Assembly: GCA_017527435.1 (NCBI GenBank)
Contig: JAFXQB010000019.1
Span: 62,001-126,000, forward strand
DNA: 64,000 nucleotides
Origin: Salinivirgaceae bacterium
GTDB lineage: Bacteria; Bacteroidota; Bacteroidia; Bacteroidales; SZUA-534
Direction of reading: 5' to 3'
Below the pieces are notes generated by a model. The model searched no databases. It was not told where the DNA came from and worked only from the letters and a program-made list of their open reading frames with translations. A program made the position numbers and the translations under genes. The stretch's first letter is position 1; every line of letters starts with the position of its first letter. Below are positions 1 to 64,000 of the stretch, piece by piece.

Positions 1-432
1 CGCTATTCGGCTGTCGATGTGGTCTCGCACGACGATAACTCAATTCCGTCCACACCCGTCGAGAGTGCGCAAAATATTCTGCTTTTGGCCAGCAACGTAC
101 AGGTTGTCGGGATTGATGAAGCGCAGTTTTTTGACGATGGTCTTGTTGATGTGTGCAACCAATTGGCTAACAGTGGCGTGCGCGTCATTGTCGCTGGGCT
201 CGATATGGATTATCTTGGCAAGCCGTTTGGCCCGATGCCTAAACTTATGGCCATTGCCGACGATGTACTGAAGGTTCACGCCGTGTGCGTCAGGTGTGGC
301 GCGCTGGCGCAATTCTCGCACCGCCTTGCCAAAACCGACAAACTGGTTCTTCTTGGCGAAACCGACAGTTATGAGCCTCTTTGCCGCCGTTGCTTTTTGA
401 AAGCGAAGGCTGAAGACAAAAACGGAAACTGA
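1..432 (+). CDS. tdk: Thymidine kinase, C-terminal part (5' end outside window)
   Basis: Type II thymidine kinase, which phosphorylates thymidine to dTMP with ATP in pyrimidine salvage. The gene enters the window already in frame (first residues [11 protein letters not shown]), so the ATP-binding P-loop lies upstream. Visible are the Walker B-like IDEAQFFD segment, whose Glu (residue 40 of the visible part) is the usual catalytic base, the lasso region, and the zinc ligands in two CxxC-type pairs (CVRC and CRRC near the end). The C-terminus AEDKNGN ends at a TGA at 430-432. A short octamer repeat follows immediately. The family assignment is secure; only the left boundary is artificial. Confidence 0.95.
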
Positions 433-440
433 AAAAATCA

Positions 441-480
441 ATCCTTCAATCCTTCAGTCCTTCAATCCTTCAGTCCTTCA
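441..480. repeat. Octamer tandem repeat between convergent genes
   Basis: Five consecutive 8-bp units of the form rTCCTTCA (441-448, 449-456, 457-464, 465-472, 473-480; r is A or G). It fills the 49-bp gap between tdk and the convergent gene and abuts that gene's stop codon. Similar word-repeat filler recurs in many intergenic gaps of this window. Confidence 0.9.
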
Positions 481-481
481 A

Positions 482-1264
482 TTATTGTCTCTCCGTCAGG
501 TGCTTCCAATAGCGGACGGGCATATCCTGTTTCATTTTACGCGGGTTGCGGCGCGATTCAATGGCTATCGATTTATAATAGGTGCGCCAAAGCGACTGGA
601 AAAGCTGCTCATCGGCATCCATAATGCTTGCGTCGAGGCGTCCGTCGCGGCCGAATTTAGCGTCGTTGGCAAAGGTCACGCGGTTAACGTCGTGTAAATC
701 ATACATATATCCGTATTGGCGCTGAAGGTCGTAGATTATCCACTGCTGGTCGGAAAAACGGTCGCTGAAATGGTCGAGAGTGAGCGGAAGTACGTTGTGG
801 CGCGGCTCAAAGGCGGCGAAGTAAATGCCGTCGGCGGTCTTTTGGAAACGCACGAATTGAAGCATTCGGTGCGCCTCATAGCTGACCTGCTTATACACTT
901 GCGCCAGACGCAGCACATCGGGGTCGCCAAAATTAGTCTCGATGGTTGTTTTTGCATCGGTCGTTTTGCGGATATATCTGAAAATCAGTTCGTCAACATC
1001 ATTAATGCCATCGGCGAGCCAACTGACCGTCAGGCTGTGAAGCGCCATTTTCGACATTTTGCGCTCAAGGTGCGTCCATACGCGCTCGGCTTTTTGCTCA
1101 TCGGTTGTAACTGTGTGTGCCACAGTGCAAAACAGCGGCGCAGGCTCATCTGCGGCAAGCAGGTGAGTGGGAAATGTTTTCAGCTGATAGGCATCGAAAA
1201 CGCACGTCAGCAGGCCGTCGAATGTCTGGTCGTAGACAAATGCCGATTCAGCAAAATCGCTCAT
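482..1264 (-). CDS. TIGR03915/DUF4130-family putative DNA metabolism protein
   Basis: This 260-residue protein resembles the TIGR03915 (DUF4130) family, which is almost always encoded beside the TIGR03916 radical SAM protein, as here. The conserved pattern is recognisable: an N-terminal FVYDQTFDGLLTCVFDAY, a central AHRMLQFVRFQ, and FEPRHNVLPL followed by an HFSDRFSDQQWIIYD block. A TTG at 1267 extends the frame by one codon, but ATG at 1264 is preferred because it overlaps the upstream gene's stop as TGATG, giving translational coupling. The biochemical function of the family is not established; a role in DNA repair or modification is inferred from its radical SAM partner with a helix-hairpin-helix motif. 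No signal peptide or membrane segment. Confidence 0.85.
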   Translation of the reverse strand: MSDFAESAFVYDQTFDGLLTCVFDAYQLKTFPTHLLAADEPAPLFCTVAHTVTTDEQKAERVWTHLERKMSKMALHSLTVSWLADGINDVDELIFRYIRKTTDAKTTIETNFGDPDVLRLAQVYKQVSYEAHRMLQFVRFQKTADGIYFAAFEPRHNVLPLTLDHFSDRFSDQQWIIYDLQRQYGYMYDLHDVNRVTFANDAKFGRDGRLDASIMDADEQLFQSLWRTYYKSIAIESRRNPRKMKQDMPVRYWKHLTERQ

Positions 1265-2550
1265 CAATAAGGTGTTACAAGTTGAACGGGTTGGTCAAAG
1301 TTCAGTTCAAGTTGGCCGACCAATCCCTTTTTGGCGGGTTTGGCCACCAGCAGCGAACGCACATTTTCGGGCTTTAACTCGTTGATGGTGCCCATTATGG
1401 GCAGTTCGCGGCAGTTGATGAAGTATTTCGCTTTCTTCAGAACCACACCTATCTTCTTGAGTTGCAAAAAAGTAAGTGCGCCATATCGCCTCGAGGCCAC
1501 AATCTGCATCGCCGATTTCACACCAATGCCCGGCACGCGCAGAATGTGCTCGTAGCAAGCCGTGTTCACATCGACCGGAAAAAACTCGGGGTGGCGCAGC
1601 GCCCAAGCCAGTTTGGGGTCCACATCGAGGTCGAGGTTCGGATTGGCGTCATCGACAATCTCGTTCACTTTGAATTTATAGAACCGCATCAGCCAGTCGG
1701 CCTGATAGAGGCGGTTTTCGCGCACAAGCGGCGGTTGCTTCAAGGCAGGCAGACGGGTGTCGTAGGTGTTAACGGCCACATATCCAGAATAATAGACGCG
1801 TCGGATGGATGGACGCTGGTAGAATGCCGACGACAGGCGCAGAATGTCTTTGTCGGTGTCGTTGGTGGCGCCGACAATCATCTGCGTGCTTTGTCCCGCT
1901 GGCACAAAACGCGGCGCCGAGCGGTGTCGGCTGCGTTCCTCGTGGCTCTCGAGCACGCCCTGATGAATGATTTTCATCGGTTGGAATATGCTCTCGTAAC
2001 TCTTTTCGGGCGCAAGCATTTTCAGGTTGCTCTCGGTCGGAATCTCAATGTTGACGCTCATTCGGTCGGCATACAATCCCGCCTCGGTTATCAGTTGCTG
2101 GCTGGCTCCAGGTATGCTTTTCAGATGGATGTAGCCGTTGAACCGCTGCGCGCGCAGGTCTTTCACCACTCGCACAAGCCGTTCCATTGTGTAGTCGGCG
2201 TTTTGCAGCACGCCCGAACTCAAAAAGAGCCCCTCAATGTAGTTGCGGCGGTAGAACTCCATTGTTATCTCAACCACCTCGGCGGGTGTGAATGTGGCTC
2301 GCGGAACATCGTTGGTGCGGCGGTTGACGCAGTAGGCGCAGTCGAAAATGCAGTAGTTGGTGAGCATCACTTTCAGCAGCGATATGCAGCGCCCGTCTTC
2401 GGCAAAACTATGGCAGATGCCCACGCCGCCAACGGTATTACCCACGCCCTTGCCGTTGTTGCGGCGCACTGTCCCGCTCGACGAGCACGACACATCGTAC
2501 TTTGCCGACTCGGCCAGAATCTTGAGTTTGTCTAACATTCGCGCATCCAT
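1264..2550 (-). CDS. Putative DNA modification/repair radical SAM protein (TIGR03916)
   Basis: Radical SAM enzyme, about 428 residues. The [4Fe-4S] cluster motif is CIFDCAYC (C-x3-C-x2-C) in the N-terminal third, just after an MLTNY segment typical of the family. The C-terminal region contains a helix-hairpin-helix-like stretch (VPGIGVKSAMQIVASRR), which in other proteins contacts DNA. It overlaps its partner at 482-1264 by one base, so the two are surely co-translated. An in-frame TTG at 2574 lies inside a perfect -7 promoter box (TAAATTTG, 2572-2579), so transcription probably begins downstream of it; ATG 2550 (or 2538) is the real start. Substrate unknown; the family name is based on context. 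Confidence 0.85.
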   Translation of the reverse strand: MDARMLDKLKILAESAKYDVSCSSSGTVRRNNGKGVGNTVGGVGICHSFAEDGRCISLLKVMLTNYCIFDCAYCVNRRTNDVPRATFTPAEVVEITMEFYRRNYIEGLFLSSGVLQNADYTMERLVRVVKDLRAQRFNGYIHLKSIPGASQQLITEAGLYADRMSVNIEIPTESNLKMLAPEKSYESIFQPMKIIHQGVLESHEERSRHRSAPRFVPAGQSTQMIVGATNDTDKDILRLSSAFYQRPSIRRVYYSGYVAVNTYDTRLPALKQPPLVRENRLYQADWLMRFYKFKVNEIVDDANPNLDLDVDPKLAWALRHPEFFPVDVNTACYEHILRVPGIGVKSAMQIVASRRYGALTFLQLKKIGVVLKKAKYFINCRELPIMGTINELKPENVRSLLVAKPAKKGLVGQLELNFDQPVQLVTPY

Positions 2551-2571
2551 ACCGCAGTTTTTGTATAGTGG

Positions 2572-2579
2572 CAAATTTA
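2572..2579 (-). promoter_or_regulatory. -7 promoter box for the radical SAM/TIGR03915 operon
   Basis: TAAATTTG on the minus strand matches the Bacteroidota -7 consensus TAnnTTTG exactly and lies 22 bp upstream of the ATG at 2550. I see no good -33 TTTG at 19-21 bp. Its position rules out the TTG at 2574 as a start. Confidence 0.6.
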
Positions 2580-2732
2580 CATTTTATAACTACGGAACAC
2601 GCGGGAAAAACCGGAATAATTCCGCCAGCGGATAATGTTTTTCTCTAACCGGTTTTATCCGATTCAAACCGATATTTATCCACAAGTGGATAATGATTGG
2701 AATTGTTGCTGCGTGGGAATTTTTAGAAAATC

Positions 2733-2820
2733 CGCCTGAAAGGCGCTAATAATCATAACCGTATGCAAGCGAAGCACGGCTTACGGTAAATGTCGAGACT
2801 TGATTCTCGCCTGAAAGGCG
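2733..2820. repeat. REP-like element: two CGCCTGAAAGGCG palindromes
   Basis: Exact copies of CGCCTGAAAGGCG occur at 2733-2745 and 2808-2820, 75 bp apart. Between them is ACCGTATGCAAGCGAAGC followed by CGGCTTACGGT. A related arrangement (GTCTGAAAGAC and AGTCTTTCAGACT palindromes plus an AAGCGAAGC block) occurs at 45303-45460, so this is a dispersed element. No transposase is present in the window. Confidence 0.7.
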
Positions 2821-2888
2821 ATACTTTTAGTTTAGTTCAACAGCTTTGTCGGCGATGCTTTTTGAAGGCTGTGGCTGATGATGTGGCA

Positions 2889-2921
2889 ATAAAAAACGGG
2901 CCAACGCAATGCGCCGCCCGT
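2889..2921 (-). terminator. Rho-independent terminator of the aminotransferase operon
   Basis: On the minus strand ACGGGC and GCCCGT form a stem around a 14-nt loop, followed directly by a T-rich run (TTTTTTATT). It lies about 42 bp past the aminotransferase stop codon. Confidence 0.7.
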
Positions 2922-2937
2922 ATTTTATTCTAATTAC

Positions 2938-2965
2938 TAACTCCTAACTCCTAAATCCTAACTCA
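2938..2965. repeat. Heptamer tandem repeat (TAACTCC)
   Basis: Four 7-bp units: TAACTCC, TAACTCC, TAAATCC, TAACTCA. The last unit runs into the aminotransferase stop codon (2963-2965). Same class of short-word filler as at 441-480. Confidence 0.8.
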
Positions 2966-4162
2966 AATCGTCCTTCCCGGATACTGCTCAAGCGCAACGG
3001 CCAGCACGTTGAGAGCCTGCGCCAAATCCTCTTTCTTTAGCACGTAAGCGATGCGCGCCTCGTTGCGGCCCAGTTCGGGTGTGGTGTAGAATCCACTTGC
3101 GGGGGCCAACATAACTGTCTGACCTTCATATTCAAAGTCGCGCAGAAGCCACTCGCAAAACTTGTCGATGTCGTCCACGGGCAGTTTTGCCACCGTGTAG
3201 AACGCGCCCATTGGAATCGGCGTGTAGCAGCCTGGAATCTTGTTCAGCCCGTCAATCAGGAACTTACGGCGCTCAACAAACTCGTCGTAGGTGTCGAGCA
3301 TATACTCTTCGGGCGTATCGATTGAAGCCTCGGCGATAATCTGTCCGATGAGCGGCGGGCTCAACCTTGCCTGGCAGAATTTCATAACGCTTGCGCGGAC
3401 TTCTTCGTTCTTTGTGATGAGCGCGCCAATGCGGATACCGCACTCGCTGTATCGTTTTGAAACAGAGTCGATTAAAATTACATTCTGTTCAATTCCCTCA
3501 AGGTTGAACGCCGAAATGTAGGGCGCACCCGTGTAGCAGAACTCGCGGTAAACCTCGTCAGAGAAAAGGAACAGGTTGTATTTCTTCACAATGTCGCGCA
3601 ACTGGTTCATTTCCTTGCGGGTATAAAGGTAGCCCGTCGGGTTGTTGGGGTTGCAGATTAGGATGCCCTTTGTGCGTTCGGTAATCAGCGCCTCAAATTT
3701 GTCCATTGATGGCAGAGCAAAACCGTCGTCGATGCTCGACGGAATGGTTTTGATGACCGCACCAGCCGAAATCGCGAAAGCCATATAGTTGGCGTAAGCG
3801 GGCTCTGGCACAATGATTTCGTCGCCTGGGTCAAGGCACGACATAAACGAGAACAGCACCGCCTCCGAGCCGCCCGTGGTGATAATGATGTCCTCAACGT
3901 TGGCGTTGATGTTGAACTTGGCGTAGTACGAAACCAACTTCGCGCGAAGGCTCAAAAGTCCCTCACTTGGACTGTATTCCAATATTTTACGGTCGATTTT
4001 CCTCATTGCTTCCAGACCAACTTCAGGTGTCGGCAGGTCGGGCTGGCCAATGTTCAGGTGATAAACCTTGATTCCCTTCTTTTTTGCAGCGTTTGCAAGC
4101 GGAACCAGTCGTCTGATTGGCGACGACGGCATAATTATTCCGCGTTCTGATATTTTTGGCAT
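2963..4162 (-). CDS. PLP-dependent class I/II aminotransferase
   Basis: Fold-type I aminotransferase, 399 residues, a normal length for the family. It shows the substrate/PLP landmarks: NIGQPDLPTP near the N-terminus, TTGGSEAVLFSF, the CNPNNPTGYLYT motif, SDEVYREFCY with the pyridine-ring Asp, and SVSKRYSECGIRIG with the Schiff-base lysine. R in NEARIAYVL near the end fits the carboxylate-binding Arg. The amino-acid substrate cannot be named. The start is ATG at 4162, two bases after the stop of the DUF1573 gene, so the two genes form an operon. A terminator follows at 2889-2921. Confidence 0.9.
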   Translation of the reverse strand: MPKISERGIIMPSSPIRRLVPLANAAKKKGIKVYHLNIGQPDLPTPEVGLEAMRKIDRKILEYSPSEGLLSLRAKLVSYYAKFNINANVEDIIITTGGSEAVLFSFMSCLDPGDEIIVPEPAYANYMAFAISAGAVIKTIPSSIDDGFALPSMDKFEALITERTKGILICNPNNPTGYLYTRKEMNQLRDIVKKYNLFLFSDEVYREFCYTGAPYISAFNLEGIEQNVILIDSVSKRYSECGIRIGALITKNEEVRASVMKFCQARLSPPLIGQIIAEASIDTPEEYMLDTYDEFVERRKFLIDGLNKIPGCYTPIPMGAFYTVAKLPVDDIDKFCEWLLRDFEYEGQTVMLAPASGFYTTPELGRNEARIAYVLKKEDLAQALNVLAVALEQYPGRTI

Positions 4163-4164
4163 TT

Positions 4165-4572
4165 CTATTCTTTATTTTCGGTTTCTTCCATTGTACCCTT
4201 GATATTCAGTTCGATAGGCTCGGTACTGAAGTTGGTGTACACATATATTGTCTTGCTGAAAATGCCCACTCGCGAAGCGTCGTAGGCAACTTTCACGGTT
4301 GCTATTTTGCCGCTTTTCACAGGGCGTTTCGAGTAGGTTGGCGTGGTGCAGCCGCACGATGTGCTGATGTTGCTGATAACCAGCGCCAAAGTGCTGTCGT
4401 TCTTTATGTTAAACTCGAATTCGGTTTTAGTGTATTGCGGATGAGTGCCGAAATCGTGTGTCATTTCGTTGATGCTCAGGTGCATACCAGGAATTGGCTG
4501 CCACTCTTGCACTTGTGCGTTTGCCGCGCCCAACATTAGAGCCATTGCGGCAATCAAAAAAGTCTTTTTCAT
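4165..4572 (-). CDS. DUF1573-type secreted protein
   Basis: A 135-residue exported protein: a classical signal peptide (MKKTFLIAAMALMLGAANAQ) followed by a single immunoglobulin-like domain of the DUF1573 type common in Bacteroidota. The characteristic features are INEMTHDFGTHPQYTKTEFEFNIKN and ISTSCGCTTPTYSKRPV, the SCGCT motif being diagnostic. Probably periplasmic or cell-surface. The function of the family is unknown. It is the first gene of a two-gene unit with the aminotransferase (2-bp gap), which may simply be shared transcription. A perfect -7 box lies about 25 bp upstream. Confidence 0.85.
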   Translation of the reverse strand: MKKTFLIAAMALMLGAANAQVQEWQPIPGMHLSINEMTHDFGTHPQYTKTEFEFNIKNDSTLALVISNISTSCGCTTPTYSKRPVKSGKIATVKVAYDASRVGIFSKTIYVYTNFSTEPIELNIKGTMEETENKE

Positions 4573-4595
4573 TGTTATCGAATTTCAAAAGTCCA

Positions 4596-4603
4596 CAAAA
4601 ATA
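4596..4603 (-). promoter_or_regulatory. -7 promoter box for DUF1573-aminotransferase operon
   Basis: TATTTTTG on the minus strand matches TAnnTTTG, 24 bp upstream of the ATG at 4572. A -33 TTTG at the expected distance is not obvious. Confidence 0.5.
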
Positions 4604-4647
4604 TCATTTTAACAAATCATTATGCCGATTCTCATAAAATAATGCGG

Positions 4648-7503
4648 CTAATCAACCCTCACTTTTATCGCGCCCTGCCGCGTGCCAACAATGTAGATGC
4701 CGCTGTGTGGCGCGCTTATCGCGATGCGTCGGGCGGGTCGGGCGGTGGCAATCAGCCTTCCAGCAATGTCGAACACGGTCACCGTCGCGTCGGCGTTCTC
4801 AACCACAATGGTGCGCCCAATGGTGTAGGCGGTCAAGCCGATGTTGGTTTCCGAGATTCCAACCGTTGTGGTGTCGGGCTCTTGCGGCTTTTGTTCCTCG
4901 GGTTTTTGCTCTTCGGGTTTCGTTTGTTTGGGCTTCAGTGGCCTGACGAGTTTCACAATGTCGTCAGCCGAACGTGGAATCAGCCTGTAACTGTTGTCGG
5001 CCGATGTGTAGTACACAATTCCCGTGATGCGGTACATTGAGTCGATTTCGAGAGCAAAGTCGCTGATTCTGTATTTGTTATAGACGAGAATGCTGTTTGT
5101 TGAGTCGCTCACCGAGAACAGATTATCGAACCCGTCAGTGCAGACCACGCTGTCAATGGTGACAATAGCGTCTTGGAAGGAAACCGATATGGCGTCTTCG
5201 GCAATAATTGTGTCGGTTATTACTTTACCGCCTGATTGCGTGATGGTTAGGCTCTCGAGTTCTTCGATTCGTATGCTGTTCGGTAATTCGGTCACCCGTC
5301 CTGTAACTTGAATTTTGTCACCAATCTTCGTGTTTCCTGCGAATTTGTTATCCGTATCAATCACCATAATTCCCGACCACATTCCGGCGCTGTCTTGAAT
5401 GTAAAGTTCAGTGTTTTTGGCCGTTGAGTTGGCAAAAGTGACTGTTCCATTGGTGGTTACAAATTTGCCGATGTACGGATTGGAATTGCTGTTGTTATGC
5501 TTGATTTGTCCGATGGTGCAGAATGTTGATTGTACTGTAAATTGGTCAATTACAACCTTATAGCGGTGTTCCGATTCGTCTTCGGCTTTGACCGTAACAA
5601 ATACCGAATCAAGCGGATTAAATAATTGTAAATCAGCGGTATCAACAACGTTGTCATTAATCATGACTGTTGCCTTTGCCTTATTGTCGTTTGTCGCAAC
5701 AGAAATGCGTTTTGGTGTTGTTAAATCTTTGAAAAACAATGTGTCGGCATTCAATCCATTTTGCTCGTCAATTACAAAGTTAGCCAAGGTGGTGTCGTTG
5801 CTGTAGAGATAAATATCTTCTTCAACTTCCGAACGTGGCCAAATTTCTTTTCTTCCTTTTGTGCCAATTCCAACAGCGCCCGTAATGTTGTGTTTTCTAC
5901 CTTCTTTTAGCAAATTGTTTGTGTTTGAAAATAAATAGTTGGCATATACAATAGAGTCTTTCCCTTTGTAAAATATTCGGTTTATGTTGATTACGCTGTC
6001 GATTCTTACAATAAGGTTTGTGAGCCCTTTGTTTGTGTTGATTTCGGGTAATGTGACAATTTTGGGTTCAGGTAGTTGATTTCCCGAATTGATAATACTA
6101 ACAATTGTTGGGGCGGCGTTGCTTCCCATTTTTACCATTCCATTTGTTGAGCCAATAACCCCTTCAGCGTACACGCTGTCACCAATAGCAACACCTGTGT
6201 TTGAATAGGTTATATATGTGGCGCAAAAATAGCCCGAGCCGTCTTGAATTGTGAATGTCTGTGATTTTGTGCCTGTTACAATGCCCTTTACCCTTACATT
6301 CTTGAAATTAGGGGCGCCTTTGTTTGTTGTGTCTGTCAGCAGTCGGTCGATTGTGATGGTAGGAACGATTGTGAAATTCGCCGACAGTTCGCTTTCAGTT
6401 TCACCGCTGATAACTTTCAATTTATAATCAATGGCGTAAGTTTTATTGTCGGGGGCTGTGCCGTTGCCAATCCGAATGTCGGTTTCACCGCTTGTAATAT
6501 CAATTGGATAGCTGAAAATCTTTTTGTTGGCTTTGAACAGTATTATGCTGTCAAGTTCGGTAGCGGCACTGATATTTTCGGTTGTCCATTTTATGTTGGC
6601 CGTTTCGCCCCAATAATATTTGTCACTTATTTCGCCTAGAGTGATGATTTTCTGCACAGCCGAGAGTGTTGTGGCACTGATGGTTGTCACGTTTTCCTGC
6701 ACATTGTCGGCTGTGTCTTTTGCAATCAGATATATGTTGTAGGTTGTTTCCGACTCAAGTTCTGAAATAGTTGACGTGTACTCGGTGTTACCATTTTCAA
6801 TGGTTAGTGTTTTATCTGATGCCAACAATTCTTCCTTCGTAGGCGCAGTTCCGCCTTCTGCCACTACTTGATAGAAAACTGTGCAAGGTTCGCTTGCTTT
6901 CACTTTCAAGTCGAAACTTGATTTTGTTGTATTTTCAGTTTTGGGGTAATTGGTTGAAAATGTTGGTGGGGTAATGTCTTCTATCGGTGTATTACCTTGT
7001 GTGTAAACGATTTTGATGCTTACTATTTGGCAATTTGCCGAACTAGTCGAAAGTTGAAAATATCCTAATCCTTGTGTCGTATTTGTTACCGTATCCGATT
7101 GGTTTTTCCCTTTAACTGTGGTGTTGCTTGAATTTGTGTATCGATATATGGTAGTGTCAGCAAAATACACTCCAAATTTTGCCGATGCCGCAACCCCTGA
7201 TGAGTATGAGACAATAACCGAATCTATATGGCCAAGAGATTCTGTATTATATAAGTAGCCCTTTCCTGAAGCAAACATCAAATAATTAGCCTTATTCCCT
7301 TTGTAAATCCCGGCTGCGCCAAATTCGAAGTTGCCATCCGTGTGTGTTGTTGCTGTTGGGTTTCCGTCTTTTTCGGGGAAAGCGGGTGAAAATGTATCAT
7401 TGTAACGAATTGTAATTGATTCGCACAAACCATAAAAAGGCCAACCTGCAAAAGCAATCAGTAAGCCTATTGAAATCAATATTTTCCGCGTGTTTATCTT
7501 CAT
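4648..7503 (-). CDS. Large secreted multidomain protein with type IX-like C-terminal sorting domain
   Basis: About 951 residues. The best start is ATG 7503, which opens a signal peptide (MKINTRKILISIGLLIAFAGWPFYG); the longer frame to 7539 adds 12 unlikely residues. After an N-terminal beta domain (about 30-170) come a chitobiase/fibronectin-like module (PPTFSTNYPKTENTTKSSFDLKVKASEP), then OB-fold/DUF5689-like modules (KNVRVKGIVTGTKSQTFTIQDGSG; GKFVTTNGTVTF; GDKIQVTGRVTEL). A proline/glutamate linker with PEEQKPEEQKPQEP precedes the last about 75 residues (TVFDIAGRLIATARP...HSGIYIVGTRQGAIKVRV), which look like a type IX sorting domain. Probably surface-exposed; an enzymatic role is not visible. 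porX in this window supports a type IX system. Confidence 0.75.
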   Translation of the reverse strand: MKINTRKILISIGLLIAFAGWPFYGLCESITIRYNDTFSPAFPEKDGNPTATTHTDGNFEFGAAGIYKGNKANYLMFASGKGYLYNTESLGHIDSVIVSYSSGVAASAKFGVYFADTTIYRYTNSSNTTVKGKNQSDTVTNTTQGLGYFQLSTSSANCQIVSIKIVYTQGNTPIEDITPPTFSTNYPKTENTTKSSFDLKVKASEPCTVFYQVVAEGGTAPTKEELLASDKTLTIENGNTEYTSTISELESETTYNIYLIAKDTADNVQENVTTISATTLSAVQKIITLGEISDKYYWGETANIKWTTENISAATELDSIILFKANKKIFSYPIDITSGETDIRIGNGTAPDNKTYAIDYKLKVISGETESELSANFTIVPTITIDRLLTDTTNKGAPNFKNVRVKGIVTGTKSQTFTIQDGSGYFCATYITYSNTGVAIGDSVYAEGVIGSTNGMVKMGSNAAPTIVSIINSGNQLPEPKIVTLPEINTNKGLTNLIVRIDSVININRIFYKGKDSIVYANYLFSNTNNLLKEGRKHNITGAVGIGTKGRKEIWPRSEVEEDIYLYSNDTTLANFVIDEQNGLNADTLFFKDLTTPKRISVATNDNKAKATVMINDNVVDTADLQLFNPLDSVFVTVKAEDESEHRYKVVIDQFTVQSTFCTIGQIKHNNSNSNPYIGKFVTTNGTVTFANSTAKNTELYIQDSAGMWSGIMVIDTDNKFAGNTKIGDKIQVTGRVTELPNSIRIEELESLTITQSGGKVITDTIIAEDAISVSFQDAIVTIDSVVCTDGFDNLFSVSDSTNSILVYNKYRISDFALEIDSMYRITGIVYYTSADNSYRLIPRSADDIVKLVRPLKPKQTKPEEQKPEEQKPQEPDTTTVGISETNIGLTAYTIGRTIVVENADATVTVFDIAGRLIATARPARRIAISAPHSGIYIVGTRQGAIKVRVD

Positions 7504-7614
7504 TGTGCGTCTGTACAACAAACCCTTGAAGATAAGCAATTTTTGTTATCGATGGTCGTAAAAAATAAGTTCCGAGAAAATCGGGATTATTGTATGTTTT
7601 GTTTTACGGCGTAA

Positions 7615-8157
7615 TTATATCCGTGTCAACTCTTCGAACATCGGCTTAAACCTTTCGTTGTAAATGGTTTGGCAGAAGTGTGGCATCTCGTTGCGGTAGG
7701 TGTCGAGCATTCTTTGGTTGTTGTTGAGTGAGTATGTTGCGTTGGCCAGGCGGTCGCAAAGCTTTACAAATATTGCAATCTCGTTCTCTCGTATTCCCTT
7801 GTAATACTTCTCGTTGGCACGTTCGGCACGGGTGCGGCCTTTCTCGTTGGTTACGGCATAAACAGCTTCGGCAACCGCTTCGCCGCAATGTTTTTTCACA
7901 TCGTTGTATGTTTGGCGAGTGTCTTCAATTGTGTCGTGAGTCCAGCAGGCAGCAAGCGCGGTGTCAACTTCGTCGGCATTGAGCAGATGGGCGAATTTGC
8001 AGCCAAAGTCGTACACCATTTTCAAGTGGATAGTGTAGGGGTGGGTGTCGTATTTATGGTTGGTGCCAAGGTGACACTCGGCGGCGTATTCCATTGCAAT
8101 CCTTATTGCATCGGAATCGAAGCCAGGGGTCAGTTTGCAGAATTCGTCCAGCTTCAT
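7615..8157 (-). CDS. HD-domain protein resembling small alarmone hydrolases
   Basis: A 180-residue stand-alone HD protein. The pattern YAAECHLGTNHKYDTHPYTIHL...ACWTHDTIEDT follows the SpoT/MESH1 hydrolase layout (H, then HP..IH, then HD..ED), and VKLCDRLANATYS supplies the later conserved Asp. This suggests Mn-dependent hydrolysis of a phosphorylated nucleotide such as (p)ppGpp, but the substrate is an inference and no synthetase domain is present. Its ATG overlaps the stop of gmhA by 4 bp (ATGA, 8154-8157), so the two are translationally coupled. The function of this pairing is unclear. Confidence 0.75.
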   Translation of the reverse strand: MKLDEFCKLTPGFDSDAIRIAMEYAAECHLGTNHKYDTHPYTIHLKMVYDFGCKFAHLLNADEVDTALAACWTHDTIEDTRQTYNDVKKHCGEAVAEAVYAVTNEKGRTRAERANEKYYKGIRENEIAIFVKLCDRLANATYSLNNNQRMLDTYRNEMPHFCQTIYNERFKPMFEELTRI

Positions 8158-8753
8158 TTTGGCAGATTTGCGTTTTTGCCGAATAAATCTTCTTCCACAA
8201 TTTGGCAGAAAATGTGCCCAAGCATTATGTGTGCTTCTTGAATTCGCGGAGTGTCAGTCGATGGCACATTGAGCAGAAAATCAACCACATCCTTCATTTT
8301 ACCGCCCGATTCGCCAGTCATGGCCACCGTCACCATCTCTTTGCTTTTGGCCACTTTCAAAGCTCGCAAAATATTTTCTGAGTTGCCCGAAGTCGAGATA
8401 CCAATTAGCACATCGCCTTTTTTACCAACGCCATTTACGTAGCGCGAGTAAATCTCATCATATGTATAGTCGTTGGCAACTGCTGTTACATACGATGAGT
8501 TCACGTGCAGAGCTTCGGCGTCGAGTGGGGGACGGTCGAAGTAGAAACGGCCCGAGAGCTCGGCTGCCAAATGTTGCGCGTCGGCAGCACTGCCGCCGTT
8601 GCCGCAGAACAGCACTTTGCCGCCATTGCGGTAGCAGGTTGTTATGGCATTGGCAATCTTGCCGGCAGTATGCATCAGCGTCTGCTCGTCGACAATGGCC
8701 TGTTTTGTGGCAATCGAGTCTTCAATAATATGTTGTATTCCTGCAATATCCAT
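8154..8753 (-). CDS. gmhA: SIS-domain phosphoheptose isomerase (GmhA-like)
   Basis: 199 residues, the full length of D-sedoheptulose-7-phosphate isomerases, which make D-glycero-D-manno-heptose 7-phosphate for lipopolysaccharide core. The SIS landmarks are clear: VLFCGNGGSAADAQHLAAELSGRF (with the catalytic Glu), DVLIGISTSGNSENILRALKVAK, and TPRIQEAHIMLGHIFCQIVEE with the active-site His. DiaA (a replication initiator-associating SIS protein) is a close paralogue family, but the heptose-isomerase motif fits better. It heads a two-gene unit with the HD protein. The preceding gene ends in a terminator 8 bp upstream of the start, so it probably has its own promoter overlapping that end, which I could not define. 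Confidence 0.85.
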   Translation of the reverse strand: MDIAGIQHIIEDSIATKQAIVDEQTLMHTAGKIANAITTCYRNGGKVLFCGNGGSAADAQHLAAELSGRFYFDRPPLDAEALHVNSSYVTAVANDYTYDEIYSRYVNGVGKKGDVLIGISTSGNSENILRALKVAKSKEMVTVAMTGESGGKMKDVVDFLLNVPSTDTPRIQEAHIMLGHIFCQIVEEDLFGKNANLPK

Positions 8754-8760
8754 ATCTCAA

Positions 8761-8799
8761 AACAAAAAAAGGATGCTTTTCACACATCCTTTTGTTTGC
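8761..8799 (-). terminator. Terminator at the end of the Che/Sia/ABC operon
   Basis: On the minus strand CAAACAAAAGGATG pairs with CATCCTTTTTTTG around a short loop (TGTGAAAAG region), with a T-rich descending arm. It lies between the small secreted protein (ending 8814) and gmhA (starting 8753) and closes the ten-gene block upstream. Confidence 0.65.
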
Positions 8800-8813
8800 A
8801 ATAGTATTATATG

Positions 8814-9233
8814 CTATTTTGTTATGTACGACATTATTATCACAGCCGCACCTTCTTTGTTGTTCTTGAATGAGCAGAAGATGTTGTACATGCCAGTCTT
8901 CTGACAAGAGAAACCAACTGCTTCGGCAAACGAACCATCGGGTTTCAAGTTCGAAACAAGTGCGTTGTTGCCTTCTGAAAGTTGAATGACAGCTTTGCCT
9001 TCGTAACCTTCGGCGTTGCACACAACAAACTTGTAAACAAAGCCTTTGGTCAGAATCACACTGAACTTTTGAGCAGGTGAGTTGGCCGGCAGTTTTACTT
9101 TGAAGTCTTTCAAATAGGTTGCATTGCCAATTCCTAATGCGCACACATTCACCAAGTCATCACTCTGTGCGAAAGAATGATTCATTGTCAGTGTCAGCAG
9201 CAGAACTGATAATATTTTAATAGCGTGTTTCAT
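8814..9233 (-). CDS. Small secreted protein, last gene of the Che/Sia/ABC operon
   Basis: 139 residues with a signal peptide (MKHAIKILSVLLLTLTMNHSFAQ) and a mature domain of about 116 residues that looks all-beta (KFSVILTKGFVYKFVVCNAEGYEGKAVIQLSE...YNIFCSFKNNKEGAAVIIMSYI). I do not recognise a named family, although the fold suggests a small jelly-roll or Ig-like periplasmic protein. Its start is only 3 bp after the stop of the lipoprotein gene, so both are co-expressed with the ABC transporter. A role as a periplasmic partner or cargo of the transporter is an inference from position. Confidence 0.75.
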   Translation of the reverse strand: MKHAIKILSVLLLTLTMNHSFAQSDDLVNVCALGIGNATYLKDFKVKLPANSPAQKFSVILTKGFVYKFVVCNAEGYEGKAVIQLSEGNNALVSNLKPDGSFAEAVGFSCQKTGMYNIFCSFKNNKEGAAVIIMSYITK

Positions 9234-9236
9234 AGA

Positions 9237-10169
9237 TTACAGGTTGATTATCATTGTACGTGCGTTTTCGATAGCGGCAATAATTTTTGCCAGTGTCTCG
9301 TCAGAGATGTCAATGATTTGCTGCTCATTCGATTTGAACATAAGCATACCATCAACTTCTACCATTTCCGGTTCGCCCGGAATTACCTGTATTGTCACGT
9401 TTTCGTATTCTTTCTTAATCTTTTCGATTTCTTTAACCAAATTTGCGAATGATGAATTTGATTTGTAGTTCTTCAAAATCAGCAACAAGTCCGACAATAC
9501 GATTTTCGAGTCACCAATACGCTCAACAAGTTGGTCATGTGGCGATTCCTTGACAACCTGGCAAGCAAGATACATACCTTCAACCCACATGCCAGTTACG
9601 AGCAGAGAGCTGATGTTGCTGCGGTTGTTCTCGCGCAAGTACTCGTCCATATTGTTGAAACTCGATACCGATATGTACATCAGTGAGTCGATGTTCTCGT
9701 TGTTTGTAGCCAAGCGTTTGATGGTGTTGAAATCGAAGAAATGTCCGATGCGCAGTTGGTCGGCAAGTTTCTTGATGGCTTGCATGCTACTGATAATTGA
9801 GCCGGTTTTCTCATACATATTGAGATAACCCAAGTCACAACCATAGATACCAAGGTTCAGGGCTTGCTTGAAATCGGTGTCCAGATTGTCAACTTTATTT
9901 GTTGGTGCAAGGAACTTCTGGTTGAATGGCACACCTGTCGATTTTATCAACGCAGCCATTTCAACTGGCGACGATATGTTGTCAATGATATCGTTCATTG
10001 CTTCCTTCGATATCATCAGCGGTTTGTCTTTGAAAATTGAATCGGGAATGGCGAAGTCATCGCTTTTCTTTGCTTTGCTTCCGTCACCTTGGCAGTTGAC
10101 CATCAGCAGTGAACCGCCTGCAATCAGTATTGCTAATACTGTGGAAATTTTTCTATTCATGAAATTCAT
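9237..10169 (-). CDS. Predicted lipoprotein following the ABC transporter
   Basis: About 310 residues. The likely start is ATG 10169 or ATG 10160 (MNRKISTVLAILIAGGSLLMVNCQGDG), which gives a lipoprotein signal with lipobox LMVNC and lipidated Cys. The longer frame to 10217 adds an implausible charged leader. The mature protein is mostly helical (SMQAIKKLADQLRIGHFFDFNTIKRLA, SFANLVKEIEKIKKEYENV), without transmembrane segments or recognised catalytic motifs. It sits 50 bp after the transporter and 3 bp before the small secreted protein. It is plausibly a periplasmic or outer-membrane component of the same transport pathway. Function unknown. Confidence 0.75.
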   Translation of the reverse strand: MNFMNRKISTVLAILIAGGSLLMVNCQGDGSKAKKSDDFAIPDSIFKDKPLMISKEAMNDIIDNISSPVEMAALIKSTGVPFNQKFLAPTNKVDNLDTDFKQALNLGIYGCDLGYLNMYEKTGSIISSMQAIKKLADQLRIGHFFDFNTIKRLATNNENIDSLMYISVSSFNNMDEYLRENNRSNISSLLVTGMWVEGMYLACQVVKESPHDQLVERIGDSKIVLSDLLLILKNYKSNSSFANLVKEIEKIKKEYENVTIQVIPGEPEMVEVDGMLMFKSNEQQIIDISDETLAKIIAAIENARTMIINL

Positions 10170-10220
10170 TTTTTTTGCGCGATAAAAGTAATCTTTTTTG
10201 CTATTTGATTGTATCAATTG

Positions 10221-13200
10221 TTATTCTTTTTTATCAGTTTCTGTGGCTTTCTTTTTCGCGAATTTGCCGATGAACGCTGAGATTTTTTTCATGGCGTTGC
10301 TGGTTACTTCAGGAAAGAAATCCATCGAACGTTTCAACCAGTCGTAGTATAGCGCCACGTAGCAGAACGCTGTCATCAGCCATACAACCCACATGTTGAA
10401 CCAGAATGTGTTGAATTCGTGGCCCAGGAAGTACTTCACTGGTGAGTAGAATTGGGCGCGATAGTCGAAAATATTGTTCACCCATGGAATTTCAAAAACA
10501 GGGTCTTTAATCTGGATTAGATGGTCGCGATATGAATTTATATTTTTCTTCGCGTAGATGTTTTTTACAATTTCGTTAACGGCTTCGTTTTGATAGGCTT
10601 CTCTTAGACGATTATGAGAGTTGGGGTTCTTTTCGTTCCAATAGTCAACAATTGCATTCCTTTTATTGTTGGCTTCGTTTTCCATATTTGAGTAGTAGCC
10701 ATTAAGTTTTTGAATGAATTCATTAGTATTCAGTCCCACTTCCGGCGTGAATCTTTCCGGTGTAAGGTCTTCAATGTAGTTGAATTCAATGTCGGGCACA
10801 CGCACCATCTCTTTCGACAACTCGTTTTTGAGCAGAGCCAGTTTCCATTTGTAGTCTTCTATCTCTTCGTTGGTTGTCAGGTCTTGAATCTTTGTTGAAG
10901 AGCAGTAGTCCACGCGTTCGATTAGTTCAGGCAAATAGTGTGTCGTTTTATAGCTTCCAATACTTATCTGTTGGTCGATATCGTAGAATTTCTTTTCATA
11001 TTCATTGTCTTTGAATTGCCGAACCATCAGTCCCTCATAAACCCACCGTGTGGCAATGAATTCGCAGATTGGGGGAACGCCTTCAATGCTACCGATGGCA
11101 CGGTTCAACTTGTCGAAACTGAACATCGCACCGCCAAGGGCCATCTGCGGAATCATCACAAGCGGAATCATAATGTAGATGGTCACGGCAGAGTTGAATG
11201 TTGATGACAAAATCAGGCCTACAAGGTTCGAGAAGGTTGCGATTGTGAACATAGCCCACCAGTATTCAAACCATAATCCCCGGACGCTCAGTATTGAGTT
11301 GGCAACCAGTACAAACAGAATTGATTGTATGGCTGAAATTATAAACAGTATTGAAATCTTTGCCACAAGATATGTTGAGCGGCTCAAATTCAGGAATTTC
11401 TCACGGTTCAAAATCTTCTGGTCCTTGAAAATTTCCTCACCACTCACCATCAAACCAAGGAACATAGCCACAATTAGGCTCATGAAAATGTAGATTGGGA
11501 TGTTCGCATTCTCATAGAAAATGTAGATATCAGAGTTCGGATCGGCAATGTATCTAATTAAGAACGAAAGAATTAAACCTAAAGCTGGCGCTTCAAGAAT
11601 ATTCAGAACCAAATACTGTGTATTGCTGATTTTTGCAAGGAAATCACGTTTGAAATAAATCTTCACCTGTTGGAACCACCCTGGAATATCCAACGATTTA
11701 GGTGGTGTTTCGTGCAGGTCTTTAAGTTTGATTTTTTCAATGCATTCCTTGTATTTCTCGTGAAATTTCAAGTCAAGGCGCTCAAGTTCGCGAGCCTTTT
11801 CCTGTGGCTCCTCATCGCCTTTGGCAATGCGGGCCTGCTCTTCAGCGTATTTCTCAAGATATTTCGGATCAGTCTGACTGATAATACTTTGCTCACGTTT
11901 CTTTTCCCACTCGGGTGGCGTAACCTTACGCTTATTAGTGTATTTACCGAATTCGTCAACCACCTGGGCGTCAATAATATTGAAGATAAGTTCGGGGTTG
12001 ACGTTACCGCATGCGGGGCATTCGCCTACATCGGCATTCAGCTGGCCGTCGATTTTCTTGAAGTAGGTGACTGCGTCAACAGGGTTACCATAATATATAA
12101 GGTATCCACCGGTGTCCAAAATCACCATCTTATCGAACATCTTGTAGATTTCCGACGATGGCTGGTGGATTACCACAAACACAAGTTTGCCCTTCATGGC
12201 AAGCTCGCGAAGCAAGTCCATTACGTTTTCAGAGTCGCGCGATGACAAACCTGATGTCGGCTCATCGACAAACAGAATTGGCGGTTCGCGGATAAGTTCC
12301 AGCGCAATGTTAAGTCGTTTGCGCTGACCGCCACTGATGGTTTTGTGTAGCGGTGAGCCCACTTTCAGGTCTTTCCTGTCGAGCAGGCCAAGGTTTGCGA
12401 GAGTTTTCTCGCAGCGTTCCTTTATCTCTTCCTCTGTCATGTCTTTGAAACACAACTTTGCATTGAAATAAAGGTTTTCATAAACGGTCAGTTCCTCAAT
12501 CAGAAGGTCGTCTTGCGGGATATAGCCGATAACGCCTTCCATCTTTTCCTTTTCGGTATGCAGATTGATGCCGTTAATCAGCACTTCGCCTTTCGACGGG
12601 CTTTCGTTGCCGGTAAGCACGTTGAGCAAGGTTGTTTTACCAGCGCCGCTGGCACCCATAATACCGACCAGACGGCCTTGCTCTTCTGACAGGTTTATGT
12701 TTCGCAAGCCAATAGCCCCGTTTTTGAACCGGAACTCAAGGTCGTTGACATTGTAGGTGACTTTTGCCGATGTAATGTCCGACAAGTATTTCGATACTAC
12801 ATCACTGTAGTAAACCGGTTTGCCTTTCGGGAAACGGATGGCGCTGCCGTTTGCAAACAAGTAAATCTTGTTGCTCTTAATCGGCAGACCATTGAGCACC
12901 AACTCATGCGAGCCTAAATATTTTGTGAAGTAAAGGTCAACGCTCTTTATTTGAAGAATGACAAGTTCTTTGTCCAATTCTTCAATCTGAATGTGTTTTG
13001 CTTGCTTTAACTCGAGCTCTTTGTCGTTGATTATAAGAATATTGGGTATGTCGAGTTCTTCGATAGTCTCCTTGCGACAGAAGTTCTCTGTGCTTTCAAA
13101 TTCTTCAGCAGAGATGTTAAATACCTCGGCCGCAGTGTTGATGATGGCCATTCGTTGGTCGGTAAACTGCCGGTCGGCAGCTACCAACTCAAACAGGCGG

Positions 13201-13508
13201 ACCAGAACGACAACCTTCTGCTGTTGGGTCAGAGTCTTGTTAATCTTTTTGCAGATACCAAGAATCTTTACCGAGTCCTTAACGGATGTGAGTTTTACCT
13301 CTTCTTCAGAATTCTCATGTAGTGAGTTACGATCCTTTATGCCTACGTGCTTATAGAATAGGGCTAAATATTCCTCAACAAAGTCGGAACTAAGCTGGGA
13401 AGTAAGAAAATTCTCGACAAAGTCGATTTCGCTGTCTTTAACGCCTCCGTCCTGTTTGGCAATGATTGCAAACAGTTGCATTAAGGCCTTCAGAATCTCT
13501 TCACTCAT
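10221..13508 (-). CDS. ABCG-type ABC transporter with N-terminal TerB-like domain
   Basis: A 1095-residue half-size transporter fusion. Residues 1-140 look like a TerB/tellurite-resistance-type helical domain (LFAIIAKQDGGVKDSEIDFVENFL; FELVAADRQFTDQRMAIINTAAEVF). A beta-rich segment follows (150-250). The nucleotide-binding domain has Walker A GASGAGKT (285-292), signature ISGGQRKRLN (391-400) and Walker B ILFVDEP (411-417), with the HQPSSEIYKMFDKMVIL element typical of ABCG proteins. A CPACG motif near residue 490 may bind zinc. ABC-2 type membrane helices lie around 650-830, and a final pair near 1030-1055 after a long soluble insert. It is the presumed output of the signalling genes upstream (36 bp from the siaC-like gene). 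Substrate unknown. Confidence 0.85.
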   Translation of the reverse strand: MSEEILKALMQLFAIIAKQDGGVKDSEIDFVENFLTSQLSSDFVEEYLALFYKHVGIKDRNSLHENSEEEVKLTSVKDSVKILGICKKINKTLTQQQKVVVLVRLFELVAADRQFTDQRMAIINTAAEVFNISAEEFESTENFCRKETIEELDIPNILIINDKELELKQAKHIQIEELDKELVILQIKSVDLYFTKYLGSHELVLNGLPIKSNKIYLFANGSAIRFPKGKPVYYSDVVSKYLSDITSAKVTYNVNDLEFRFKNGAIGLRNINLSEEQGRLVGIMGASGAGKTTLLNVLTGNESPSKGEVLINGINLHTEKEKMEGVIGYIPQDDLLIEELTVYENLYFNAKLCFKDMTEEEIKERCEKTLANLGLLDRKDLKVGSPLHKTISGGQRKRLNIALELIREPPILFVDEPTSGLSSRDSENVMDLLRELAMKGKLVFVVIHQPSSEIYKMFDKMVILDTGGYLIYYGNPVDAVTYFKKIDGQLNADVGECPACGNVNPELIFNIIDAQVVDEFGKYTNKRKVTPPEWEKKREQSIISQTDPKYLEKYAEEQARIAKGDEEPQEKARELERLDLKFHEKYKECIEKIKLKDLHETPPKSLDIPGWFQQVKIYFKRDFLAKISNTQYLVLNILEAPALGLILSFLIRYIADPNSDIYIFYENANIPIYIFMSLIVAMFLGLMVSGEEIFKDQKILNREKFLNLSRSTYLVAKISILFIISAIQSILFVLVANSILSVRGLWFEYWWAMFTIATFSNLVGLILSSTFNSAVTIYIMIPLVMIPQMALGGAMFSFDKLNRAIGSIEGVPPICEFIATRWVYEGLMVRQFKDNEYEKKFYDIDQQISIGSYKTTHYLPELIERVDYCSSTKIQDLTTNEEIEDYKWKLALLKNELSKEMVRVPDIEFNYIEDLTPERFTPEVGLNTNEFIQKLNGYYSNMENEANNKRNAIVDYWNEKNPNSHNRLREAYQNEAVNEIVKNIYAKKNINSYRDHLIQIKDPVFEIPWVNNIFDYRAQFYSPVKYFLGHEFNTFWFNMWVVWLMTAFCYVALYYDWLKRSMDFFPEVTSNAMKKISAFIGKFAKKKATETDKKE

Positions 13509-13543
13509 CTATACGTTGTTTGTATTGACAGTTCACCTGATTG

Positions 13544-13927
13544 TTAGTCAAGCGAATAACTGATTTGCTCGAATGGTACGTCAACAATGTCGGCATATTC
13601 TTCGCCGGCTTCTTCCATATCTTCGTCATCCTCAGGATAATGCCATCTTACAAGCACGTCTTTGCCTGCCTCATGCATTTCTTCAAGTTTCAGAAGTATG
13701 TCCAGAATCATTTTTGAAGAAGCAGTGTTGAAATACACCAACTTAAAGTTGAAGATGGTTTTACCCGTAGCCTCTTCCGAATAGCGGTCAATCCAGTCAA
13801 GGATAGGCTCATAGAATACTGCAACATCTTCCGGAAGCGATCTTCCCGATATTTCAAATATTTCATTTGCAACATCCAAAGTTACGCTTGGGGTGTCGTC
13901 CGTTCCAACAATTTTTATAACCTCCAT
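13544..13927 (-). CDS. SiaC-family (DUF1987) regulatory phosphoprotein
   Basis: 127 residues matching DUF1987/SiaC over its whole length (SLPEDVAVFYEPILDWIDRY; FKLVYFNTASSKMILDILLKLEEMHEAGKDVLVRWHYPEDDEDMEEAGEEYADIV). In Pseudomonas aeruginosa SiaC is phosphorylated on a Thr in an equivalent YFNT-S-S-K segment by SiaB and dephosphorylated by the PP2C phosphatase SiaA; the Thr is present here. Both partner types are encoded directly upstream, so the three form a partner switch. The known target, the diguanylate cyclase SiaD, is missing; the next gene is an ABC transporter instead. Gap to the SiaB-like gene is 18 bp. Confidence 0.9.
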   Translation of the reverse strand: MEVIKIVGTDDTPSVTLDVANEIFEISGRSLPEDVAVFYEPILDWIDRYSEEATGKTIFNFKLVYFNTASSKMILDILLKLEEMHEAGKDVLVRWHYPEDDEDMEEAGEEYADIVDVPFEQISYSLD

Positions 13928-13945
13928 AGTAAAATTAATTATATG

Positions 13946-14530
13946 TTAATCAAAATTTTGAGTTCTCGATATGGTCGACGATATGATGAAGAACGAATAC
14001 TCATTGTTGATGGGAACAAATTTGTAATCCAATGGGTTTCCGGTCTTCTTTGCAATGTCGATAAAACCTAAGCCGGCTCCGCCTTTTTCTGACAGACGGC
14101 CTTCTTTTATTTGTTGTTTGTATAACGCTTTCAGCCCTTCTTTGTCGAGAGAGTTGATTTTGTCCAAAACATTAGCAATGGCACTTTCTTTCTCTTTGAG
14201 CAGAATATTACCAGTTGTGATGACGTAGTTCTCTTCGTCTTTACACATAAGGAACACACCGCTGCCTTCTTCATGACTTTCTTCGTTAGTCATGTAATCA
14301 GCGTGCTTGCTGATGTTTTGCAGGAATTCCACAATCACATGGAACACCTTCTTTTGAACAGAGTTGGGTTCCTCTTCAACCATCATATTGGTTTCTGTGA
14401 TCGATGTGAAAGCTTTGGTTACTTGGTGAGTTATTTCTCCCTTGTAGACCAATTTAACGTTCTTGCTTTCCATCGACTCGTTAAAACTATAGACAAACTC
14501 TAGAAATGCGTTGTTCCCATCCATAGCCAT
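13946..14530 (-). CDS. SiaB-family (DUF6272) protein kinase
   Basis: 194 residues of the SiaB/DUF6272 type, a GHKL-fold Ser/Thr kinase related to anti-sigma kinases. The ATP-site features are the N-box-like VFHVIVEFLQNISKHADY and the glycine motif KGGAGLGFIDIAKKTGNPL. It is expected to phosphorylate the SiaC-like protein encoded 18 bp downstream and to be opposed by the SpoIIE-type phosphatase encoded 15 bp upstream. No membrane segment or sensor domain. The start MAMDG at 14530 is reasonable; a second ATG at 14524 is equally possible. Confidence 0.85.
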   Translation of the reverse strand: MAMDGNNAFLEFVYSFNESMESKNVKLVYKGEITHQVTKAFTSITETNMMVEEEPNSVQKKVFHVIVEFLQNISKHADYMTNEESHEEGSGVFLMCKDEENYVITTGNILLKEKESAIANVLDKINSLDKEGLKALYKQQIKEGRLSEKGGAGLGFIDIAKKTGNPLDYKFVPINNEYSFFIISSTISRTQNFD

Positions 14531-14545
14531 GTCGTTTTATTTAAT

Positions 14546-17173
14546 TTAAAATTCAATTCCTATTAACAATATATCGTCGACTTGTTTATAGTCGCCTTTG
14601 TATGCCATGAAATCATCGTATATGATTTTCTCATAGTCGTAAATCTCCACATCATAGTGTTCTACAAGCAAATCGCGAATACGGCTTGCCTGATATTTCC
14701 GTCCGGTTTCGCCACTGACTTGGTCTGGCAGACCATCAGAGAAAAAGAACACTCTGTCTTTGGGCTTCAAATTTATTAAATGATTTTCAAAATCCGCTTC
14801 AGGTTTTTTGCCTAATGGTATGCCACCAATGGCCTTATGACTACCCTTGTACTGGGTTAACTCGTTGCCCCTCAGTAAGTAAAGTGGCCTGTGGGCACCC
14901 GCAAATTCAAGAATATTTTTCTTCAAGTTTATTTTGCAGAGAGCAATATCCATACCATCGCGCGCGTCGGTGTCGATTCGGTCTTGTTTCAAAGTGGTGC
15001 GAACACCTTCATGAAGTTTATCGAGAATTACACCTGCGTCAATGTTGTCGTAGTGGTCGACCACGTTGTTCAGCGTGAAGTAGCCGATGAATGAAAGCAA
15101 GGCACCTGGCACGCCGTGACCAGTACAGTCGACAGCGGCAATGAACAAATCGTCGCCTTTCTTGAAGAACCATGGGAAATCGCCGCTGACCACGTCTTTA
15201 GGACGGTAGAAGATGAACGATTTCGGCAGGAATTCTTGAATGAACTTGGTGTTTGGAAGAATGGCTGTCTGAATGCGTCTTGCGTAGTTTATACTTTCGG
15301 CAACAGCCTTGTTTTTCTCTTGAATCTCGATTTCAACCAACTTCTGCTCGGTAATATCGTGGGAAACGAACAAGATTGTTTCCAGCTCTTTATTGTCGTC
15401 GCTGAATTCAGGAATGGCGTTCACCTGCATAATGCGGTCGCCAAATGTGGTTGGGAATGTCACTTCTGCATCGTGCTTACTGTTGGTGCTTCTTACGGTT
15501 TTCACAGCATCGCTGAAGAACTCTTTGATGGTTGGCTCGAAGGCCACATCGTCAAGGTTCTTGTTTATGATGTCGGAAATTTCAATTCCGGTGAAAGTCT
15601 TTACCATAGGGTTCGCGTAGAAGAATTGTCCGTTGATTCCGATACGCAGAATCAAGTCGAGAGAGTTCTCTGACAATGACTGCATTTTACTCTTCATACG
15701 TTCTTCTTTTTCGGCACGCTTGCGTTCGGTGATATCGCGAGAGTTGATAATCAAACCGTTGATTGCTGGGTCGTCGAGCAAGTTGCGGCAGGTTGATTCA
15801 ATGTAAATCTTCTGGCCATCCTTACGCATATATGTATATTGTATGGTGGCAGTCGAACTTGCGTCTTCAGCAACCTTGCGCAATGTTTCTGTAAATTCTT
15901 TCACGCCTTTGGCGGTCAGACGGTCGATGTCTTTGCCGTCAATCATTTCCTGTATGGTGTATCCGTAGATGTTCACCACTGAAGGACTGATGTATTTGAG
16001 TTTCAGTTCTTCATCATATATCGATATGATTTCGGATGCGTTCTCGAGCAGTGCATGTTGACGTTTCTGCGCGTTTTCAACGGCACGAATTTGAGTTTGC
16101 AGATTTGAGTTCGTTTTTTCCAGTTCTTCATGTGTGGCGCGCATCTCTTCGGCATTCTGACGCAACTCTTCTTCGTTTTCTTGAAGTTCTTCGGTCATTT
16201 CCTGCGCGTCTTTCAGCAGTTTCTCGGTGCGGGTGTTGACTTTCAAGTTGAAGATGGTGCGGGCGATGATGTCGCTCAACTCTTTCAAGAATCTGATTTT
16301 CAGTTCGCTGATGTCGTCTTTGAGCGATGCAAATTCGAGCACGCCCTGCAGTTTCTCATCAGTGATGAGCGGAACAAGCAGCAGTGAGTTTGGTTTCTTG
16401 TCGCCCAAAATACCGCTTGTGATGGTCACAAAATCGTCGGGAATCTCGCGGCGGTAGATGACATCCATCTCGTAGGCGCACTGGCCTACAAGCCCTTCGC
16501 CAATCTGGAATTTTGCATCGATGTATTTCCTACGGTTGTAGGCGTATGTCGCTGTGTTCTCGAGTGTCTTGTCTTCTTCGTTGTAGATGTAGAACGCACC
16601 CTGGATGACATCGATATACTTAATGAGTTCAACCAATGTGAGATATGAGAGATTGCCCAAATCGTTTTGCAGACGAAGAATGTCAGAAATGGTATCCTTT
16701 CCTTTGGCAATCCAGTTCTGCTCTTTCTCTTTCTCGTTGGTCAGCGCAAGGTTCTCGCGCATTTTTTTCAGAGAGTGGCCAAGAATGTCGTTGTCATTAA
16801 TTTCGGCATCGTTGGCGGCAAGGTCGCCTTCACCAATCTTCTTTGCGAAAAGGGCGTTCATATTAATTACGTGGTCCTTTTCGGAAATCTGGCTTTCGAG
16901 CGAGTCGATGGTTTCCTGCTGCGATTTTGTGAAGGCAAAGCCCAAAATGCCCAGGATTATCGGCAGAAGGTCGATTATGAAATATGACGGCGATGTTTTG
17001 TGCAATTCGGCAAGGCTGCTCAACGATGCGGGCGCGTCGTTATTCATAAAGCCAATTATCCACGACAGAACAAGGATAATCACGCCCAATCCAACAAGAG
17101 TCGGGGTGAAGTTTATCCTGTTGTTCACCTTATATATAAATATCCGTTTTATTTTGTCGATAAACGCTTCCAT
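14546..17173 (-). CDS. Membrane GAF/PAS/PAS/SpoIIE PP2C phosphatase (SiaA-like position)
   Basis: 875 residues. Two membrane helices (about 24-43 and 64-82) are followed by a HAMP-like segment (KKIGEGDLAANDAEINDNDILGHSLKKM, 111-138), a GAF domain (170-312), a coiled coil (320-372, EELQENEEELRQNAEEM-rich), two PAS domains (about 375-490 and 505-625) and a C-terminal SpoIIE/PP2C domain. The phosphatase metal-binding residues are seen in DVVSGDFPWFF, AAVDCTGHGVPGALLS and FFFSDGLPDQVSG. It should dephosphorylate the SiaC-like protein. The Glu-rich coiled coil resembles the linker found in fused CheB-CheR-PAS proteins and is a candidate methylation target for the CheR/CheB pair encoded upstream; that is an inference. 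Confidence 0.9.
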   Translation of the reverse strand: MEAFIDKIKRIFIYKVNNRINFTPTLVGLGVIILVLSWIIGFMNNDAPASLSSLAELHKTSPSYFIIDLLPIILGILGFAFTKSQQETIDSLESQISEKDHVINMNALFAKKIGEGDLAANDAEINDNDILGHSLKKMRENLALTNEKEKEQNWIAKGKDTISDILRLQNDLGNLSYLTLVELIKYIDVIQGAFYIYNEEDKTLENTATYAYNRRKYIDAKFQIGEGLVGQCAYEMDVIYRREIPDDFVTITSGILGDKKPNSLLLVPLITDEKLQGVLEFASLKDDISELKIRFLKELSDIIARTIFNLKVNTRTEKLLKDAQEMTEELQENEEELRQNAEEMRATHEELEKTNSNLQTQIRAVENAQKRQHALLENASEIISIYDEELKLKYISPSVVNIYGYTIQEMIDGKDIDRLTAKGVKEFTETLRKVAEDASSTATIQYTYMRKDGQKIYIESTCRNLLDDPAINGLIINSRDITERKRAEKEERMKSKMQSLSENSLDLILRIGINGQFFYANPMVKTFTGIEISDIINKNLDDVAFEPTIKEFFSDAVKTVRSTNSKHDAEVTFPTTFGDRIMQVNAIPEFSDDNKELETILFVSHDITEQKLVEIEIQEKNKAVAESINYARRIQTAILPNTKFIQEFLPKSFIFYRPKDVVSGDFPWFFKKGDDLFIAAVDCTGHGVPGALLSFIGYFTLNNVVDHYDNIDAGVILDKLHEGVRTTLKQDRIDTDARDGMDIALCKINLKKNILEFAGAHRPLYLLRGNELTQYKGSHKAIGGIPLGKKPEADFENHLINLKPKDRVFFFSDGLPDQVSGETGRKYQASRIRDLLVEHYDVEIYDYEKIIYDDFMAYKGDYKQVDDILLIGIEF

Positions 17174-17187
17174 TGTGCTTCAACTCT

Positions 17188-17943
17188 TTATAGCGGGGCA
17201 ACGCCGCCTATTGCATTTGAAATTTCGTCTATTTTATTCACAAACCCATTTTCAAAGGGCTTAAAGGTAGCGATTTCTATTAATCCAACAGCATTGTCGT
17301 CCTTTAAAATTGGAATTATTGCCAAATTGTTCACTTCTATCTGTCCCAAACCCGAGACAATCATCAGACTTTTGCTCGGTAAGTCGTTCAAAAACATTGG
17401 TTTCCTGTCTTTTGCGACTTGTCCCGAAAGGCCTTCGCCGATTTTGAACGATTGCGGCATTTCGTCGTTGTAGTAGGCGAATGTCGCAGTGGGGCTGAAC
17501 ACGTCGTCGGTGTTTTGGAATACGATGCCGACTGCAACGTCCATTTGTTTTGAGAAGGCGTAGAGCAGGGCGTCGCCGAAACTTTTCCAGTCGCTGTTTT
17601 TCCCTGTTTTGTCGAGCAGCGCTTTCAGGTCGAATCCTGAATCGGCGGTTTCCTTCATTTTTTGGTCAACTTCCTTCTCATACTGGTCGTCGGTTATCTG
17701 GCTGACGGCGGCATGCTCTTCTTCGGCTTTCATGTAGATTGATGTGATTTTTGTACCCATCATTCCGATTTTTGAAGCGATAAGTATTTGCGCCACAATA
17801 ATCACCAGCAGTATGATCGCGTAACTGTTTTTGCCAAAATTCGGGGCGGCGGCCAGCATTATTGCTATGGCGGCAACGCTGATGGCGATTAGGAAAATCG
17901 TCCATCCCGTGATTTTTTGCCGATATTTCAGAAGTTCGTCCAT
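17188..17943 (-). CDS. Membrane-anchored GAF-domain protein
   Basis: 251 residues: two N-terminal transmembrane helices (about 13-34 and 40-57), a charged helical linker, and a GAF domain (about 110-250). The GAF core FKIGEGLSGQVAKDRKPMFLNDLPSKSLMIVSGLGQIEVNNLAIIPILKDDNAVGLIEIATF closely parallels the GAF domain of the phosphatase encoded next, so the two sensors are paralogous modules. No output domain is present, so it may act as a co-sensor or as a scaffold by dimerising with the phosphatase. Gaps are 3 bp (to cheB) and 14 bp (to the phosphatase). Confidence 0.8.
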   Translation of the reverse strand: MDELLKYRQKITGWTIFLIAISVAAIAIMLAAAPNFGKNSYAIILLVIIVAQILIASKIGMMGTKITSIYMKAEEEHAAVSQITDDQYEKEVDQKMKETADSGFDLKALLDKTGKNSDWKSFGDALLYAFSKQMDVAVGIVFQNTDDVFSPTATFAYYNDEMPQSFKIGEGLSGQVAKDRKPMFLNDLPSKSLMIVSGLGQIEVNNLAIIPILKDDNAVGLIEIATFKPFENGFVNKIDEISNAIGGVAPL

Positions 17944-17946
17944 AAA

Positions 17947-18510
17947 TCAGGCTAATTTAAGTAAAAAATCAATAATCTGTTTCGTGCTGAACACATAATC
18001 CACTTTTGTGGCGTTCATCGATGCTTGTGTCATTGTCGGAACCTGGCATTCTTTGGGATCCTGAACAATGGTCAGGCCGCCGTTGTCGGTCACGCTTTTC
18101 AGGCCAAGGGCGCCGTCTTTGTTGGCGCCGCTCAAGATGATGCCCACAAGTTTCCGCTTGAAGTTGTACGATGCCGAGAAGAACGAAAGGTCGATTGACG
18201 GCCGCGAGTGGTTCACCACATCTTCGGTCGAGAGTGAGAAGCGGTTGCCTAACTCAATGTACATGTGATAGTTGGCGGGCGCAAGATAGATGCGTCCTGC
18301 TTTGAGCGGCTCTTTGTCGTGCGGCTCGATTATTGGCAGGTTCGATTTTATCGACAGTGCTTCAACGAATCCCGAACGGATGTGTTTCAGACGGTGCAGA
18401 CACATCAGAATCGGCAGCGGATAGTTGGCTGGCAGCGCCGCTATAATTCGGCTAACTACTTGAAAACTACCTGCCGAACCACCAATCATTATGGCTTTGT
18501 AATCATTCAT
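17947..18510 (-). CDS. cheB: Stand-alone CheB methylesterase domain
   Basis: 187 residues covering only the CheB catalytic domain, without the receiver domain of classical CheB. The Ser-His-Asp triad is visible in IGGSAGSFQVV, MCLHRLKH and GIILSGANKDGALGL. It should remove methyl esters from (or deamidate) glutamate residues on a receptor or signalling protein. There is no methyl-accepting chemotaxis protein in the window, so the substrate must be another coiled-coil protein, most simply one of the GAF/PAS proteins downstream. The start overlaps the stop of the second CheR by one base. Confidence 0.9.
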   Translation of the reverse strand: MNDYKAIMIGGSAGSFQVVSRIIAALPANYPLPILMCLHRLKHIRSGFVEALSIKSNLPIIEPHDKEPLKAGRIYLAPANYHMYIELGNRFSLSTEDVVNHSRPSIDLSFFSASYNFKRKLVGIILSGANKDGALGLKSVTDNGGLTIVQDPKECQVPTMTQASMNATKVDYVFSTKQIIDFLLKLA

Positions 18511-19340
18511 CAGTCAACCCTTTTTTTATAAATTTTTTCGTTTGCGTTCACAATTTGCAATTTCTTGCTCGCTTCTGAATATTCAAGCGTTTCCATATTG
18601 CCAATCACCAGATAGCCGCCAATCTCAAGGCTGTCGACCAATTTGCGTATAACCTTGTCGTACAGCGGGATGTTGAATTGCAGCAGTTTGTTGCGGTAAA
18701 TCACCATCTTGTATTTCTTTGACGGACTGGCGTTCAGAATGTCGGTCTGCACATCGAGTGTGACGTCGTTGAGCAGTGTCGGCTTCATTATGGCCCGATT
18801 GTCAGAGAGTGTGTAGTATGATGCGAATTGTGTCTTGCCCACATATCGTGTGTAGTTGGCTTCGCTCACTTCGATTTTCTTCTGATCGTAGTTGCCGCCT
18901 TTTTTAACGAGTTCAACATGTTTTTGTGACGGGCACGAAGCGTCAATTTTTATCTTGCCTTGCAGGCCACCTTCGTTCATGACGATTGCCAAAGAGAACA
19001 ACTCGTCGCCCGAAGTGACGTTGGGCATCCAAATTCGGCTGTCGGCGGCGCGGCTGATTTCCGAAAGGTACTTGTCGCGCAGTTCGCGCCACAGCGACGG
19101 GTCGCGGAAGAATTCGGTGACTTCGAGCGACACGGTGAACAGGAAGTCGTCGAGAGCGATGACTTTTCTGCGGATTTTGTCGGCGAAATCGTCGGCCGAG
19201 TGGCTGCCAAACGTGTTTATGGCGTGAATCAGCCGCCGCTTGAGTATTGTGAACGTGTAATCCGACAGGTCGATGCCGTAAGTGTCAGTTACAGCACTGA
19301 TAATGTTTCGGGTGTCTACTATGCCTATATTATCAACCAT
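18510..19340 (-). CDS. Degenerate CheR-like protein (probable pseudoenzyme)
   Basis: 276 residues, collinear with the CheR encoded immediately upstream. The N-terminal helical domain is well kept (VSLEVTEFFRDPSLWRELRDKYL). The SAM-binding elements are eroded: the canonical AGCSSGQE loop reads PNVTSGDE, the ATDI acidic strand reads ASCP, and FCRNVIIYF reads IYRNKLLQF. The C-terminal GGYLVIGNMETL still matches. This pattern suggests a fold retained without methyltransferase activity, for example as a regulatory partner of the intact CheR or as a binding module for the peptide substrate. It lies 2 bp downstream of cheR. Confidence 0.75.
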   Translation of the reverse strand: MVDNIGIVDTRNIISAVTDTYGIDLSDYTFTILKRRLIHAINTFGSHSADDFADKIRRKVIALDDFLFTVSLEVTEFFRDPSLWRELRDKYLSEISRAADSRIWMPNVTSGDELFSLAIVMNEGGLQGKIKIDASCPSQKHVELVKKGGNYDQKKIEVSEANYTRYVGKTQFASYYTLSDNRAIMKPTLLNDVTLDVQTDILNASPSKKYKMVIYRNKLLQFNIPLYDKVIRKLVDSLEIGGYLVIGNMETLEYSEASKKLQIVNANEKIYKKRVD

Positions 19341-19342
19341 AA

Positions 19343-20185
19343 CTACATCTGTTTTTTCTTGTAAAATCCTTTAGAGCGCTCGAAGTTGTTGGCCGATGCG
19401 CCCAAAATGCTCTCGTGCGAGCCGAGAATCAGGTATCCGTCGCGGTTCAGACTGCTGTTGAACATGTCGATAACGCGGCTCTGCAACTTGTTGTTGAAGT
19501 AGATAATCACGTTGCGACAGAAAATCAGGTCGAACTTTGAGTAGAAGACGTTGCCGTCCTTCACAAGGTCGTGCTTGCGGAAAACGGCTTTCTCGCGCAG
19601 GAACGGCTTCATCTGTATGGTGTCTTTCACCTTGTCGATGTCGAAATATTTCTCGTAGGGCACGTCAACCTTGTCTTCGAAGTTGAAGGGGTTTTCCTTT
19701 ATCACCTTGTCGAAATTGTCGAGATAGCCCAAGTTGAATCGGTATTTGTACTGTCCCGCCTTGGCGGCTTCGAGCATGTCGGTGTTGATGTCGGTGGCGA
19801 ACACTTTTGCCTGGTCGAACATTCCCAACTCGTTGAGCAGGATGAGCATCGAGTAGATTTCCTGACCGCTTGAGCAGCCTGCGTGCCAAATGAATATCGA
19901 GCGGTTCTTCTTGAATTTCGGAAGTATGTGATAGCGAAGGGTTTGCCACATTTCGGGGTTGCGGAACAACTCTGTGGTGTTGACGGTGATGTCTTTGACC
20001 ATCTGCTCAAGGAAATCTTTGTCTTTGCCAATCTTGTGGATGAGTTGGTTCAGGTCCATATTGTTGTCTAACAATATTTTCTCAATCCTTCGGCAGAACG
20101 ATTTGTCAGAATAGTCCGTGAAATCGTAAGTAGACGATGTCTTGATGGCTGTAATTAATCTCGCTGCATCTTCATTTGTGACCAT
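19343..20185 (-). CDS. cheR: CheR-type protein-glutamate methyltransferase
   Basis: 280 residues, the usual length of CheR, which methylates glutamates on coiled-coil receptor segments using SAM. All signature elements are present: the N-terminal helical domain with VNTTELFRNPEMWQTL, the SAM loop IWHAGCSSGQEIYSM, KVFATDINTDMLEAAKAGQY, and DLIFCRNVIIYFNNKLQSRVIDMF, then GGYLILG-type GYLILGSHESI. It heads the ten-gene block running to 8814. Start ATG 20185 is followed by a normal N-terminus. No clear promoter was found in the 336 bp upstream. Confidence 0.92.
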   Translation of the reverse strand: MVTNEDAARLITAIKTSSTYDFTDYSDKSFCRRIEKILLDNNMDLNQLIHKIGKDKDFLEQMVKDITVNTTELFRNPEMWQTLRYHILPKFKKNRSIFIWHAGCSSGQEIYSMLILLNELGMFDQAKVFATDINTDMLEAAKAGQYKYRFNLGYLDNFDKVIKENPFNFEDKVDVPYEKYFDIDKVKDTIQMKPFLREKAVFRKHDLVKDGNVFYSKFDLIFCRNVIIYFNNKLQSRVIDMFNSSLNRDGYLILGSHESILGASANNFERSKGFYKKKQM

Positions 20186-20521
20186 ACAATATTCATTCTA
20201 ATCCTTCACAGACCATCTTTTTCGCGATGACCGTATTTGTAAAAGTAGTAATTTTTGTAAATAAAAAAGTTTTGTGGAAAAAATATTTAGCGCAACTGAA
20301 AACGATGCTGTGCCTATGTGCGGCTATTGATTGACATTCAGCCAAATTTTGCGTTCCAAGTTGTTTTTTGAGTGGCGATTTTTCTGTTTTCGCGGCGCAA
20401 AATCGACTTGGTGCGGCATTTGTCAAGGTCTTTTCGGCGGCAAAATAGGCCCCGAACGGATTTTTTTGTCGTCGGGCAGTTGTCAGTCGGCATACCATAT
20501 AATATATGTATCGGCCGAAAC
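20186..20521. other. Intergenic region upstream of the Che/Sia operon
   Basis: 336 bp with no convincing gene; frames crossing it on either strand have no recognisable content. It must contain the operon's promoter, but I see only a weak TACTTTTA-type box and no matching -33 element. No repeats or hairpins of note. Confidence 0.5.
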
Positions 20522-20776
20522 TTACTTGTACTTGATTTTGCATATCAGTATTATGCCTGCAAAAAGTAGGGTGAAAGCGTTCGCCAAAGCCACGGGGGCG
20601 TCGTGAGTGGCAACGCCATAGATAAGCCAACATAGTACGGCGGTTGTAAAAAGTGAATACATTACAAGCGATATGCTTTTTGTGTCTTTAGTGCGTATGG
20701 TTTTGACGGCTTGTGGTACAAACGAGATAGTTGATAGCACTGCGGCTGCGTAGCCTACAATTTCAATTGGTTCCAT
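20522..20776 (-). CDS. SemiSWEET-family sugar transporter
   Basis: 84 residues with three predicted membrane helices, exactly the size of bacterial SemiSWEETs, which work as homodimers to carry small sugars across the inner membrane. The PQ-loop signature appears as STISFVPQAVKTIRTKDTKSIS in the first helix, followed by LVMYSLFTTAVLCWLIYG and ALANAFTLLFAGIILICKI. It is a single-gene unit with a perfect -7 box 25 bp upstream. Substrate unknown. Confidence 0.88.
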   Translation of the reverse strand: MEPIEIVGYAAAVLSTISFVPQAVKTIRTKDTKSISLVMYSLFTTAVLCWLIYGVATHDAPVALANAFTLLFAGIILICKIKYK

Positions 20777-20800
20777 TTCTGCTTCTTTTTAAAACGGGCG

Positions 20801-20808
20801 CAAAAGTA
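20801..20808 (-). promoter_or_regulatory. -7 promoter box for the SemiSWEET gene
   Basis: TACTTTTG on the minus strand fits TAnnTTTG exactly, 25 bp upstream of the ATG at 20776. No clear -33 TTTG at the usual distance. Confidence 0.6.
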
Positions 20809-20938
20809 ACATTTTTAGGACTACGGACATCAGACTTCGGACAACGGGTGGCAAAAACAGTGTTGTCTGTTGTCCAATAAAAAATAGCCCGCTACGTTTT
20901 TTTGCTAAATTCGTGCCAAACAAAATTAAGATACAGTT

Positions 20939-22348
20939 ATGGAAATGTTTTCAAAAGAGACCTATATCGCCCGCCGCGCGGCTTTGGCTGCGGCAATGGG
21001 CAACGGCGTGGGGCTTTTTTTAGGCAATGCCGAATCGCCGATGAACTATGCCGACAACACTTATAACTTCCGTCAAGACAGCACTTTCCTTTATTTTTTC
21101 GGATTGCGCAAACCGAATCTGGCGGCGGTTGTCGATTTTGAGTCGGGCGACGAATGGCTTTTTGGCGACGACGCCGACATTGACGATGTGGTGTGGACTG
21201 GTCCGCTGCCGTCGGTGGCCGATTTTGCCGCAACGTGCGGTGTGGCTCACGCAGAGCCGATGTCGGGTTTGGCCAAGTTGCTGTCGAAACTGGTGGGGAA
21301 GGGGCGCAAAATTCATTATCTTCCACCCTATCGCACCGACACAATGCTTTGGTTGTCAACGCTTCTCGACAAAAAAATATCGGAAGTGGGGCAGCAGTGT
21401 TCGCTCGAACTGATTAAGGCCGTCATCGACCTGCGTGCCGTGAAATCGGACGAAGAGATTGCCGAGATTGAGCGCGCGTGCGCCATTGGCTACGAGATGC
21501 ACACGGCGGCCATGCGGCTGGTGAAGACGGCGGCAAGCGAACGCGACATTCACTGCATTGTCGACAGCATACCATTAAAATATGGCGGCACCACGTCGTT
21601 CACCACAATTCTGACGCAGAACGGGCAAACACTTCATAACCATTTGCACGACAAGCCGATAACGCCTGGACGACTGATGCTTGTTGACGCTGGCGCCGAA
21701 ACGCCGATGGGCTATGCGTCGGACTTCACGCGCACGTTCCCTGTTAGTGGCAAATTCACTCAACGTCAGAAAGATATCTATCAGATTGTGCTCGACACCA
21801 ACGACCGTGCTCTTGAACTGGCCCGCCCTGGCGTGACCTATCAGAGCGTGCACCTTGAGTGCTGCAAGACGATTGCATCGGGGCTGAAGGCTTTGGGGCT
21901 GATGCGCGGCGATGTTGACGAAGCCGTAGCCGCAGGCGCTCACGCGCTGTTCCTGCCGCATGGGTTGGGCCACATGATGGGGCTCGATGTTCACGATATG
22001 GAAAATTTAGGGCAGATTTATGTTGGCTACAACAACGAGACGCGCCCGATTGAGCAGTTTGGCACGTCGTCGCTGCGGATGGGACGCAAGTTGCAGCCTG
22101 GCTTTGTTGTGACCGACGAGCCTGGAATCTACTTCATTCCCGAACTGTTTGAGAAATGGCGCGCCGAGCACCTTCACGAGCAGTTTATCAACTACGCCGA
22201 AGTGGCCAAATATCTCGATTTTGGCGGAATCCGAATCGAAGACGACTTGCTGATAACCGCCGATGGCGCCCGTCGTTTGGGTGAGCGGCGCATTCCTGCC
22301 ACCATCAGCGAAGTTGAAGAAGAAATGACCAAAACGTTTTCGTTATGA
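20939..22348 (+). CDS. Aminopeptidase P family metallopeptidase (M24B)
   Basis: 469 residues, with an N-terminal creatinase-like domain and a C-terminal pita-bread domain. The five metal ligands are in VDAGAE, YASDFTRTFP, HGLGHMMGLDVHD, VVTDEPGIY and GGIRIEDDLL. It should cleave the N-terminal residue from peptides with proline in the second position, acting as a Xaa-Pro aminopeptidase in the cytoplasm (no signal peptide). An additional ATG two codons later is possible. Its last four bases overlap the serpin start (ATGA at 22345-22348), so a protease and a protease inhibitor are translationally coupled. Confidence 0.92.
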   Translation: MEMFSKETYIARRAALAAAMGNGVGLFLGNAESPMNYADNTYNFRQDSTFLYFFGLRKPNLAAVVDFESGDEWLFGDDADIDDVVWTGPLPSVADFAATCGVAHAEPMSGLAKLLSKLVGKGRKIHYLPPYRTDTMLWLSTLLDKKISEVGQQCSLELIKAVIDLRAVKSDEEIAEIERACAIGYEMHTAAMRLVKTAASERDIHCIVDSIPLKYGGTTSFTTILTQNGQTLHNHLHDKPITPGRLMLVDAGAETPMGYASDFTRTFPVSGKFTQRQKDIYQIVLDTNDRALELARPGVTYQSVHLECCKTIASGLKALGLMRGDVDEAVAAGAHALFLPHGLGHMMGLDVHDMENLGQIYVGYNNETRPIEQFGTSSLRMGRKLQPGFVVTDEPGIYFIPELFEKWRAEHLHEQFINYAEVAKYLDFGGIRIEDDLLITADGARRLGERRIPATISEVEEEMTKTFSL

Positions 22349-23526
22349 GATGGATAATTGCATTGTGCCTGACAGTGGCGGCATCGGCGTCGGTTTGCGG
22401 GCAGTGGGTTGGGCCGCTGTCGAGCGATGTGAACGGATTCGCGATGGGCGCGTATGCTCGGCTGGCCGAAACGGGCGACAATTTTGTCTTCTCGCCGTTG
22501 AGCCTGAATTTTGCAATGCGTATGGTTGAAGAAGGTGCGCGCCGCACTACAAGTGCTGAAATGGCGGCTGTGCTGAACCCCGCCGAAGGTGCAGAGCAGA
22601 TTGGCGGCAATGTGCGGCGGTATCAGGCAAGTTTGAACGGCAATGGCGCTTGCGACCTGACCGTTGCCAATTCGGTTTGGGTGGCGAAGGGCTATGGTTT
22701 GCTGCCTGCGTTTGTCGATACTCTGAAATTGTGCTACGGCGCGGCTTGCGGACAGTTGAACTTTGCCACACGGCGGGCTTGCCGTCTGGCGTGCGCCGAA
22801 GTCAACCGTTGGGTGGCTGGACAAACCAACGGAAAAATCACTAACCTGCTCACCGATAATATGTTGAACGCCAACACGCGGATGGTTCTGGTCAACGCTA
22901 TCAACTTTAAATGTCAGTGGATGAACAAGTTTAAGCCGAAAAACAGTTCGGGTAAAGATTTTTATTCAATCGACGGAACCACCAAAAACATAACCTTCAT
23001 GTCGCAAACTAGCGATTTTGACTATTGTGAAACTGCTGATTTTAAGGCCGTTGAAATGCCATACGAAGGCGGCCGTTTTTCGATGCTCATTGTCATGCCC
23101 GCTGATGGGCAGTTTGGCAAGTTTGAATCAGGACTCACATCGGATTTTGTTAGTTGTGTGGTTGATAGCCTTGACAATGAACATATTGCATTGTCGATGC
23201 CGAAGTTCAACGCCGCGTCGTCGGTCGATTTCGGTCAGATACTGAAAGCGATGGGTGTGGTTGAAGCATTCAGCGGTGCGGCTGATTTTTCAGGGATGTC
23301 GGGCAAGCAGGATTTGCAACTGTCGAAAGTGGTGCAAAAGACTGTGGTTGAAGTGGATGAGTCTGGCACTGAAGCAGCGTCGGCCACGGCTGCCACAATG
23401 ATGGTGAAGTCGGCGTATTTCCCTAAAACAAAGCATTTTGACATCGACCATCCGTTCGTCTATTTCATCCGCGACACGCAGACCAATATTATTTTGTTTG
23501 CAGGACGATACGTTAAGGCTCAATAA
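22345..23526 (+). CDS. Secreted serpin (serine protease inhibitor family)
   Basis: 393 residues beginning with a signal peptide (MRWIIALCLTVAASASVCGQ) and then a full serpin fold. Family markers include NFVFSPLSLNFAMRMVEEGA, TRMVLVNAINFKCQW, AVEMPYEGGRFSMLIVMP and the C-terminal FDIDHPFVYFIRDTQTNIILFAGRYV. The reactive-centre hinge, VEVDESGTEAASATAATMMVKS, has the small-residue composition of inhibitory serpins, so it probably traps a protease by loop insertion. The P1 position cannot be fixed by eye. Unusually it contains several Cys in the middle region. The 3' end overlaps the convergent lipoprotein gene by 14 bp. Confidence 0.93.
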   Translation: MRWIIALCLTVAASASVCGQWVGPLSSDVNGFAMGAYARLAETGDNFVFSPLSLNFAMRMVEEGARRTTSAEMAAVLNPAEGAEQIGGNVRRYQASLNGNGACDLTVANSVWVAKGYGLLPAFVDTLKLCYGAACGQLNFATRRACRLACAEVNRWVAGQTNGKITNLLTDNMLNANTRMVLVNAINFKCQWMNKFKPKNSSGKDFYSIDGTTKNITFMSQTSDFDYCETADFKAVEMPYEGGRFSMLIVMPADGQFGKFESGLTSDFVSCVVDSLDNEHIALSMPKFNAASSVDFGQILKAMGVVEAFSGAADFSGMSGKQDLQLSKVVQKTVVEVDESGTEAASATAATMMVKSAYFPKTKHFDIDHPFVYFIRDTQTNIILFAGRYVKAQ

Positions 23527-24094
23527 TCTCGCCTATAATTTCCTGACCGTCAGCGGTCAGCAGATATTTGCGCGAGAATGTTTCTTCGGGCAGTGAGCCT
23601 TGTCGGCCAACGAATGTGCAGCGTTGTGCGCGGCCGATTACGGAATCGCCCATTTGCTTGTATCTGTCTAGTTTGCTGATAATTGCATTCAGACTTGTGG
23701 TTTCGGGCGTGTTGTTGTAGGCATCGATAATCTGTAAGGCGCGGCCGCGTTTGTTTTCCATCGACCTGATTCCTATGGCGATAGCCTTTTTCATCGCACC
23801 GTCGAGCTCGCTTTTGGCCTTGCTTTGTGCATCGGCAATGGAAACGGTAAGCGAGTCGATGAAATTCTGCTGAATGCCAATGAGTTGTCCTTTCTGTTTT
23901 TGATATTCGTTGTTGCAGATGACAAGGCTGTCAGCAGCCGTAAATGCTTCTAATCTGCTGATTTCAAGAATCTTTGCAACCTTGATTTGATGCCGTTCCA
24001 ATTCGTGTCGCGCAACGTGACCTGGCACACTTTCAGTGCAGGCCGATGCCATGGCGAGTAGCGCAAAAAGCAATATTTTGAATGTGCGATTCAT
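23513..24094 (-). CDS. Helical lipoprotein of unknown function
   Basis: 193 residues with a lipoprotein signal (MNRTFKILLFALLAMASAC, lipobox ASAC). The mature part is largely alpha-helical with heptad-like stretches (KIAEISRLEAFTAADSLVIC-type region; DSLTVSIADAQSKAKSELDGAMKKA), suggesting a coiled coil. No named family recognised. It is 46 bp downstream of the tRNA-Gln 3' end, with the tRNA terminator in between, so its own promoter must lie within or over the tRNA. The end overlaps the serpin gene on the other strand. Confidence 0.7.
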   Translation of the reverse strand: MNRTFKILLFALLAMASACTESVPGHVARHELERHQIKVAKILEISRLEAFTAADSLVICNNEYQKQKGQLIGIQQNFIDSLTVSIADAQSKAKSELDGAMKKAIAIGIRSMENKRGRALQIIDAYNNTPETTSLNAIISKLDRYKQMGDSVIGRAQRCTFVGRQGSLPEETFSRKYLLTADGQEIIGEIIEP

Positions 24095-24103
24095 ATCGGC
24101 GTA

Positions 24104-24137
24104 AAAATAAAAAAACCTTCAGAAAAAATCTGAAGGT
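24104..24137 (-). terminator. Rho-independent terminator of tRNA-Gln
   Basis: On the minus strand ACCTTCAGA pairs with TCTGAAGGT around a 5-nt T loop (loop 24124-24128), followed by a T-rich run (TTTTTTTATTTTT). It starts 3 bp past the tRNA. Confidence 0.85.
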
Positions 24138-24140
24138 CTG

Positions 24141-24211
24141 TTGGCGTACAGGGACTCGAACCTTGACTGACAGAACCAAAATCTGGTGTGCTACCATTAC
24201 ACCATACGCCA
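24141..24211 (-). tRNA. tRNA-Gln (anticodon TTG)
   Basis: A 71-nt cloverleaf: acceptor stem TGGCGTA/TACGCCA (7 bp), D-arm GGTGTAATGGTAGCAC, anticodon loop TTTTGGT with TTG at the anticodon, and T-arm AAGGTTCGAGTCCCT with GGTTCGAGTCC. The discriminator base is A and CCA is not encoded. The top pair of the anticodon stem is a C-T mismatch. TTG reads CAA, glutamine. Confidence 0.95.
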
Positions 24212-24228
24212 GTGCTTTGAAGCGGGTG

Positions 24229-24259
24229 CAAAAGTAATGCAAGTTTTTGTAAGTGCAAA
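24229..24259 (-). promoter_or_regulatory. Bacteroidota promoter for tRNA-Gln
   Basis: TTTG (24256-24259) and TACTTTTG (24229-24236) on the minus strand, separated by exactly 19 bp, match the TTTG-N19/21-TAnnTTTG consensus perfectly. The tRNA 5' end is 17 bp downstream of the -7 box. Confidence 0.85.
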
Positions 24260-24313
24260 AATTTTGTTCTGAAGCGGCAAAAAAAGTCGATGCGCGGCTA
24301 GAAGTGTTGATAA

Positions 24314-25456
24314 TCAGTGTGTTTGCGGCGTTTCTTTATGAAATAATGGTGGCACCGATTTGAATATTTCGGCAGCTCGCTCAATGTCATTTTTTGTGTG
24401 TTTGGCTGAAAGGCTGATAATCAGGCGCGCGTCGTCTTTGGAAACGAACGGTGCGGCGGCAACCGATACCAGCACGCCTTTCCGCGCAAGCGTTGACGCA
24501 ATGAGACTGGCATTTTGGCTGTCGCCAACCATCACAGCCAAGTGCGATGTTTGAGTGGGCGGAATCTCGAGCCCCAAGCAATAAAGTTTTTTAATGAAAT
24601 AGTTGGTAATCTGCAAGATATATTGTCGTTCGGTGTCCATCTGCACAATGCTGTCGATGGCGGTGCAGGCGGTAGAAATGTGTTGTGGCATCAGCGGTGC
24701 CGCCGCTTGGATGCCCGACGGTTGTTGGCGCAGAAAGTCGATAATCTCGCGCCGTCCAGCAATGTATGCGCCTGCGTTTGAGCCAAGATGTTGCAGTGTG
24801 CCCGTCTGAATTTCAGGGGCATCGATGTCATCGAAAAGGCTGCATACGCCGCGGCCGCCTTGTCCGATGAGCCCTGCCGACAGCGTTTGGTCGATGGTCA
24901 CAACGGCCTTGTAGCGCTCGGCCAATGCAAGAATGCGGTTCAGTGGTGCAATGTTGCCCGACGCCAAATCGACGGCATCAATAATCAATAGCCTATTTTG
25001 CTGTGCCTGTGACAGTTTTAGCTGTTTTTCGATGTCATCGATGTCGAAACCGTGATACTTGTATTTTGTTGCGCGGCAGAATGTCGGCCCGCCGCTTAAG
25101 GCAAACTGGCTTAACGCGTTGTAAATCACAGCATCTGCTCGGTTAAGCAATCGGTTTGTCAGAGCGGCGTTGGCATCGGAAGGCGAGTTGTAGAGAATGC
25201 AATCGTCGGCATTGAGCAGGCGGGCGATTCTCGTTTCAAGTGCCGTCGCGGTCTCGGGCTGGCATCCTTCGTCTTGACCGACAGAATAATAACCATTCAG
25301 CGCAAATGGGGCAGGAGAGCTGAAATTCAGCAACTTCTGCCCGTCAATCTCAATGACGGCATCGGTCGACATCAGTGTGCCAAGGCTGTTGTATAGCCCC
25401 GCATCGTTGATGGCGGCAAGGCGGCTGCACAGTTGTTCGCGAAAGTCGGTGTACAT
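24314..25456 (-). CDS. Alpha-oxoamine synthase homologue lacking the PLP lysine (LCB1-like pseudoenzyme)
   Basis: About 380 residues with the fold-type I layout of 2-amino-3-ketobutyrate CoA ligase, BioF and serine palmitoyltransferase. Catalytic residues are replaced: the Schiff-base segment reads GTLQHLGSNAGAYIAG, with His where Lys is expected (codon CAT confirmed); the DEAHS-type motif reads DQTLSAG; the NHAS-type motif reads SQFALSGG. The Gly-Arg-Gly element is kept (GQGGRG). As I recall, the inactive eukaryotic LCB1/SPTLC1 subunit has changes at the same positions. It probably cannot bind PLP covalently and may serve as a partner subunit. The TTG at 25480 lies in the -7 box, so ATG 25456 (MYTDF) is the start. 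Confidence 0.75.
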   Translation of the reverse strand: MYTDFREQLCSRLAAINDAGLYNSLGTLMSTDAVIEIDGQKLLNFSSPAPFALNGYYSVGQDEGCQPETATALETRIARLLNADDCILYNSPSDANAALTNRLLNRADAVIYNALSQFALSGGPTFCRATKYKYHGFDIDDIEKQLKLSQAQQNRLLIIDAVDLASGNIAPLNRILALAERYKAVVTIDQTLSAGLIGQGGRGVCSLFDDIDAPEIQTGTLQHLGSNAGAYIAGRREIIDFLRQQPSGIQAAAPLMPQHISTACTAIDSIVQMDTERQYILQITNYFIKKLYCLGLEIPPTQTSHLAVMVGDSQNASLIASTLARKGVLVSVAAAPFVSKDDARLIISLSAKHTKNDIERAAEIFKSVPPLFHKETPQTH

Positions 25457-25477
25457 TGCATTTGCTGTTTCTGCGGG

Positions 25478-25485
25478 CAAAACTA
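25478..25485 (-). promoter_or_regulatory. -7 promoter box for the LCB1-like gene
   Basis: TAGTTTTG on the minus strand matches TAnnTTTG and overlaps an alternative TTG start at 25480, leaving ATG 25456 as the start with a leader of roughly 15-20 nt. No clear -33 element. Confidence 0.6.
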
Positions 25486-25534
25486 CATTAAATAATTGAA
25501 GGATTGATGGTGTCAGAGCTGTGTTGAACGATAA

Positions 25535-26479
25535 TTATCTCAACCTTCCCTGCCAAGTGTCGCGCCGTTCCAATTCCTTGTCAATCAGCGCCACAACTTC
25601 AAAATTCTTCATCCGGTTCCAGCGGGGGGCAATCACTTTTTCGGCGGGCGAGACGCTCACAAAGCGCTCAACCACAATGTCGGCTGACAGATGCTCAAGA
25701 AAAGTCACCACCGTGGCAATGTAATCGTTGAGCGAGAAGGTGCGGACAAAATTGGAATTCTTTTGGCAGATGGCGGCTAGCGGTGTGCCGCTGATTATCT
25801 GTAACTGATGCAGTTTCAGCGTTTTCAGTGGCAAAGCCGATACGCGGCGGGCGTGTTCAAGAAAATCGGCTTCCGTTTCGCCCGGAAGGCCCAAAATCAG
25901 GTGGGCGCCAGTTTGCAGGCTGCGGCTTGCGCACATTTCGGCGGCTTTCACCGAGTCGGCCCAGGTGTGGTGGCGGTTGATGAGTTCCAGAGTGCGGTCG
26001 GCAGTGCTTTCCATTCCAAGTTCAACGGCCACAGGCACAATCTGGTTGATGCGTGCCAGCATATCAAGCAGTTCGGTGTTGATGCAGTCGGGGCGGGTGC
26101 CGATGATGAGCCCGGCAATGCCGTTGCCCACGGCTTCGCGGTAGAGCGCTTCGAGCGTTTCAATGGGTGCGTAGGTATTGGTATAACTTTGGAAATAAGC
26201 AATATACCGCATGTTGGGATATTTGCGCGAGAAAAACTCACGGCCTTTGCGCAGTTGCTCGGCAATGCTGTCAGCGGCGTTGCAGTAGGCTGGCGTGAAC
26301 GCGGTGTTGTCGCAGTAGATGCAGCCGCCCGTGCCTTTGGTGCCGTCGCGGTTGGGGCACGAAAGCCCCACATTGACAGATATTTTCTGCACTCGCCCGC
26401 CAAACTTGTTCTTTATGAACGACGAATAGTCGTTGAATCGGCGGCTTGTGCCCCAAGCAAATATTTGCTGATCAGACAT
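25535..26479 (-). CDS. TIGR01212-family (YhcC-like) radical SAM protein
   Basis: 314 residues. The cluster motif is the family's extended form, CPNRDGTKGTGGCIYC (C-x12-C-x2-C), preceded by VQKISVNVGLSCPNRD. Later conserved blocks are YFQSYTNTYAP, IIGTRPDCI, VELGMESTADRTLELINRHHTW and GAHLILGLPGETEADFLEHA, all typical of the Elp3-like radical SAM group. The reaction is not established for the family; a role in tRNA modification has been proposed for relatives. The start ATG 26479 directly abuts the stop of the tonB-like gene (no gap), so it is the fourth gene of the exbB-exbD-tonB unit. Confidence 0.88.
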   Translation of the reverse strand: MSDQQIFAWGTSRRFNDYSSFIKNKFGGRVQKISVNVGLSCPNRDGTKGTGGCIYCDNTAFTPAYCNAADSIAEQLRKGREFFSRKYPNMRYIAYFQSYTNTYAPIETLEALYREAVGNGIAGLIIGTRPDCINTELLDMLARINQIVPVAVELGMESTADRTLELINRHHTWADSVKAAEMCASRSLQTGAHLILGLPGETEADFLEHARRVSALPLKTLKLHQLQIISGTPLAAICQKNSNFVRTFSLNDYIATVVTFLEHLSADIVVERFVSVSPAEKVIAPRWNRMKNFEVVALIDKELERRDTWQGRLR

Positions 26480-27352
26480 TTACTGCTGAATGAATGTGTA
26501 GGTGATGGTGCCAACCTGCACTTCGGCGGCATTGGGGTCGGAATTGAATCTGGCTTTGAGTGCGGCTGCTTTTGCTGCTTCGCGCAAAACAGGGTCGTTG
26601 GTTGTGGTTCCTGCCTTGCCGGGTGATGCGCTAATGACCTTTCCGCTACGGTCGACACGAATTTCAACCACCACTTTGCCTTCCGATTTGCTGTTGTATT
26701 CAGGTTTTGGTGGTGTTGTGCCGAACGAACGTCCATCGAGTTTGAAGTTGATGCCGTTTCCGCTTCCGCCACCGACACGATTCTTCGAGTTCGGGTCGCC
26801 GTTGAGTGAGCCTTGGTTGCCTGGTTTGTTTGAGTCGCCTTCGCCACTTGTGCCGCCGTTAACATTGCGGCCTGCAAACGCACTGGCAGCCTTTGTGTTG
26901 ATGGCTTGCTGTTGTTGCTGCTGGCGTTGGATTTCTTCCTGCCGTTTGCGTTCTTCTTCCATCCTGCGTTCTTCTTCAATGCGCTGACGTTCAATCTCTT
27001 GCTGGCGTTTCAGTTCTTCGTCTTGACGTTTTTTCTGCTCGGCCTTCTTTTTTTGTTCAATCACTGCCGACTCTTCAAAATCTTGATTCACAACTTCTTC
27101 TTCACCGGTTTGTTGTGGCGCCGGTTCGGGTGGTGTTGGTGTTGGCGGCGGTGTCGGGATGTTTTGTGCAACGGCGGGGCGCGGTTCAACTTCGCCCATA
27201 CCTTGCTCGGTGTCGCCAAAATTCACAAGCACACCTTCTTCTTCTTTTGTTGGGTCGTTGATGAATCTGACTAACAACAGCATAAAGAAAAACAGGACGC
27301 AGAAAAAAACTGTTCCTATAGTGGCAATCCGTTGTTCTTTGGTGCTAATCAT
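26480..27352 (-). CDS. TonB/TolA-like energy-transducing protein
   Basis: 290 residues: one N-terminal membrane helix (about 13-30), a proline-rich span (IPTPPPTPTPPEPAP), a long charged coiled coil of E/K/R/Q repeats (about 95-155) ending in a seven-Gln run, a Gly/Asn-rich spacer, and a C-terminal TonB domain of about 80 residues (PPKPEYNSKSEGKVVVEIRVDRSGKVISASPGKAGTTT...VQVGTITYTFIQQ). It would carry the proton-motive force from ExbB/ExbD to outer-membrane receptors. The start overlaps the exbD stop by 4 bp. TolA is the alternative, given the coiled coil; the C-terminal domain favours TonB. Confidence 0.85.
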   Translation of the reverse strand: MISTKEQRIATIGTVFFCVLFFFMLLLVRFINDPTKEEEGVLVNFGDTEQGMGEVEPRPAVAQNIPTPPPTPTPPEPAPQQTGEEEVVNQDFEESAVIEQKKKAEQKKRQDEELKRQQEIERQRIEEERRMEEERKRQEEIQRQQQQQQAINTKAASAFAGRNVNGGTSGEGDSNKPGNQGSLNGDPNSKNRVGGGSGNGINFKLDGRSFGTTPPKPEYNSKSEGKVVVEIRVDRSGKVISASPGKAGTTTNDPVLREAAKAAALKARFNSDPNAAEVQVGTITYTFIQQ

Positions 27353-27759
27353 TTCTTTGGACGTGTGGCCAGAATGAGTTTGTATTTGTGATCTTTGGCA
27401 ATGTTCATCACCTTCACAACGTGCTCAATGGCAACGCTTTGGTCGGCGTGAAGCGAAATGGTGGGCGGCTCGGGATAGTTCTCGGCGGGGCCCACGCGGT
27501 TCACCAGTGACTGCTCAAGTTGTTCGAAGTTAACATATTGCCCTTCAATGGCATATCGCAGGTCTTTGGTTATCGACACAGTGGTGATTGGCTTTGTGGC
27601 CATTGTTTGGTTGTTGCTTTGCGGCAGCAGCAGTTTCAAGGCGTTGGGCGCAATCAGCGTCGATGTCATCATAAAGAAAATCAGCAGCAGAAACACAAGG
27701 TCGCTCATCGACGATGACGAAAACTCGCCGCTGACTTTCGAGTGTCGTTTGAGTGCCAT
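27349..27759 (-). CDS. exbD: ExbD/TolR-type biopolymer transport protein
   Basis: 136 residues. The single membrane helix carries the key Asp in SMSDLVFLLLIFFMMTSTLI, the proton-conducting residue of the family, and a periplasmic domain follows (ALKLLLPQSNNQT...ISLHADQSVAIEHVVKVMNIAKDHKYKLILATRP). It overlaps the tonB-like gene by four bases (ATGA) and follows the exbB gene by 6 bp, forming one operon. Confidence 0.92.
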   Translation of the reverse strand: MALKRHSKVSGEFSSSSMSDLVFLLLIFFMMTSTLIAPNALKLLLPQSNNQTMATKPITTVSITKDLRYAIEGQYVNFEQLEQSLVNRVGPAENYPEPPTISLHADQSVAIEHVVKVMNIAKDHKYKLILATRPKK

Positions 27760-27765
27760 AACTGA

Positions 27766-28470
27766 TTAACTTACAGGTTCGTTCAACAGGTCCATAAACT
27801 CGGTTGTGCGGGCTTCCATCTCGTTCACAACCTTCTCAACTCGCGTTGCAAGGTAGTTGTGAGCAAAGTAGGCAATGACGCCCACAATCAGGCCCGCAAC
27901 AGTGGTCACCATTGCCACGTAGATGCCGCCTGCCAGCATCGAGACATCGATGTTGTTGCCTGCCTGCGACATATTGTAGAATGCCTGAATCATACCAACC
28001 ACGGTGCCAAGGAAGCCAATCATCGGACCGCCGCCAGCGGTGGTGGCGAGCAATGGAATGCCTTTCTCAAGTTTCGCCACTTCAATGTTGCCCACGTTCT
28101 CGATTGCGGTGTTGATGTCGCCCAGCGGACGGCCAAGGCGGCTGATTCCCTTCTCAATCATTCGCACAATCGGGTTGTCGATTGACTGGCACAAGGCTGT
28201 GGCCGATTCTATCTTGCCGTCGTGGATGTAGTCTTTGATGCGGTTCATAAAGTTTTCATCGAGTTTCGAAGCCTTGTTGATGACCAGCAGGCGCTCAATG
28301 AAGATGTAAACCGACAGAATGAGCAGTGCGGCCAGCGGAATCATAATCACGCCGCCCTTCATTGTCAGGTCGAGCAGTGATATTGTCGCTTCTGAAGCGG
28401 CTTCGGCGGTTTCAACGGCGGCATCAGCGGCGCCGTTAACCTGAATCTGAAGAAGTGTTGAAAGAATCAT
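27766..28470 (-). CDS. exbB: MotA/TolQ/ExbB proton channel protein
   Basis: About 234 residues from ATG 28470 (MILSTLLQIQVNG). A longer frame reaches 28641, but its first 57 residues are unlike the family and overlap the sigma-54 regulatory region of the neighbouring gene. Three membrane helices are visible: GGVIMIPLAALLILSVYIFIERLL, GIPLLATTAGGGPMIGFLGTVVGMIQAF and GGIYVAMVTTVAGLIVGVIAYFAHNYL, with the conserved GPMIGFLGTV and TTVAGL motifs. With ExbD it forms the inner-membrane motor that drives TonB. Confidence 0.92.
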   Translation of the reverse strand: MILSTLLQIQVNGAADAAVETAEAASEATISLLDLTMKGGVIMIPLAALLILSVYIFIERLLVINKASKLDENFMNRIKDYIHDGKIESATALCQSIDNPIVRMIEKGISRLGRPLGDINTAIENVGNIEVAKLEKGIPLLATTAGGGPMIGFLGTVVGMIQAFYNMSQAGNNIDVSMLAGGIYVAMVTTVAGLIVGVIAYFAHNYLATRVEKVVNEMEARTTEFMDLLNEPVS

Positions 28471-28619
28471 TCTTTTAGTGTTTGAAATTTGCGGAAGCGA
28501 AAATAAGAAAACAATCGCGCTGTGTATGGATGTGTTTAAGGTAGTTTTGAACAGATGGGTGGGGATAAGATTGACAAGATGAACCGATTCGTTGACCCCG
28601 TCGCCATCTTTACAAAACC

Positions 28620-28671
28620 TGTAAAGCAACTGTAAAACCACTGTAAAAAACTTTACACTTTTTTACACTTT
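28620..28671 (+). promoter_or_regulatory. UAS copy 1: five TGTAAA/TTTACA half-sites
   Basis: A 52-bp element with three direct TGTAAA and two inverted TTTACA hexamers at 10-11 bp steps. It differs at one base from copies 2 (35401-35452) and 3 (48177-48228), which are identical to each other. It ends 42 bp before a TGGCAC sigma-54-type element. Likely enhancer for the NtrC-family regulator encoded at 54101-55480. Confidence 0.85.
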
Positions 28672-28713
28672 GCAAAATGACGATTTTGCTGATTATCAGC
28701 AATATAACACTTT

Positions 28714-28728
28714 TGGCACACCTTATGC
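28714..28728 (+). promoter_or_regulatory. Sigma-54-like promoter of the TolC gene
   Basis: TGGCAC-N5-ATGC matches the -24/-12 consensus TGGCAC-N5-TTGC, with GG and GC at the right separation. The TolC start codon is 38 bp downstream. The UAS is correctly placed upstream. Confidence 0.65.
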
Positions 28729-28766
28729 CATTGTTTTTGCAGAAATTTTAAAAACGTAAAACAATT

Positions 28767-30107
28767 ATGCAAAAACAATTGATAATCGGTATTATGATGG
28801 CAATCGCGCCAAGCACATTCGGGGCAAACGCTTCGGACAGCGTCCGCACAATGACTCTGAAAGATTGTATGGAATACGCCATATCGAACTCAACAAAAAT
28901 CCGCATTAGCGAGACCACCGTTGACGATGCGCGGATTGCGCGCCGCGACGCCATTTTGGCGGCTTTCACGCCAAGTGTTAATGCGGGGGCAGGCGCAAGT
29001 TACAGTTTTGGCCACAATACCGACTGGCTGACAAACACCAAAATCGACATTACAACGTTCAGCAACGACTATAGCATTTCGGCGGGAATCACCCTTTTCA
29101 ACGGGTTCCAGGCGGTTAACAATATGCGCGTGTCGAAGACGGCGCTGGCCATTTCGCGAACGGAGCAGGAGCAGGCCGAAGCCGACATTTGCCTTGCCGT
29201 GATGGAAGCCTACTACAACGTGGTTTACTACTGCCGTCTGTGCCAACTGTTTGACGAGCAGATTGCTACAGCCCGCACAGCGCTCGATAAGATGCGCCGT
29301 CAGGAGGAGATTGGGCAGAAGAGCCGCGCCGATGTCATTCAACTTGAGGCCGACCTTGCCGACCGCGAGTACGACCTTGTCAGCACGCGTCAGATGCGCG
29401 ACGAGCAGATTATGACACTTTCCGATTTGATGTTCTTCCCTATGGATGAGCAGTTTGCGGTGGACACAACAATGCCTTTGGCCACCGCCGACAATCAAAC
29501 CGAGGATGAGATTGTCAACTATGCGCTGGGCAACAACCCCAGTGTGAAAATTGCCAACTGGCGCGCCGAAAACGCCCGCCGCGAACTCTCGACAGCCCGC
29601 TGGCAACTGTTGCCACATTTGAGTGCAAACGCAAGTTTGAGCACGGGCTATAGCAAGCGCAGTGGTTCCGATGCGCAGTCGTTCAATAAGCAGATTCGCG
29701 ACAACGTGGGCGAGAACATAGGTCTTTCGCTCTCGATACCAATCTTCGGCCGCCTGAACCGCTACTCTGAAATATCGCGCAAGCGCAACTCATACGCCCG
29801 CGCCAATGCCGAACTCGACCAAAAAAACCGCGAGACGGAATCGGCTGTGCGCAAGGCTTTCAACGATTGCCGCACCGCTCTGGCCGCCTATCAGCAGGCT
29901 TGCAAAAAGACTGAAATTCAGCAGGAAGCCTATCAACTCAATCAAAAACGGATGGAGCAGGGCCTGATTTCGGGACTTGAGTATCAGACGGCCGTCAACA
30001 ACTATCTGAAAACCAAATCCGACGATATGAAATCGCTTTTCACCTATCTGATAAAGCAAAGTGTATTAAAGTATTACAGTGGTGTGGAGTATGTGAATCA
30101 GTTGTGA
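28767..30107 (+). CDS. TolC-family outer-membrane efflux protein
   Basis: 446 residues with a signal peptide (MQKQLIIGIMMAIAPSTFGANA). The two structural repeats typical of TolC are recognisable: LKDCMEYAISNSTKIRISETTVDDARIARRDAILAAFTPSV and a second one starting NYALGNNPSVKIANWRAENARRELSTARWQLLPHLSANASL. Long helical coiled segments (YNVVYYCRLCQLFDEQIATARTALDKMRRQEEIGQKSRADVIQLEADLADREYDL) form the periplasmic tunnel. It is a one-gene unit under a sigma-54-like promoter with the same UAS as the MFP/ABC operon at 35.7 kb, so it is almost certainly the outer-membrane exit for that exporter. Confidence 0.92.
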   Translation: MQKQLIIGIMMAIAPSTFGANASDSVRTMTLKDCMEYAISNSTKIRISETTVDDARIARRDAILAAFTPSVNAGAGASYSFGHNTDWLTNTKIDITTFSNDYSISAGITLFNGFQAVNNMRVSKTALAISRTEQEQAEADICLAVMEAYYNVVYYCRLCQLFDEQIATARTALDKMRRQEEIGQKSRADVIQLEADLADREYDLVSTRQMRDEQIMTLSDLMFFPMDEQFAVDTTMPLATADNQTEDEIVNYALGNNPSVKIANWRAENARRELSTARWQLLPHLSANASLSTGYSKRSGSDAQSFNKQIRDNVGENIGLSLSIPIFGRLNRYSEISRKRNSYARANAELDQKNRETESAVRKAFNDCRTALAAYQQACKKTEIQQEAYQLNQKRMEQGLISGLEYQTAVNNYLKTKSDDMKSLFTYLIKQSVLKYYSGVEYVNQL

Positions 30108-30421
30108 AACGGGGAGGGTTTAGAAGGTTAGAGTTTAGAGGTTTGGAAAGCAAAATGACTACGGACTACAGACAATGGACAAGATTTGGTGAATCGGTGT
30201 CCCGATAGCTATCGGGATGGTGAATCGGTGAATCGAGGTTGTGAAAGCAAAAGGACTACGGACTTCAGATGACAGACAACGGACAATTAATAATTAACAA
30301 TGACGTGGTTTGCGGTCTGCTTCTAACACCTATGACTAAACCTTCTAAACTCTAAACAGCGAAGCGACTTAACTCTAAACCCTTACCAACACCTAACCCC
30401 CAACACCAATAACCAAACCAT
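30108..30421. other. Intergenic word-repeat region with 16-bp palindrome
   Basis: 314 bp between convergent genes, no gene seen. It is composed of repeated short phrases (GGTGAATCGGTGAATCG, ACTACGGACTTCAG, ACAACGGACAAT, CTTCTAAACTCTAAAC, AGCGAAGCGACTTAAC) and holds an exact CCCGATAGCTATCGGG palindrome at 30201-30216. Confidence 0.8.
30201..30216. repeat. CCCGATAGCTATCGGG palindrome, copy 1
   Basis: Perfect 16-bp palindrome. Exact copies recur at 40413-40428 and 51450-51465, with shortened or mutated copies at 45545-45558 and 45571-45586. All are intergenic. Confidence 0.9.
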
Positions 30422-31183
30422 TTACAGCAGCCTACTCTTCAGCACCTTAACCGATTCCATAACCACTTCAATCCTGACATTTTGGTACGGGGCTTTGAGT
30501 TGGATGAGTTTGTTCCGCTTCAGTGTTGGGCGGATGCGGTCCACCTGGCTGATGTTGATTATATAATTCCTTGATACTTTGAAAAATATGTCAGGATTCA
30601 ATTCTTCATACAATCGGGAAAGCGATTTATCAACGCAACCCGAAAACTTGTCGTTGCAAAACACACGGATGCTGCCCAACTCATATTCAATGTAGCAGAT
30701 TTCCTGCGTATCGACAATGCGGGTGGAGTCGGCGCGGTGCAATTCCAAGCGCTGACGGTATTGCGCTGGTTTGCCGCGCAGATAATCCATTGCCCGCCGC
30801 GCGTCGTCAACGCCTGTGTGCAATATCCGCCGCTCGTATTTTTCGAGTGCGCTCACAATGTCGGCCATATCGTATGGCTTCATAACATAGTCGATGCAGT
30901 CGTAGTCGAAAGCCTTGAGCGCGTACTCTTCGTAGGCGGTGGTGAACACAATCAGAGCGTTGGTGCTGACGGCGCCGAACACGTCGAAACTGTAGCCGTC
31001 TTCGATGCGGATGTCAGCAAAAATCAGTTGCAGTTCGGGGCACGAGCGAATCAAATCCACAGCGTCGGCAATGTTGGCGGCCGTCCCAATCACCTGAATA
31101 TCACGCCCGCAGTTTTCAAGAATCGACAGCAGACCTTGCGCCAAAGGCTTCTCGTCTTCAATTATCAGAACTTTCATAATCAT
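30422..31183 (-). CDS. LytTR-type response regulator
   Basis: 253 residues: a receiver domain (about 4-120; phosphoacceptor Asp57 in LIFADIRIEDG, conserved Lys in YVMKPYD) and a C-terminal LytTR DNA-binding domain (RQRLELHRADSTRIVDTQEICYIEYELGSIRVFC...FFKVSRNYIINISQVDRIRPTLKRNKLIQLK). LytTR regulators bind paired direct repeats about 21 bp apart; such a pair lies upstream of the kinase gene at 32314-32346. The start could be ATG 31183 or 31177. It overlaps the kinase gene by 20-26 bp, so the pair is co-translated. Confidence 0.92.
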   Translation of the reverse strand: MIMKVLIIEDEKPLAQGLLSILENCGRDIQVIGTAANIADAVDLIRSCPELQLIFADIRIEDGYSFDVFGAVSTNALIVFTTAYEEYALKAFDYDCIDYVMKPYDMADIVSALEKYERRILHTGVDDARRAMDYLRGKPAQYRQRLELHRADSTRIVDTQEICYIEYELGSIRVFCNDKFSGCVDKSLSRLYEELNPDIFFKVSRNYIINISQVDRIRPTLKRNKLIQLKAPYQNVRIEVVMESVKVLKSRLL

Positions 31184-32258
31184 TCGGTATCAGTGGCAAT
31201 TGAACAGAAAAACAGGTTTCGGTCTTAACGACGGTTATTTCTTTGCCGTAAATCATAGAATACCTGTCGTGCAGCGTCTTAAGACCTGTGCCTGTGGTTG
31301 TTATGCTACTCTTGAGCGGATTCAGATTGTTCGACACCACAATGCTGTCGTCCGTGCGGCTGACGCTGATTTCTAGCGGTTTGTCGGCAGTGTGGCTGTT
31401 GTGCTTGATGGCGTTTTCGAGCAGACTTTGTAACGACAGCGGCGGAATGAGCATATCGGTTTGGCGCAGCGCGGGGTCGATGCTGATATTTACGTTTGAG
31501 TATCGGAGTGTGATGTTTTTGGCATACTCTTCGGTGAAAGCCAATTCCTGACTGACGGGAACGGTCACGGCGTCGCCTTTGGTTACAATGTAGCGGTACA
31601 TTCGGCTCATTGAGTTGCAGAAATCGGCGGCGGCCTGCGTGTCGGTCATTATCAGATTGCCCAACGTGGCCAACGAGTTGAATACAAAATGGTTATCGGT
31701 CTTCAATTTGAGTTTTTCGACGGACATTTGCAGCGTGAGCGCTTTCTCTTCCTTAAGTTGCAGTTCGGTTTTCAGGGCCTTTTCGGCTTCGTCGCGATAG
31801 CGGTTTGTCAAAAACGATGTGAACAGAACCGATGTTATGAAAAAGGCCACCAAACTGTAGCACAGAAACGATTCCCACGAAAAAACCAATTCGTTCCAAT
31901 AGAAAAGATGCGATATGTAAGACAGCGCTCCCGCCGTGATTATCACCGACGCAAGGAGTATCAGATTCTGGAACAGCAGAATAAGCGTGGAGTACTGCGT
32001 GTTGCGGAAGGCGCGTATCACCATTTTGCATATCAGGAACGATATTTCCATAAGAATGACGGTCTCAACGGCGCTTGTCATAAAATCAGCAATTATCTCG
32101 CCAATGCCGCGTTGGTAGGTTCCGTAGTCGCCGCCCCAAACTTCAATCAGCGACCAAACCGTGTAACTGACCAAAATGGCAGTAATCAGCGTGAACAGGT
32201 GCCGACGCCGCGCAACCCTGCGGTCAGAATCTTTTGTGCCGAAAATATTCGTGTCCAT
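31158..32258 (-). CDS. LytS/YehU-type membrane sensor histidine kinase
   Basis: About 366 residues. Four membrane helices occupy about 20-155 (LFTLITAILVSYTVWSLI; MTSAVETVILMEISFLICKMVI; TLILLFQNLILLASVIITAGALSYI; FLCYSLVAFFITSVLFTSFL), followed by a short coiled coil and a His_kinase domain with NHFVFNSLATLGNLI (phospho-His), then an ATPase domain with LLENAIKHN and GTGLKTLHDRYSMIYG. The GTG at 32276 lies in the -7 promoter box, so ATG 32258 (MDTNIFGTKD) is the start. It is divergent from the outer-membrane protein gene at 32416, the probable target of the pathway. Confidence 0.9.
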   Translation of the reverse strand: MDTNIFGTKDSDRRVARRRHLFTLITAILVSYTVWSLIEVWGGDYGTYQRGIGEIIADFMTSAVETVILMEISFLICKMVIRAFRNTQYSTLILLFQNLILLASVIITAGALSYISHLFYWNELVFSWESFLCYSLVAFFITSVLFTSFLTNRYRDEAEKALKTELQLKEEKALTLQMSVEKLKLKTDNHFVFNSLATLGNLIMTDTQAAADFCNSMSRMYRYIVTKGDAVTVPVSQELAFTEEYAKNITLRYSNVNISIDPALRQTDMLIPPLSLQSLLENAIKHNSHTADKPLEISVSRTDDSIVVSNNLNPLKSSITTTGTGLKTLHDRYSMIYGKEITVVKTETCFSVQLPLIPNDYESSDN

Positions 32259-32275
32259 TTTCAATCGTTTTGACA

Positions 32276-32306
32276 CAAAGGTAAACTATCCGAAACAGAG
32301 TTCAAA
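32276..32306 (-). promoter_or_regulatory. Bacteroidota promoter for the LytS/LytTR operon
   Basis: TTTG (32303-32306) and TACCTTTG (32276-32283) on the minus strand with a 19-bp spacer match the consensus perfectly. The -7 box lies 17 bp before ATG 32258. The LytTR-type repeats begin 8 bp upstream of the -33 element. Confidence 0.85.
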
Positions 32307-32313
32307 CGCCCCG

Positions 32314-32346
32314 ATGTCGTGTTCGTGGCCCAAAATGTCGGGTTCG
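32314..32346. promoter_or_regulatory. Paired direct repeat, likely LytTR regulator binding site
   Basis: ATGTCGTGTTCG (32314-32325) and ATGTCGGGTTCG (32335-32346) differ at one base and start 21 bp apart, about two helical turns, as in AgrA/ComE-type LytTR sites. The pair lies between two divergent promoters, adjacent to the -33 of both. Confidence 0.7.
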
Positions 32347-32356
32347 CGATGTCTTA

Positions 32357-32388
32357 TTTGCACAGCGTTGCGGGCCGCCGCAATTTTG
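32357..32388 (+). promoter_or_regulatory. Promoter for the outer-membrane protein gene
   Basis: TTTG (32357-32360), 20-bp spacer and CAATTTTG (32381-32388, one mismatch to TAnnTTTG). It sits 27 bp before the ATG at 32416, and the LytTR-type repeat ends 10 bp upstream of the -33 element, an activator position. Confidence 0.6.
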
Positions 32389-32415
32389 CAGCGCGAACAA
32401 AAAATTGATTGAGTT

Positions 32416-35325
32416 ATGAAACGGATAATTCTTCTGATTGCTGCCGCCACAGTTGCGGTTTGTGCCAACGGGCAAATAATGAATATGATGAACAGCGTGC
32501 GCACGGTGTCGGTGAAGGCCACCCTTGCCGACGCCCAAACAGGCGAGCCCATTCCCTACGCCGCCGTCTGGCTTACGCAGAAAGACGACACGGTTATCTG
32601 CAACTACGGCATTTCCGACGATGCTGGGCGCGTGGTTATCAGCAATGTCAAGCAGGGGCGCTACGATGTGCACATTGAGACGATGGGCTACGAGCCGTTT
32701 CTCAAGCCGTGTGATGTCAAGGTGCAGGAGTTCGAGAGCGAGCGCAATCTGGGCCGTATTCCGCTCACACCGAGCAACATACAAATCGAAGGTGTCACCG
32801 TTTCGGCCACGGCCGTTCCCGTCAAGGTGAAGAAAGACACCATTGAATACAACGCCAACGCCTACCACGTGACCGAGAGCGCAATGCTGGGCGATTTGCT
32901 CAAAAAAATGCCTGGAATGAAGGTCTCAAACGACGGCTCGGTGAAGGTTAACGGCGAGCAGGTGAACAAGATAACAATGGACGGCAAGACGCTGTTTATG
33001 AAGGAGCCCGCAATGGCTGTCAGGAATCTTCCCGCCAAAATTGTCGATAAGGTGAAGGTGATTGACCGCGCCAAAGACGAAGCGCAGTTCACTGGAATCG
33101 GCACCAAAGACGACCAAGAGAAGGTTATCGACCTTCAACTCAAAGAAGAGTACAAGCAAGGCTGGTTTGGCACGCTGAAAGCAAGCGGCGGCGCGTCGCT
33201 GCTGCCCAAGGACGAACTGGAGCACAAGGGGCAGGGACAGGTGCTTTACAACGCCAACGCAATGCTGTCGCACTATTCGCAGACCGACCAACTTGTGATG
33301 CTCGCCACAGGAATGAATGCGCCCGAACCTGGCGGAATGTCGGAGGAGTTTATGGATTTTGAGATGGAAGGTATGAGCAACGACCTTCTGGCGGGCAAGC
33401 GCGGACTGACCACTTCCGCCCAAACAGGCCTGAACTGCAACACCACGCGTTTTCTTAATCTAGAGTCGAACGTCAGCGCAAATTACAATTACAACCGCAA
33501 GACTGTCAACGAGGAATCGGCACGGACGTCGTTCGTGAAGGACAGCCCGAGCCTTCAGACCGACGGCGTGTTCCGTGGCGAGAACAAAAGCCACAGCGCA
33601 AGCCTATCTGCCGAACTCAAAAACGCCGACAAGTCGAAGTATCTGTTCGCGTTTCGTCCGTATCTTAATTTCGGCTGGCAGAACGCCACCACCGACAACA
33701 GTTCGACAACGTCCACCAACGGCGTCGAGGACAACAGCAGCACGTCGTCGGCAAGCACCAACGCCACCACCGTTTCAGTCTTTTCGGAACTTGAGGTGGG
33801 TGTGCGCGATTTGGGCCGTGAGCGCCGCAGCCTGACGCTGAACGGAATGCTAATGCTCGACCATTCGGACGGGAAAAGCCGTGAGCGCTCGCTGACCACA
33901 ATGGGCGCCGCCACCGACAGGCGCGACCTTGACTACGACAACGGCACCCGCACGCTTATGCCTGAACTGGAACTGTCGTATGTGGAGCCGATAGGCGAAA
34001 ACTGGGCCGTACAAATCAGAAACACTGGCAGTTACACCAATTCGAAAACCGACAAGACGGCAACCGACATTAACGACGCGAGCCGCAGCGACTACTATTC
34101 GTCGTACTCGCGAAACGAAGACTACGACTTGCGCCAACGCCTGTTGATGCAGTACAAGAAACAGGAATTCTCGCTTCTGTTCGGCCTTCAGATAAACGAG
34201 GAGCAGAATATCACCACCACCCGACACCTTGGCCTGGACAGCGAGGTGGGACGCGGCGAGTGGATATTCAACTGGGCGCCGTTTGTCGATTATCAGCATA
34301 AAACCGACTATTTCACAGCCCGCCTGCGCTACTCGGGGCGCAGCACAACGCCGTCGGGAGCACGAATCGTACCCACACTCAACTTGAGCAATCCCGTGCA
34401 GATAAGCGTGGGCAACATTTATCTGCGTCCGCAGTTCGCCCACAATATGTTTCTGACATTGCGCAAAACCAACCCGAAGGATTTCTCGTTCTTCGAGATT
34501 TTTCTTGACGGCGGCATTGTCAGCAACCCCATTGTGTCGGCCAACTGGTTTGATAATCAAGGAGTAAGATATTCGATTCCTGTCAATTCAAAGAGTCTTG
34601 GAGTGAACTCGTCGGTCTATGCGTCGTACAGCAAGCCGTTCGGCCGCAACGACAATTTCACCCTTACACTCGACGCCGATGTCAGTTACAATCACGCGGT
34701 CGGCTATCAGGCCACGGGCGCGCTGCAGGCAATCGACAAGGATAATTTCAACTATTCAAACTTGATGTCGTGGTTTTGGAAAGACAATGCCGACGAACGG
34801 TTCTATTCGGGCAAGAGCGGATTCGCCGAGGGCCGCACCAACACTCTGTCGCTGGGCTTGTTCCCGAGCCTGATGTACAGGCAGAGTTGGCTATCGGTCA
34901 CCGTTTCGGGCTTCGCAAACAACAGCCGCTCATACTATTCGGTCAGCGGCACCAACGACGTGAACACCTGGGATTTTGGCAGCCGCCTGGAATTTCTGGC
35001 CACCACCAACAGCGACTGGGAGTTCAGCAGCGACGTGAGTTATATGTGGTACCGCGGCTACTCGCAGGGTTACGGCGACTCGGAACTGCTCTGGAACGCG
35101 GGTGTGGCCAAAACTTTCGGCCGATTCACCACGAGCCTGAAAGTTTCCGACATTCTCAACCGTCAGAAATCGCTTCACCGAACCGCCACAGCCGACTATG
35201 TCGAAGACGTGTACCGAACCGTTATGGGCCGCTATTTTCTTTTGGGCGTGGCCTACAATTTTGGCAAGATGAACGCGTCGCAAGGCAAACAGGTTGAAAA
35301 GGCGATGTGGGAGATGCAGTGGTAG
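32416..35325 (+). CDS. Outer-membrane beta-barrel protein with carboxypeptidase-regulatory-like and plug domains
   Basis: 969 residues. Signal peptide MKRIILLIAAATVAVCANGQ; a carboxypeptidase-regulatory-like beta sandwich (about 30-115, VKATLADAQTGEPIPYAAVWL...GYEPF); a plug-like domain (about 125-230, VKVKKDTIEYNANAYHVTESAMLGDLLKKMPGMKVSNDGSVKVNGEQVNKITMDGKTLF); then a barrel of alternating aromatic strands to the end. The layout matches the Bacteroidota OMP_b-brl_3 type, related to TonB-dependent receptors. Mature ends are methionine-rich (QIMNMMNS; AMWEMQW). Regulation by the divergent LytS/LytTR pair is inferred from the intergenic repeat. A terminator follows at 35352. The ligand is unknown. 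Confidence 0.85.
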   Translation: MKRIILLIAAATVAVCANGQIMNMMNSVRTVSVKATLADAQTGEPIPYAAVWLTQKDDTVICNYGISDDAGRVVISNVKQGRYDVHIETMGYEPFLKPCDVKVQEFESERNLGRIPLTPSNIQIEGVTVSATAVPVKVKKDTIEYNANAYHVTESAMLGDLLKKMPGMKVSNDGSVKVNGEQVNKITMDGKTLFMKEPAMAVRNLPAKIVDKVKVIDRAKDEAQFTGIGTKDDQEKVIDLQLKEEYKQGWFGTLKASGGASLLPKDELEHKGQGQVLYNANAMLSHYSQTDQLVMLATGMNAPEPGGMSEEFMDFEMEGMSNDLLAGKRGLTTSAQTGLNCNTTRFLNLESNVSANYNYNRKTVNEESARTSFVKDSPSLQTDGVFRGENKSHSASLSAELKNADKSKYLFAFRPYLNFGWQNATTDNSSTTSTNGVEDNSSTSSASTNATTVSVFSELEVGVRDLGRERRSLTLNGMLMLDHSDGKSRERSLTTMGAATDRRDLDYDNGTRTLMPELELSYVEPIGENWAVQIRNTGSYTNSKTDKTATDINDASRSDYYSSYSRNEDYDLRQRLLMQYKKQEFSLLFGLQINEEQNITTTRHLGLDSEVGRGEWIFNWAPFVDYQHKTDYFTARLRYSGRSTTPSGARIVPTLNLSNPVQISVGNIYLRPQFAHNMFLTLRKTNPKDFSFFEIFLDGGIVSNPIVSANWFDNQGVRYSIPVNSKSLGVNSSVYASYSKPFGRNDNFTLTLDADVSYNHAVGYQATGALQAIDKDNFNYSNLMSWFWKDNADERFYSGKSGFAEGRTNTLSLGLFPSLMYRQSWLSVTVSGFANNSRSYYSVSGTNDVNTWDFGSRLEFLATTNSDWEFSSDVSYMWYRGYSQGYGDSELLWNAGVAKTFGRFTTSLKVSDILNRQKSLHRTATADYVEDVYRTVMGRYFLLGVAYNFGKMNASQGKQVEKAMWEMQW

Positions 35326-35351
35326 CGGATTGCACTGGCACACCCGTAGCC

Positions 35352-35380
35352 GACCGTTCCCAAAAGGGGCGGTCTTTTTT
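35352..35380 (+). terminator. Terminator of the outer-membrane protein gene
   Basis: GACCGTTCCC pairs with GGGGCGGTC around an AAAA loop, followed by TTTTTT. It lies 27 bp after the stop codon at 35325. Confidence 0.8.
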
Positions 35381-35400
35381 GTTTACACTCGGCACAAATC

Positions 35401-35452
35401 TGTAAAGCAACTGTAAACCCACTGTAAAAAACTTTACACTTTTTTACACTTT
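35401..35452 (+). promoter_or_regulatory. UAS copy 2: five TGTAAA/TTTACA half-sites
   Basis: TGTAAA starts at 35401, 35412 and 35423; TTTACA starts at 35433 and 35443. Identical over 52 bp to copy 3 at 48177 and one mismatch from copy 1 at 28620. It ends 41 bp before the TGGCAC element at 35494. Confidence 0.85.
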
Positions 35453-35493
35453 GTCAAATTGCGATTTGTCTGAATATCAGCAAAATAACAATT

Positions 35494-35508
35494 TGGCACG
35501 CACCGTGT
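35494..35508 (+). promoter_or_regulatory. Sigma-54-like promoter of the MFP/ABC exporter operon
   Basis: TGGCAC-N5-GTGT. The -24 half is perfect, while the -12 half has GT instead of the usual GC. The same 15 bases occur at 48270-48284 behind UAS copy 3, and a second TGGCAC follows 22 bp later in both, so the block is conserved. The start codon is 192 bp away. Confidence 0.5.
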
Positions 35509-35699
35509 ATTAAGTTTGGCACAAGAGTTTTGTAAAATGTAAAAATTTAAATGATGACAGAAAGAGAATAGAAAAAAATCTAACCGATTCAATCCGATTG
35601 TAACCGATGTTTTCTTTTGATTGAATCTGCTAAAATCGGTTAGATAAAAAAATATAAATCAGTGTTCTCAAAGCGAAAACAATTAAAAAACAAATAATT

Positions 35700-36956
35700 A
35701 TGGACTACATTATCGAACAAAAGAAAGGATTTGCGGCGGCTTTTACAAAGAAAGCGGTGCCGTTTTGGTTGGGCGGAGCAGTGGTGGCCGCGGTGGTTTA
35801 TCTGCTTCTGCAGAGCGACTCGCGGTCGCTGAAGGTGGATGCTGAAACGCTGACAATCAGCAATGTAACGCGCAACGAGTTTAACGATTACGTGCGAATC
35901 AGCGGACAGGTGGTGCCGCAGACAACCATTCAGTTGAGCCCGCTCGAAGGCGGCGTGGTTGAACGCATTGTGACAGAGGAAGGTACGCGGGTGAAGGCTG
36001 GCGACCCCATTCTGGTCTTGTCGAACGAAAACCTTGATATGCAGATTCTTAACTCGGAGGCCGAACTTGCCGAAAAGGAGAATATGCTGCGCAACACGGT
36101 TATTCAGATGGAACAGCAGAAACTCTCAAACAGGCAGAGCGAAATCGAACTCGGCATTGAGGTGAAACGCAACAAGCGCCACTACGAGCAGCAGAAGGCT
36201 CTGTTTGAGGAAAAACTGATTGCGCGTGAGGAGTTTACAAAGGCCGAAGAAGATTATTTTCTGTCGGTTGAGAAGTACGAACTGGTGCGCGAGCGCCTGA
36301 AACAGGACAGCGCCTTCCGCAGCATTGAGGTTGAGAGGCTTCAGGAGAGTTTGGAGAATATGCAGAAGAATATGCAAATCATTCGCCGCCGCAAGGAGAA
36401 CCTGGTGATTAAGGCGCCCATTGACGGCGAACTGGGCCTGCTCGACGCTGTTCTGGGACAGTCGATTCAGGCTGGTGTAAAAATCGGGCAGATAAACTCT
36501 GTCGGCACCTATAAGATTGAGGCACAGATTGATGAGCACTATATCGACCGCGTGACACTCGGACTTTCGGCCACATTCGACCGTCAGGGCGAGGTGTTCA
36601 ACGCAACCGTCCGCAAGGTGTACCCCGAGGTGCGTAGTGGCAAGTTCCAGGCCGACTTCCGTATCGACGGCACCCAGCCCGCCAATATCCGCAGCGGCCA
36701 GACTTACTATCTGAACCTGCAACTCGGCCAGAGCGAGGAGGCGGTGATTATCCCGCGCGGCTCGTTCTATCAGTCAACGGGCGGCAAATGGATTTTCGTG
36801 GTATCGCCCAGCGGCGACAAAGCCGTCAAGCGCGAAATTCGCATTGGCCGCCAGAACCCGAAATACTACGAGGTGCTCGACGGCCTGGAGCCAGGCGAGA
36901 AGGTAATCACTTCGTCGTATGAGAGTTACGGCGACTGCGAGGTGCTGGTGTTCTGA
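35700..36956 (+). CDS. Periplasmic adaptor / membrane-fusion protein (HlyD/MacA-like)
   Basis: 418 residues anchored by one N-terminal membrane helix (about 20-39, VPFWLGGAVVAAVVYLLL). The two lipoyl halves (SPLEGGVVERIVTEEGTRVKAGDPILVLSN and ENLVIKAPIDGELGLLDAVLGQSIQAGVKIGQI) flank a long helical hairpin (about 115-235). A beta-barrel and a membrane-proximal domain follow (AVIIPRGSFYQSTGGKWIFVVSPSG). It should link the inner-membrane permeases to the TolC protein encoded at 28767. First gene of the second UAS-controlled unit. Confidence 0.92.
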   Translation: MDYIIEQKKGFAAAFTKKAVPFWLGGAVVAAVVYLLLQSDSRSLKVDAETLTISNVTRNEFNDYVRISGQVVPQTTIQLSPLEGGVVERIVTEEGTRVKAGDPILVLSNENLDMQILNSEAELAEKENMLRNTVIQMEQQKLSNRQSEIELGIEVKRNKRHYEQQKALFEEKLIAREEFTKAEEDYFLSVEKYELVRERLKQDSAFRSIEVERLQESLENMQKNMQIIRRRKENLVIKAPIDGELGLLDAVLGQSIQAGVKIGQINSVGTYKIEAQIDEHYIDRVTLGLSATFDRQGEVFNATVRKVYPEVRSGKFQADFRIDGTQPANIRSGQTYYLNLQLGQSEEAVIIPRGSFYQSTGGKWIFVVSPSGDKAVKREIRIGRQNPKYYEVLDGLEPGEKVITSSYESYGDCEVLVF

Positions 36957-37136
36957 AAATGGTGAATCGGTGAATTGGTGAATCGAGGTTGAGAAAACAA
37001 TATGACTACAGACTTCAGACAACGGACAACAGACAACGGACAATCTAATGCCTAATGCCTAGTGCCTAATGCCTAAAAAACTTAAAACTTAAAACTTCAA
37101 TAACTTATAACTTTAAATAACTTAAAACTTAAAACA
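36957..37136. repeat. Word-repeat intergenic leader before the ABC ATPase gene
   Basis: 180 bp made of tandem short phrases: GGTGAATCGGTGAATTGGTG, ACAACGGACAACAGACAACG, four TAATGCC-type units, then AACTTAAAACTTAAAACTT. No gene. The same phrases recur before the other exporter genes. Confidence 0.8.
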
Positions 37137-37817
37137 ATGATTAAAGTATCAAATTTATCGAAAGTGTTCCGTACAGAGGAAATTGAGACCGTTGCATTGA
37201 ACGGCGTATCGTTTGAAATCAAAGAAGGCGAGTTTGTCGCCATTATGGGGCCGTCGGGTTGCGGCAAGTCAACACTGATGAACGTTCTGGGCCTGTTGGA
37301 CTCGCCCACGGGCGGCTCGTACGAACTGCTTGGCACCGAGGTGGCTGGGCTGAAGGAGAAGGAGCGCACCAACTTCCGCAAGGGCAATATCGGATTCGTG
37401 TTCCAGAGTTTCAACCTGATTGACGAGCTGAACGTGTACGACAATATTGAGTTGCCGCTCAAATATCTGAATATCAGCGCTGCCGAGCGCAAGCAACGCG
37501 TCACCGAGATTATGAAACGAATGGCAATCAGCCACCGCGCAAAGCACTATCCGCAGCAGTTGTCGGGTGGTCAGCAGCAGCGTGTGGCCATTGCGCGCGC
37601 CGTGGTTGCCAACCCCAAACTCATTCTGGCCGACGAGCCCACTGGTAACCTTGACTCGAAGAACGGCCGCGAGGTGATGACGCTTTTGAGCGAACTCAAC
37701 GCCGACGGCACTACCGTGATTATGGTGACTCACTCGCCCAAAGACGCCGCCGTTGCGCAACGCACAATCAACTTGTTCGACGGTCAGATTGTGTCGGACG
37801 TGAAGAATGAATTGTAG
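37137..37817 (+). CDS. ABC transporter ATP-binding protein (MacB/LolD type)
   Basis: 226 residues, a single nucleotide-binding domain. Walker A is GPSGCGKST (residues 39-47), Q-loop [22 protein letters not shown], signature [14 protein letters not shown], Walker [14 protein letters not shown] and the switch His in VTHSP. It clusters with MacB/LolD/FtsE-type ATPases that pair with FtsX-like permeases. It is the only ATPase gene among four permease genes in the cluster, so it presumably powers all of them. Confidence 0.93.
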
Positions 37818-37925
37818 AAATTGAAAATGAATGGGTTGCATGGAGACGATGAGCGCATCGTCTCTACAAATACCCAAACACTCTTTACTAACACAACAAC
37901 AACTAACAACTAAAACCACAAAGCG

Positions 37926-40316
37926 ATGAAAAGTTACCTGAAATTCCTATCTCGCAACAAGTTGTACACAGCCATTGAAGCGTTGGGGCTGATTGTGAGT
38001 CTGGCGTTTGTGATTCTGATTGGCAGCTACGTGGTGCAGCAGTACCAGGTGGCGCACGAGAATCCTGACTGGAAGCGCATTTATTCTCTTGGCAATGACA
38101 TAACCACAGGCTTGGGCTACTGGGACAAAGAAGAGCTCGAAATGAACATTCCCGAGGTAGAGAAAGTCTGCCGGGTGTCGATGTCGCTTTTTGGAGGCGT
38201 AATTGAGTTCAATGGAGAAAAAATACAGGGCAGGCTTCCTTCCAACCTTACCGTTGACCCGGAGTTGTTCGACTTGTTCCCATACCTGCGTTGGGTGGAA
38301 GGTTCGGTAAGTGATTTCTGTGGACAAAACAAAGTTGTCATCAGTGAGTCGTTTGCCCGCGAACTTCTTAACATTGAGCATAGCGACAATATGTCATCGC
38401 TCATAGGTAAAAGCATTCTTTTCGGTGATAGCAACAATACGATTGTCGGGGTGTTGCAAGACCTTAAAGGAACTTTCCTTTCGGAAATGAGCATCATTTC
38501 AATCTTCGGGAAAATTGATGAAGAGAAGAATTTCAACAGCATAGGCAACTGCTCAACGCTGTACCGAATCAGAGCCGACATTCCACGCGAAGAGGCTGAC
38601 GCCAAGATTATGGACCTTGTCAGAAAGGATTACGGGCCAACATATGGCGACCAGACAATGAGCTGGCGTACGTGGCGGTTCGATGAGATTTTCTGGCTGG
38701 GCATACATGCAAACAGAGGTTTTTCTCGTGTCGGGAACAAACAACAAGTATATCTGCTCACTCTGGTGGTGTTCCTGCTTCTGCTTTCGGCCGTCTTCAA
38801 CTACATCAATTTAAGTTTCGCTTTAAGCGGAAAACGTGCCAAGGAGATGGCTACACGCCGATTGTTGGGCGAGAGCCAAGGTGGTATTCTTCGGAAGATT
38901 ATTACCGAATCGGTGGCGTTCACCGCCGTCTGCTTTGCAGGTGCGCTGGTGCTGGCAGCATTGCTGGTTCCATTTATGAACGGATTGCTTGGCGAGGAAG
39001 TCCAATTGTCGATTGATTCAAATGTCAGGCTGCAAGTTCTTCTAACGCCCGGCTACATTGTTGCCTATATTCTGACGGTGCTGGTGTTGGGTGCGGCCAA
39101 CGGTCTTGTTCCGGCTTTGGCAACATCGCGCTACCAACCAATTGATATCATCAAAGGCACGCTGCGCCGCAAGAACCGGATGGTGTTCAGCCGGGTATTC
39201 ATCATTATTCAGAACGTTTTGGCAGTGATGCTTATCGCGATGGGATTGGTGATGGAGTTGCAGATGAAGCATATGCTGGAGCGCCCCACTCACTCGCAGA
39301 CAAAGAACCGATTTTATTTCTATTCTATGGCGTTCACCTATGACCAAACTAAACTTTTCAAGGACAAGGTTGAGCAACTGCCTTTTGTTACCAAAGTGGG
39401 GTTAGGAAGTGATTTGCCAGGGACGCTTAATGGTTGGCAAGGATTTATGCTTGACGATGGCACCGAAATCAAACTGTCTGTTATTGTGGCCGACACCAAC
39501 TATTTCGACTTGATGGGGCTTGAGATTCTTGAAGATTTTCAGCACCCGAAGATGCATTCGGTATGGCTTGGCCAGACAGCTTACAGGGCGGCGAACCTTT
39601 CCGACACTTCGACGGTTTTCGCCCGCAAGTTCAATGTCAGAGGCGTCCAAGCCGAGTACATTGGCGGCGTTGTGGCAGATTTTCCAAGTAACTCGGCAGC
39701 AGCAGGTGATGAAGGTATTCAGAATGTCTGCGTCATTATAGCCAAACCCGAGGAGACGTATTTCTCGCACAATCTGCTCATCGAAACCATTGGCGAAAGC
39801 AAGGAGTACGAACAGCAGATTCTCAAGGCCTACAGAGACTATCGGATGGAGCAGTTCGGTATCTACCAGGAACCTCTTCGTGCAGGATTCATCCGTGATG
39901 TTTACCGTCAGCAACTGGCATCAGCCCGCAAAACAATGCGACTGTTGGAACTTTTTGCGGCGTTGTCCGTCCTGATAGCATTATTAGGTCTGCTGGCTAT
40001 GAGCACCTACTTTGCCGACGAGAACACCAAGCAGATAGCCATTCGCAAGGTTTTCGGTTCCGATGTCACACACGAAACCTGGCGCAACGTGCGGAGTTAT
40101 ATGACTCTGGCCGGAATAGCCTGTGTCATTGGCATTCCGCTGGCCGTTTGGGCTGCGCGGCTCTATCTTGAGCGTTTTGCCTACCGGATTGAGAACTACG
40201 GCTGGCTGTTTGTGGTGGCCATTCTTATATCGCTAGCAATAGCATTTGTATCAGTGATTTGGCAGGTTATATGTGCCGCCCGCACCAATCCCGCCGAGGC
40301 GCTGAAGAAAGAATGA
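37926..40316 (+). CDS. MacB/FtsX-type ABC permease 1
   Basis: 796 residues with the duplicated layout of Bacteroidota MacB-like permeases: a first membrane helix (about 18-40), a periplasmic MacB core domain (about 41-275), an FtsX block of three helices (about 280-415, VFLLLLSAVFNYINLSFALSGKRAKEMATRRLLGES), another helix (about 425-445), a second periplasmic domain, and a second FtsX block ending RTNPAEALKKE. The first 30 residues are nearly identical to permease 2 (MKSYLKFLSRNKLYTAIEALGL), showing recent duplication. Such proteins work by mechanotransmission, driving substrate from the periplasm through the adaptor and TolC. Confidence 0.92.
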   Translation: MKSYLKFLSRNKLYTAIEALGLIVSLAFVILIGSYVVQQYQVAHENPDWKRIYSLGNDITTGLGYWDKEELEMNIPEVEKVCRVSMSLFGGVIEFNGEKIQGRLPSNLTVDPELFDLFPYLRWVEGSVSDFCGQNKVVISESFARELLNIEHSDNMSSLIGKSILFGDSNNTIVGVLQDLKGTFLSEMSIISIFGKIDEEKNFNSIGNCSTLYRIRADIPREEADAKIMDLVRKDYGPTYGDQTMSWRTWRFDEIFWLGIHANRGFSRVGNKQQVYLLTLVVFLLLLSAVFNYINLSFALSGKRAKEMATRRLLGESQGGILRKIITESVAFTAVCFAGALVLAALLVPFMNGLLGEEVQLSIDSNVRLQVLLTPGYIVAYILTVLVLGAANGLVPALATSRYQPIDIIKGTLRRKNRMVFSRVFIIIQNVLAVMLIAMGLVMELQMKHMLERPTHSQTKNRFYFYSMAFTYDQTKLFKDKVEQLPFVTKVGLGSDLPGTLNGWQGFMLDDGTEIKLSVIVADTNYFDLMGLEILEDFQHPKMHSVWLGQTAYRAANLSDTSTVFARKFNVRGVQAEYIGGVVADFPSNSAAAGDEGIQNVCVIIAKPEETYFSHNLLIETIGESKEYEQQILKAYRDYRMEQFGIYQEPLRAGFIRDVYRQQLASARKTMRLLELFAALSVLIALLGLLAMSTYFADENTKQIAIRKVFGSDVTHETWRNVRSYMTLAGIACVIGIPLAVWAARLYLERFAYRIENYGWLFVVAILISLAIAFVSVIWQVICAARTNPAEALKKE

Positions 40317-40412
40317 TGAAAAGGTTTAGATGTTAAGGGTTTAGAAGTTTAGAAACTAAACAAGCGAAGCGACTGAACTTCTAAACTCTAAACTTTTATA
40401 AACAGCGAAGCC

Positions 40413-40428
40413 CCCGATAGCTATCGGG
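40413..40428. repeat. CCCGATAGCTATCGGG palindrome, copy 2
   Basis: Exact copy of the 16-bp palindrome, within the 162-bp word-repeat gap between permeases 1 and 2, directly after AACAGCGAAGC. Confidence 0.9.
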
Positions 40429-40478
40429 ATTAACTTCTAAACTTTTAAAAAACTTTGAAAACTAAAACATAAACTGAA

Positions 40479-42779
40479 ATGAAATCGTACCTGAAATTCC
40501 TATCGCGCAACAAGTTATACACCGCAATCGAGGCCTTGGGGCTTGTTGTGAGTCTGGCGTTTGTGATAGTCATTTCGTGCTACACCTGGCAGCAGTTTGC
40601 CGTCACGCGCGAGGCGAACGACTACCAACGGCTCTATTCGCTGAATTTGGGCTATGAGGATGGTCTATTGGCTAGACCCGGCGAAATGGCTTTGGCTCTC
40701 GACCGCATACCTGGTGTTGAGGCGGGCGGACGAATCTCTTGTTATGGAACAAAAGTTAAGTATGAAGGAAATGAACTTCCTGGGCATCCCGATATTTGCC
40801 AAATCGACCCTGTGATTTGCGATTTCTTTCAGTTCGATTTCGTTTCGGGGTCAAAAGAGGTCTTGAACGATAAGAGTCAAGTTCTTCTTGATGAGAGTTT
40901 TGCAAGAAAAATATCGCCCGATATCGACCCTGTGGGACGAACAATCATTGTCTTGAGAGACACTTGCATAGTAGGCGGCATTGTTCGCGCCAACAACCAT
41001 TCCATTTTAGAAAAACACGATATTTATATGGCAATCGCCGACCCCGATGTTGCTTCCGACGGTTACTACTTTTTTATGGATGCGGTTTTTATACGCTTTC
41101 GCGAAGGCGCCGACCACGAGGCCGTTCGTACGATGATTGACACCGTTGTGCGGCGCGAATTGAATATCGATAGGCTGTATTCGCCGTTAAGTCTGACTAT
41201 TCCATACAAGGAAATCTATTTTTCACCGCGAGGCCGCCACTGCAACGCTCTCAAACACGGCAATCTGACAATGGTTTACGTGCTGATAGCCGTCGGAATC
41301 TTACTTCTTGCGTCGGCGCTTTTCAACTACATAAACTTGAGCGTGGCGCTTGCCGGCAAACGAGCCAAAGAAATGGCTATCCGCACGGCTTTGGGCGAAC
41401 AGCGCGGTGAGGTTTTCCGCCGATATGTTGTTGAAGCAGTGCTGTTTACTGGTGCGTGCATTGTGTTGGCGGCGGTGCTTGCCAAAGCGTTTGTGCCTGT
41501 TTTCAACCGATATGTTGCGGGTGATATCGGGCTTGATATTGCTTTCTCGCCCGCCTACATTGCGCTTTACATTGCGCTGGCGCTGATTGTCGGACTTGTA
41601 TCGGGCGCCATTCCTGCTGCTATCACGTTGAGTTACAATTCCGTAGCCGTCATAAAAGGCGAGCAGCGCCGTCAGACGAAAACCGTCTTCTCACGCGTTT
41701 TCATTGTCATTCAGAACATTATCACCGTCGCGCTCATATCGCTTGCAATAGTGATGGAATTACAATACAACCATTTGATTAATATGCCGTTAGGTGCAAA
41801 TGTTGATGGGCTTTATTTTATATCGTGCGGCGATGTAGGTGTCGACCAACTTGCCGCAAAGCCCTACGTTGATAAGATTGGACTTTCTGACAGTTACCCT
41901 GGTCGTATGCATATGCAAATGCAAACAGCCGTTGACGGCCGTAGTATATATATCAACACATTCAGTTGCGACAAAAATGCGTTCGATTTATTCGGATTCG
42001 AAATAGTTAGAGATTACCAAGTACCGGGCGGTAAAGGTATGTGGCTCACCGAGTCGACAGCAAATATCTTTGCAATTGACCGGGAAAACCCGGTAAAACC
42101 GAAGGAATTGCCTTGGTTCAATAGCGATTCGATAATTGCAGGAATTGTTAAAGATTACGTTGTGGACAACTTGTCGGAAGTGAATGGAAATCAGGTAGGA
42201 ATAATAGACCTTTGCGAATTTGATTATACGCCCAACGCCATATTGAAACTGAACCGATTTGACACCGAAGTGCGTGCTGATTTACGGAAACTTGCAGAAG
42301 AGGAAAGTATCCGCCGCTATGGCGATACAAGAATTGCCGATTGGTACGGCTATATTCCCGAACTGATTGAAAAGAGTTTGACGGAGACTCGCAATTTCAT
42401 AAGTCTGATAGAGTTGTTTATGCTGCTTGCCACGCTCATATCGCTTTTGGGTCTGGTGGCGATGAGCGCCTACTACATTGGCCTTCAAACGGCAAACATA
42501 GCCGTGCGCAAGGTTTTAGGCGGTACCGTGGCGTCAGAAGCGCTCCGTGCGGTGAAAGAGTATATGCTGCTTGTCGGAATAGCCATTTTGATAGGTATTC
42601 CTGTTGCTATCTACTTTGCCAACAAATATTTGAATCAGTTCTACTATCGGGTCGACGGTTATTGGTGGGTGTTTGCTGTGGCGGCCGTCATTGCCCTTGC
42701 AATATCGTTCCTTGCCGTTCTCTCGCAAACGCTCAAGGCGGCAAAGGCCAACCCTGCGGTGGAGTTGAAGAAGGAGTGA
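40479..42779 (+). CDS. MacB/FtsX-type ABC permease 2
   Basis: 766 residues with the same eight-helix, two-periplasmic-domain layout as permease 1. The FtsX blocks read LIAVGILLLASALFNYINLSVALAGKRAKEMAIRTALGEQ and LLATLISLLGLVAMSAYYIGLQTANIAVRKVLGG, and the end is KANPAVELKKE. The N-terminal helix region is almost the same as in permease 1 while the periplasmic domains differ widely, suggesting duplication with diversification of the substrate-contacting part. Probably transcribed with the MFP, ATPase and permease 1. Confidence 0.92.
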   Translation: MKSYLKFLSRNKLYTAIEALGLVVSLAFVIVISCYTWQQFAVTREANDYQRLYSLNLGYEDGLLARPGEMALALDRIPGVEAGGRISCYGTKVKYEGNELPGHPDICQIDPVICDFFQFDFVSGSKEVLNDKSQVLLDESFARKISPDIDPVGRTIIVLRDTCIVGGIVRANNHSILEKHDIYMAIADPDVASDGYYFFMDAVFIRFREGADHEAVRTMIDTVVRRELNIDRLYSPLSLTIPYKEIYFSPRGRHCNALKHGNLTMVYVLIAVGILLLASALFNYINLSVALAGKRAKEMAIRTALGEQRGEVFRRYVVEAVLFTGACIVLAAVLAKAFVPVFNRYVAGDIGLDIAFSPAYIALYIALALIVGLVSGAIPAAITLSYNSVAVIKGEQRRQTKTVFSRVFIVIQNIITVALISLAIVMELQYNHLINMPLGANVDGLYFISCGDVGVDQLAAKPYVDKIGLSDSYPGRMHMQMQTAVDGRSIYINTFSCDKNAFDLFGFEIVRDYQVPGGKGMWLTESTANIFAIDRENPVKPKELPWFNSDSIIAGIVKDYVVDNLSEVNGNQVGIIDLCEFDYTPNAILKLNRFDTEVRADLRKLAEEESIRRYGDTRIADWYGYIPELIEKSLTETRNFISLIELFMLLATLISLLGLVAMSAYYIGLQTANIAVRKVLGGTVASEALRAVKEYMLLVGIAILIGIPVAIYFANKYLNQFYYRVDGYWWVFAVAAVIALAISFLAVLSQTLKAAKANPAVELKKE

Positions 42780-42985
42780 GAAAAGGGTTAGATGTTAGGG
42801 GTTTAGAGGTTGAGAAAAGTTGAGAAAGTTTAGGCAACAAAAAACTAAACTTTCTCAACCTTCTCAACAGCGAAGCGCTAAACCCTTACCAACACCTAAC
42901 ACCAAACACCAAACACCCAAAAATTGTAATATTTTGCCAAACCAATTGTCTCTATTATGAAGTTGTGAACATTAAACTCGAAACA

Positions 42986-45256
42986 ATGAAACGGCTACCA
43001 ATTTTGACCTTTTTCGCAGCACTTCAATTTGCGACCGCTGCGGCGCAAACGCAAGACTTCGTCTACATTCTGCCGAGCAAGGAGATTGCCGAAACTGGCG
43101 AGGATTTGTGGTTCAAGGCCTATCTGATGGACCGTCAGACATTTGCCTTGTCCGACCGAAGCCAAACGCTCTACCTTCAGGTGCGTTCGGCGGCTGACAG
43201 CGTTGTCTGGAGCGAGAAGTACCCGCTCTTGGGCGGATGTGGCGACGGTCATATTTATGTTGGCACCGATTGGCCGCAGGGCGAGTATTTCCTGGAAGGC
43301 TACACCCGCTCTTCGTTCACTGCCGACACGGCGCAGGCTCTTCGTCCGCGGAGGATTCGTGTTGTGGAGCGCGTGGCGCAGATGGACGCAATTACAGCCA
43401 AAGCCGTTCGCGACGATTCCGCTCAACAACGCACCGCCACGCAACGTTTCGATTTGTTTCCCGAAGGCGGTAACCTGATTTACGGTGTCAACTCGGTGGT
43501 GGCCTTCAAAGCAACTTATGGCAACGGCTTTCCTGAAGAAGTCTCGGGAAAAGTCTTGGAAGATGACTGCGAAATTGCTGAAATTCAATGCGTTCACGAT
43601 GGTATGGGGCAATTCTCTGTTACGCCGCAGTCGGGCAAAGAGTACAAGGTTGTTCTGTCCGACGGCCGAACCTTTGGTTTTCCGAAAATCGAGTGTAACG
43701 GACTGGCACTCAAAGTTATGCGTAACAATCAAACGGGCTTGATGCTGCTTGTTTCGGCATCCGATTCAGCATTGCACCCGATCAAAATCGTTGCAAAACA
43801 GAATGGAATGCTTTGCGGCGATGCCGATGGAACGGTACGTGGGCGGCAGATTGTAAGACTTCCGCGGAATGTGTTCACGATGCAAGGAATCGCCGAAATA
43901 ACACTATTCGACGGTGACCGCCCCGTGGCCGAGCGCCTGGTGTACGTAAACCCCGACGCGCGCCTGAACATTACGGCAAACACCAACAGCGAGCGCTACT
44001 TCCGCCGCGACACAGGCACTGTGCGTCTGCAAGTTACCGATTCGGCTGGCCGCCCAATCCGCGCCGAACTGGCGGTGAGCATTTTCGACAGGGCCTATCT
44101 CTATCAGCTTGGTCACGAGAACATTCTGTCGCACTGCTATCTTTCGGAGCAGATTCGCGGCAATATCTTCAACCCGACCTATTATTTTGATACTCAAAAC
44201 GATGACCGTCTCGTGGCTCTCGACCTTCTGCTTCTGACGCAAGGCTGGCGCCGATACGTTTGGGACAGCGTGCCGTTGGCCACCCAACCGCTGCTCACCG
44301 ATGGCGTTAGCGGAATGCTGACAACTCGGCGCGAGCCTGGTTCTAAAATGCAGGTTATCAGTCTATTTTCGCCCAATGGCGATTCTTGTACTATATTGAC
44401 CGATACGTTGGGCAGATTTGAAATTGACCCGCAACTAATGCGGAGAATGCCTGGCCGTATCTATCTAAAACATTTGTTAACAGATAAATACAAAACGAAA
44501 ATTCCGATTGCCAATCCGTTCAACACAATCAATGTTTTCCGCCAAAGCCGAGAACATTATCTGACTCAAAATCATATTCTTGAGACAGATAACGGCGAGC
44601 AGTTTCTTTTCAGCGACGACAAGGTGATTCTTTTGGATGACGTAGTTGTCAAGGCAAAGCGGAGCAAGGTTCAACGCGACAAAGTGACGGGATTTTTGGA
44701 TAGTTTGGCGAATGTGGAGGGTATGGGGCCTGAATGGGTTTGTTTCCATGTTAATCAGAATGATTTTACCGATACTTTGTTTATTCTTAATGATTATTAT
44801 CCAGATTTTACAGCGCATCCGGGAAACCGACATTGTGATAATGATATAGGGAAACCCATTCCTGGTAAGGAATATACGGTGTTGAAGGTCCATCTATATA
44901 CGGATGACGTTGGGCGTGAATGTGGTGTATACTACAACATTATGCATATTATTTACCCTAAACGCACATATACTGATGAGCAATTGATGAAAATGTACGG
45001 GTTGTCGAGGACGCAAGGTTACTACCCCAAGCGCGAGTTCTACGAGCCTGACAAATTCGACCTTGCTTCGTCGGCGCCCGACCCGCGCAACCTGCTGCAA
45101 TGGCGTCCCGCCGTTGTGACCGACGAGAACGGCGTGGCCGAAATCCCCTTCGCCGCTTCCGACCTAAACACCGAGTTTGTCGGCATTGTTGAGGCTATCA
45201 ACGGCGCAGGGCTGATGGGTTGCCAAACGTTCAGTTTCAGGGTTTTGAAACGGTGA
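42986..45256 (+). CDS. Large secreted protein with MG2 (alpha-2-macroglobulin-like) features
   Basis: About 756 residues from ATG 42986, which opens a signal peptide (MKRLPILTFFAALQFATAAAQ); GTG 42965 is less likely. The N-terminal repeat VYILPSKEIAETGEDLWFKAYLMDRQT and the DRPVAERLVYVNPD, FRRDTGTVRLQVTDSAGRPIRAELAVSIFD and LLTQGWRRYVW segments match the Bacteroidota MG2-domain proteins often annotated only as hypothetical or receptor-like. No thioester motif was seen. The C-terminal half has a carboxypeptidase-regulatory-like section and a final MG-like part (AVVTDENGVAEIPFAASD). It follows permease 2 by 206 bp and may be part of the exporter unit. Exact role unknown. Confidence 0.7.
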   Translation: MKRLPILTFFAALQFATAAAQTQDFVYILPSKEIAETGEDLWFKAYLMDRQTFALSDRSQTLYLQVRSAADSVVWSEKYPLLGGCGDGHIYVGTDWPQGEYFLEGYTRSSFTADTAQALRPRRIRVVERVAQMDAITAKAVRDDSAQQRTATQRFDLFPEGGNLIYGVNSVVAFKATYGNGFPEEVSGKVLEDDCEIAEIQCVHDGMGQFSVTPQSGKEYKVVLSDGRTFGFPKIECNGLALKVMRNNQTGLMLLVSASDSALHPIKIVAKQNGMLCGDADGTVRGRQIVRLPRNVFTMQGIAEITLFDGDRPVAERLVYVNPDARLNITANTNSERYFRRDTGTVRLQVTDSAGRPIRAELAVSIFDRAYLYQLGHENILSHCYLSEQIRGNIFNPTYYFDTQNDDRLVALDLLLLTQGWRRYVWDSVPLATQPLLTDGVSGMLTTRREPGSKMQVISLFSPNGDSCTILTDTLGRFEIDPQLMRRMPGRIYLKHLLTDKYKTKIPIANPFNTINVFRQSREHYLTQNHILETDNGEQFLFSDDKVILLDDVVVKAKRSKVQRDKVTGFLDSLANVEGMGPEWVCFHVNQNDFTDTLFILNDYYPDFTAHPGNRHCDNDIGKPIPGKEYTVLKVHLYTDDVGRECGVYYNIMHIIYPKRTYTDEQLMKMYGLSRTQGYYPKREFYEPDKFDLASSAPDPRNLLQWRPAVVTDENGVAEIPFAASDLNTEFVGIVEAINGAGLMGCQTFSFRVLKR

Positions 45257-45302
45257 AAAGTTTGAAAGGATATTGTTCAGCAAGATGCCAATTTTTTCAA
45301 AA

Positions 45303-45421
45303 ACGTCTGAAAGACGTGATTTGCATAGCCGGCCGCAAGCGTAAAGTTGCCGCCGGTCACGATGTATTTAAAACAACAATCTGGAAGATTGAACTTTACA
45401 AAGGTTCAGTCTTTCAGACTG
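45303..45421. repeat. REP-like element: ACGTCTGAAAGACGT and CAGTCTTTCAGACTG
   Basis: Two 15-bp palindromes, 45303-45317 and 45407-45421, share the core GTCTGAAAGAC on opposite strands. They resemble CGCCTGAAAGGCG at 2733 and 2808 (common core CTGAAAG). The pair encloses a GCCGGCCGCAAGC segment. Likely a dispersed palindromic element. Confidence 0.75.
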
Positions 45422-45544
45422 GTTTTTAGTTTTACCACAGGTTGCGCTTCGCTTACCTGCGGTTATGCAGATTTTGTCCTTCGGACAATTTTGTACGGAC
45501 GCGGCGCGCCACGTCCATACGTCTAAACTTTCTCAACCTTATTT

Positions 45545-45586
45545 CCGATAGCTATCGGAACAGCGAAGCCCCCGGTAGCTATCAGG
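45545..45586. repeat. Degenerate GATAGCTATC palindromes, copies 3 and 4
   Basis: CCGATAGCTATCGG (45545-45558) and a mutated CCCGGTAGCTATCAGG (45571-45586) separated by AACAGCGAAGCC. The same AACAGCGAAGC phrase precedes copies at 40413 and 51450. Confidence 0.8.
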
Positions 45587-45629
45587 ATAACCTTCTAAAC
45601 CCTAAACAGCGAAGAGCCTAAACTTTTTA

Positions 45630-45661
45630 TTTGCATATTCGATTTTTAAAAGTTAATTTTA
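45630..45661 (+). promoter_or_regulatory. Probable promoter of the GH2 gene
   Basis: TTTG (45630-45633), 20-bp spacer and TAATTTTA (45654-45661, one mismatch to TAnnTTTG), 34 bp before the ATG at 45696. It suggests the GH2 gene is transcribed separately from the exporter operon. Confidence 0.45.
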
Positions 45662-45695
45662 CTTTTAATTTTAATACACGTAAAAACCAACTTTT

Positions 45696-48002
45696 ATGAA
45701 TCGTTTGACAACATTGCTTTCTGCAATAATTGTTGCCGCAACAGCAACAGCGCAGACAGCGGAAAATTTCAACCTTGGTTGGCAGTTTGCCCAAAACGGC
45801 GACACGGCCAAAATTCCGGAGCAGTGGCAGGGCGTTAATCTGCCGCACGATTGGAGCATTTACACGCAACCCGACCGCAATGCGCCATCGTTCAACGACG
45901 GTGGATATTACGGTACAGGTGTTGGGTGGTACAAAAAGAGTTTCGGCACGCCAAAACTTGCTGAAGGCGAGCGTGTTGTGATGTATTTTGAAGGTGTTTA
46001 CCACCATTCAACGGTTTACGTCAACGGCAAGTATGCGGGGCGGCACGGATACGGCTATACGCCTTTCAGTGTGGATGTTACGCCATTTTTGAACGCTCAA
46101 GGCGACAACACCCTGATGGTGCGTGTTGACAATTCGCAACAGCGCAACAGCCGTTGGTACTCGGGAAGCGGCATTTACCGCAATGTCTGGCTACGCCGTC
46201 TTGCGCCTGTCAGCACCACGCCCGAAGACGTAAAAATCACCGCCAAAACCGATGGAAAAGTTACAGTGGAGGCCATTGTCACTAACAATTCTTCGCAGGA
46301 GAAAACTGTTGAAGTGAAGGCTGCGGCAGCTGATGCATCAAACTCGCAAAGTGTGAAAATCGCGCCCCACGGCACAGCAACGGTGGTTATCAATCTCAAT
46401 GTCAGCAATCCGAAACTTTGGAGCGTTGAAACGCCCAACCTGTACAAAGCCGAAGTTTCGATTGACGGAGCCAAAAACGTAGAGCGCAAATTCGGTTTCC
46501 GCGAAATTAAATACAACGCTCAAGATGGCTTCAGCTTGAATGGTAAAAATCTGATAATGAATGGTGCGTGCGTTCATCACGACAACGGACTGATTGGCGC
46601 GGCTGCTTTCGACGGTGCCGAATACCGCAAAGTGAAACTGATGAAGGATGCTGGATTCAACCTTCTTCGGACAAGCCACAATCCACCTTCGGATGCGTTT
46701 CTCGACGCTTGCGACGAACTGGGTATGATGGTGGTTGACGAGGCTTTCGACGGCTGGCGCACCGAAAAAAACGAACACGATTATCACGAGTTATTCGACA
46801 GCTGCGCAGTCAGCGACATCAAATCATTTGTTTTGCGCGACCGCCATCACCCTTCTGTTGTGGCGTGGAGCATCGGCAACGAGATTATTGAGCGCAAAGA
46901 TATCCGCTGCGTTTACACCGCACGTATGCTGAAGAAGGCGATTCTTTCGGTTGACGACAGCCGCCCCGTCACTGAAGGTCTCTGCGCTTGGGACCGTGAC
47001 TGGGAAATCTACGACCCGCACGCTGAAGTGCTCGATATTGCCGGTTACAACTATATGATTTTCAAGCATAAGAGCGACCACGAGCGCGACCCGCAGCGCA
47101 TTATTTGGCAAACCGAATCGTATCCGAGAGACGCGTGGAACAACCACAACATTGTTGCCAACAACTCTTACGTAATCGGCGATATGGTTTGGACCGGTCT
47201 CGATTATCTTGGCGAGTCGGGCATTGGCGGATGGCGCTACAAGGCCTGGCCGCAGGGCGAAAGCTGGCAGAATCCGCAATGGCCGTGGCATGGTGCGTAT
47301 TGCGGCGATGTTGACATCACTGGTTTCCGCAAGCCAATTTCGTATTACCGCGACATCATCTGGAACGGCGAAAGCGCTTCGGCACCGCTGCATCTTGCTG
47401 CACGCGAGCCTAATGGCTATGTCGATTCAATCAAGACAACAATGTGGAGCACTTGGCCAACCTGGGATTCGTGGAACTGGGAAGGTTGGGAAAACAAGCC
47501 CATCGACGTTGAAGTTTACGCCCCGAAAGGCAACGTCAAACTCTATCTCAACGATAAGTTGATTGGCGAAAAGGCCGTGGAGAGAAATATGGCCACCTTC
47601 ACACTGGATTATCAGCCGGGAGTGTTGCGTGCCGAGTGCGATGGCAAATCGTCGAACAAACTTGTTACTGCCGGCAAGCCTGCCAAAGTTATTCTCACCA
47701 CCGACCACGCATCTTATAAAAACGACGGCTGCGACATTGCATACATCAACATTACCATTGCCGATAAGGACGGGAATCCTTGCGCTATGGCTTTCGACGA
47801 GGTTACGGTCAGCGTTAAAAACTGCGAACTTCTTGCCCTTGGCACTGCCGACCTTCGCGACAGCGGCAACATCCAAGACGCCACGCACACCACCTGGCAC
47901 GGGCGCGCGCTGGCCATTGTTCGCCTGCCCAAAAACGCCAAATCAGCTACGGTGACGGTAAAAGGCAAAGGCATTGCCGCATCTACGGTTAAGGTTAAAT
48001 AG
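45696..48002 (+). CDS. Glycoside hydrolase family 2 (beta-galactosidase-like)
   Basis: 768 residues with signal peptide MNRLTTLLSAIIVAATATAQ. Domains in order: jelly-roll sugar-binding (about 25-170, NLPHDWSIY, WYKKSF, YYRNVWLRR-type GIYRNVWLRR), Ig-like (about 172-270), TIM barrel (about 275-560) and a C-terminal beta domain. The acid/base Glu396 is in SIGNE and the nucleophile is probably Glu474 in WQTESYP. FGFREIKYNAQDGFSLNGKNL and RTSHNPPSDAFLDACDELGM are classic GH2 blocks. It would act on beta-galactosides or related glycans in the periplasm or outside the cell. It seems unrelated to the exporter genes around it. A strong terminator follows. Confidence 0.93.
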   Translation: MNRLTTLLSAIIVAATATAQTAENFNLGWQFAQNGDTAKIPEQWQGVNLPHDWSIYTQPDRNAPSFNDGGYYGTGVGWYKKSFGTPKLAEGERVVMYFEGVYHHSTVYVNGKYAGRHGYGYTPFSVDVTPFLNAQGDNTLMVRVDNSQQRNSRWYSGSGIYRNVWLRRLAPVSTTPEDVKITAKTDGKVTVEAIVTNNSSQEKTVEVKAAAADASNSQSVKIAPHGTATVVINLNVSNPKLWSVETPNLYKAEVSIDGAKNVERKFGFREIKYNAQDGFSLNGKNLIMNGACVHHDNGLIGAAAFDGAEYRKVKLMKDAGFNLLRTSHNPPSDAFLDACDELGMMVVDEAFDGWRTEKNEHDYHELFDSCAVSDIKSFVLRDRHHPSVVAWSIGNEIIERKDIRCVYTARMLKKAILSVDDSRPVTEGLCAWDRDWEIYDPHAEVLDIAGYNYMIFKHKSDHERDPQRIIWQTESYPRDAWNNHNIVANNSYVIGDMVWTGLDYLGESGIGGWRYKAWPQGESWQNPQWPWHGAYCGDVDITGFRKPISYYRDIIWNGESASAPLHLAAREPNGYVDSIKTTMWSTWPTWDSWNWEGWENKPIDVEVYAPKGNVKLYLNDKLIGEKAVERNMATFTLDYQPGVLRAECDGKSSNKLVTAGKPAKVILTTDHASYKNDGCDIAYINITIADKDGNPCAMAFDEVTVSVKNCELLALGTADLRDSGNIQDATHTTWHGRALAIVRLPKNAKSATVTVKGKGIAASTVKVK

Positions 48003-48093
48003 AATGTTCATTATCAATAGTATACGCTAAAATATTTAATGCGACGTTTTATTGTGAGTCGGAAAAACTAACTTTTAACCTTCTCACTAGCAA

Positions 48094-48132
48094 AACACGG
48101 AACCCACCAAAACGGGTTCCGTGTTTTTTTTG
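48094..48132 (+). terminator. Strong terminator after the GH2 gene
   Basis: AACACGGAACCC (48094-48105) pairs perfectly with GGGTTCCGTGTT (48114-48125) around an 8-nt loop and runs into seven further Ts. It insulates the downstream UAS-controlled unit from read-through. Confidence 0.92.
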
Positions 48133-48176
48133 TGTAGGATGCGGGGAATTTGAAAGGCTGCACCACTGTGTAAACC

Positions 48177-48228
48177 TGTAAAGCAACTGTAAACCCACTG
48201 TAAAAAACTTTACACTTTTTTACACTTT
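48177..48228 (+). promoter_or_regulatory. UAS copy 3: five TGTAAA/TTTACA half-sites
   Basis: Identical over 52 bp to copy 2 (35401-35452). It ends 41 bp before TGGCAC at 48270, the same spacing as copy 2. Confidence 0.85.
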
Positions 48229-48269
48229 ACAAATTATTGAAATTATTGTAAATCAGTAAAATAAAACTT

Positions 48270-48284
48270 TGGCACGCACCGTGT
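48270..48284 (+). promoter_or_regulatory. Sigma-54-like promoter of the peptide/permease/regulator unit
   Basis: TGGCAC-N5-GTGT, identical to the element at 35494-35508, and again followed 22 bp later by a second TGGCAC. It is 157 bp upstream of the first 40-residue peptide gene. Confidence 0.5.
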
Positions 48285-48440
48285 AATAAGTTTGGCACGA
48301 GAATAAAAAAATGAAAATGAAAATGAAAATGAGAAGGACATCAGACAACGGACAACAGACAAAAACTTTTGCCTAATGCCTTCAACTTAAAACTTCGAGA
48401 ACTTAAAACTTAAAATTTATAACTACTAAAACTTACAACT

Positions 48441-48563
48441 ATGATTACAACAACTATCAGAATCGAATCGTGGCGCCGCAGCGGACGCAACAATATGCTA
48501 CAGAACCGTCACAATCGCTTGGCGGGAGCGTCAGTTAGAATTGCAAAAACCGCAAAACACTAA
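48441..48563 (+). CDS. Tandem small basic peptide A (40 residues)
   Basis: ATG 48441 to TAA 48561-48563 encodes a 40-residue peptide starting MITTTIRIESWRRSGR and ending RIAKTAKH. It is strongly basic (many Arg/Lys/His, one Glu). Its first 16 residues are identical to those of peptide B, 45 bp downstream, and an M-x-QNR motif follows in both (MLQNR here, MQQNR in B). Third-position differences that keep the protein sequence (ACA/ACT, ATC/ATT) show it is translated and under selection. It has no signal peptide or double-glycine leader. First coding element after UAS copy 3; it could be an exported peptide, a signalling peptide or a leader peptide. Function unknown. Confidence 0.7.
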   Translation: MITTTIRIESWRRSGRNNMLQNRHNRLAGASVRIAKTAKH

Positions 48564-48608
48564 CTTAAAACTTTGAAAACATAAAATTTATAATAATAAC
48601 ATAAAACT

Positions 48609-48731
48609 ATGATTACTACAACTATCAGAATTGAATCGTGGCGCCGCAGCGGACGCCGCTCAATGCAGCAAAACCGTCGTACAAATATCGCGAAAGCGCC
48701 GATAATGGGAATGAGAACGGTGAAATGTTGA
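48609..48731 (+). CDS. Tandem small basic peptide B (40 residues)
   Basis: ATG 48609 to TGA 48729-48731 encodes 40 residues, the same length as peptide A. The N-terminus MITTTIRIESWRRSGR is identical, the middle has MQQNRR, and the C-terminus diverges to a hydrophobic, Met-rich tail (APIMGMRTVKC) ending in a Cys. The pattern of a constant N-terminal half and variable C-terminal half resembles leader-core peptides, though no known leader motif or maturation enzyme is visible. The leader between the two genes is the AACTTAAAACTT/ATAATAATAACATAAAACT filler. Downstream are two ABC permeases of the same regulon. Confidence 0.7.
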   Translation: MITTTIRIESWRRSGRRSMQQNRRTNIAKAPIMGMRTVKC

Positions 48732-48896
48732 ATTTAATGGTGAATCGGTGAATTGAAGTTGAGAAAGTTTAGAAGGTTGAGAAGGTTTAGAGTCTAGTTT
48801 CGCTCAACCTTCTAAACCTTTAAAAACTTATAACTTCGAAAATTTAATAACTTGTTCAGACGTGCCACGGCGCGTCTCTACCAAAAACAAACTAAT

Positions 48897-51329
48897 ATGA
48901 TTTCATTATTTCGAAAAGGCAAAACGACACGCGCATCGTTCATAATCAACACTTTGGGAATGGGTGTGGCCATTGCGGCGTTCTACATTCTGGCGGTGCA
49001 GGTGCATTTTATGTTCACCTACAACAAAAATCTGCCCGACCACGAGAACATTTATGCAATGCACGTTCCGCGGTTCAACGGCGAGGGGCGTATGACATCG
49101 ATTTGCCGACCGCTGGCCGAGCGGCTCATCAGCGAATTGCCCGAGATTGCCGCGGGTGGCGAGTTCGGACCGTGGGGTCAGAGTTGGCGCAGTTACAGCC
49201 TTCAGCCCGAGGGCGAGCACGGCAGCGCCGAAAACGGGTTTCCGCGCAATTTGAACACCCAATTTACTTATGTGACGAAACCGACCGTCGAAATACTTGG
49301 TTATGAGTTTATTCAAGGCTCATGGGCGGCTATGGAAGGCGACGACCGCCATCTGGCCGTTTCGGAATCGCTGGCAAAGAAATTCGACCTGCAGGTGGGC
49401 GACATCATTCAAGAGAACGCCGACGATGGCAAGAAAATGTGCGAGGTGGTGGCCATCTTTAAAGACGCGCCAAAAAACAGCGACCTTGAGAGGTTCGACG
49501 TTTTGTGCGACATTGGCAATGTGTGCATCGACAATTGGAGCGAAGGCAGTTTCACCTATTTTGTGAAACCCACTGCCGGACTTACACCCGACGACCTTGA
49601 CCGCGCCGCCGACGCCCGTCTGCGCCGCGCCTGGACCGAGGGCGGTTTCTTCCCCGAAGGGTACGGCACTGCTGAAAACGACGAGGAACTTGAAGAGGCT
49701 ATGGGACAGATAAATGTCAAATTCATTCCCATTGCCGACCTATATTTTTCCGAAATAGGGTCGAACTATATGCGCCAAGGTAACAAGGGTATGGCCTACG
49801 GTTGGATTGCCATCGCTTTGCTCATCTTGTTTGTGGCCATCATCAACTATGTGAATATGTTTTTTGCGCTGGTGCCTGTGAAAATCCGCGGCATCAACAC
49901 CCGCAAGATACTGGGCAGCAGCCGCGCGAGCCTGACAATGAGCGTGGTTTTGGAGGCTGTGACAATGACGGCGGTGTCGATTGCCGTAGCGGCCGCTCTG
50001 ATTCTGCTGTTGCAGACGACAACCTACGCTGGTCTTATGGCTAGCAGTGTGTCAATTGTTCGGAACGCAGGTGTGGCCCTGCTTTGCGCCGTGGGTGCCA
50101 TTGTGGTGGCCGTGGGTTCGAGCCTTTACCCCGCGCTCTACATCACATCGTTTGAGCCTGCGTTTGCGCTCAAGGCGAATTTCGGCGCAAGCCAAACAGG
50201 CAGAACTCTGCGCTATGCGCTTGTTATGGTGCAGTTTACGGTGGCCATCGCCTTCATTATTATGACGGTTTTTGTTGATATTCAGAACGGTTTTCTGCTG
50301 AATCACAATATGGGCTTCGACCGCGAGAACATTGTGGTGGCGCACGTGTCGAACAAGGTGGGCAACGAGACTGCCATTGTTGAGTCGGCGCTGAAACAAG
50401 ACCCGCAGGTGAAAGACGTGGCGTGGGGTGACGGCAGGTTAGTGTATTGGGGACGAATGTCGTGGGGACGGCAGATTGACGGCAATCAATGTATGTGGGA
50501 AGTGTTTCCCTGCTCGTGGAATATGCTTGATTTTCTGGGGATTGAGATTGTGGAAGGCCGCAACTTCACGCAGTCCGACACGCAAACCGAGACCGGTGTA
50601 ATGATTTTCAACGAGACGGCCCGCAATCAGTACGGATTCACGCCTGGGAAAATGATTCCTGGTCACGCCAAGAAAGACGCCGAGATTGTCGGTATCTGCA
50701 AAGATTTTAACGCCTGGCCAATGAGCCAAGCCGTCCGCCCGTACTGCTTCTACGTTTGGGGCGACAACGGCTATCGTCCTTGCACCGAACTGTTTGTGCG
50801 CACAACCGCGAGCGCCGATATCCGTGAGGTTTTCAAACACATTGAGCAGACCGTTATGGGCTTCGACGAGAAACTCACCGCCGAAGACATCAATGTGCAT
50901 CTGTTCGACAGCGACTTGCAACAATTATACACTGACGTCGCAAAATTCGCGAAACTGACTCGTATGCTGTCGATTATCACCATCATCATCGCACTTTTGG
51001 GCGTGTTCGGACTGGTGCTGTTCGAGACCGAGTACCGCCGCAAGGAGATTGGCATCCGCCGCGTGAACGGCGCCACCATTGCCGACGTGCTGCGAATGTT
51101 CAATCGCCGCTACGTGCTGATTGTGCTGGCTTGCTTCGGCATTGCCGCCCCCGTCAGTTATGTGGTCATAAGCGCCTATCTGCAGCAGTTCGCCTACCGC
51201 ACGGCCATTCACTGGTGGGTGTTTGTACTGGCGCTCGTGGCTGTAATGGCCATCACGGTGACCATTGTGACGCTGCGCTCGCTGCGGGCGGCCACAAGCG
51301 ACCCTGTGGAATCGTTGAGGACGGAATAA
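48897..51329 (+). CDS. MacB/FtsX-type ABC permease 3 (divergent)
   Basis: 810 residues from ATG 48897 (MISLFRKGKTTRASFIINTLGMGVAIAAFYILAV); the frame extends to a TTG at 48852 but those residues are not family-like. It keeps the two-FtsX, two-periplasmic-domain layout (IAIALLILFVAIINYVNMFFALVPVKIRGINTRKILGSSRA; IITIIIALLGVFGLVLFETEYRRKEIGIRRVNGATIADVL) and ends TSDPVESLRTE. It is the most divergent of the four permeases. It lies 165 bp after peptide B, with no ATPase gene of its own nearby, so it likely uses the one at 37137. Confidence 0.9.
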   Translation: MISLFRKGKTTRASFIINTLGMGVAIAAFYILAVQVHFMFTYNKNLPDHENIYAMHVPRFNGEGRMTSICRPLAERLISELPEIAAGGEFGPWGQSWRSYSLQPEGEHGSAENGFPRNLNTQFTYVTKPTVEILGYEFIQGSWAAMEGDDRHLAVSESLAKKFDLQVGDIIQENADDGKKMCEVVAIFKDAPKNSDLERFDVLCDIGNVCIDNWSEGSFTYFVKPTAGLTPDDLDRAADARLRRAWTEGGFFPEGYGTAENDEELEEAMGQINVKFIPIADLYFSEIGSNYMRQGNKGMAYGWIAIALLILFVAIINYVNMFFALVPVKIRGINTRKILGSSRASLTMSVVLEAVTMTAVSIAVAAALILLLQTTTYAGLMASSVSIVRNAGVALLCAVGAIVVAVGSSLYPALYITSFEPAFALKANFGASQTGRTLRYALVMVQFTVAIAFIIMTVFVDIQNGFLLNHNMGFDRENIVVAHVSNKVGNETAIVESALKQDPQVKDVAWGDGRLVYWGRMSWGRQIDGNQCMWEVFPCSWNMLDFLGIEIVEGRNFTQSDTQTETGVMIFNETARNQYGFTPGKMIPGHAKKDAEIVGICKDFNAWPMSQAVRPYCFYVWGDNGYRPCTELFVRTTASADIREVFKHIEQTVMGFDEKLTAEDINVHLFDSDLQQLYTDVAKFAKLTRMLSIITIIIALLGVFGLVLFETEYRRKEIGIRRVNGATIADVLRMFNRRYVLIVLACFGIAAPVSYVVISAYLQQFAYRTAIHWWVFVLALVAVMAITVTIVTLRSLRAATSDPVESLRTE

Positions 51330-51449
51330 TGATGAATCGGTGAATTGAAGTTGAGAAAGTTGAGAAGGTTGAGAAGGTTTAGAATCTCAACTCTCTCAAC
51401 CTTCTAAACAGCAAAGCGCTCAACCTTCTAAACCCTAAACAGCGAAGCC

Positions 51450-51465
51450 CCCGATAGCTATCGGG
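51450..51465. repeat. CCCGATAGCTATCGGG palindrome, copy 5
   Basis: Third exact copy, in the 177-bp word-repeat gap between permeases 3 and 4, again preceded by AACAGCGAAGC. Confidence 0.9.
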
Positions 51466-51506
51466 ATAAACTCTAAACTTTTAAAAAAAACTTAATACTT
51501 ACAACA

Positions 51507-53864
51507 ATGAAAAGTTTCTGGAATTTTCTAAAAAACAACAAGTTGTACGGACTTGTAAACCTTGTGGGACTGACAGTATCGATGGCGTTTGTGCTGCTGC
51601 TGGCGGCGTATGTCCAACGGCAGTTGACAACCGACTCGTTTCAGAAGAACGCCGACCGCACCTATCTGATTGCCTGTGAGGGGCACCTGAATATGGGTTA
51701 TTGGCTCGACAAGCACCTGAAGAACAATTTCCCCGAAATTGAGAAAGGCTGCTGCGTGGCCAGTTTATCTTCGGCCTGCGAGTTTAAAATTGACGGAGCC
51801 ACCGTCTATGGCAGCGTTACGTGCGCCGACAGTAACTTCTTCGACATTTTCAGTTACGAACTGATTGCCGGCAACAAATCCGACTGGCACATATCGGGCG
51901 ACCAATGTATGATAAGCCAAAAGTTTGCCAACGCCTATTTCGCTGACAAAGAACCGCTTGGACGAGTAATCACACTAAAAAACGAGAACGACGAATTTTC
52001 GCTCACTGTTTGCGGTGTTTTCAGCGATTTCGGCAATTCAATCATAAAAACACCCGATGTGTTGGCCCGTGGCGAGGTGATGCCGAAATGCAACCCGTCG
52101 CACAATGAGAATATGAGCAACGCTGCCGGGGGCGTTTGCTTTGTGATGACTTATCCCGGGGCCGACCTTCAGGCGCGACAGGCCGATATGCTCGACTGGA
52201 TGAAACAGAACTGGTGGGTGTATAGAATTGGCGCGTTCAAAGATGTGAGGATGATTCCTTTACGCGATGTCTATTTCCTGAAAGAGGGTAACGGCGAATG
52301 GTCTGGTGCTCTGCACCTTGGCAACCGCAGTTTTGTGACCCTTCTGCTCGCAATGTGCCTTTTGCTGTTGGCGTTTGCAGTGCTCAACTATGTGAATATG
52401 AGCACGGCTCTGATGGGCTTCCGCGCCAAAGAGATGGCAACGCGGCGGCTGGTGGGTGCCGCCAAAAGCGGAATCTTCCTGAAAATTATTGCCGAAAGCA
52501 CCGTTGTCTGCTTCATATCGATGCTGCTGGCCGTTGTGCTGGCAGAACTCTTTGCCCCTGCCGCGTCGCGCCTGCTGAACTATCACGTTTCGGTGTTCAG
52601 CGCCATATCGCCCGTGAACATACTGCTTGTGCTGGCATTCATAGCCGTTCTGGGATTCGTAGCAGGACTGGTTCCCGCCCTGCTCATTCAGAAGGCGCAG
52701 CCAATCGAGATTGTGCGCGGCACTCTTCGGCGCAAGACCAAAACCGTTTACAGCCGCGTTATCATTGTGATTCAGAACGTTGTGGCCGTGGTGATGCTTG
52801 TGTCGGCGCTCACAATGTGGCTTCAGATTCGCCATATGATTAACGCCGATTTAGGCTACAACACAAAGGATATTCTTGTTGTCGAGAATGGTTTCGGCAC
52901 GTCGGGCGAACTTCGTCCCGCCATTGACAAACTGAATGCAACGTCGTGCGTTGAGATGGTCGGTCAGGGCAATGGAATCCCGCTTGAGCACACCAACAAT
53001 TCAACTATGACTATCGACAACGGCGATTTTGTTTCTTTCCAAGAGATACAAGGCGATGACAACTATTTCCAAATTCTGGGGTTGAGAGTGAAACAGGACA
53101 ATCATTTGGGACAGAAACAAGGTGAAAATAACGACCAATGGATTACATGGCTTAATGAGTACGCCTTCAAACTGATAGGTATCGATGAAACGGCTTCTGA
53201 TTTTGTCTCACCAGGCAACGGCACAATCCTGATAGGCGGAATCTATTACGATTTCAAGATTCGACCGCTTGAGGCTGCACAAAGCGCAGCACTGATTTCG
53301 AACTGGGGCGAGAGTTCTGACGACAACTATCCCTGGACGCTGATTATCAAGACGACAGGCGACCACGCCACCGCCCGTCAGCAGGTTGAGGCTGCATTCA
53401 AATCGGTCTTCCCCGATAAAATCTTCGAAGCCAAGTATATGGAGGAAATAATCGAAGATGGCTTCCGCGATGAGCGACGAATTCTGTCAGTAGTGCTCAT
53501 TTTCACACTGCTGTCGATTCTGGTATCGGCATTGGGTCTGTTTGCAATGAGTTCGTACTATATGCAGCAGGAGATTCGCAGCGTGTCGGTCAAGAAGGTG
53601 TTTGGCGCCGAATATTCGGGCGTGCTGCGCGAACTGGTACTGTCGTTTATGAAGATGGTTGGCGTGGCCTTTGTGCTTGGCATTCCGCTCGGCTGGTACG
53701 TTATGAGCCGCTGGCTTGCAGGCTACGGCCACCGTATCGACCTGTACTGGTGGATTTTCGCCCTTGCGGGCCTTGCCGTGGCGCTGATTGCCGCCGTTTC
53801 GGTTCTCTACCAAAGCGTGAAAACCGCAAACACCAATCCCGCCGAGGCACTGAAGAAAGAGTGA
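51507..53864 (+). CDS. MacB/FtsX-type ABC permease 4
   Basis: 785 residues, with N-terminus MKSFWNFLKNNKLYGLVNLVGLTVSMAFVLLLAAYV related to permeases 1 and 2, FtsX blocks LLLAMCLLLLAFAVLNYVNMSTALMGFRAKEMATRRLVGAAKSG and LLSILVSALGLFAMSSYYMQQEIRSVSVKKVFGAEYSG, and the end NTNPAEALKKE. The C-terminal helices match permease 1 more closely than permease 3 does. It is followed by 236 bp of word-repeat filler and the regulator gene, probably in the same transcript. Confidence 0.92.
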   Translation: MKSFWNFLKNNKLYGLVNLVGLTVSMAFVLLLAAYVQRQLTTDSFQKNADRTYLIACEGHLNMGYWLDKHLKNNFPEIEKGCCVASLSSACEFKIDGATVYGSVTCADSNFFDIFSYELIAGNKSDWHISGDQCMISQKFANAYFADKEPLGRVITLKNENDEFSLTVCGVFSDFGNSIIKTPDVLARGEVMPKCNPSHNENMSNAAGGVCFVMTYPGADLQARQADMLDWMKQNWWVYRIGAFKDVRMIPLRDVYFLKEGNGEWSGALHLGNRSFVTLLLAMCLLLLAFAVLNYVNMSTALMGFRAKEMATRRLVGAAKSGIFLKIIAESTVVCFISMLLAVVLAELFAPAASRLLNYHVSVFSAISPVNILLVLAFIAVLGFVAGLVPALLIQKAQPIEIVRGTLRRKTKTVYSRVIIVIQNVVAVVMLVSALTMWLQIRHMINADLGYNTKDILVVENGFGTSGELRPAIDKLNATSCVEMVGQGNGIPLEHTNNSTMTIDNGDFVSFQEIQGDDNYFQILGLRVKQDNHLGQKQGENNDQWITWLNEYAFKLIGIDETASDFVSPGNGTILIGGIYYDFKIRPLEAAQSAALISNWGESSDDNYPWTLIIKTTGDHATARQQVEAAFKSVFPDKIFEAKYMEEIIEDGFRDERRILSVVLIFTLLSILVSALGLFAMSSYYMQQEIRSVSVKKVFGAEYSGVLRELVLSFMKMVGVAFVLGIPLGWYVMSRWLAGYGHRIDLYWWIFALAGLAVALIAAVSVLYQSVKTANTNPAEALKKE

Positions 53865-54100
53865 GAAAAGGGTTAGTGGTGAGAGGTGAGAGGTGAGAGT
53901 TTAGAAGTTTAGAAACTAAACTCTCTCAACCTTCTCAACAGCGAAGCACTAAACCTTCTAAACCCTAAACAGCGAAGCGCTAAACCCTAACCAAGCGAAG
54001 CGACTAAACCTTCTAAACCTTCTAAACCTTAAAAACAATATATTTGTGAGCAGAAATTAACGTGCGATTTTGTGCGCAACTATCACTAATACCGATATTT

Positions 54101-55480
54101 ATGGCTTCCAAAACAGGAAAAATTCTTGTTGTTGACGACAACGCGAGCATTCGGCAGACACTGAAACTGCTTCTGCCACTGCATTTTGCACAGGTTGAGA
54201 CACTTCCGTCGCCTTCGACGCTCATTGCCACCATAGGCACTTTCAAGCCCGACGTGGTGCTGCTCGATATGAATTTCAAAACCGAGGTGAACACAGGAAA
54301 CGAAGGCCTGTATTGGACTCGCGAATTGAAAGAGATTGCGCCGCAAATCGAGATTGTGCTTTTCACGGCCTACGCCGACATTGAACTGGCGGTGGAAGGA
54401 ATGAAGCGCGGCGCGTTCGATTTTATTGTGAAGCCGTGGGACAACGCCAAACTGGTTTCGGTGCTGACGGCGGCCTGCAACAAGGCGGCGCAGAATGCGG
54501 GCGGCGGTTCGTCGCGCCAAGCGAAAAAAGCACCCGCCGAAGCCCGTGCGGCAAAGGCTGGCGGCGATATGTTCTGGGGAACAAGTCCCGCAATGGAACA
54601 AATCCGACGCACCGTTGAGAAGATTGCGCCAACCGACGCCACCGTGCTCATTACGGGCGAGAACGGTACGGGTAAAGACGTGATGGCTAGGCAGATACAC
54701 GCTTTGAGCGCTCGCGCCGACAAGCCAATGGTGGCTGTTGACGCAGGGGCCATTCCCGAGACGCTGTTCGAGAGCGAACTGTTCGGCCACGTGAAAGGCG
54801 CCTTCACCGACGCCCACACCGACCACGAAGGCCGTTTTGAGCAGGCCAACGGCGGCACGCTCTTTCTTGACGAAGTGGGCAATCTGCCGCTTCATCTTCA
54901 GGCTAAACTGTTGAGAGCCATACAGTCGCGCAGCATTGTGCGCGTGGGCGGCACACAGCCCGTGGCCGTCGATATTCGCCTAATCTGCGCCACCAATATG
55001 AACCTTGAACAGTTGGTGGCCGAGGGGCATTTCCGCGAGGACCTTTACTACCGCATAAACACCGTGCACATTGAGTTGCCGCCGTTGCGCAACCGCGCGT
55101 CCGACATTATTCCGCTGGCCGAGCGCTTCCTGGCCGACAACGCCGTCAAGTACCACCGACCGCTTACTGGTATCGACGAGAGCGCGCGGCAAATGCTCAC
55201 CAATCACCGCTGGAACGGCAACATTCGCGAGTTGCAGAACTGCATTGAGAAGGCGGTGATTATGTCGGAGGGTACAACGCTGACTGGCAGCGATTTGCAA
55301 CTGAACGTATCGCAGCGCACCGAAGAAATCCACCTGACGGGCCGCTACGACGAGGAAGATGAGGAACAACTTGTTCGTCAGGCTGTTAGCCAATGCCACG
55401 GCAATGTTTCGGCGGCAGCCAAAATGCTCAACGTGAGCCGCCCGACACTCTACGCCAAAATGAAAAAATACGGATTATGA
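54101..55480 (+). CDS. Sigma-54-dependent NtrC-family response regulator
   Basis: 459 residues from ATG 54101 (MASKTGKILVVDDN); a GTG at 54062 is unlikely. Receiver domain 1-125 with phosphoacceptor Asp56 in VVLLDMNF and Lys in IVKPWD; AAA+ domain 155-385 with Walker A GENGTGKD (186-193), the sigma-54 contact loop GAFTDA (233-238, the usual GAFTGA with G5 replaced by D), Walker B GGTLFLDE, and RWNGNIRELQN; C-terminal Fis-type helix-turn-helix (VRQAVSQCHGNVSAAAKMLNVSRPTLYAKMKKYGL). It is the obvious candidate activator for the three UAS/TGGCAC promoters. The histidine kinase gene overlaps it by 4 bp. Confidence 0.93.
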   Translation: MASKTGKILVVDDNASIRQTLKLLLPLHFAQVETLPSPSTLIATIGTFKPDVVLLDMNFKTEVNTGNEGLYWTRELKEIAPQIEIVLFTAYADIELAVEGMKRGAFDFIVKPWDNAKLVSVLTAACNKAAQNAGGGSSRQAKKAPAEARAAKAGGDMFWGTSPAMEQIRRTVEKIAPTDATVLITGENGTGKDVMARQIHALSARADKPMVAVDAGAIPETLFESELFGHVKGAFTDAHTDHEGRFEQANGGTLFLDEVGNLPLHLQAKLLRAIQSRSIVRVGGTQPVAVDIRLICATNMNLEQLVAEGHFREDLYYRINTVHIELPPLRNRASDIIPLAERFLADNAVKYHRPLTGIDESARQMLTNHRWNGNIRELQNCIEKAVIMSEGTTLTGSDLQLNVSQRTEEIHLTGRYDEEDEEQLVRQAVSQCHGNVSAAAKMLNVSRPTLYAKMKKYGL

Positions 55481-56352
55481 GTTGGACACTGATTCTGCTG
55501 ATAACACTGACTGCCACGGTTTTAGCCATCATCGCGACGGCCATCATCGTACACCGTCACCTTGTGAACAAGGTCACCTATATGATGGACTCGCTCGAAG
55601 ACGGTGAACTGAACTTCCGCTTTGTCGAGAACAGCCGCTTCAACCGCGCGCTGAACCGCATCCGCTACATCTACGAGCAGCAGCGGCAGCAGTACGAGCA
55701 GGATTCGTGGACGAAACTCATCCGCGTGCTTACCCATGAGATTATGAACACCGTGGCGCCAATTGCATCGCTGAGCGACGCGCTGTCGAAATCGGTTGAC
55801 GAGAACGGCAATTCTGAAATGGACATAAAAGCAGGATTATCAATCATTTCCGACTCGTCGAACAACCTGATAAAATTTGTGCAGACCTACCGCCAGTTGA
55901 GCGGTGTGGCGCGGCCAGTGCGAAAATCGCTCAGCCTAAAAGAACTGATTGATAAGATTATAACGCTTGAAAGCGAACAAATTGCGAGCCACAACGCGCG
56001 CTGCACCTACTCAACCGAAAACATCGACCTTCTCATTTACGCCGACGAAGGCCAACTGTCGCAAATCATTATCAATCTGATAAAAAACGCGCTTCAGGCA
56101 AATGCTTCGCAGATTACCATCACATCGGGCAACGGCAACGGCGACGAAGTTTGGCTGCGCGTGGCGAACAACGGCGACCCCATTACGCTAAGCAATCAAG
56201 AGCAGATTTTCATTCCGTTCTTCACCACCAAAGCCGAAGGCAGCGGCATCGGCCTGAGCATCTCGCGCCAGATTCTGCGCCAGCACAACGCCACCATCAA
56301 CCTTGTCAAGAGCGACGAGAGCGAGACGGTGTTTGAAATGGTGTTTAAATAG
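55477..56352 (+). CDS. Membrane histidine kinase partner of the sigma-54 regulator
   Basis: 291 residues from ATG 55477, which overlaps the regulator stop as ATGA; the upstream frame to 55393 lies wholly inside the regulator gene. One membrane helix (about 4-25, TLILLITLTATVLAIIATAIIVH), a short linker, the H-box VLTHEIMNTVAPIASLSD with His87, and a HATPase domain (LIKNALQANASQ N-box; EGSGIGLSISRQILRQHNATINL G-box). It has no periplasmic or PAS sensor domain, so it may sense through the membrane helix or through a partner such as the permeases. Pairs with the response regulator to control the exporter regulon. Confidence 0.92.
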   Translation: MSWTLILLITLTATVLAIIATAIIVHRHLVNKVTYMMDSLEDGELNFRFVENSRFNRALNRIRYIYEQQRQQYEQDSWTKLIRVLTHEIMNTVAPIASLSDALSKSVDENGNSEMDIKAGLSIISDSSNNLIKFVQTYRQLSGVARPVRKSLSLKELIDKIITLESEQIASHNARCTYSTENIDLLIYADEGQLSQIIINLIKNALQANASQITITSGNGNGDEVWLRVANNGDPITLSNQEQIFIPFFTTKAEGSGIGLSISRQILRQHNATINLVKSDESETVFEMVFK

Positions 56353-56414
56353 GAATGCGATTTATCGAGTCCGTAGTATTTTGTTGGAAATACTGAAATT
56401 GTCCAAATCCCGGC

Positions 56415-57644
56415 TCAGCCTTTATTCGCATACAATTCCAAAATCTTCAAAATCGTTTCCGACGACTTTTCCATACTCTCGATTGGTACAAACTCAAATC
56501 GGCTATGGAAGTTGTGACCGCCAGCGAACAGGTTCGGCGTGGGCAGACCCATATAAGATAGGCGTGCGCCGTCGGTGCCGCCGCGGATGGGCTGCACTTT
56601 GGGCTCGATGCCGATTTGGCGCATCGCTTCAACGGCTGTGTCAACAATGTGCATATGCGGCTCAATCATCTCGCGCATATTGCGGTACTGGTCGGTAATT
56701 TCAACCTTGATGTAGTCGCCGCCGTATTCCTTGCAAAGCGCTGCGGCAGAATCGGTTAGCCATTTCTTCTTTTGCTCGAACAGATTGGCGTCGTGGTCGC
56801 GGATGAGCACTTCGGCGCTGGCACGCTCAACATCGCCTTCAACCTTGAAAAAGTGGAAGAAGCCCTGATAGCCGTCGGTGTAACGTGGTGTGGAACTAAT
56901 TGGCACAGAGCCGATTATGCGACTAATGAGCAAGGTGGCATTCACCATTTTGTCTTTGGCGCTGCCTGGGTGCACGCTCTTGCCCGTGACGGTGATTTTC
57001 GCGTAAGCGGCGTTAAAATTCTCATATTCAATCTCGCCAATGCCGCCACCATCGACCGTGTAGGCGAAATCGGCACCAAACTGCTTCACATCGAACAAGT
57101 TGGCACCGCGGCCAATCTCTTCGTCGGGAGTGAAGGCGATTTTTATCGGACCGTGCTTGAAATCGGGATTATTCTGCACATATTCAGCCATTTGCATAAT
57201 TGCCGCAACGCCAGCCTTGTCGTCGGCGCCCAAAAGCGTTGTGCCGTCCGACGTGATGATGTCCTGGCCAACATAATTGCGCAGTTCGGGAAAGTCGGCG
57301 GGCGACATTACAATGTTCTGCGCTTCGTTCAGAACAATGTCGCCACCATCGTAATTACTGATAATCTGCGGTTTGACATTTTCCGAAGGCGCGTCGGGGC
57401 TGACATCGATATGCGCGATGAACCCGATGGCGGGCACAGCATATGGCACGTTAGACGGGATGGTGGCGAACAGATAGCCGTTGCCATCAATATCTATCTT
57501 TGTGAGTCCCAAAAAGTTAAGTTCGTCGGCCAGCGATTTAATCAGATTGAACTGCTTGGCAGTGCTCGGACACGTTGTCGAGCGCTCATCCGACTGAGTA
57601 TCAATCCGCGCATAGCGCATAAATCTTTCGGCAATCTTTTTCAT
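56415..57644 (-). CDS. pepT: Peptidase T (tripeptide aminopeptidase)
   Basis: 409 residues, the standard length for M20B tripeptidases, which release the N-terminal residue from tripeptides in the cytoplasm. Zinc-binding and catalytic blocks are GFIAHIDVSPDAP, LLGADDKAGVAAIMQM, IAFTPDEEIGRGA (Glu-Glu pair), YTVDGGGIGEIEYEN and the final FAGGHNFHSRFEFVPIESM with the last His. PIRGGTDGARLSYMGLPTPNLF is diagnostic. It lies 12 bp after the YgjP-like gene and is co-transcribed with it. Convergent with the histidine kinase gene. Confidence 0.95.
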   Translation of the reverse strand: MKKIAERFMRYARIDTQSDERSTTCPSTAKQFNLIKSLADELNFLGLTKIDIDGNGYLFATIPSNVPYAVPAIGFIAHIDVSPDAPSENVKPQIISNYDGGDIVLNEAQNIVMSPADFPELRNYVGQDIITSDGTTLLGADDKAGVAAIMQMAEYVQNNPDFKHGPIKIAFTPDEEIGRGANLFDVKQFGADFAYTVDGGGIGEIEYENFNAAYAKITVTGKSVHPGSAKDKMVNATLLISRIIGSVPISSTPRYTDGYQGFFHFFKVEGDVERASAEVLIRDHDANLFEQKKKWLTDSAAALCKEYGGDYIKVEITDQYRNMREMIEPHMHIVDTAVEAMRQIGIEPKVQPIRGGTDGARLSYMGLPTPNLFAGGHNFHSRFEFVPIESMEKSSETILKILELYANKG

Positions 57645-57656
57645 AATCGTTGCGTC

Positions 57657-58373
57657 TTATATCTGTATCTTATACTTATTCAATTCTTTATCCAAACGTT
57701 TCTCGTTTCCGCCAACCAGCGAGTCGAGCAGAGCGTGAAACTGCGGTCCGTGGTTCTTGTGAACGGTGTGGCAAAGTTCGTGCAAAATTACAAAGTCCGA
57801 CAAATATTCAGGCAGTGTCATCAGGCAGATGTTCAGATTGATGTTGTTCCGCACCGAACAACTACCCCAACGCGTGTGTACATTCTTGACTGTCAGTTGG
57901 TTGTAACTGAATCCGTGGGCGGCTGCCAGTTTTGCCACTCTGTCGGGCAGATAGGTTTTGGCTTCGTGCCGCAGCAATTCTGTCAGAAACATACGGATTT
58001 GCCGCTGAACCTGTGCCGAACTGAAGTCGGTGTCGGCAGGGAAGCGCATCTCGTAGCCGCCATCGGCCTTCACAGCCTGCACGCAGCGCGTCTGGCATCG
58101 GCAGAACCGAACTGTGTGATAGCGCGTGCTGAACGGCCGCTCTTCGTTGTAAACGTTTGATTTTAAGGCTGCATCTAATTGCTGCAGATGACTAGCAATC
58201 CACTCGCGGTTTTCAAGGGCGAAGCGGTATCCCATATCAAAAGTCGCAAAACGCGGAACCACCACCGCGGGCGGCTGTCCTGGCTTTAGTTTGATTGAGA
58301 TTCGGTGTGCCTGATGGTGCTTGCGGACGACTATCCCCCCAACGTCTTCAAGCGTATATGATTTGCTATTCAT
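57657..58373 (-). CDS. YgjP-like zinc metallopeptidase (SprT/M48-type, DUF45)
   Basis: 238 residues of the YgjP/DUF45 family. The zinc motif is VILHELCHTVHKNHGPQFHALLDSLVG (HExxH with a third His five residues on), following the family block VKNVHTRWGSCSVRNNINLNICLMTLP. Predicted cytoplasmic metal-dependent hydrolase, physiological substrate unknown. Start ATG 58373 lies 16 bp downstream of the SRP RNA 3' end, so the terminator's U-run abuts its leader and expression may come partly from read-through. Pairs with pepT downstream. Confidence 0.88.
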   Translation of the reverse strand: MNSKSYTLEDVGGIVVRKHHQAHRISIKLKPGQPPAVVVPRFATFDMGYRFALENREWIASHLQQLDAALKSNVYNEERPFSTRYHTVRFCRCQTRCVQAVKADGGYEMRFPADTDFSSAQVQRQIRMFLTELLRHEAKTYLPDRVAKLAAAHGFSYNQLTVKNVHTRWGSCSVRNNINLNICLMTLPEYLSDFVILHELCHTVHKNHGPQFHALLDSLVGGNEKRLDKELNKYKIQI

Positions 58374-58381
58374 TCGCGCAT

Positions 58382-58485
58382 AAAAAAAGGGTAAGCAACT
58401 TATATCGCACCGCTACAACCGCCTACCCTTGCTTCCTTCCAGACCTGGGGGAGTTCAGCAGGAGCTGGTCGTATAAGACTTACCC
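58382..58485 (-). ncRNA. ffs: Small signal recognition particle RNA (4.5S), with U-tract
   Basis: The 97-nt RNA (58389-58485) has closing stem GGGTAAG/CTTACCC and the conserved SRP hairpin with CCAGGTCTGGAAGGAAGCA, which carries the GGAA tetraloop and the asymmetric loop bound by Ffh. The hairpin arm AGCTCCTGCTGAACTCCCCC precedes it. A seven-U tract (58382-58388) follows directly and terminates transcription. Lacking an Alu domain, it is the small bacterial type. Confidence 0.93.
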
Positions 58486-58489
58486 GCGG

Positions 58490-58520
58490 CAAAAGTAGAA
58501 ATAATTTGGTTTGGTGCAAA
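58490..58520 (-). promoter_or_regulatory. Bacteroidota promoter for SRP RNA
   Basis: TTTG (58517-58520), 19-bp spacer and TACTTTTG (58490-58497) on the minus strand match the consensus perfectly. The predicted RNA 5' end (58485) is 4 bp beyond the -7 box, which agrees with the folded boundary. Confidence 0.88.
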
Positions 58521-58554
58521 TTGGTTTTAAGCCCCAAATTTTTATCCTGCACCC

Positions 58555-58585
58555 GTTGCCGTGCAACAATTAAAATGTATTTTCG
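58555..58585 (+). promoter_or_regulatory. Probable promoter of porX
   Basis: GTTG (58555-58558), 19-bp spacer and TATTTTCG (58578-58585, one mismatch), 20 bp before ATG 58606. It places the start inside the longer frame beginning at 58561, which would otherwise include the promoter. Confidence 0.5.
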
Positions 58586-58605
58586 TTCTCATAAAAACAT
58601 TTGCC

Positions 58606-60165
58606 ATGCAGAAGGAAATCAGCATTCTTTGGGTTGACGACGAAATAGACTTGCTCAAACCGCACATAATTTTCTTGGAATCAAAGGGATACAAGGTTGA
58701 TACCATCAATAACGGCACCGATGCCATTGCCATGGTTCGCAACAGCCAGTACGATATGGTTTTTCTCGACGAGAATATGCCTGGACTGAACGGATTGGAG
58801 ACGTTGGCGCAAATCAAGCATATTCGCAATTCGCTGCCAATCATCATGATAACAAAGAGCGAAGAAGAGTTTATCATGGACGAAGCCATCGGGTCGCAGA
58901 TTGCCGATTATCTGATTAAGCCCGTCAATCCGATGCAGATTCTGATGACAATCAAGAAGATAACCGACCAGCGGCGGCTTGTCAGCCAAAAAACCACAAT
59001 GAACTATCAGTCGCAGTTCAACGATTTGGGCGTTGAAATCAACAATGCCGAAAGCGCTGATGATTGGAAGGCTATCCATAAAAAATTGATTTTCTGGACG
59101 TTGGAATTGCAGAAAAACAGCGTCGCAAGCATGGAGCAAATCCTGCAAATGCAGAAAAGCGAAGCCGACAAGCGTTTTGTGCGCTACATCATAACCAACT
59201 ACGAGTCGTGGTTTGCCGATCGCAGCAGTGAAGCGCCCATTCTGTCGCCTAACGCGTTCAAGCACAAGGTTTTCCCTGCTTTGTCGAGTGGCGAGCAGGT
59301 GGTTGTGGTGGTCATCGACAATCTGCGCTTCGACCAGTGGAAGTGCATCGAGCCAATGATTGCGCCCTACTATAATGTTGACGATGAAGACATTATGTTC
59401 AGCATACTGCCGACAGCCACGCAGTTTGCACGCAATGCCATGTTTGCGGGACTGATGCCGTCGGAAATCGAGAAACTGCACCCCGACCTTTGGGTGAATG
59501 AAGACGAAGACGGCGCAAAGAATAATTTTGAACGCGAATTGCTTCAGAAACAGATGGATAGAATGGGTGTGAAGGCATCGCTTTTCTACGATAAAATCCA
59601 CAATGCCGAAAAGAGTCAGAAGTTGGCCAACGATATGAATGAGATAATGCGCAACCAACTTTCAGTGCTGATTATCAATTTTGTAGACATGCTGTCGCAC
59701 TCGCGCACCGATATGCAGATGATTCGTGAGTTGGCTGCCGACGAGAAGTCGTACCGCAGCATCACCAAATCGTGGTTCGAGCACAGCACGCTCTTCGAAC
59801 TGATGAAAACTCTGGCTTCAAAAAACGTCAAAATCGTCCTGACCACCGACCACGGCACCATCCGTGTCACCAATCCTATCAAGGTTATTGGCGACAAAAA
59901 CGTGTCGTCGAATTTGCGTTACAAGCAGGGTAAAAATCTCGACTACAATCCGCGCGAAGTGTACGAAATCCGCAATCCGCAGACCATTCATTTGCCGCGC
60001 ATAAATGTCAGTACGTCATACATTTTCGCCACCAATACAGATTTTTTCGCCTATCCCAACAACTACAATTATTATGTGCAGTACTACCGCAACACATTTC
60101 AGCACGGCGGCATAAGCATGGACGAGATGATGGTTCCACTAATCACCTTATCGCCAAAGAGATAA
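58606..60165 (+). CDS. porX: PorX: response regulator with PglZ domain (type IX secretion regulator)
   Basis: 519 residues, close to characterised PorX (about 518). An N-terminal receiver domain (1-125; phosphoacceptor Asp55 in FLDENMPG, Lys in YLIKPVNP) is followed by a helical linker and a PglZ/alkaline-phosphatase-like domain (about 205-519; VVVVVIDNLRFDQWK, FSILPTATQFARNAMFAGLMP, KIVLTTDHGTIRV, QHGGISMDEMMVPLITL). With PorY it controls expression of type IX secretion genes and cleaves nucleotides in other Bacteroidota. Start ATG 58606 (MQKEISILWVDDE). It supports type IX secretion in this organism. Confidence 0.95.
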   Translation: MQKEISILWVDDEIDLLKPHIIFLESKGYKVDTINNGTDAIAMVRNSQYDMVFLDENMPGLNGLETLAQIKHIRNSLPIIMITKSEEEFIMDEAIGSQIADYLIKPVNPMQILMTIKKITDQRRLVSQKTTMNYQSQFNDLGVEINNAESADDWKAIHKKLIFWTLELQKNSVASMEQILQMQKSEADKRFVRYIITNYESWFADRSSEAPILSPNAFKHKVFPALSSGEQVVVVVIDNLRFDQWKCIEPMIAPYYNVDDEDIMFSILPTATQFARNAMFAGLMPSEIEKLHPDLWVNEDEDGAKNNFERELLQKQMDRMGVKASLFYDKIHNAEKSQKLANDMNEIMRNQLSVLIINFVDMLSHSRTDMQMIRELAADEKSYRSITKSWFEHSTLFELMKTLASKNVKIVLTTDHGTIRVTNPIKVIGDKNVSSNLRYKQGKNLDYNPREVYEIRNPQTIHLPRINVSTSYIFATNTDFFAYPNNYNYYVQYYRNTFQHGGISMDEMMVPLITLSPKR

Positions 60166-60188
60166 CTTTTATTTAGGAGTTGCAAATC

Positions 60189-60221
60189 GGTATATTTCCG
60201 CGTTTTGCATGCGGTTATACC
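60189..60221. terminator. Possible bidirectional hairpin between porX and rimM
   Basis: GGTATA...CCGC pairs with GCGG...TATACC around a 9-10 nt loop between the convergent porX and rimM genes. There is no U-run on either side, so its role as a terminator is uncertain. Confidence 0.35.
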
Positions 60222-60257
60222 AATAGTTTGCGTTTTCTGTCTGTGTTTGTGTCGAAA

Positions 60258-60773
60258 TCAGTCATTCAAATTCAGCAAACCATCAGGTAGCGACACGCGA
60301 ACCTGGCGTTTGCGGAAATCGATTTTTGTCACAAATTCGGGATGGAATGGGATGAGCATTTGTTTTCCGCCAACAACCATTATCGGGTTAACATTCAGGT
60401 TGTCAATCGATTGAACTGCGCCAATGTCGCCGTGTTTTTTGTCGATGACGTTGAACCCGACAATTGCCGTGGGCGATGCGAATTCGTCGTCGGCATTGTC
60501 GAGCAGGTCGGGCGATACAAAAACGCGGCAGCCAACAAGTGTTTTGGCTCGCTGCTCGGTGTGGGTGCAGTCGAACAGCACGCGTGCGCGTTGTGCGCTC
60601 ACGGCTTTGGCCTGCTCAATGAAAAAAGGAACCCGCAGTCCTTCTATTTCAAGGACCACGGGTTCGGTTGTGTCTTCAAGTATTGCGGGATTGTCAAGTT
60701 CGACAATTATTTCGCCATTCACACCATGTGTTTTGACAATTTTGCCTACCTCAACAAAATCCAACGCGTCCAT
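60258..60773 (-). CDS. rimM: Ribosome maturation factor RimM
   Basis: 171 residues from ATG 60773. The longer frame to 60914 is a shadow of the bS16 tail read in another frame. RimM domain 1 (FVEVGKIVKTHGVNGEIIVELDN) and the C-terminal PRC-barrel (VIDKKHGDIGAVQSIDNLNVNPIMVVGGKQMLIPFHPEFVTKIDFRKRQVRVSLPDGLLNL) are both present. RimM assists 16S rRNA processing in the 30S head. It follows rpsP by 7 bp, the classic rpsP-rimM arrangement. Confidence 0.95.
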   Translation of the reverse strand: MDALDFVEVGKIVKTHGVNGEIIVELDNPAILEDTTEPVVLEIEGLRVPFFIEQAKAVSAQRARVLFDCTHTEQRAKTLVGCRVFVSPDLLDNADDEFASPTAIVGFNVIDKKHGDIGAVQSIDNLNVNPIMVVGGKQMLIPFHPEFVTKIDFRKRQVRVSLPDGLLNLND

Positions 60774-60780
60774 CGTCAGA

Positions 60781-61353
60781 TTACTCTGCTGCAGGTGCTT
60801 CAGTAGCTTCTGCTGCAGCCTCTTCAGCAGGTGCTTCTGCTTCAGCGGCGGCTGCTTCAGCCTCTTTGGCGGCTGCTTCGGCTGCTGCTTTAGCCTCAGC
60901 TTGCTTCTTGGCAAGAGCCTCTGCTTTAGCGGCGTTCACTTTGCGTTCTGCCTCAAGACGGTCTTTCTTCGCAGTGTTTGCGTCAGCCTTGATTTTGTCT
61001 TTTGCGGCTTGAAGTTTCGATTTCTTCTCGGCAACCCATTTTTCGAATTTAGCCTCAGCGGCAGCTTCGTCAAATGCGCCTTTCTTAACGCCATCGAGCA
61101 GGTGTTTCTTCATCAGAACGCCCTGTTTCGAAAGGAGTGATTTTGCGGTGTCAGATGGCTGAGCACCTGATTGTAACCAATAAAGAGCCCGTTCGAAGTT
61201 AAGTTCAATAGTAGCAGGATTTGTGTTAGGATTGTAACTACCCAATCTCTCAATGAACTTACCATCACGTGGTGCCCTGCTATCGGCAGCGACAATGTGA
61301 TAGTAGGCGGATGCCTTTCTACCCTGTCGTGTCAAGCGAATTCTTACAGACAT
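60781..61353 (-). CDS. rpsP: 30S ribosomal protein bS16 with long Ala/Glu-rich tail
   Basis: 190 residues, about twice the length of E. coli S16. The core (1-85, [42 protein letters not shown]) is canonical. The extension begins about residue 85 and passes through a Lys-rich helix ([23 protein letters not shown]) to a low-complexity Ala/Glu end ([33 protein letters not shown]). Such tails are normal for Bacteroidota. It has a perfect -7 box upstream and is followed by rimM. Confidence 0.96.
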
Positions 61354-61387
61354 AATTTATTGTTATTAAATGTTTAAAAATCGGGCG

Positions 61388-61420
61388 CAAAGATAGACTT
61401 TTTTCGGTTTGCTCGACAAT
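61388..61420 (-). promoter_or_regulatory. Promoter of rpsP-rimM
   Basis: ATTG (61417-61420) and TATCTTTG (61388-61395) on the minus strand with a 21-bp spacer. The -7 box is a perfect TAnnTTTG match, 34 bp before the ATG at 61353. Confidence 0.75.
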
Positions 61421-61632
61421 GGCGCCGATGATTTTTTTTGTTTTTAGAAACGCCGTCAAAATCCGCATTCCACATACATATAATTTAATGGAATTGTTAC
61501 AATTAGGCGTTTCTGTAAAACGCTTTTGCGATATTTTATTGCAAATCAACCTGTTTCTATTCGGCTCGGGCGTCAATGAAAATTTAAATGAAATATTCGT
61601 GCCGACAGGCCAATTTAACAACCGAAAATTGT

Positions 61633-61640
61633 TAGTTTTG
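61633..61640 (+). promoter_or_regulatory. -7 promoter box of the succinate dehydrogenase operon
   Basis: TAGTTTTG matches TAnnTTTG exactly, 39 bp before the ATG at 61680. No clear -33 element at the usual distance. Confidence 0.6.
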
Positions 61641-61679
61641 CCCAAATTTTAACTGACATTTAATTAAAAAAATCAGACT

Positions 61680-62351
61680 ATGAGTAATTCTTGTTTGTCA
61701 TCAATCGGAAAGAAGCTGATAATGAGTATATCAGGTCTTTTCCTGGTTTTGTTTTTGCTGTTCCACATGTCGATGAACCTTGTGGCAGTATTTAGTGGCG
61801 AGGCTTACAATGCCGTGTGCGAATTCCTTGGCGCCAACTGGTATGCCTTGGTTGGAACAATGGTTCTGGCTCTCGGATTTATTGTTCACATTGTGTTCGC
61901 CTTCATTCTGAGCCTTCAGAACCGCAAGGCGCGCGGCACTGAGCGTTACGCTTATCAGGAGAAACCCGCCGCAGTTGAGTGGGCATCGCAGAATATGCTG
62001 GTGCTCGGCTGCATTGTGTTTGTGGGCCTGATTCTTCACTTGAGCCAATTCTGGTACAAGATGCAGTTTGCCGAGATTGCGGGCATCACCAATCAGTATG
62101 GAGTGGCCGACGGCGCCGCTTGGATGCAGTACTACTTCAGCCAACTGCCTGTAGTCATCTGCTATCTGGTTTGGTTCGTGGCCATCTGGTTCCACCTGTG
62201 CCACGGCTTCTGGAGCGCTCTGCAGACCATTGGCTGGAACAACAAGGTTTGGATGGACCGCTGGAAATGCATCTCGAACATTTTTGCGACTGTCGTTATG
62301 CTCGGTTTCGCAGCAGTGGTTATCGCCGCTTATATTAAATTGCTTTGCTAA
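61680..62351 (+). CDS. sdhC: Succinate dehydrogenase/fumarate reductase cytochrome b subunit
   Basis: 223 residues with five membrane helices, as in the b558 family of Bacteroidota and Bacillota. Haem-ligand histidines are in LLFHMSMNL, FIVHIVFAF, LILHLSQFW and FHLCHGFWSALQTIGWN. The N-terminus SSIGKKLIMSISGLFLVLFL is diagnostic. It anchors the SdhA/SdhB subunits and passes electrons to or from menaquinone. It is followed by sdhA after 19 bp. Confidence 0.93.
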   Translation: MSNSCLSSIGKKLIMSISGLFLVLFLLFHMSMNLVAVFSGEAYNAVCEFLGANWYALVGTMVLALGFIVHIVFAFILSLQNRKARGTERYAYQEKPAAVEWASQNMLVLGCIVFVGLILHLSQFWYKMQFAEIAGITNQYGVADGAAWMQYYFSQLPVVICYLVWFVAIWFHLCHGFWSALQTIGWNNKVWMDRWKCISNIFATVVMLGFAAVVIAAYIKLLC

Positions 62352-62370
62352 CTATCTAATTTGAAATAAA

Positions 62371-64000
62371 ATGGCTACAATAGATTCTAAAATACCTGAA
62401 GGTCCGATAGCCGAAAAATGGACCAACTATAAGGCACATCAAAAACTTGTGAACCCCGCCAACAAGCGTAAATTGGACATCATTGTCGTTGGAACAGGTT
62501 TGGCTGGCGCATCGGCAGCATCAACTTTGGCTGAGATGGGTTTCAACATCCTGAACTTCTGCATTCAGGACTCACCGCGCCGCGCTCACTCAATTGCGGC
62601 TCAGGGCGGTATCAATGCAGCAAAGAACTATCAGAACGACGGCGACTCGGTTTACCGCCTGTTCTACGATACTGTTAAAGGTGGCGACTATCGCGCACGC
62701 GAAGCCAACGTTTACCGTCTGGCCGAAGTGTCGAACAACATCATCGACCAATGCGTGGCTCAGGGCGTTCCTTTCGCCCGCGAATATGGTGGCCTGCTTG
62801 CCAACCGTTCGTTCGGTGGCGCACAGGTTAGCCGCACATTCTACGCCAAAGGTCAGACAGGTCAGCAACTTCTGCTTGGCGCCTACTCGTCGCTCAACCG
62901 CCAAATCAAGGCTGGCAAGGTGAAGAGTTACAACCGCTACGAGTTGCACGACATTGTTATGGTTGACGGCCGCGCTCGCGGTATCATCGCCAAAAACCTG
63001 GTGACAGGCGAGTTTGAGCGTTTTGCCGCTCACGCTGTTGTTCTGGCAACTGGCGGCTACGGCAACACCTATTTCCTTTCGACCAACGCTATGGGCTGCA
63101 ACTGCTCGGCTGCCATCGCGGCTTACCGCAAGGGCGCTTACTTTGCAAACCCTTCATACGTACAGATTCACCCGACTTGTATTCCTGTTCACGGCGACAA
63201 ACAATCGAAACTGACACTTATGTCGGAGTCGCTGCGTAACGACGGCCGCATTTGGGTTCCGAAGAAGATTGAGGACGCCAAGAAACTTCAGAAGGGCGAA
63301 ATCAAAGGCTCTGACATTCCTGAAGAAGACCGCGACTACTACTTGGAGCGCCGCTATCCCGCATTCGGCAACCTGGTTCCGCGCGACGTTGCAAGCCGCG
63401 CCGCCAAAGAGCGCTGCGACAAGGGCTTCGGCGTGAACAACACTGGCCTGGCCGTGTTCCTTGACTTCTCTGAAGCCATCAACCGCCTTGGCATCGACGT
63501 TGTCCGTCAGCGCTACGGCAACCTGTTCGATATGTACGAAGAGATTTCGGACGTTAATCCTGGCGAGTTCGCACGTGAGATTAACGGCGTGAAATACTAC
63601 AACCCGATGATGATTTTCCCCGCCATCCACTACACAATGGGTGGTCTGTGGGTTGACTACGAACTGCAGACTTCAGTGAAGGGCCTGTTCGCCATTGGCG
63701 AGTGCAACTTCTCTGACCACGGCGCCAACCGTCTGGGTGCTTCGGCTCTGATGCAGGGTCTGGCCGACGGCTATTTCGTTCTGCCTTACACCATTCAGAA
63801 CTACCTGAGCGACCAAATCACCGTTCCGCGCTTCGACCCGAACAGCAAGGAGTTCATCGATGCTCAGAAGAAATGCGAAGCCGAACAGGACGCTCTGATG
63901 AAAATCAAGGGCAAACGCTCGGTTGACTCTATCCACAAGGATTTGGGCCACATTATGTGGGAATATGTTGGTATGGGCCGCACCAAAGAGAGCCTTGAAA
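62371..64000 (+). CDS. sdhA: Succinate dehydrogenase/fumarate reductase flavoprotein subunit (3' end outside window)
   Basis: An open frame of 543 codons from ATG 62371 ([20 protein letters not shown]) to the right edge. FAD dinucleotide-binding [15 protein letters not shown], the flavinylation motif [17 protein letters not shown], catalytic-region [40 protein letters not shown] and the later [45 protein letters not shown] are all present. It oxidises succinate or reduces fumarate together with SdhB, whose gene is expected just outside the window. The longer KGS/lysine-rich region fits the B-type enzymes. The gene is truncated by the window, not broken. Confidence 0.96.

Follow-up and report, generated by a model that had tools for sequence, protein, structure and literature searches.

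Predicted basic microproteins behind sigma-54-like promoters of a MacAB-TolC-like efflux regulon in one ruminant-gut Bacteroidales genus

The DNA analyzed here (the window) is a stretch of 64,000 nucleotides from a Salinivirgaceae bacterium, in which two short ORFs lie in tandem ahead of an ABC permease gene. They belong to a transcription unit that follows the terminator of a glycosidase unit and has the order UAS copy 3, sigma-54-like promoter, microproteins 1 and 2, permease:

48092..48127, + strand: intrinsic terminator, a 14-bp stem followed by a U-run, which ends the upstream beta-galactosidase (glycosidase) unit
48176..48233, + strand: UAS copy 3, TGTAAA repeats / TTTACA inverted arms, a likely site for a sigma-54 response regulator
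48269..48298, + strand: sigma-54-like promoter TTGGCACGCACCGTGTAATAAGTTTGGCAC, with a -24 TGGCAC and a -12 GT instead of GC
48441..48563, + strand: microprotein 1, 40 aa, MITTTIRIESWRRSGRNNMLQNRHNRLAGASVRIAKTAKH
48609..48731, + strand: microprotein 2, 40 aa, MITTTIRIESWRRSGRRSMQQNRRTNIAKAPIMGMRTVKC
48764..48820, + strand: inverted repeat between microprotein 2 and the permease, with no U-run and not conserved in relatives
48897..51329, + strand: MacB/FtsX-type permease, 810 aa, directly after the microproteins

Both ORFs have exactly 40 codons, are identical over residues 1-16 and carry a common motif, M-L/Q-QNR. An earlier, sequence-only reading of this DNA had described them in these terms (with the motif as M-x-QNR) and as the first genes after UAS copy 3, directly before the permease; all of this is borne out, the permease ATG being at 48897. 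Within the first 48 nt the two ORFs differ at two sites, both silent (ACA/ACT, ATC/ATT). The pair constitutes an 81-nt tandem repeat of 85% identity and is a tandem duplication. Both products are strongly basic, having 9-10 Lys plus Arg residues against a single acidic one. The statement that such ORFs are too short for normal gene calling is not strictly true, as Prodigal accepts 90 nt.

Two minor elements were also seen in this region. In the 5' leader, a short ORF at 48311-48376 (MKMKMKMRRTSDNGQQTKTFA) is built of an ATGAAA repeat, the make-up of which differs in genome G009; it is probably not a gene. A short GC-rich hairpin-like element (GACGTGCCACGGCGCGTC and variants), found ahead of operon genes (48858-48880 in the window; 8354-8371 in locus L025), is possibly a dispersed repeat.

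The neighboring genes of the window make up a MacAB-TolC-like set, i.e., MacB/FtsX permeases, ATPase, adaptor and TolC, with a shared type of UAS and promoter:

28619..28671, + strand: UAS copy 1, ahead of TolC, with no microprotein after it
28767..30107, + strand: TolC-type outer-membrane efflux protein of the same regulon
35400..35457, + strand: UAS copy 2, ahead of the adaptor gene, with no microprotein after it
35700..36956, + strand: HlyD/MacA-type periplasmic adaptor
37137..37817, + strand: ABC ATPase (MacB/LolD type) of the efflux operon
37926..42779, + strand: two further FtsX-type permeases of the efflux operon (37926-40316 and 40479-42779)
51507..53864, + strand: second FtsX-type permease, 785 aa
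54101..55480, + strand: sigma-54-dependent response regulator (RR-AAA-Fis), the presumed activator at the UAS
55393..56352, + strand: partner histidine kinase, the start of which may be the ATG at 55477

At the sequence level, the microproteins share their UAS and promoter type with the TolC, adaptor and ATPase genes. The UAS pattern occurs at 28 sites in 11 genomes, with invariant columns, and at none when a reversed pattern is used as a control; the promoter pattern has two matches in the window against zero expected. At the peptide promoters the -24 box is perfect (TGGCAC) and the -12 element is GT rather than GC, which is present in the TolC promoters. The enhancer-binding regulator in the window and a sigma-54 (rpoN) gene are both present, and we infer that this regulator pairs with the UAS and that sigma-54 is used. 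For Bacteroidia FtsX-like 'antimicrobial peptide transport' permeases, sigma-54 control has been predicted (PMC12316311).

The regulon seems to contain two promoter types: TGGCAC...GTGTAAT for the peptide, adaptor and ATPase operons (48269-48298 and 35493-35522 in the window) and TGGCAC...TGCC for TolC (28711 onward). The GTGTAAT type is without the canonical -12 GC and has a second TTTGGCAC about 23 nt downstream. In this genome, the region that separates TolC from the adaptor (30425-35322) encodes a LytTR response regulator and a His_kinase-type sensor divergently from a 969-aa CarboxypepD_reg/OMP_b-brl_3 outer-membrane protein.

A genus search followed by a profile search, which returned the same nine genomes, yielded 17 strong family members in 9 of the 11 genomes of the genus; because the family recurs in this way, the two ORFs are not a product of chance. 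The homologues whose existence the sequence-only reading had made a matter for checking are thus present, with conserved protein sequence. Thirteen members are 40-mers (MITTTIRIESWRRSGRRSMQQNRR...), and the other four, one pair of them in tandem, are 31-33-mers that form a second subfamily (MIITANRLESWRRSNRRNHLAKASVRTSKRR and relatives). E-S-W-R-x-S, a mid-sequence R and an A-(K/G/N)-x pattern recur across the family, and tandem copies occur in genomes G000, G002 and G009. The source genomes are labeled 'Salinivirgaceae bacterium' and, in one case, 'uncultured Bacteroidetes bacterium'; several of the former come from the fore-stomachs of sheep, yak and water buffalo. Metagenome assemblies alone represent the organism here.

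Beyond the genus, searches of 393 order genomes and 396 phylum genomes (samples that overlap), GTDB genome contigs, IMG/VR, phages and plasmids yielded no member. Of 11 weak order-level matches outside the genus, the 10 inspected were rejected, as they lie within large genes or their other frames, e.g., that for ribosomal protein L7/L12. Homologous efflux loci with a related regulator occur across Bacteroidales, and the gene maps of the loci examined in other families show no member of the microprotein family. Neither Pfam, NCBIfam, PHROGs nor PDB sequences gave a match to the microproteins, in line with the earlier impression that the family had not been described. The family is real and previously unnamed, and is so far confined to one ruminant-gut Bacteroidales genus.

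Several features of the nucleotide changes indicate that the ORF is maintained as a protein-coding sequence. A comparison of ten non-identical 40-mers gives pN/pS values of 0.09 (codons 1-16), 0.08 (codons 17-24) and 0.56 (codons 25-40; 0.46 when the two most divergent sequences are dropped). The 14 distinct changes in codons 1-16 include 10 silent ones, where 3.6 would be expected; 0 of 5000 random placements gave as many as 10. The silent excess is not significant for codons 25-40 taken alone. Purifying selection is thus strong on residues 1-24 and weaker on residues 25-40, in support of the earlier argument from silent third-position differences. Conservation ends at the stop codon, past which the alignment breaks down. 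An untranslated conserved RNA or DNA element, with the ORF incidental, would account for the high nucleotide identity across the first 72 nt, but it is difficult to reconcile with the clustering of variable columns at third codon positions (29 vs 12 and 12 at the other two), with the retention of ATG, frame and length in every copy, or with the Rfam search, in which no match reached the gathering score and all were far below it. We therefore hold such an element to be highly improbable; the data fit best with a translated protein in which residues 1-24 are the most important.

All 17 members lie directly behind a UAS and a conserved sigma-54-like promoter of the MacB-type efflux regulon, which answers the question that had been raised about their neighborhood, and 13 of the 28 UAS sites lead to one or two peptides. 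Those that lead to no peptide are at the TolC genes, at two adaptor genes and at the ATPase of G008 and of G010. The first gene downstream of the peptide is of five kinds: permease A (G000, G001, G002, G005, G009), permease B (G007, G008), the ATPase (G003, G004, G007), an OMP_b-brl_3 barrel (TonB-type outer-membrane) followed by an alpha/beta hydrolase (G005, G009), and an S12 beta-lactamase-family hydrolase with ABC-2 transporter genes (G002). No ORF separates promoter and ATPase in G008 and G010; the G008 UTR up to the ATPase ATG is nearly identical to that of G007, which carries the peptide there, and G008 retains a peptide at a different promoter. The microprotein is therefore tied to the promoter and not to a neighbor gene, i.e., a short protein gene recognizable by its promoter rather than by its neighbor.

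The operons headed by the 31-33-aa subfamily are unrelated, one kind opening with the OMP_b-brl_3 barrel and the other with the S12 hydrolase and then the ABC-2 transporter. The UAS, promoter and short-subfamily ORFs in front of these genes are at L026:8542-8637, L027:8613-8708 and L025:8107-8334, which suggests that the regulon has captured other envelope-defense operons. In the peptide-less genome G010, locus L181 (G010:C16) has a contiguous run of TolC, adaptor, ATPase and four permeases, an order that is possibly ancestral.

The main rival explanation is a cis-acting uORF, in which translation of the short ORF, for example through ribosome pausing in its RR-rich N-terminal part, would govern how the remainder of the operon is transcribed or translated. 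The ORF is always first after the promoter, a position that counts against an action in trans since it fits a cis role as well, and the conserved Arg-rich part could be a pause site. In L026 and L027 the stop codon is only 4 nt ahead of the next ATG, which would permit translational coupling, and the window transcript folds better than shuffled sequences (z -3.9). However, the ORF has no constant downstream gene, ATPase, adaptor and TolC genes stand behind the same promoter without any uORF, and the same ATPase is found both with and without the ORF. The stop-to-ATG gap ranges from 4 to about 290 nt, its sequence, hairpins and inverted repeats are not conserved, and no terminator of the kind expected of an attenuator was found between the ORFs and the gene. 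Tandem copies would also be unusual for an attenuator. Known arrest peptides are conserved on the C-terminal side, nearest the stall, whereas the present peptide is conserved in its N-terminal part. On balance we consider a cis role rather unlikely.

The predicted properties of the microproteins are those of a soluble protein. No signal sequence, transmembrane segment, known domain or double-glycine motif was detected in them; mean hydrophobicity is negative and the best 12-residue mean is at most 0.24 (Eisenberg scale). AlphaFold2 models a single long helix with moderate confidence (mean pLDDT 70), a fold that points to no particular function. In a test of amphipathicity against shuffled sequences, one subgroup alone came near significance (136/2000 and 111/2000 shuffles), and the short subfamily did not exceed its shuffles.

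These properties bear on the possibility, favored in the sequence-only reading, that the ORFs encode precursors of an exported antimicrobial or signaling peptide leaving via the co-encoded permeases. The cationic composition, the conserved N-terminal part with a faster-evolving C-terminal part, and the shared promoter with TolC, adaptor, ATPase and permeases (elsewhere an OMP barrel or a hydrolase) are compatible with this proposal. The contrast between a constant N-terminus and a variable C-terminus holds insofar as residues 1-24 are more constrained, but the C-terminal half is not freely variable: it keeps its length and an A-K-A...T-x-K pattern, is conserved in type and changes conservatively. 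The leader/core design is weak for this reason and because no RiPP enzyme is nearby. The terminal Cys is true of microprotein 2 but is not conserved, the last residue being A, N, G or H in other members. As had been noted, no known leader type or maturation enzyme is visible; family models and a survey of the cluster disclosed neither a RiPP maturation enzyme nor a peptidase-containing transporter, the cluster ATPase being without a peptidase domain. MacB moves no substrate across the inner membrane but loads from the periplasm, and its peptide substrate STII first enters the periplasm by Sec (PMC5985334). Because the microproteins have no hydrophobic stretch or signal sequence and MacB takes periplasmic substrates, they are unlikely to be a MacB substrate unless another route exists; nor is the peptide tied to the adjacent permease, so that export through it, as proposed, is not supported. 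The short-subfamily amphipathicity likewise gives no help, and we consider the export proposal improbable.

The one radical SAM enzyme seen was considered as a RiPP enzyme and rejected: it is 22 kb away, scores as tRNA-modifying MnmL/YtqA and is kept in the peptide-less G010.

That the downstream gene varies, that copies occur in tandem and that some promoters have no ORF together argue for an action of the product in trans. We put at about even the chance that the product is a strongly basic, cytosolic microprotein which acts in trans and tunes the MacAB-TolC-like efflux regulon. Protein-level selection, the position of all 17 members behind UAS and promoter, and the lack of a detected signal, transmembrane segment or domain count for this reading; the occurrence of the core efflux system across Bacteroidales without the family, and of a pump without the peptide in G010 (99% complete), count against it, as does the fact that the known pump modulators WatS and AcrZ span the membrane, which this protein does not. 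As G010 shows, the microprotein is dispensable.

In the proposed mechanism, the histidine kinase would sense envelope or antimicrobial stress, the inducing signal being hypothetical, and the response regulator would bind the UAS, whereupon sigma-54 RNA polymerase would fire. The microprotein would be the first product of the regulon transcripts, co-produced with the TolC-adaptor-ATPase-multi-permease pump, and would most likely tune the system by binding at the cytoplasmic face to the ATPase, to permease loops, or to the kinase or regulator as feedback; both the partner and the direction of the effect are hypothetical. Any copy in the regulon could supply the microprotein, and its gene could hence move between operons.

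More tentatively, and in our view doubtfully, the soluble Arg-rich microprotein may act across the whole regulon, as an effector or as a feedback element, in the MacB-type (type VII) efflux and envelope defense of Bacteroidales, and be acquired by operons as a promoter-plus-microprotein cassette. If so, it would to our knowledge be the first small-protein partner of a MacB-type mechanotransmission pump. Bacteroidota have large sigma-54-linked sets of MacB-type permeases, and signals and substrates are known for few of them. The microprotein, encoded behind the same promoters in front of different operons, is a handle on how such responses are tuned. The family should be of interest to specialists in Bacteroidota stress responses and in small proteins.

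Erm leaders are short ORFs at the 5' end of resistance transcripts. The E. coli TopAI-YjhQ uORF likewise is at the 5' end of a stress transcript (PMC12121999); unlike both, the present peptide is conserved as a whole, most of all at the N-terminus, is tandem-duplicated and has no single downstream gene. Precursors of Bacteroidales RiPPs and bacteriocins are also short ORFs near ABC genes with an N-terminal part more conserved than the C-terminal part (PMC10352776), but here no known leader, maturation enzyme, NCBIfam family or Pfam family is found. A survey of sigma-54 promoters covers the same transporter class in the same bacterial class (PMC12316311); it predicts promoters of large genes, and 'small protein' is absent from its main text. 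As far as the searched family libraries and the literature show, the family is undescribed, and on present evidence it is of a known general kind and not a new kind of system.

AcrZ is a membrane-embedded partner of AcrB. It resembles the microproteins as a small accessory protein of a TolC-dependent pump (E. coli AcrAB-TolC; PMC10355033) and differs from them in that they are without a hydrophobic segment. The closest functional analogue is WatS1-WatS5 of Methylomonas sp. DH-1, paralogous smORF polypeptides under an efflux-pump regulator that are proposed to change pump specificity (PMC10355033). The microproteins have none of the membrane-spanning segment of these proteins and so are of neither the WatS nor the AcrZ type. 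WatS1-4 have a predicted transmembrane domain and belong with an RND pump and a LysR-type regulator, whereas the present proteins are soluble and Arg-rich and belong with sigma-54 and a MacB-type pump; WatS is a functional analogue only, and no sequence relation is claimed. The likeness is in the arrangement: several paralogous, unannotated small proteins (WatS of about 50 aa) at several loci, some homologous among themselves, under pump-linked control (PMC10355033).
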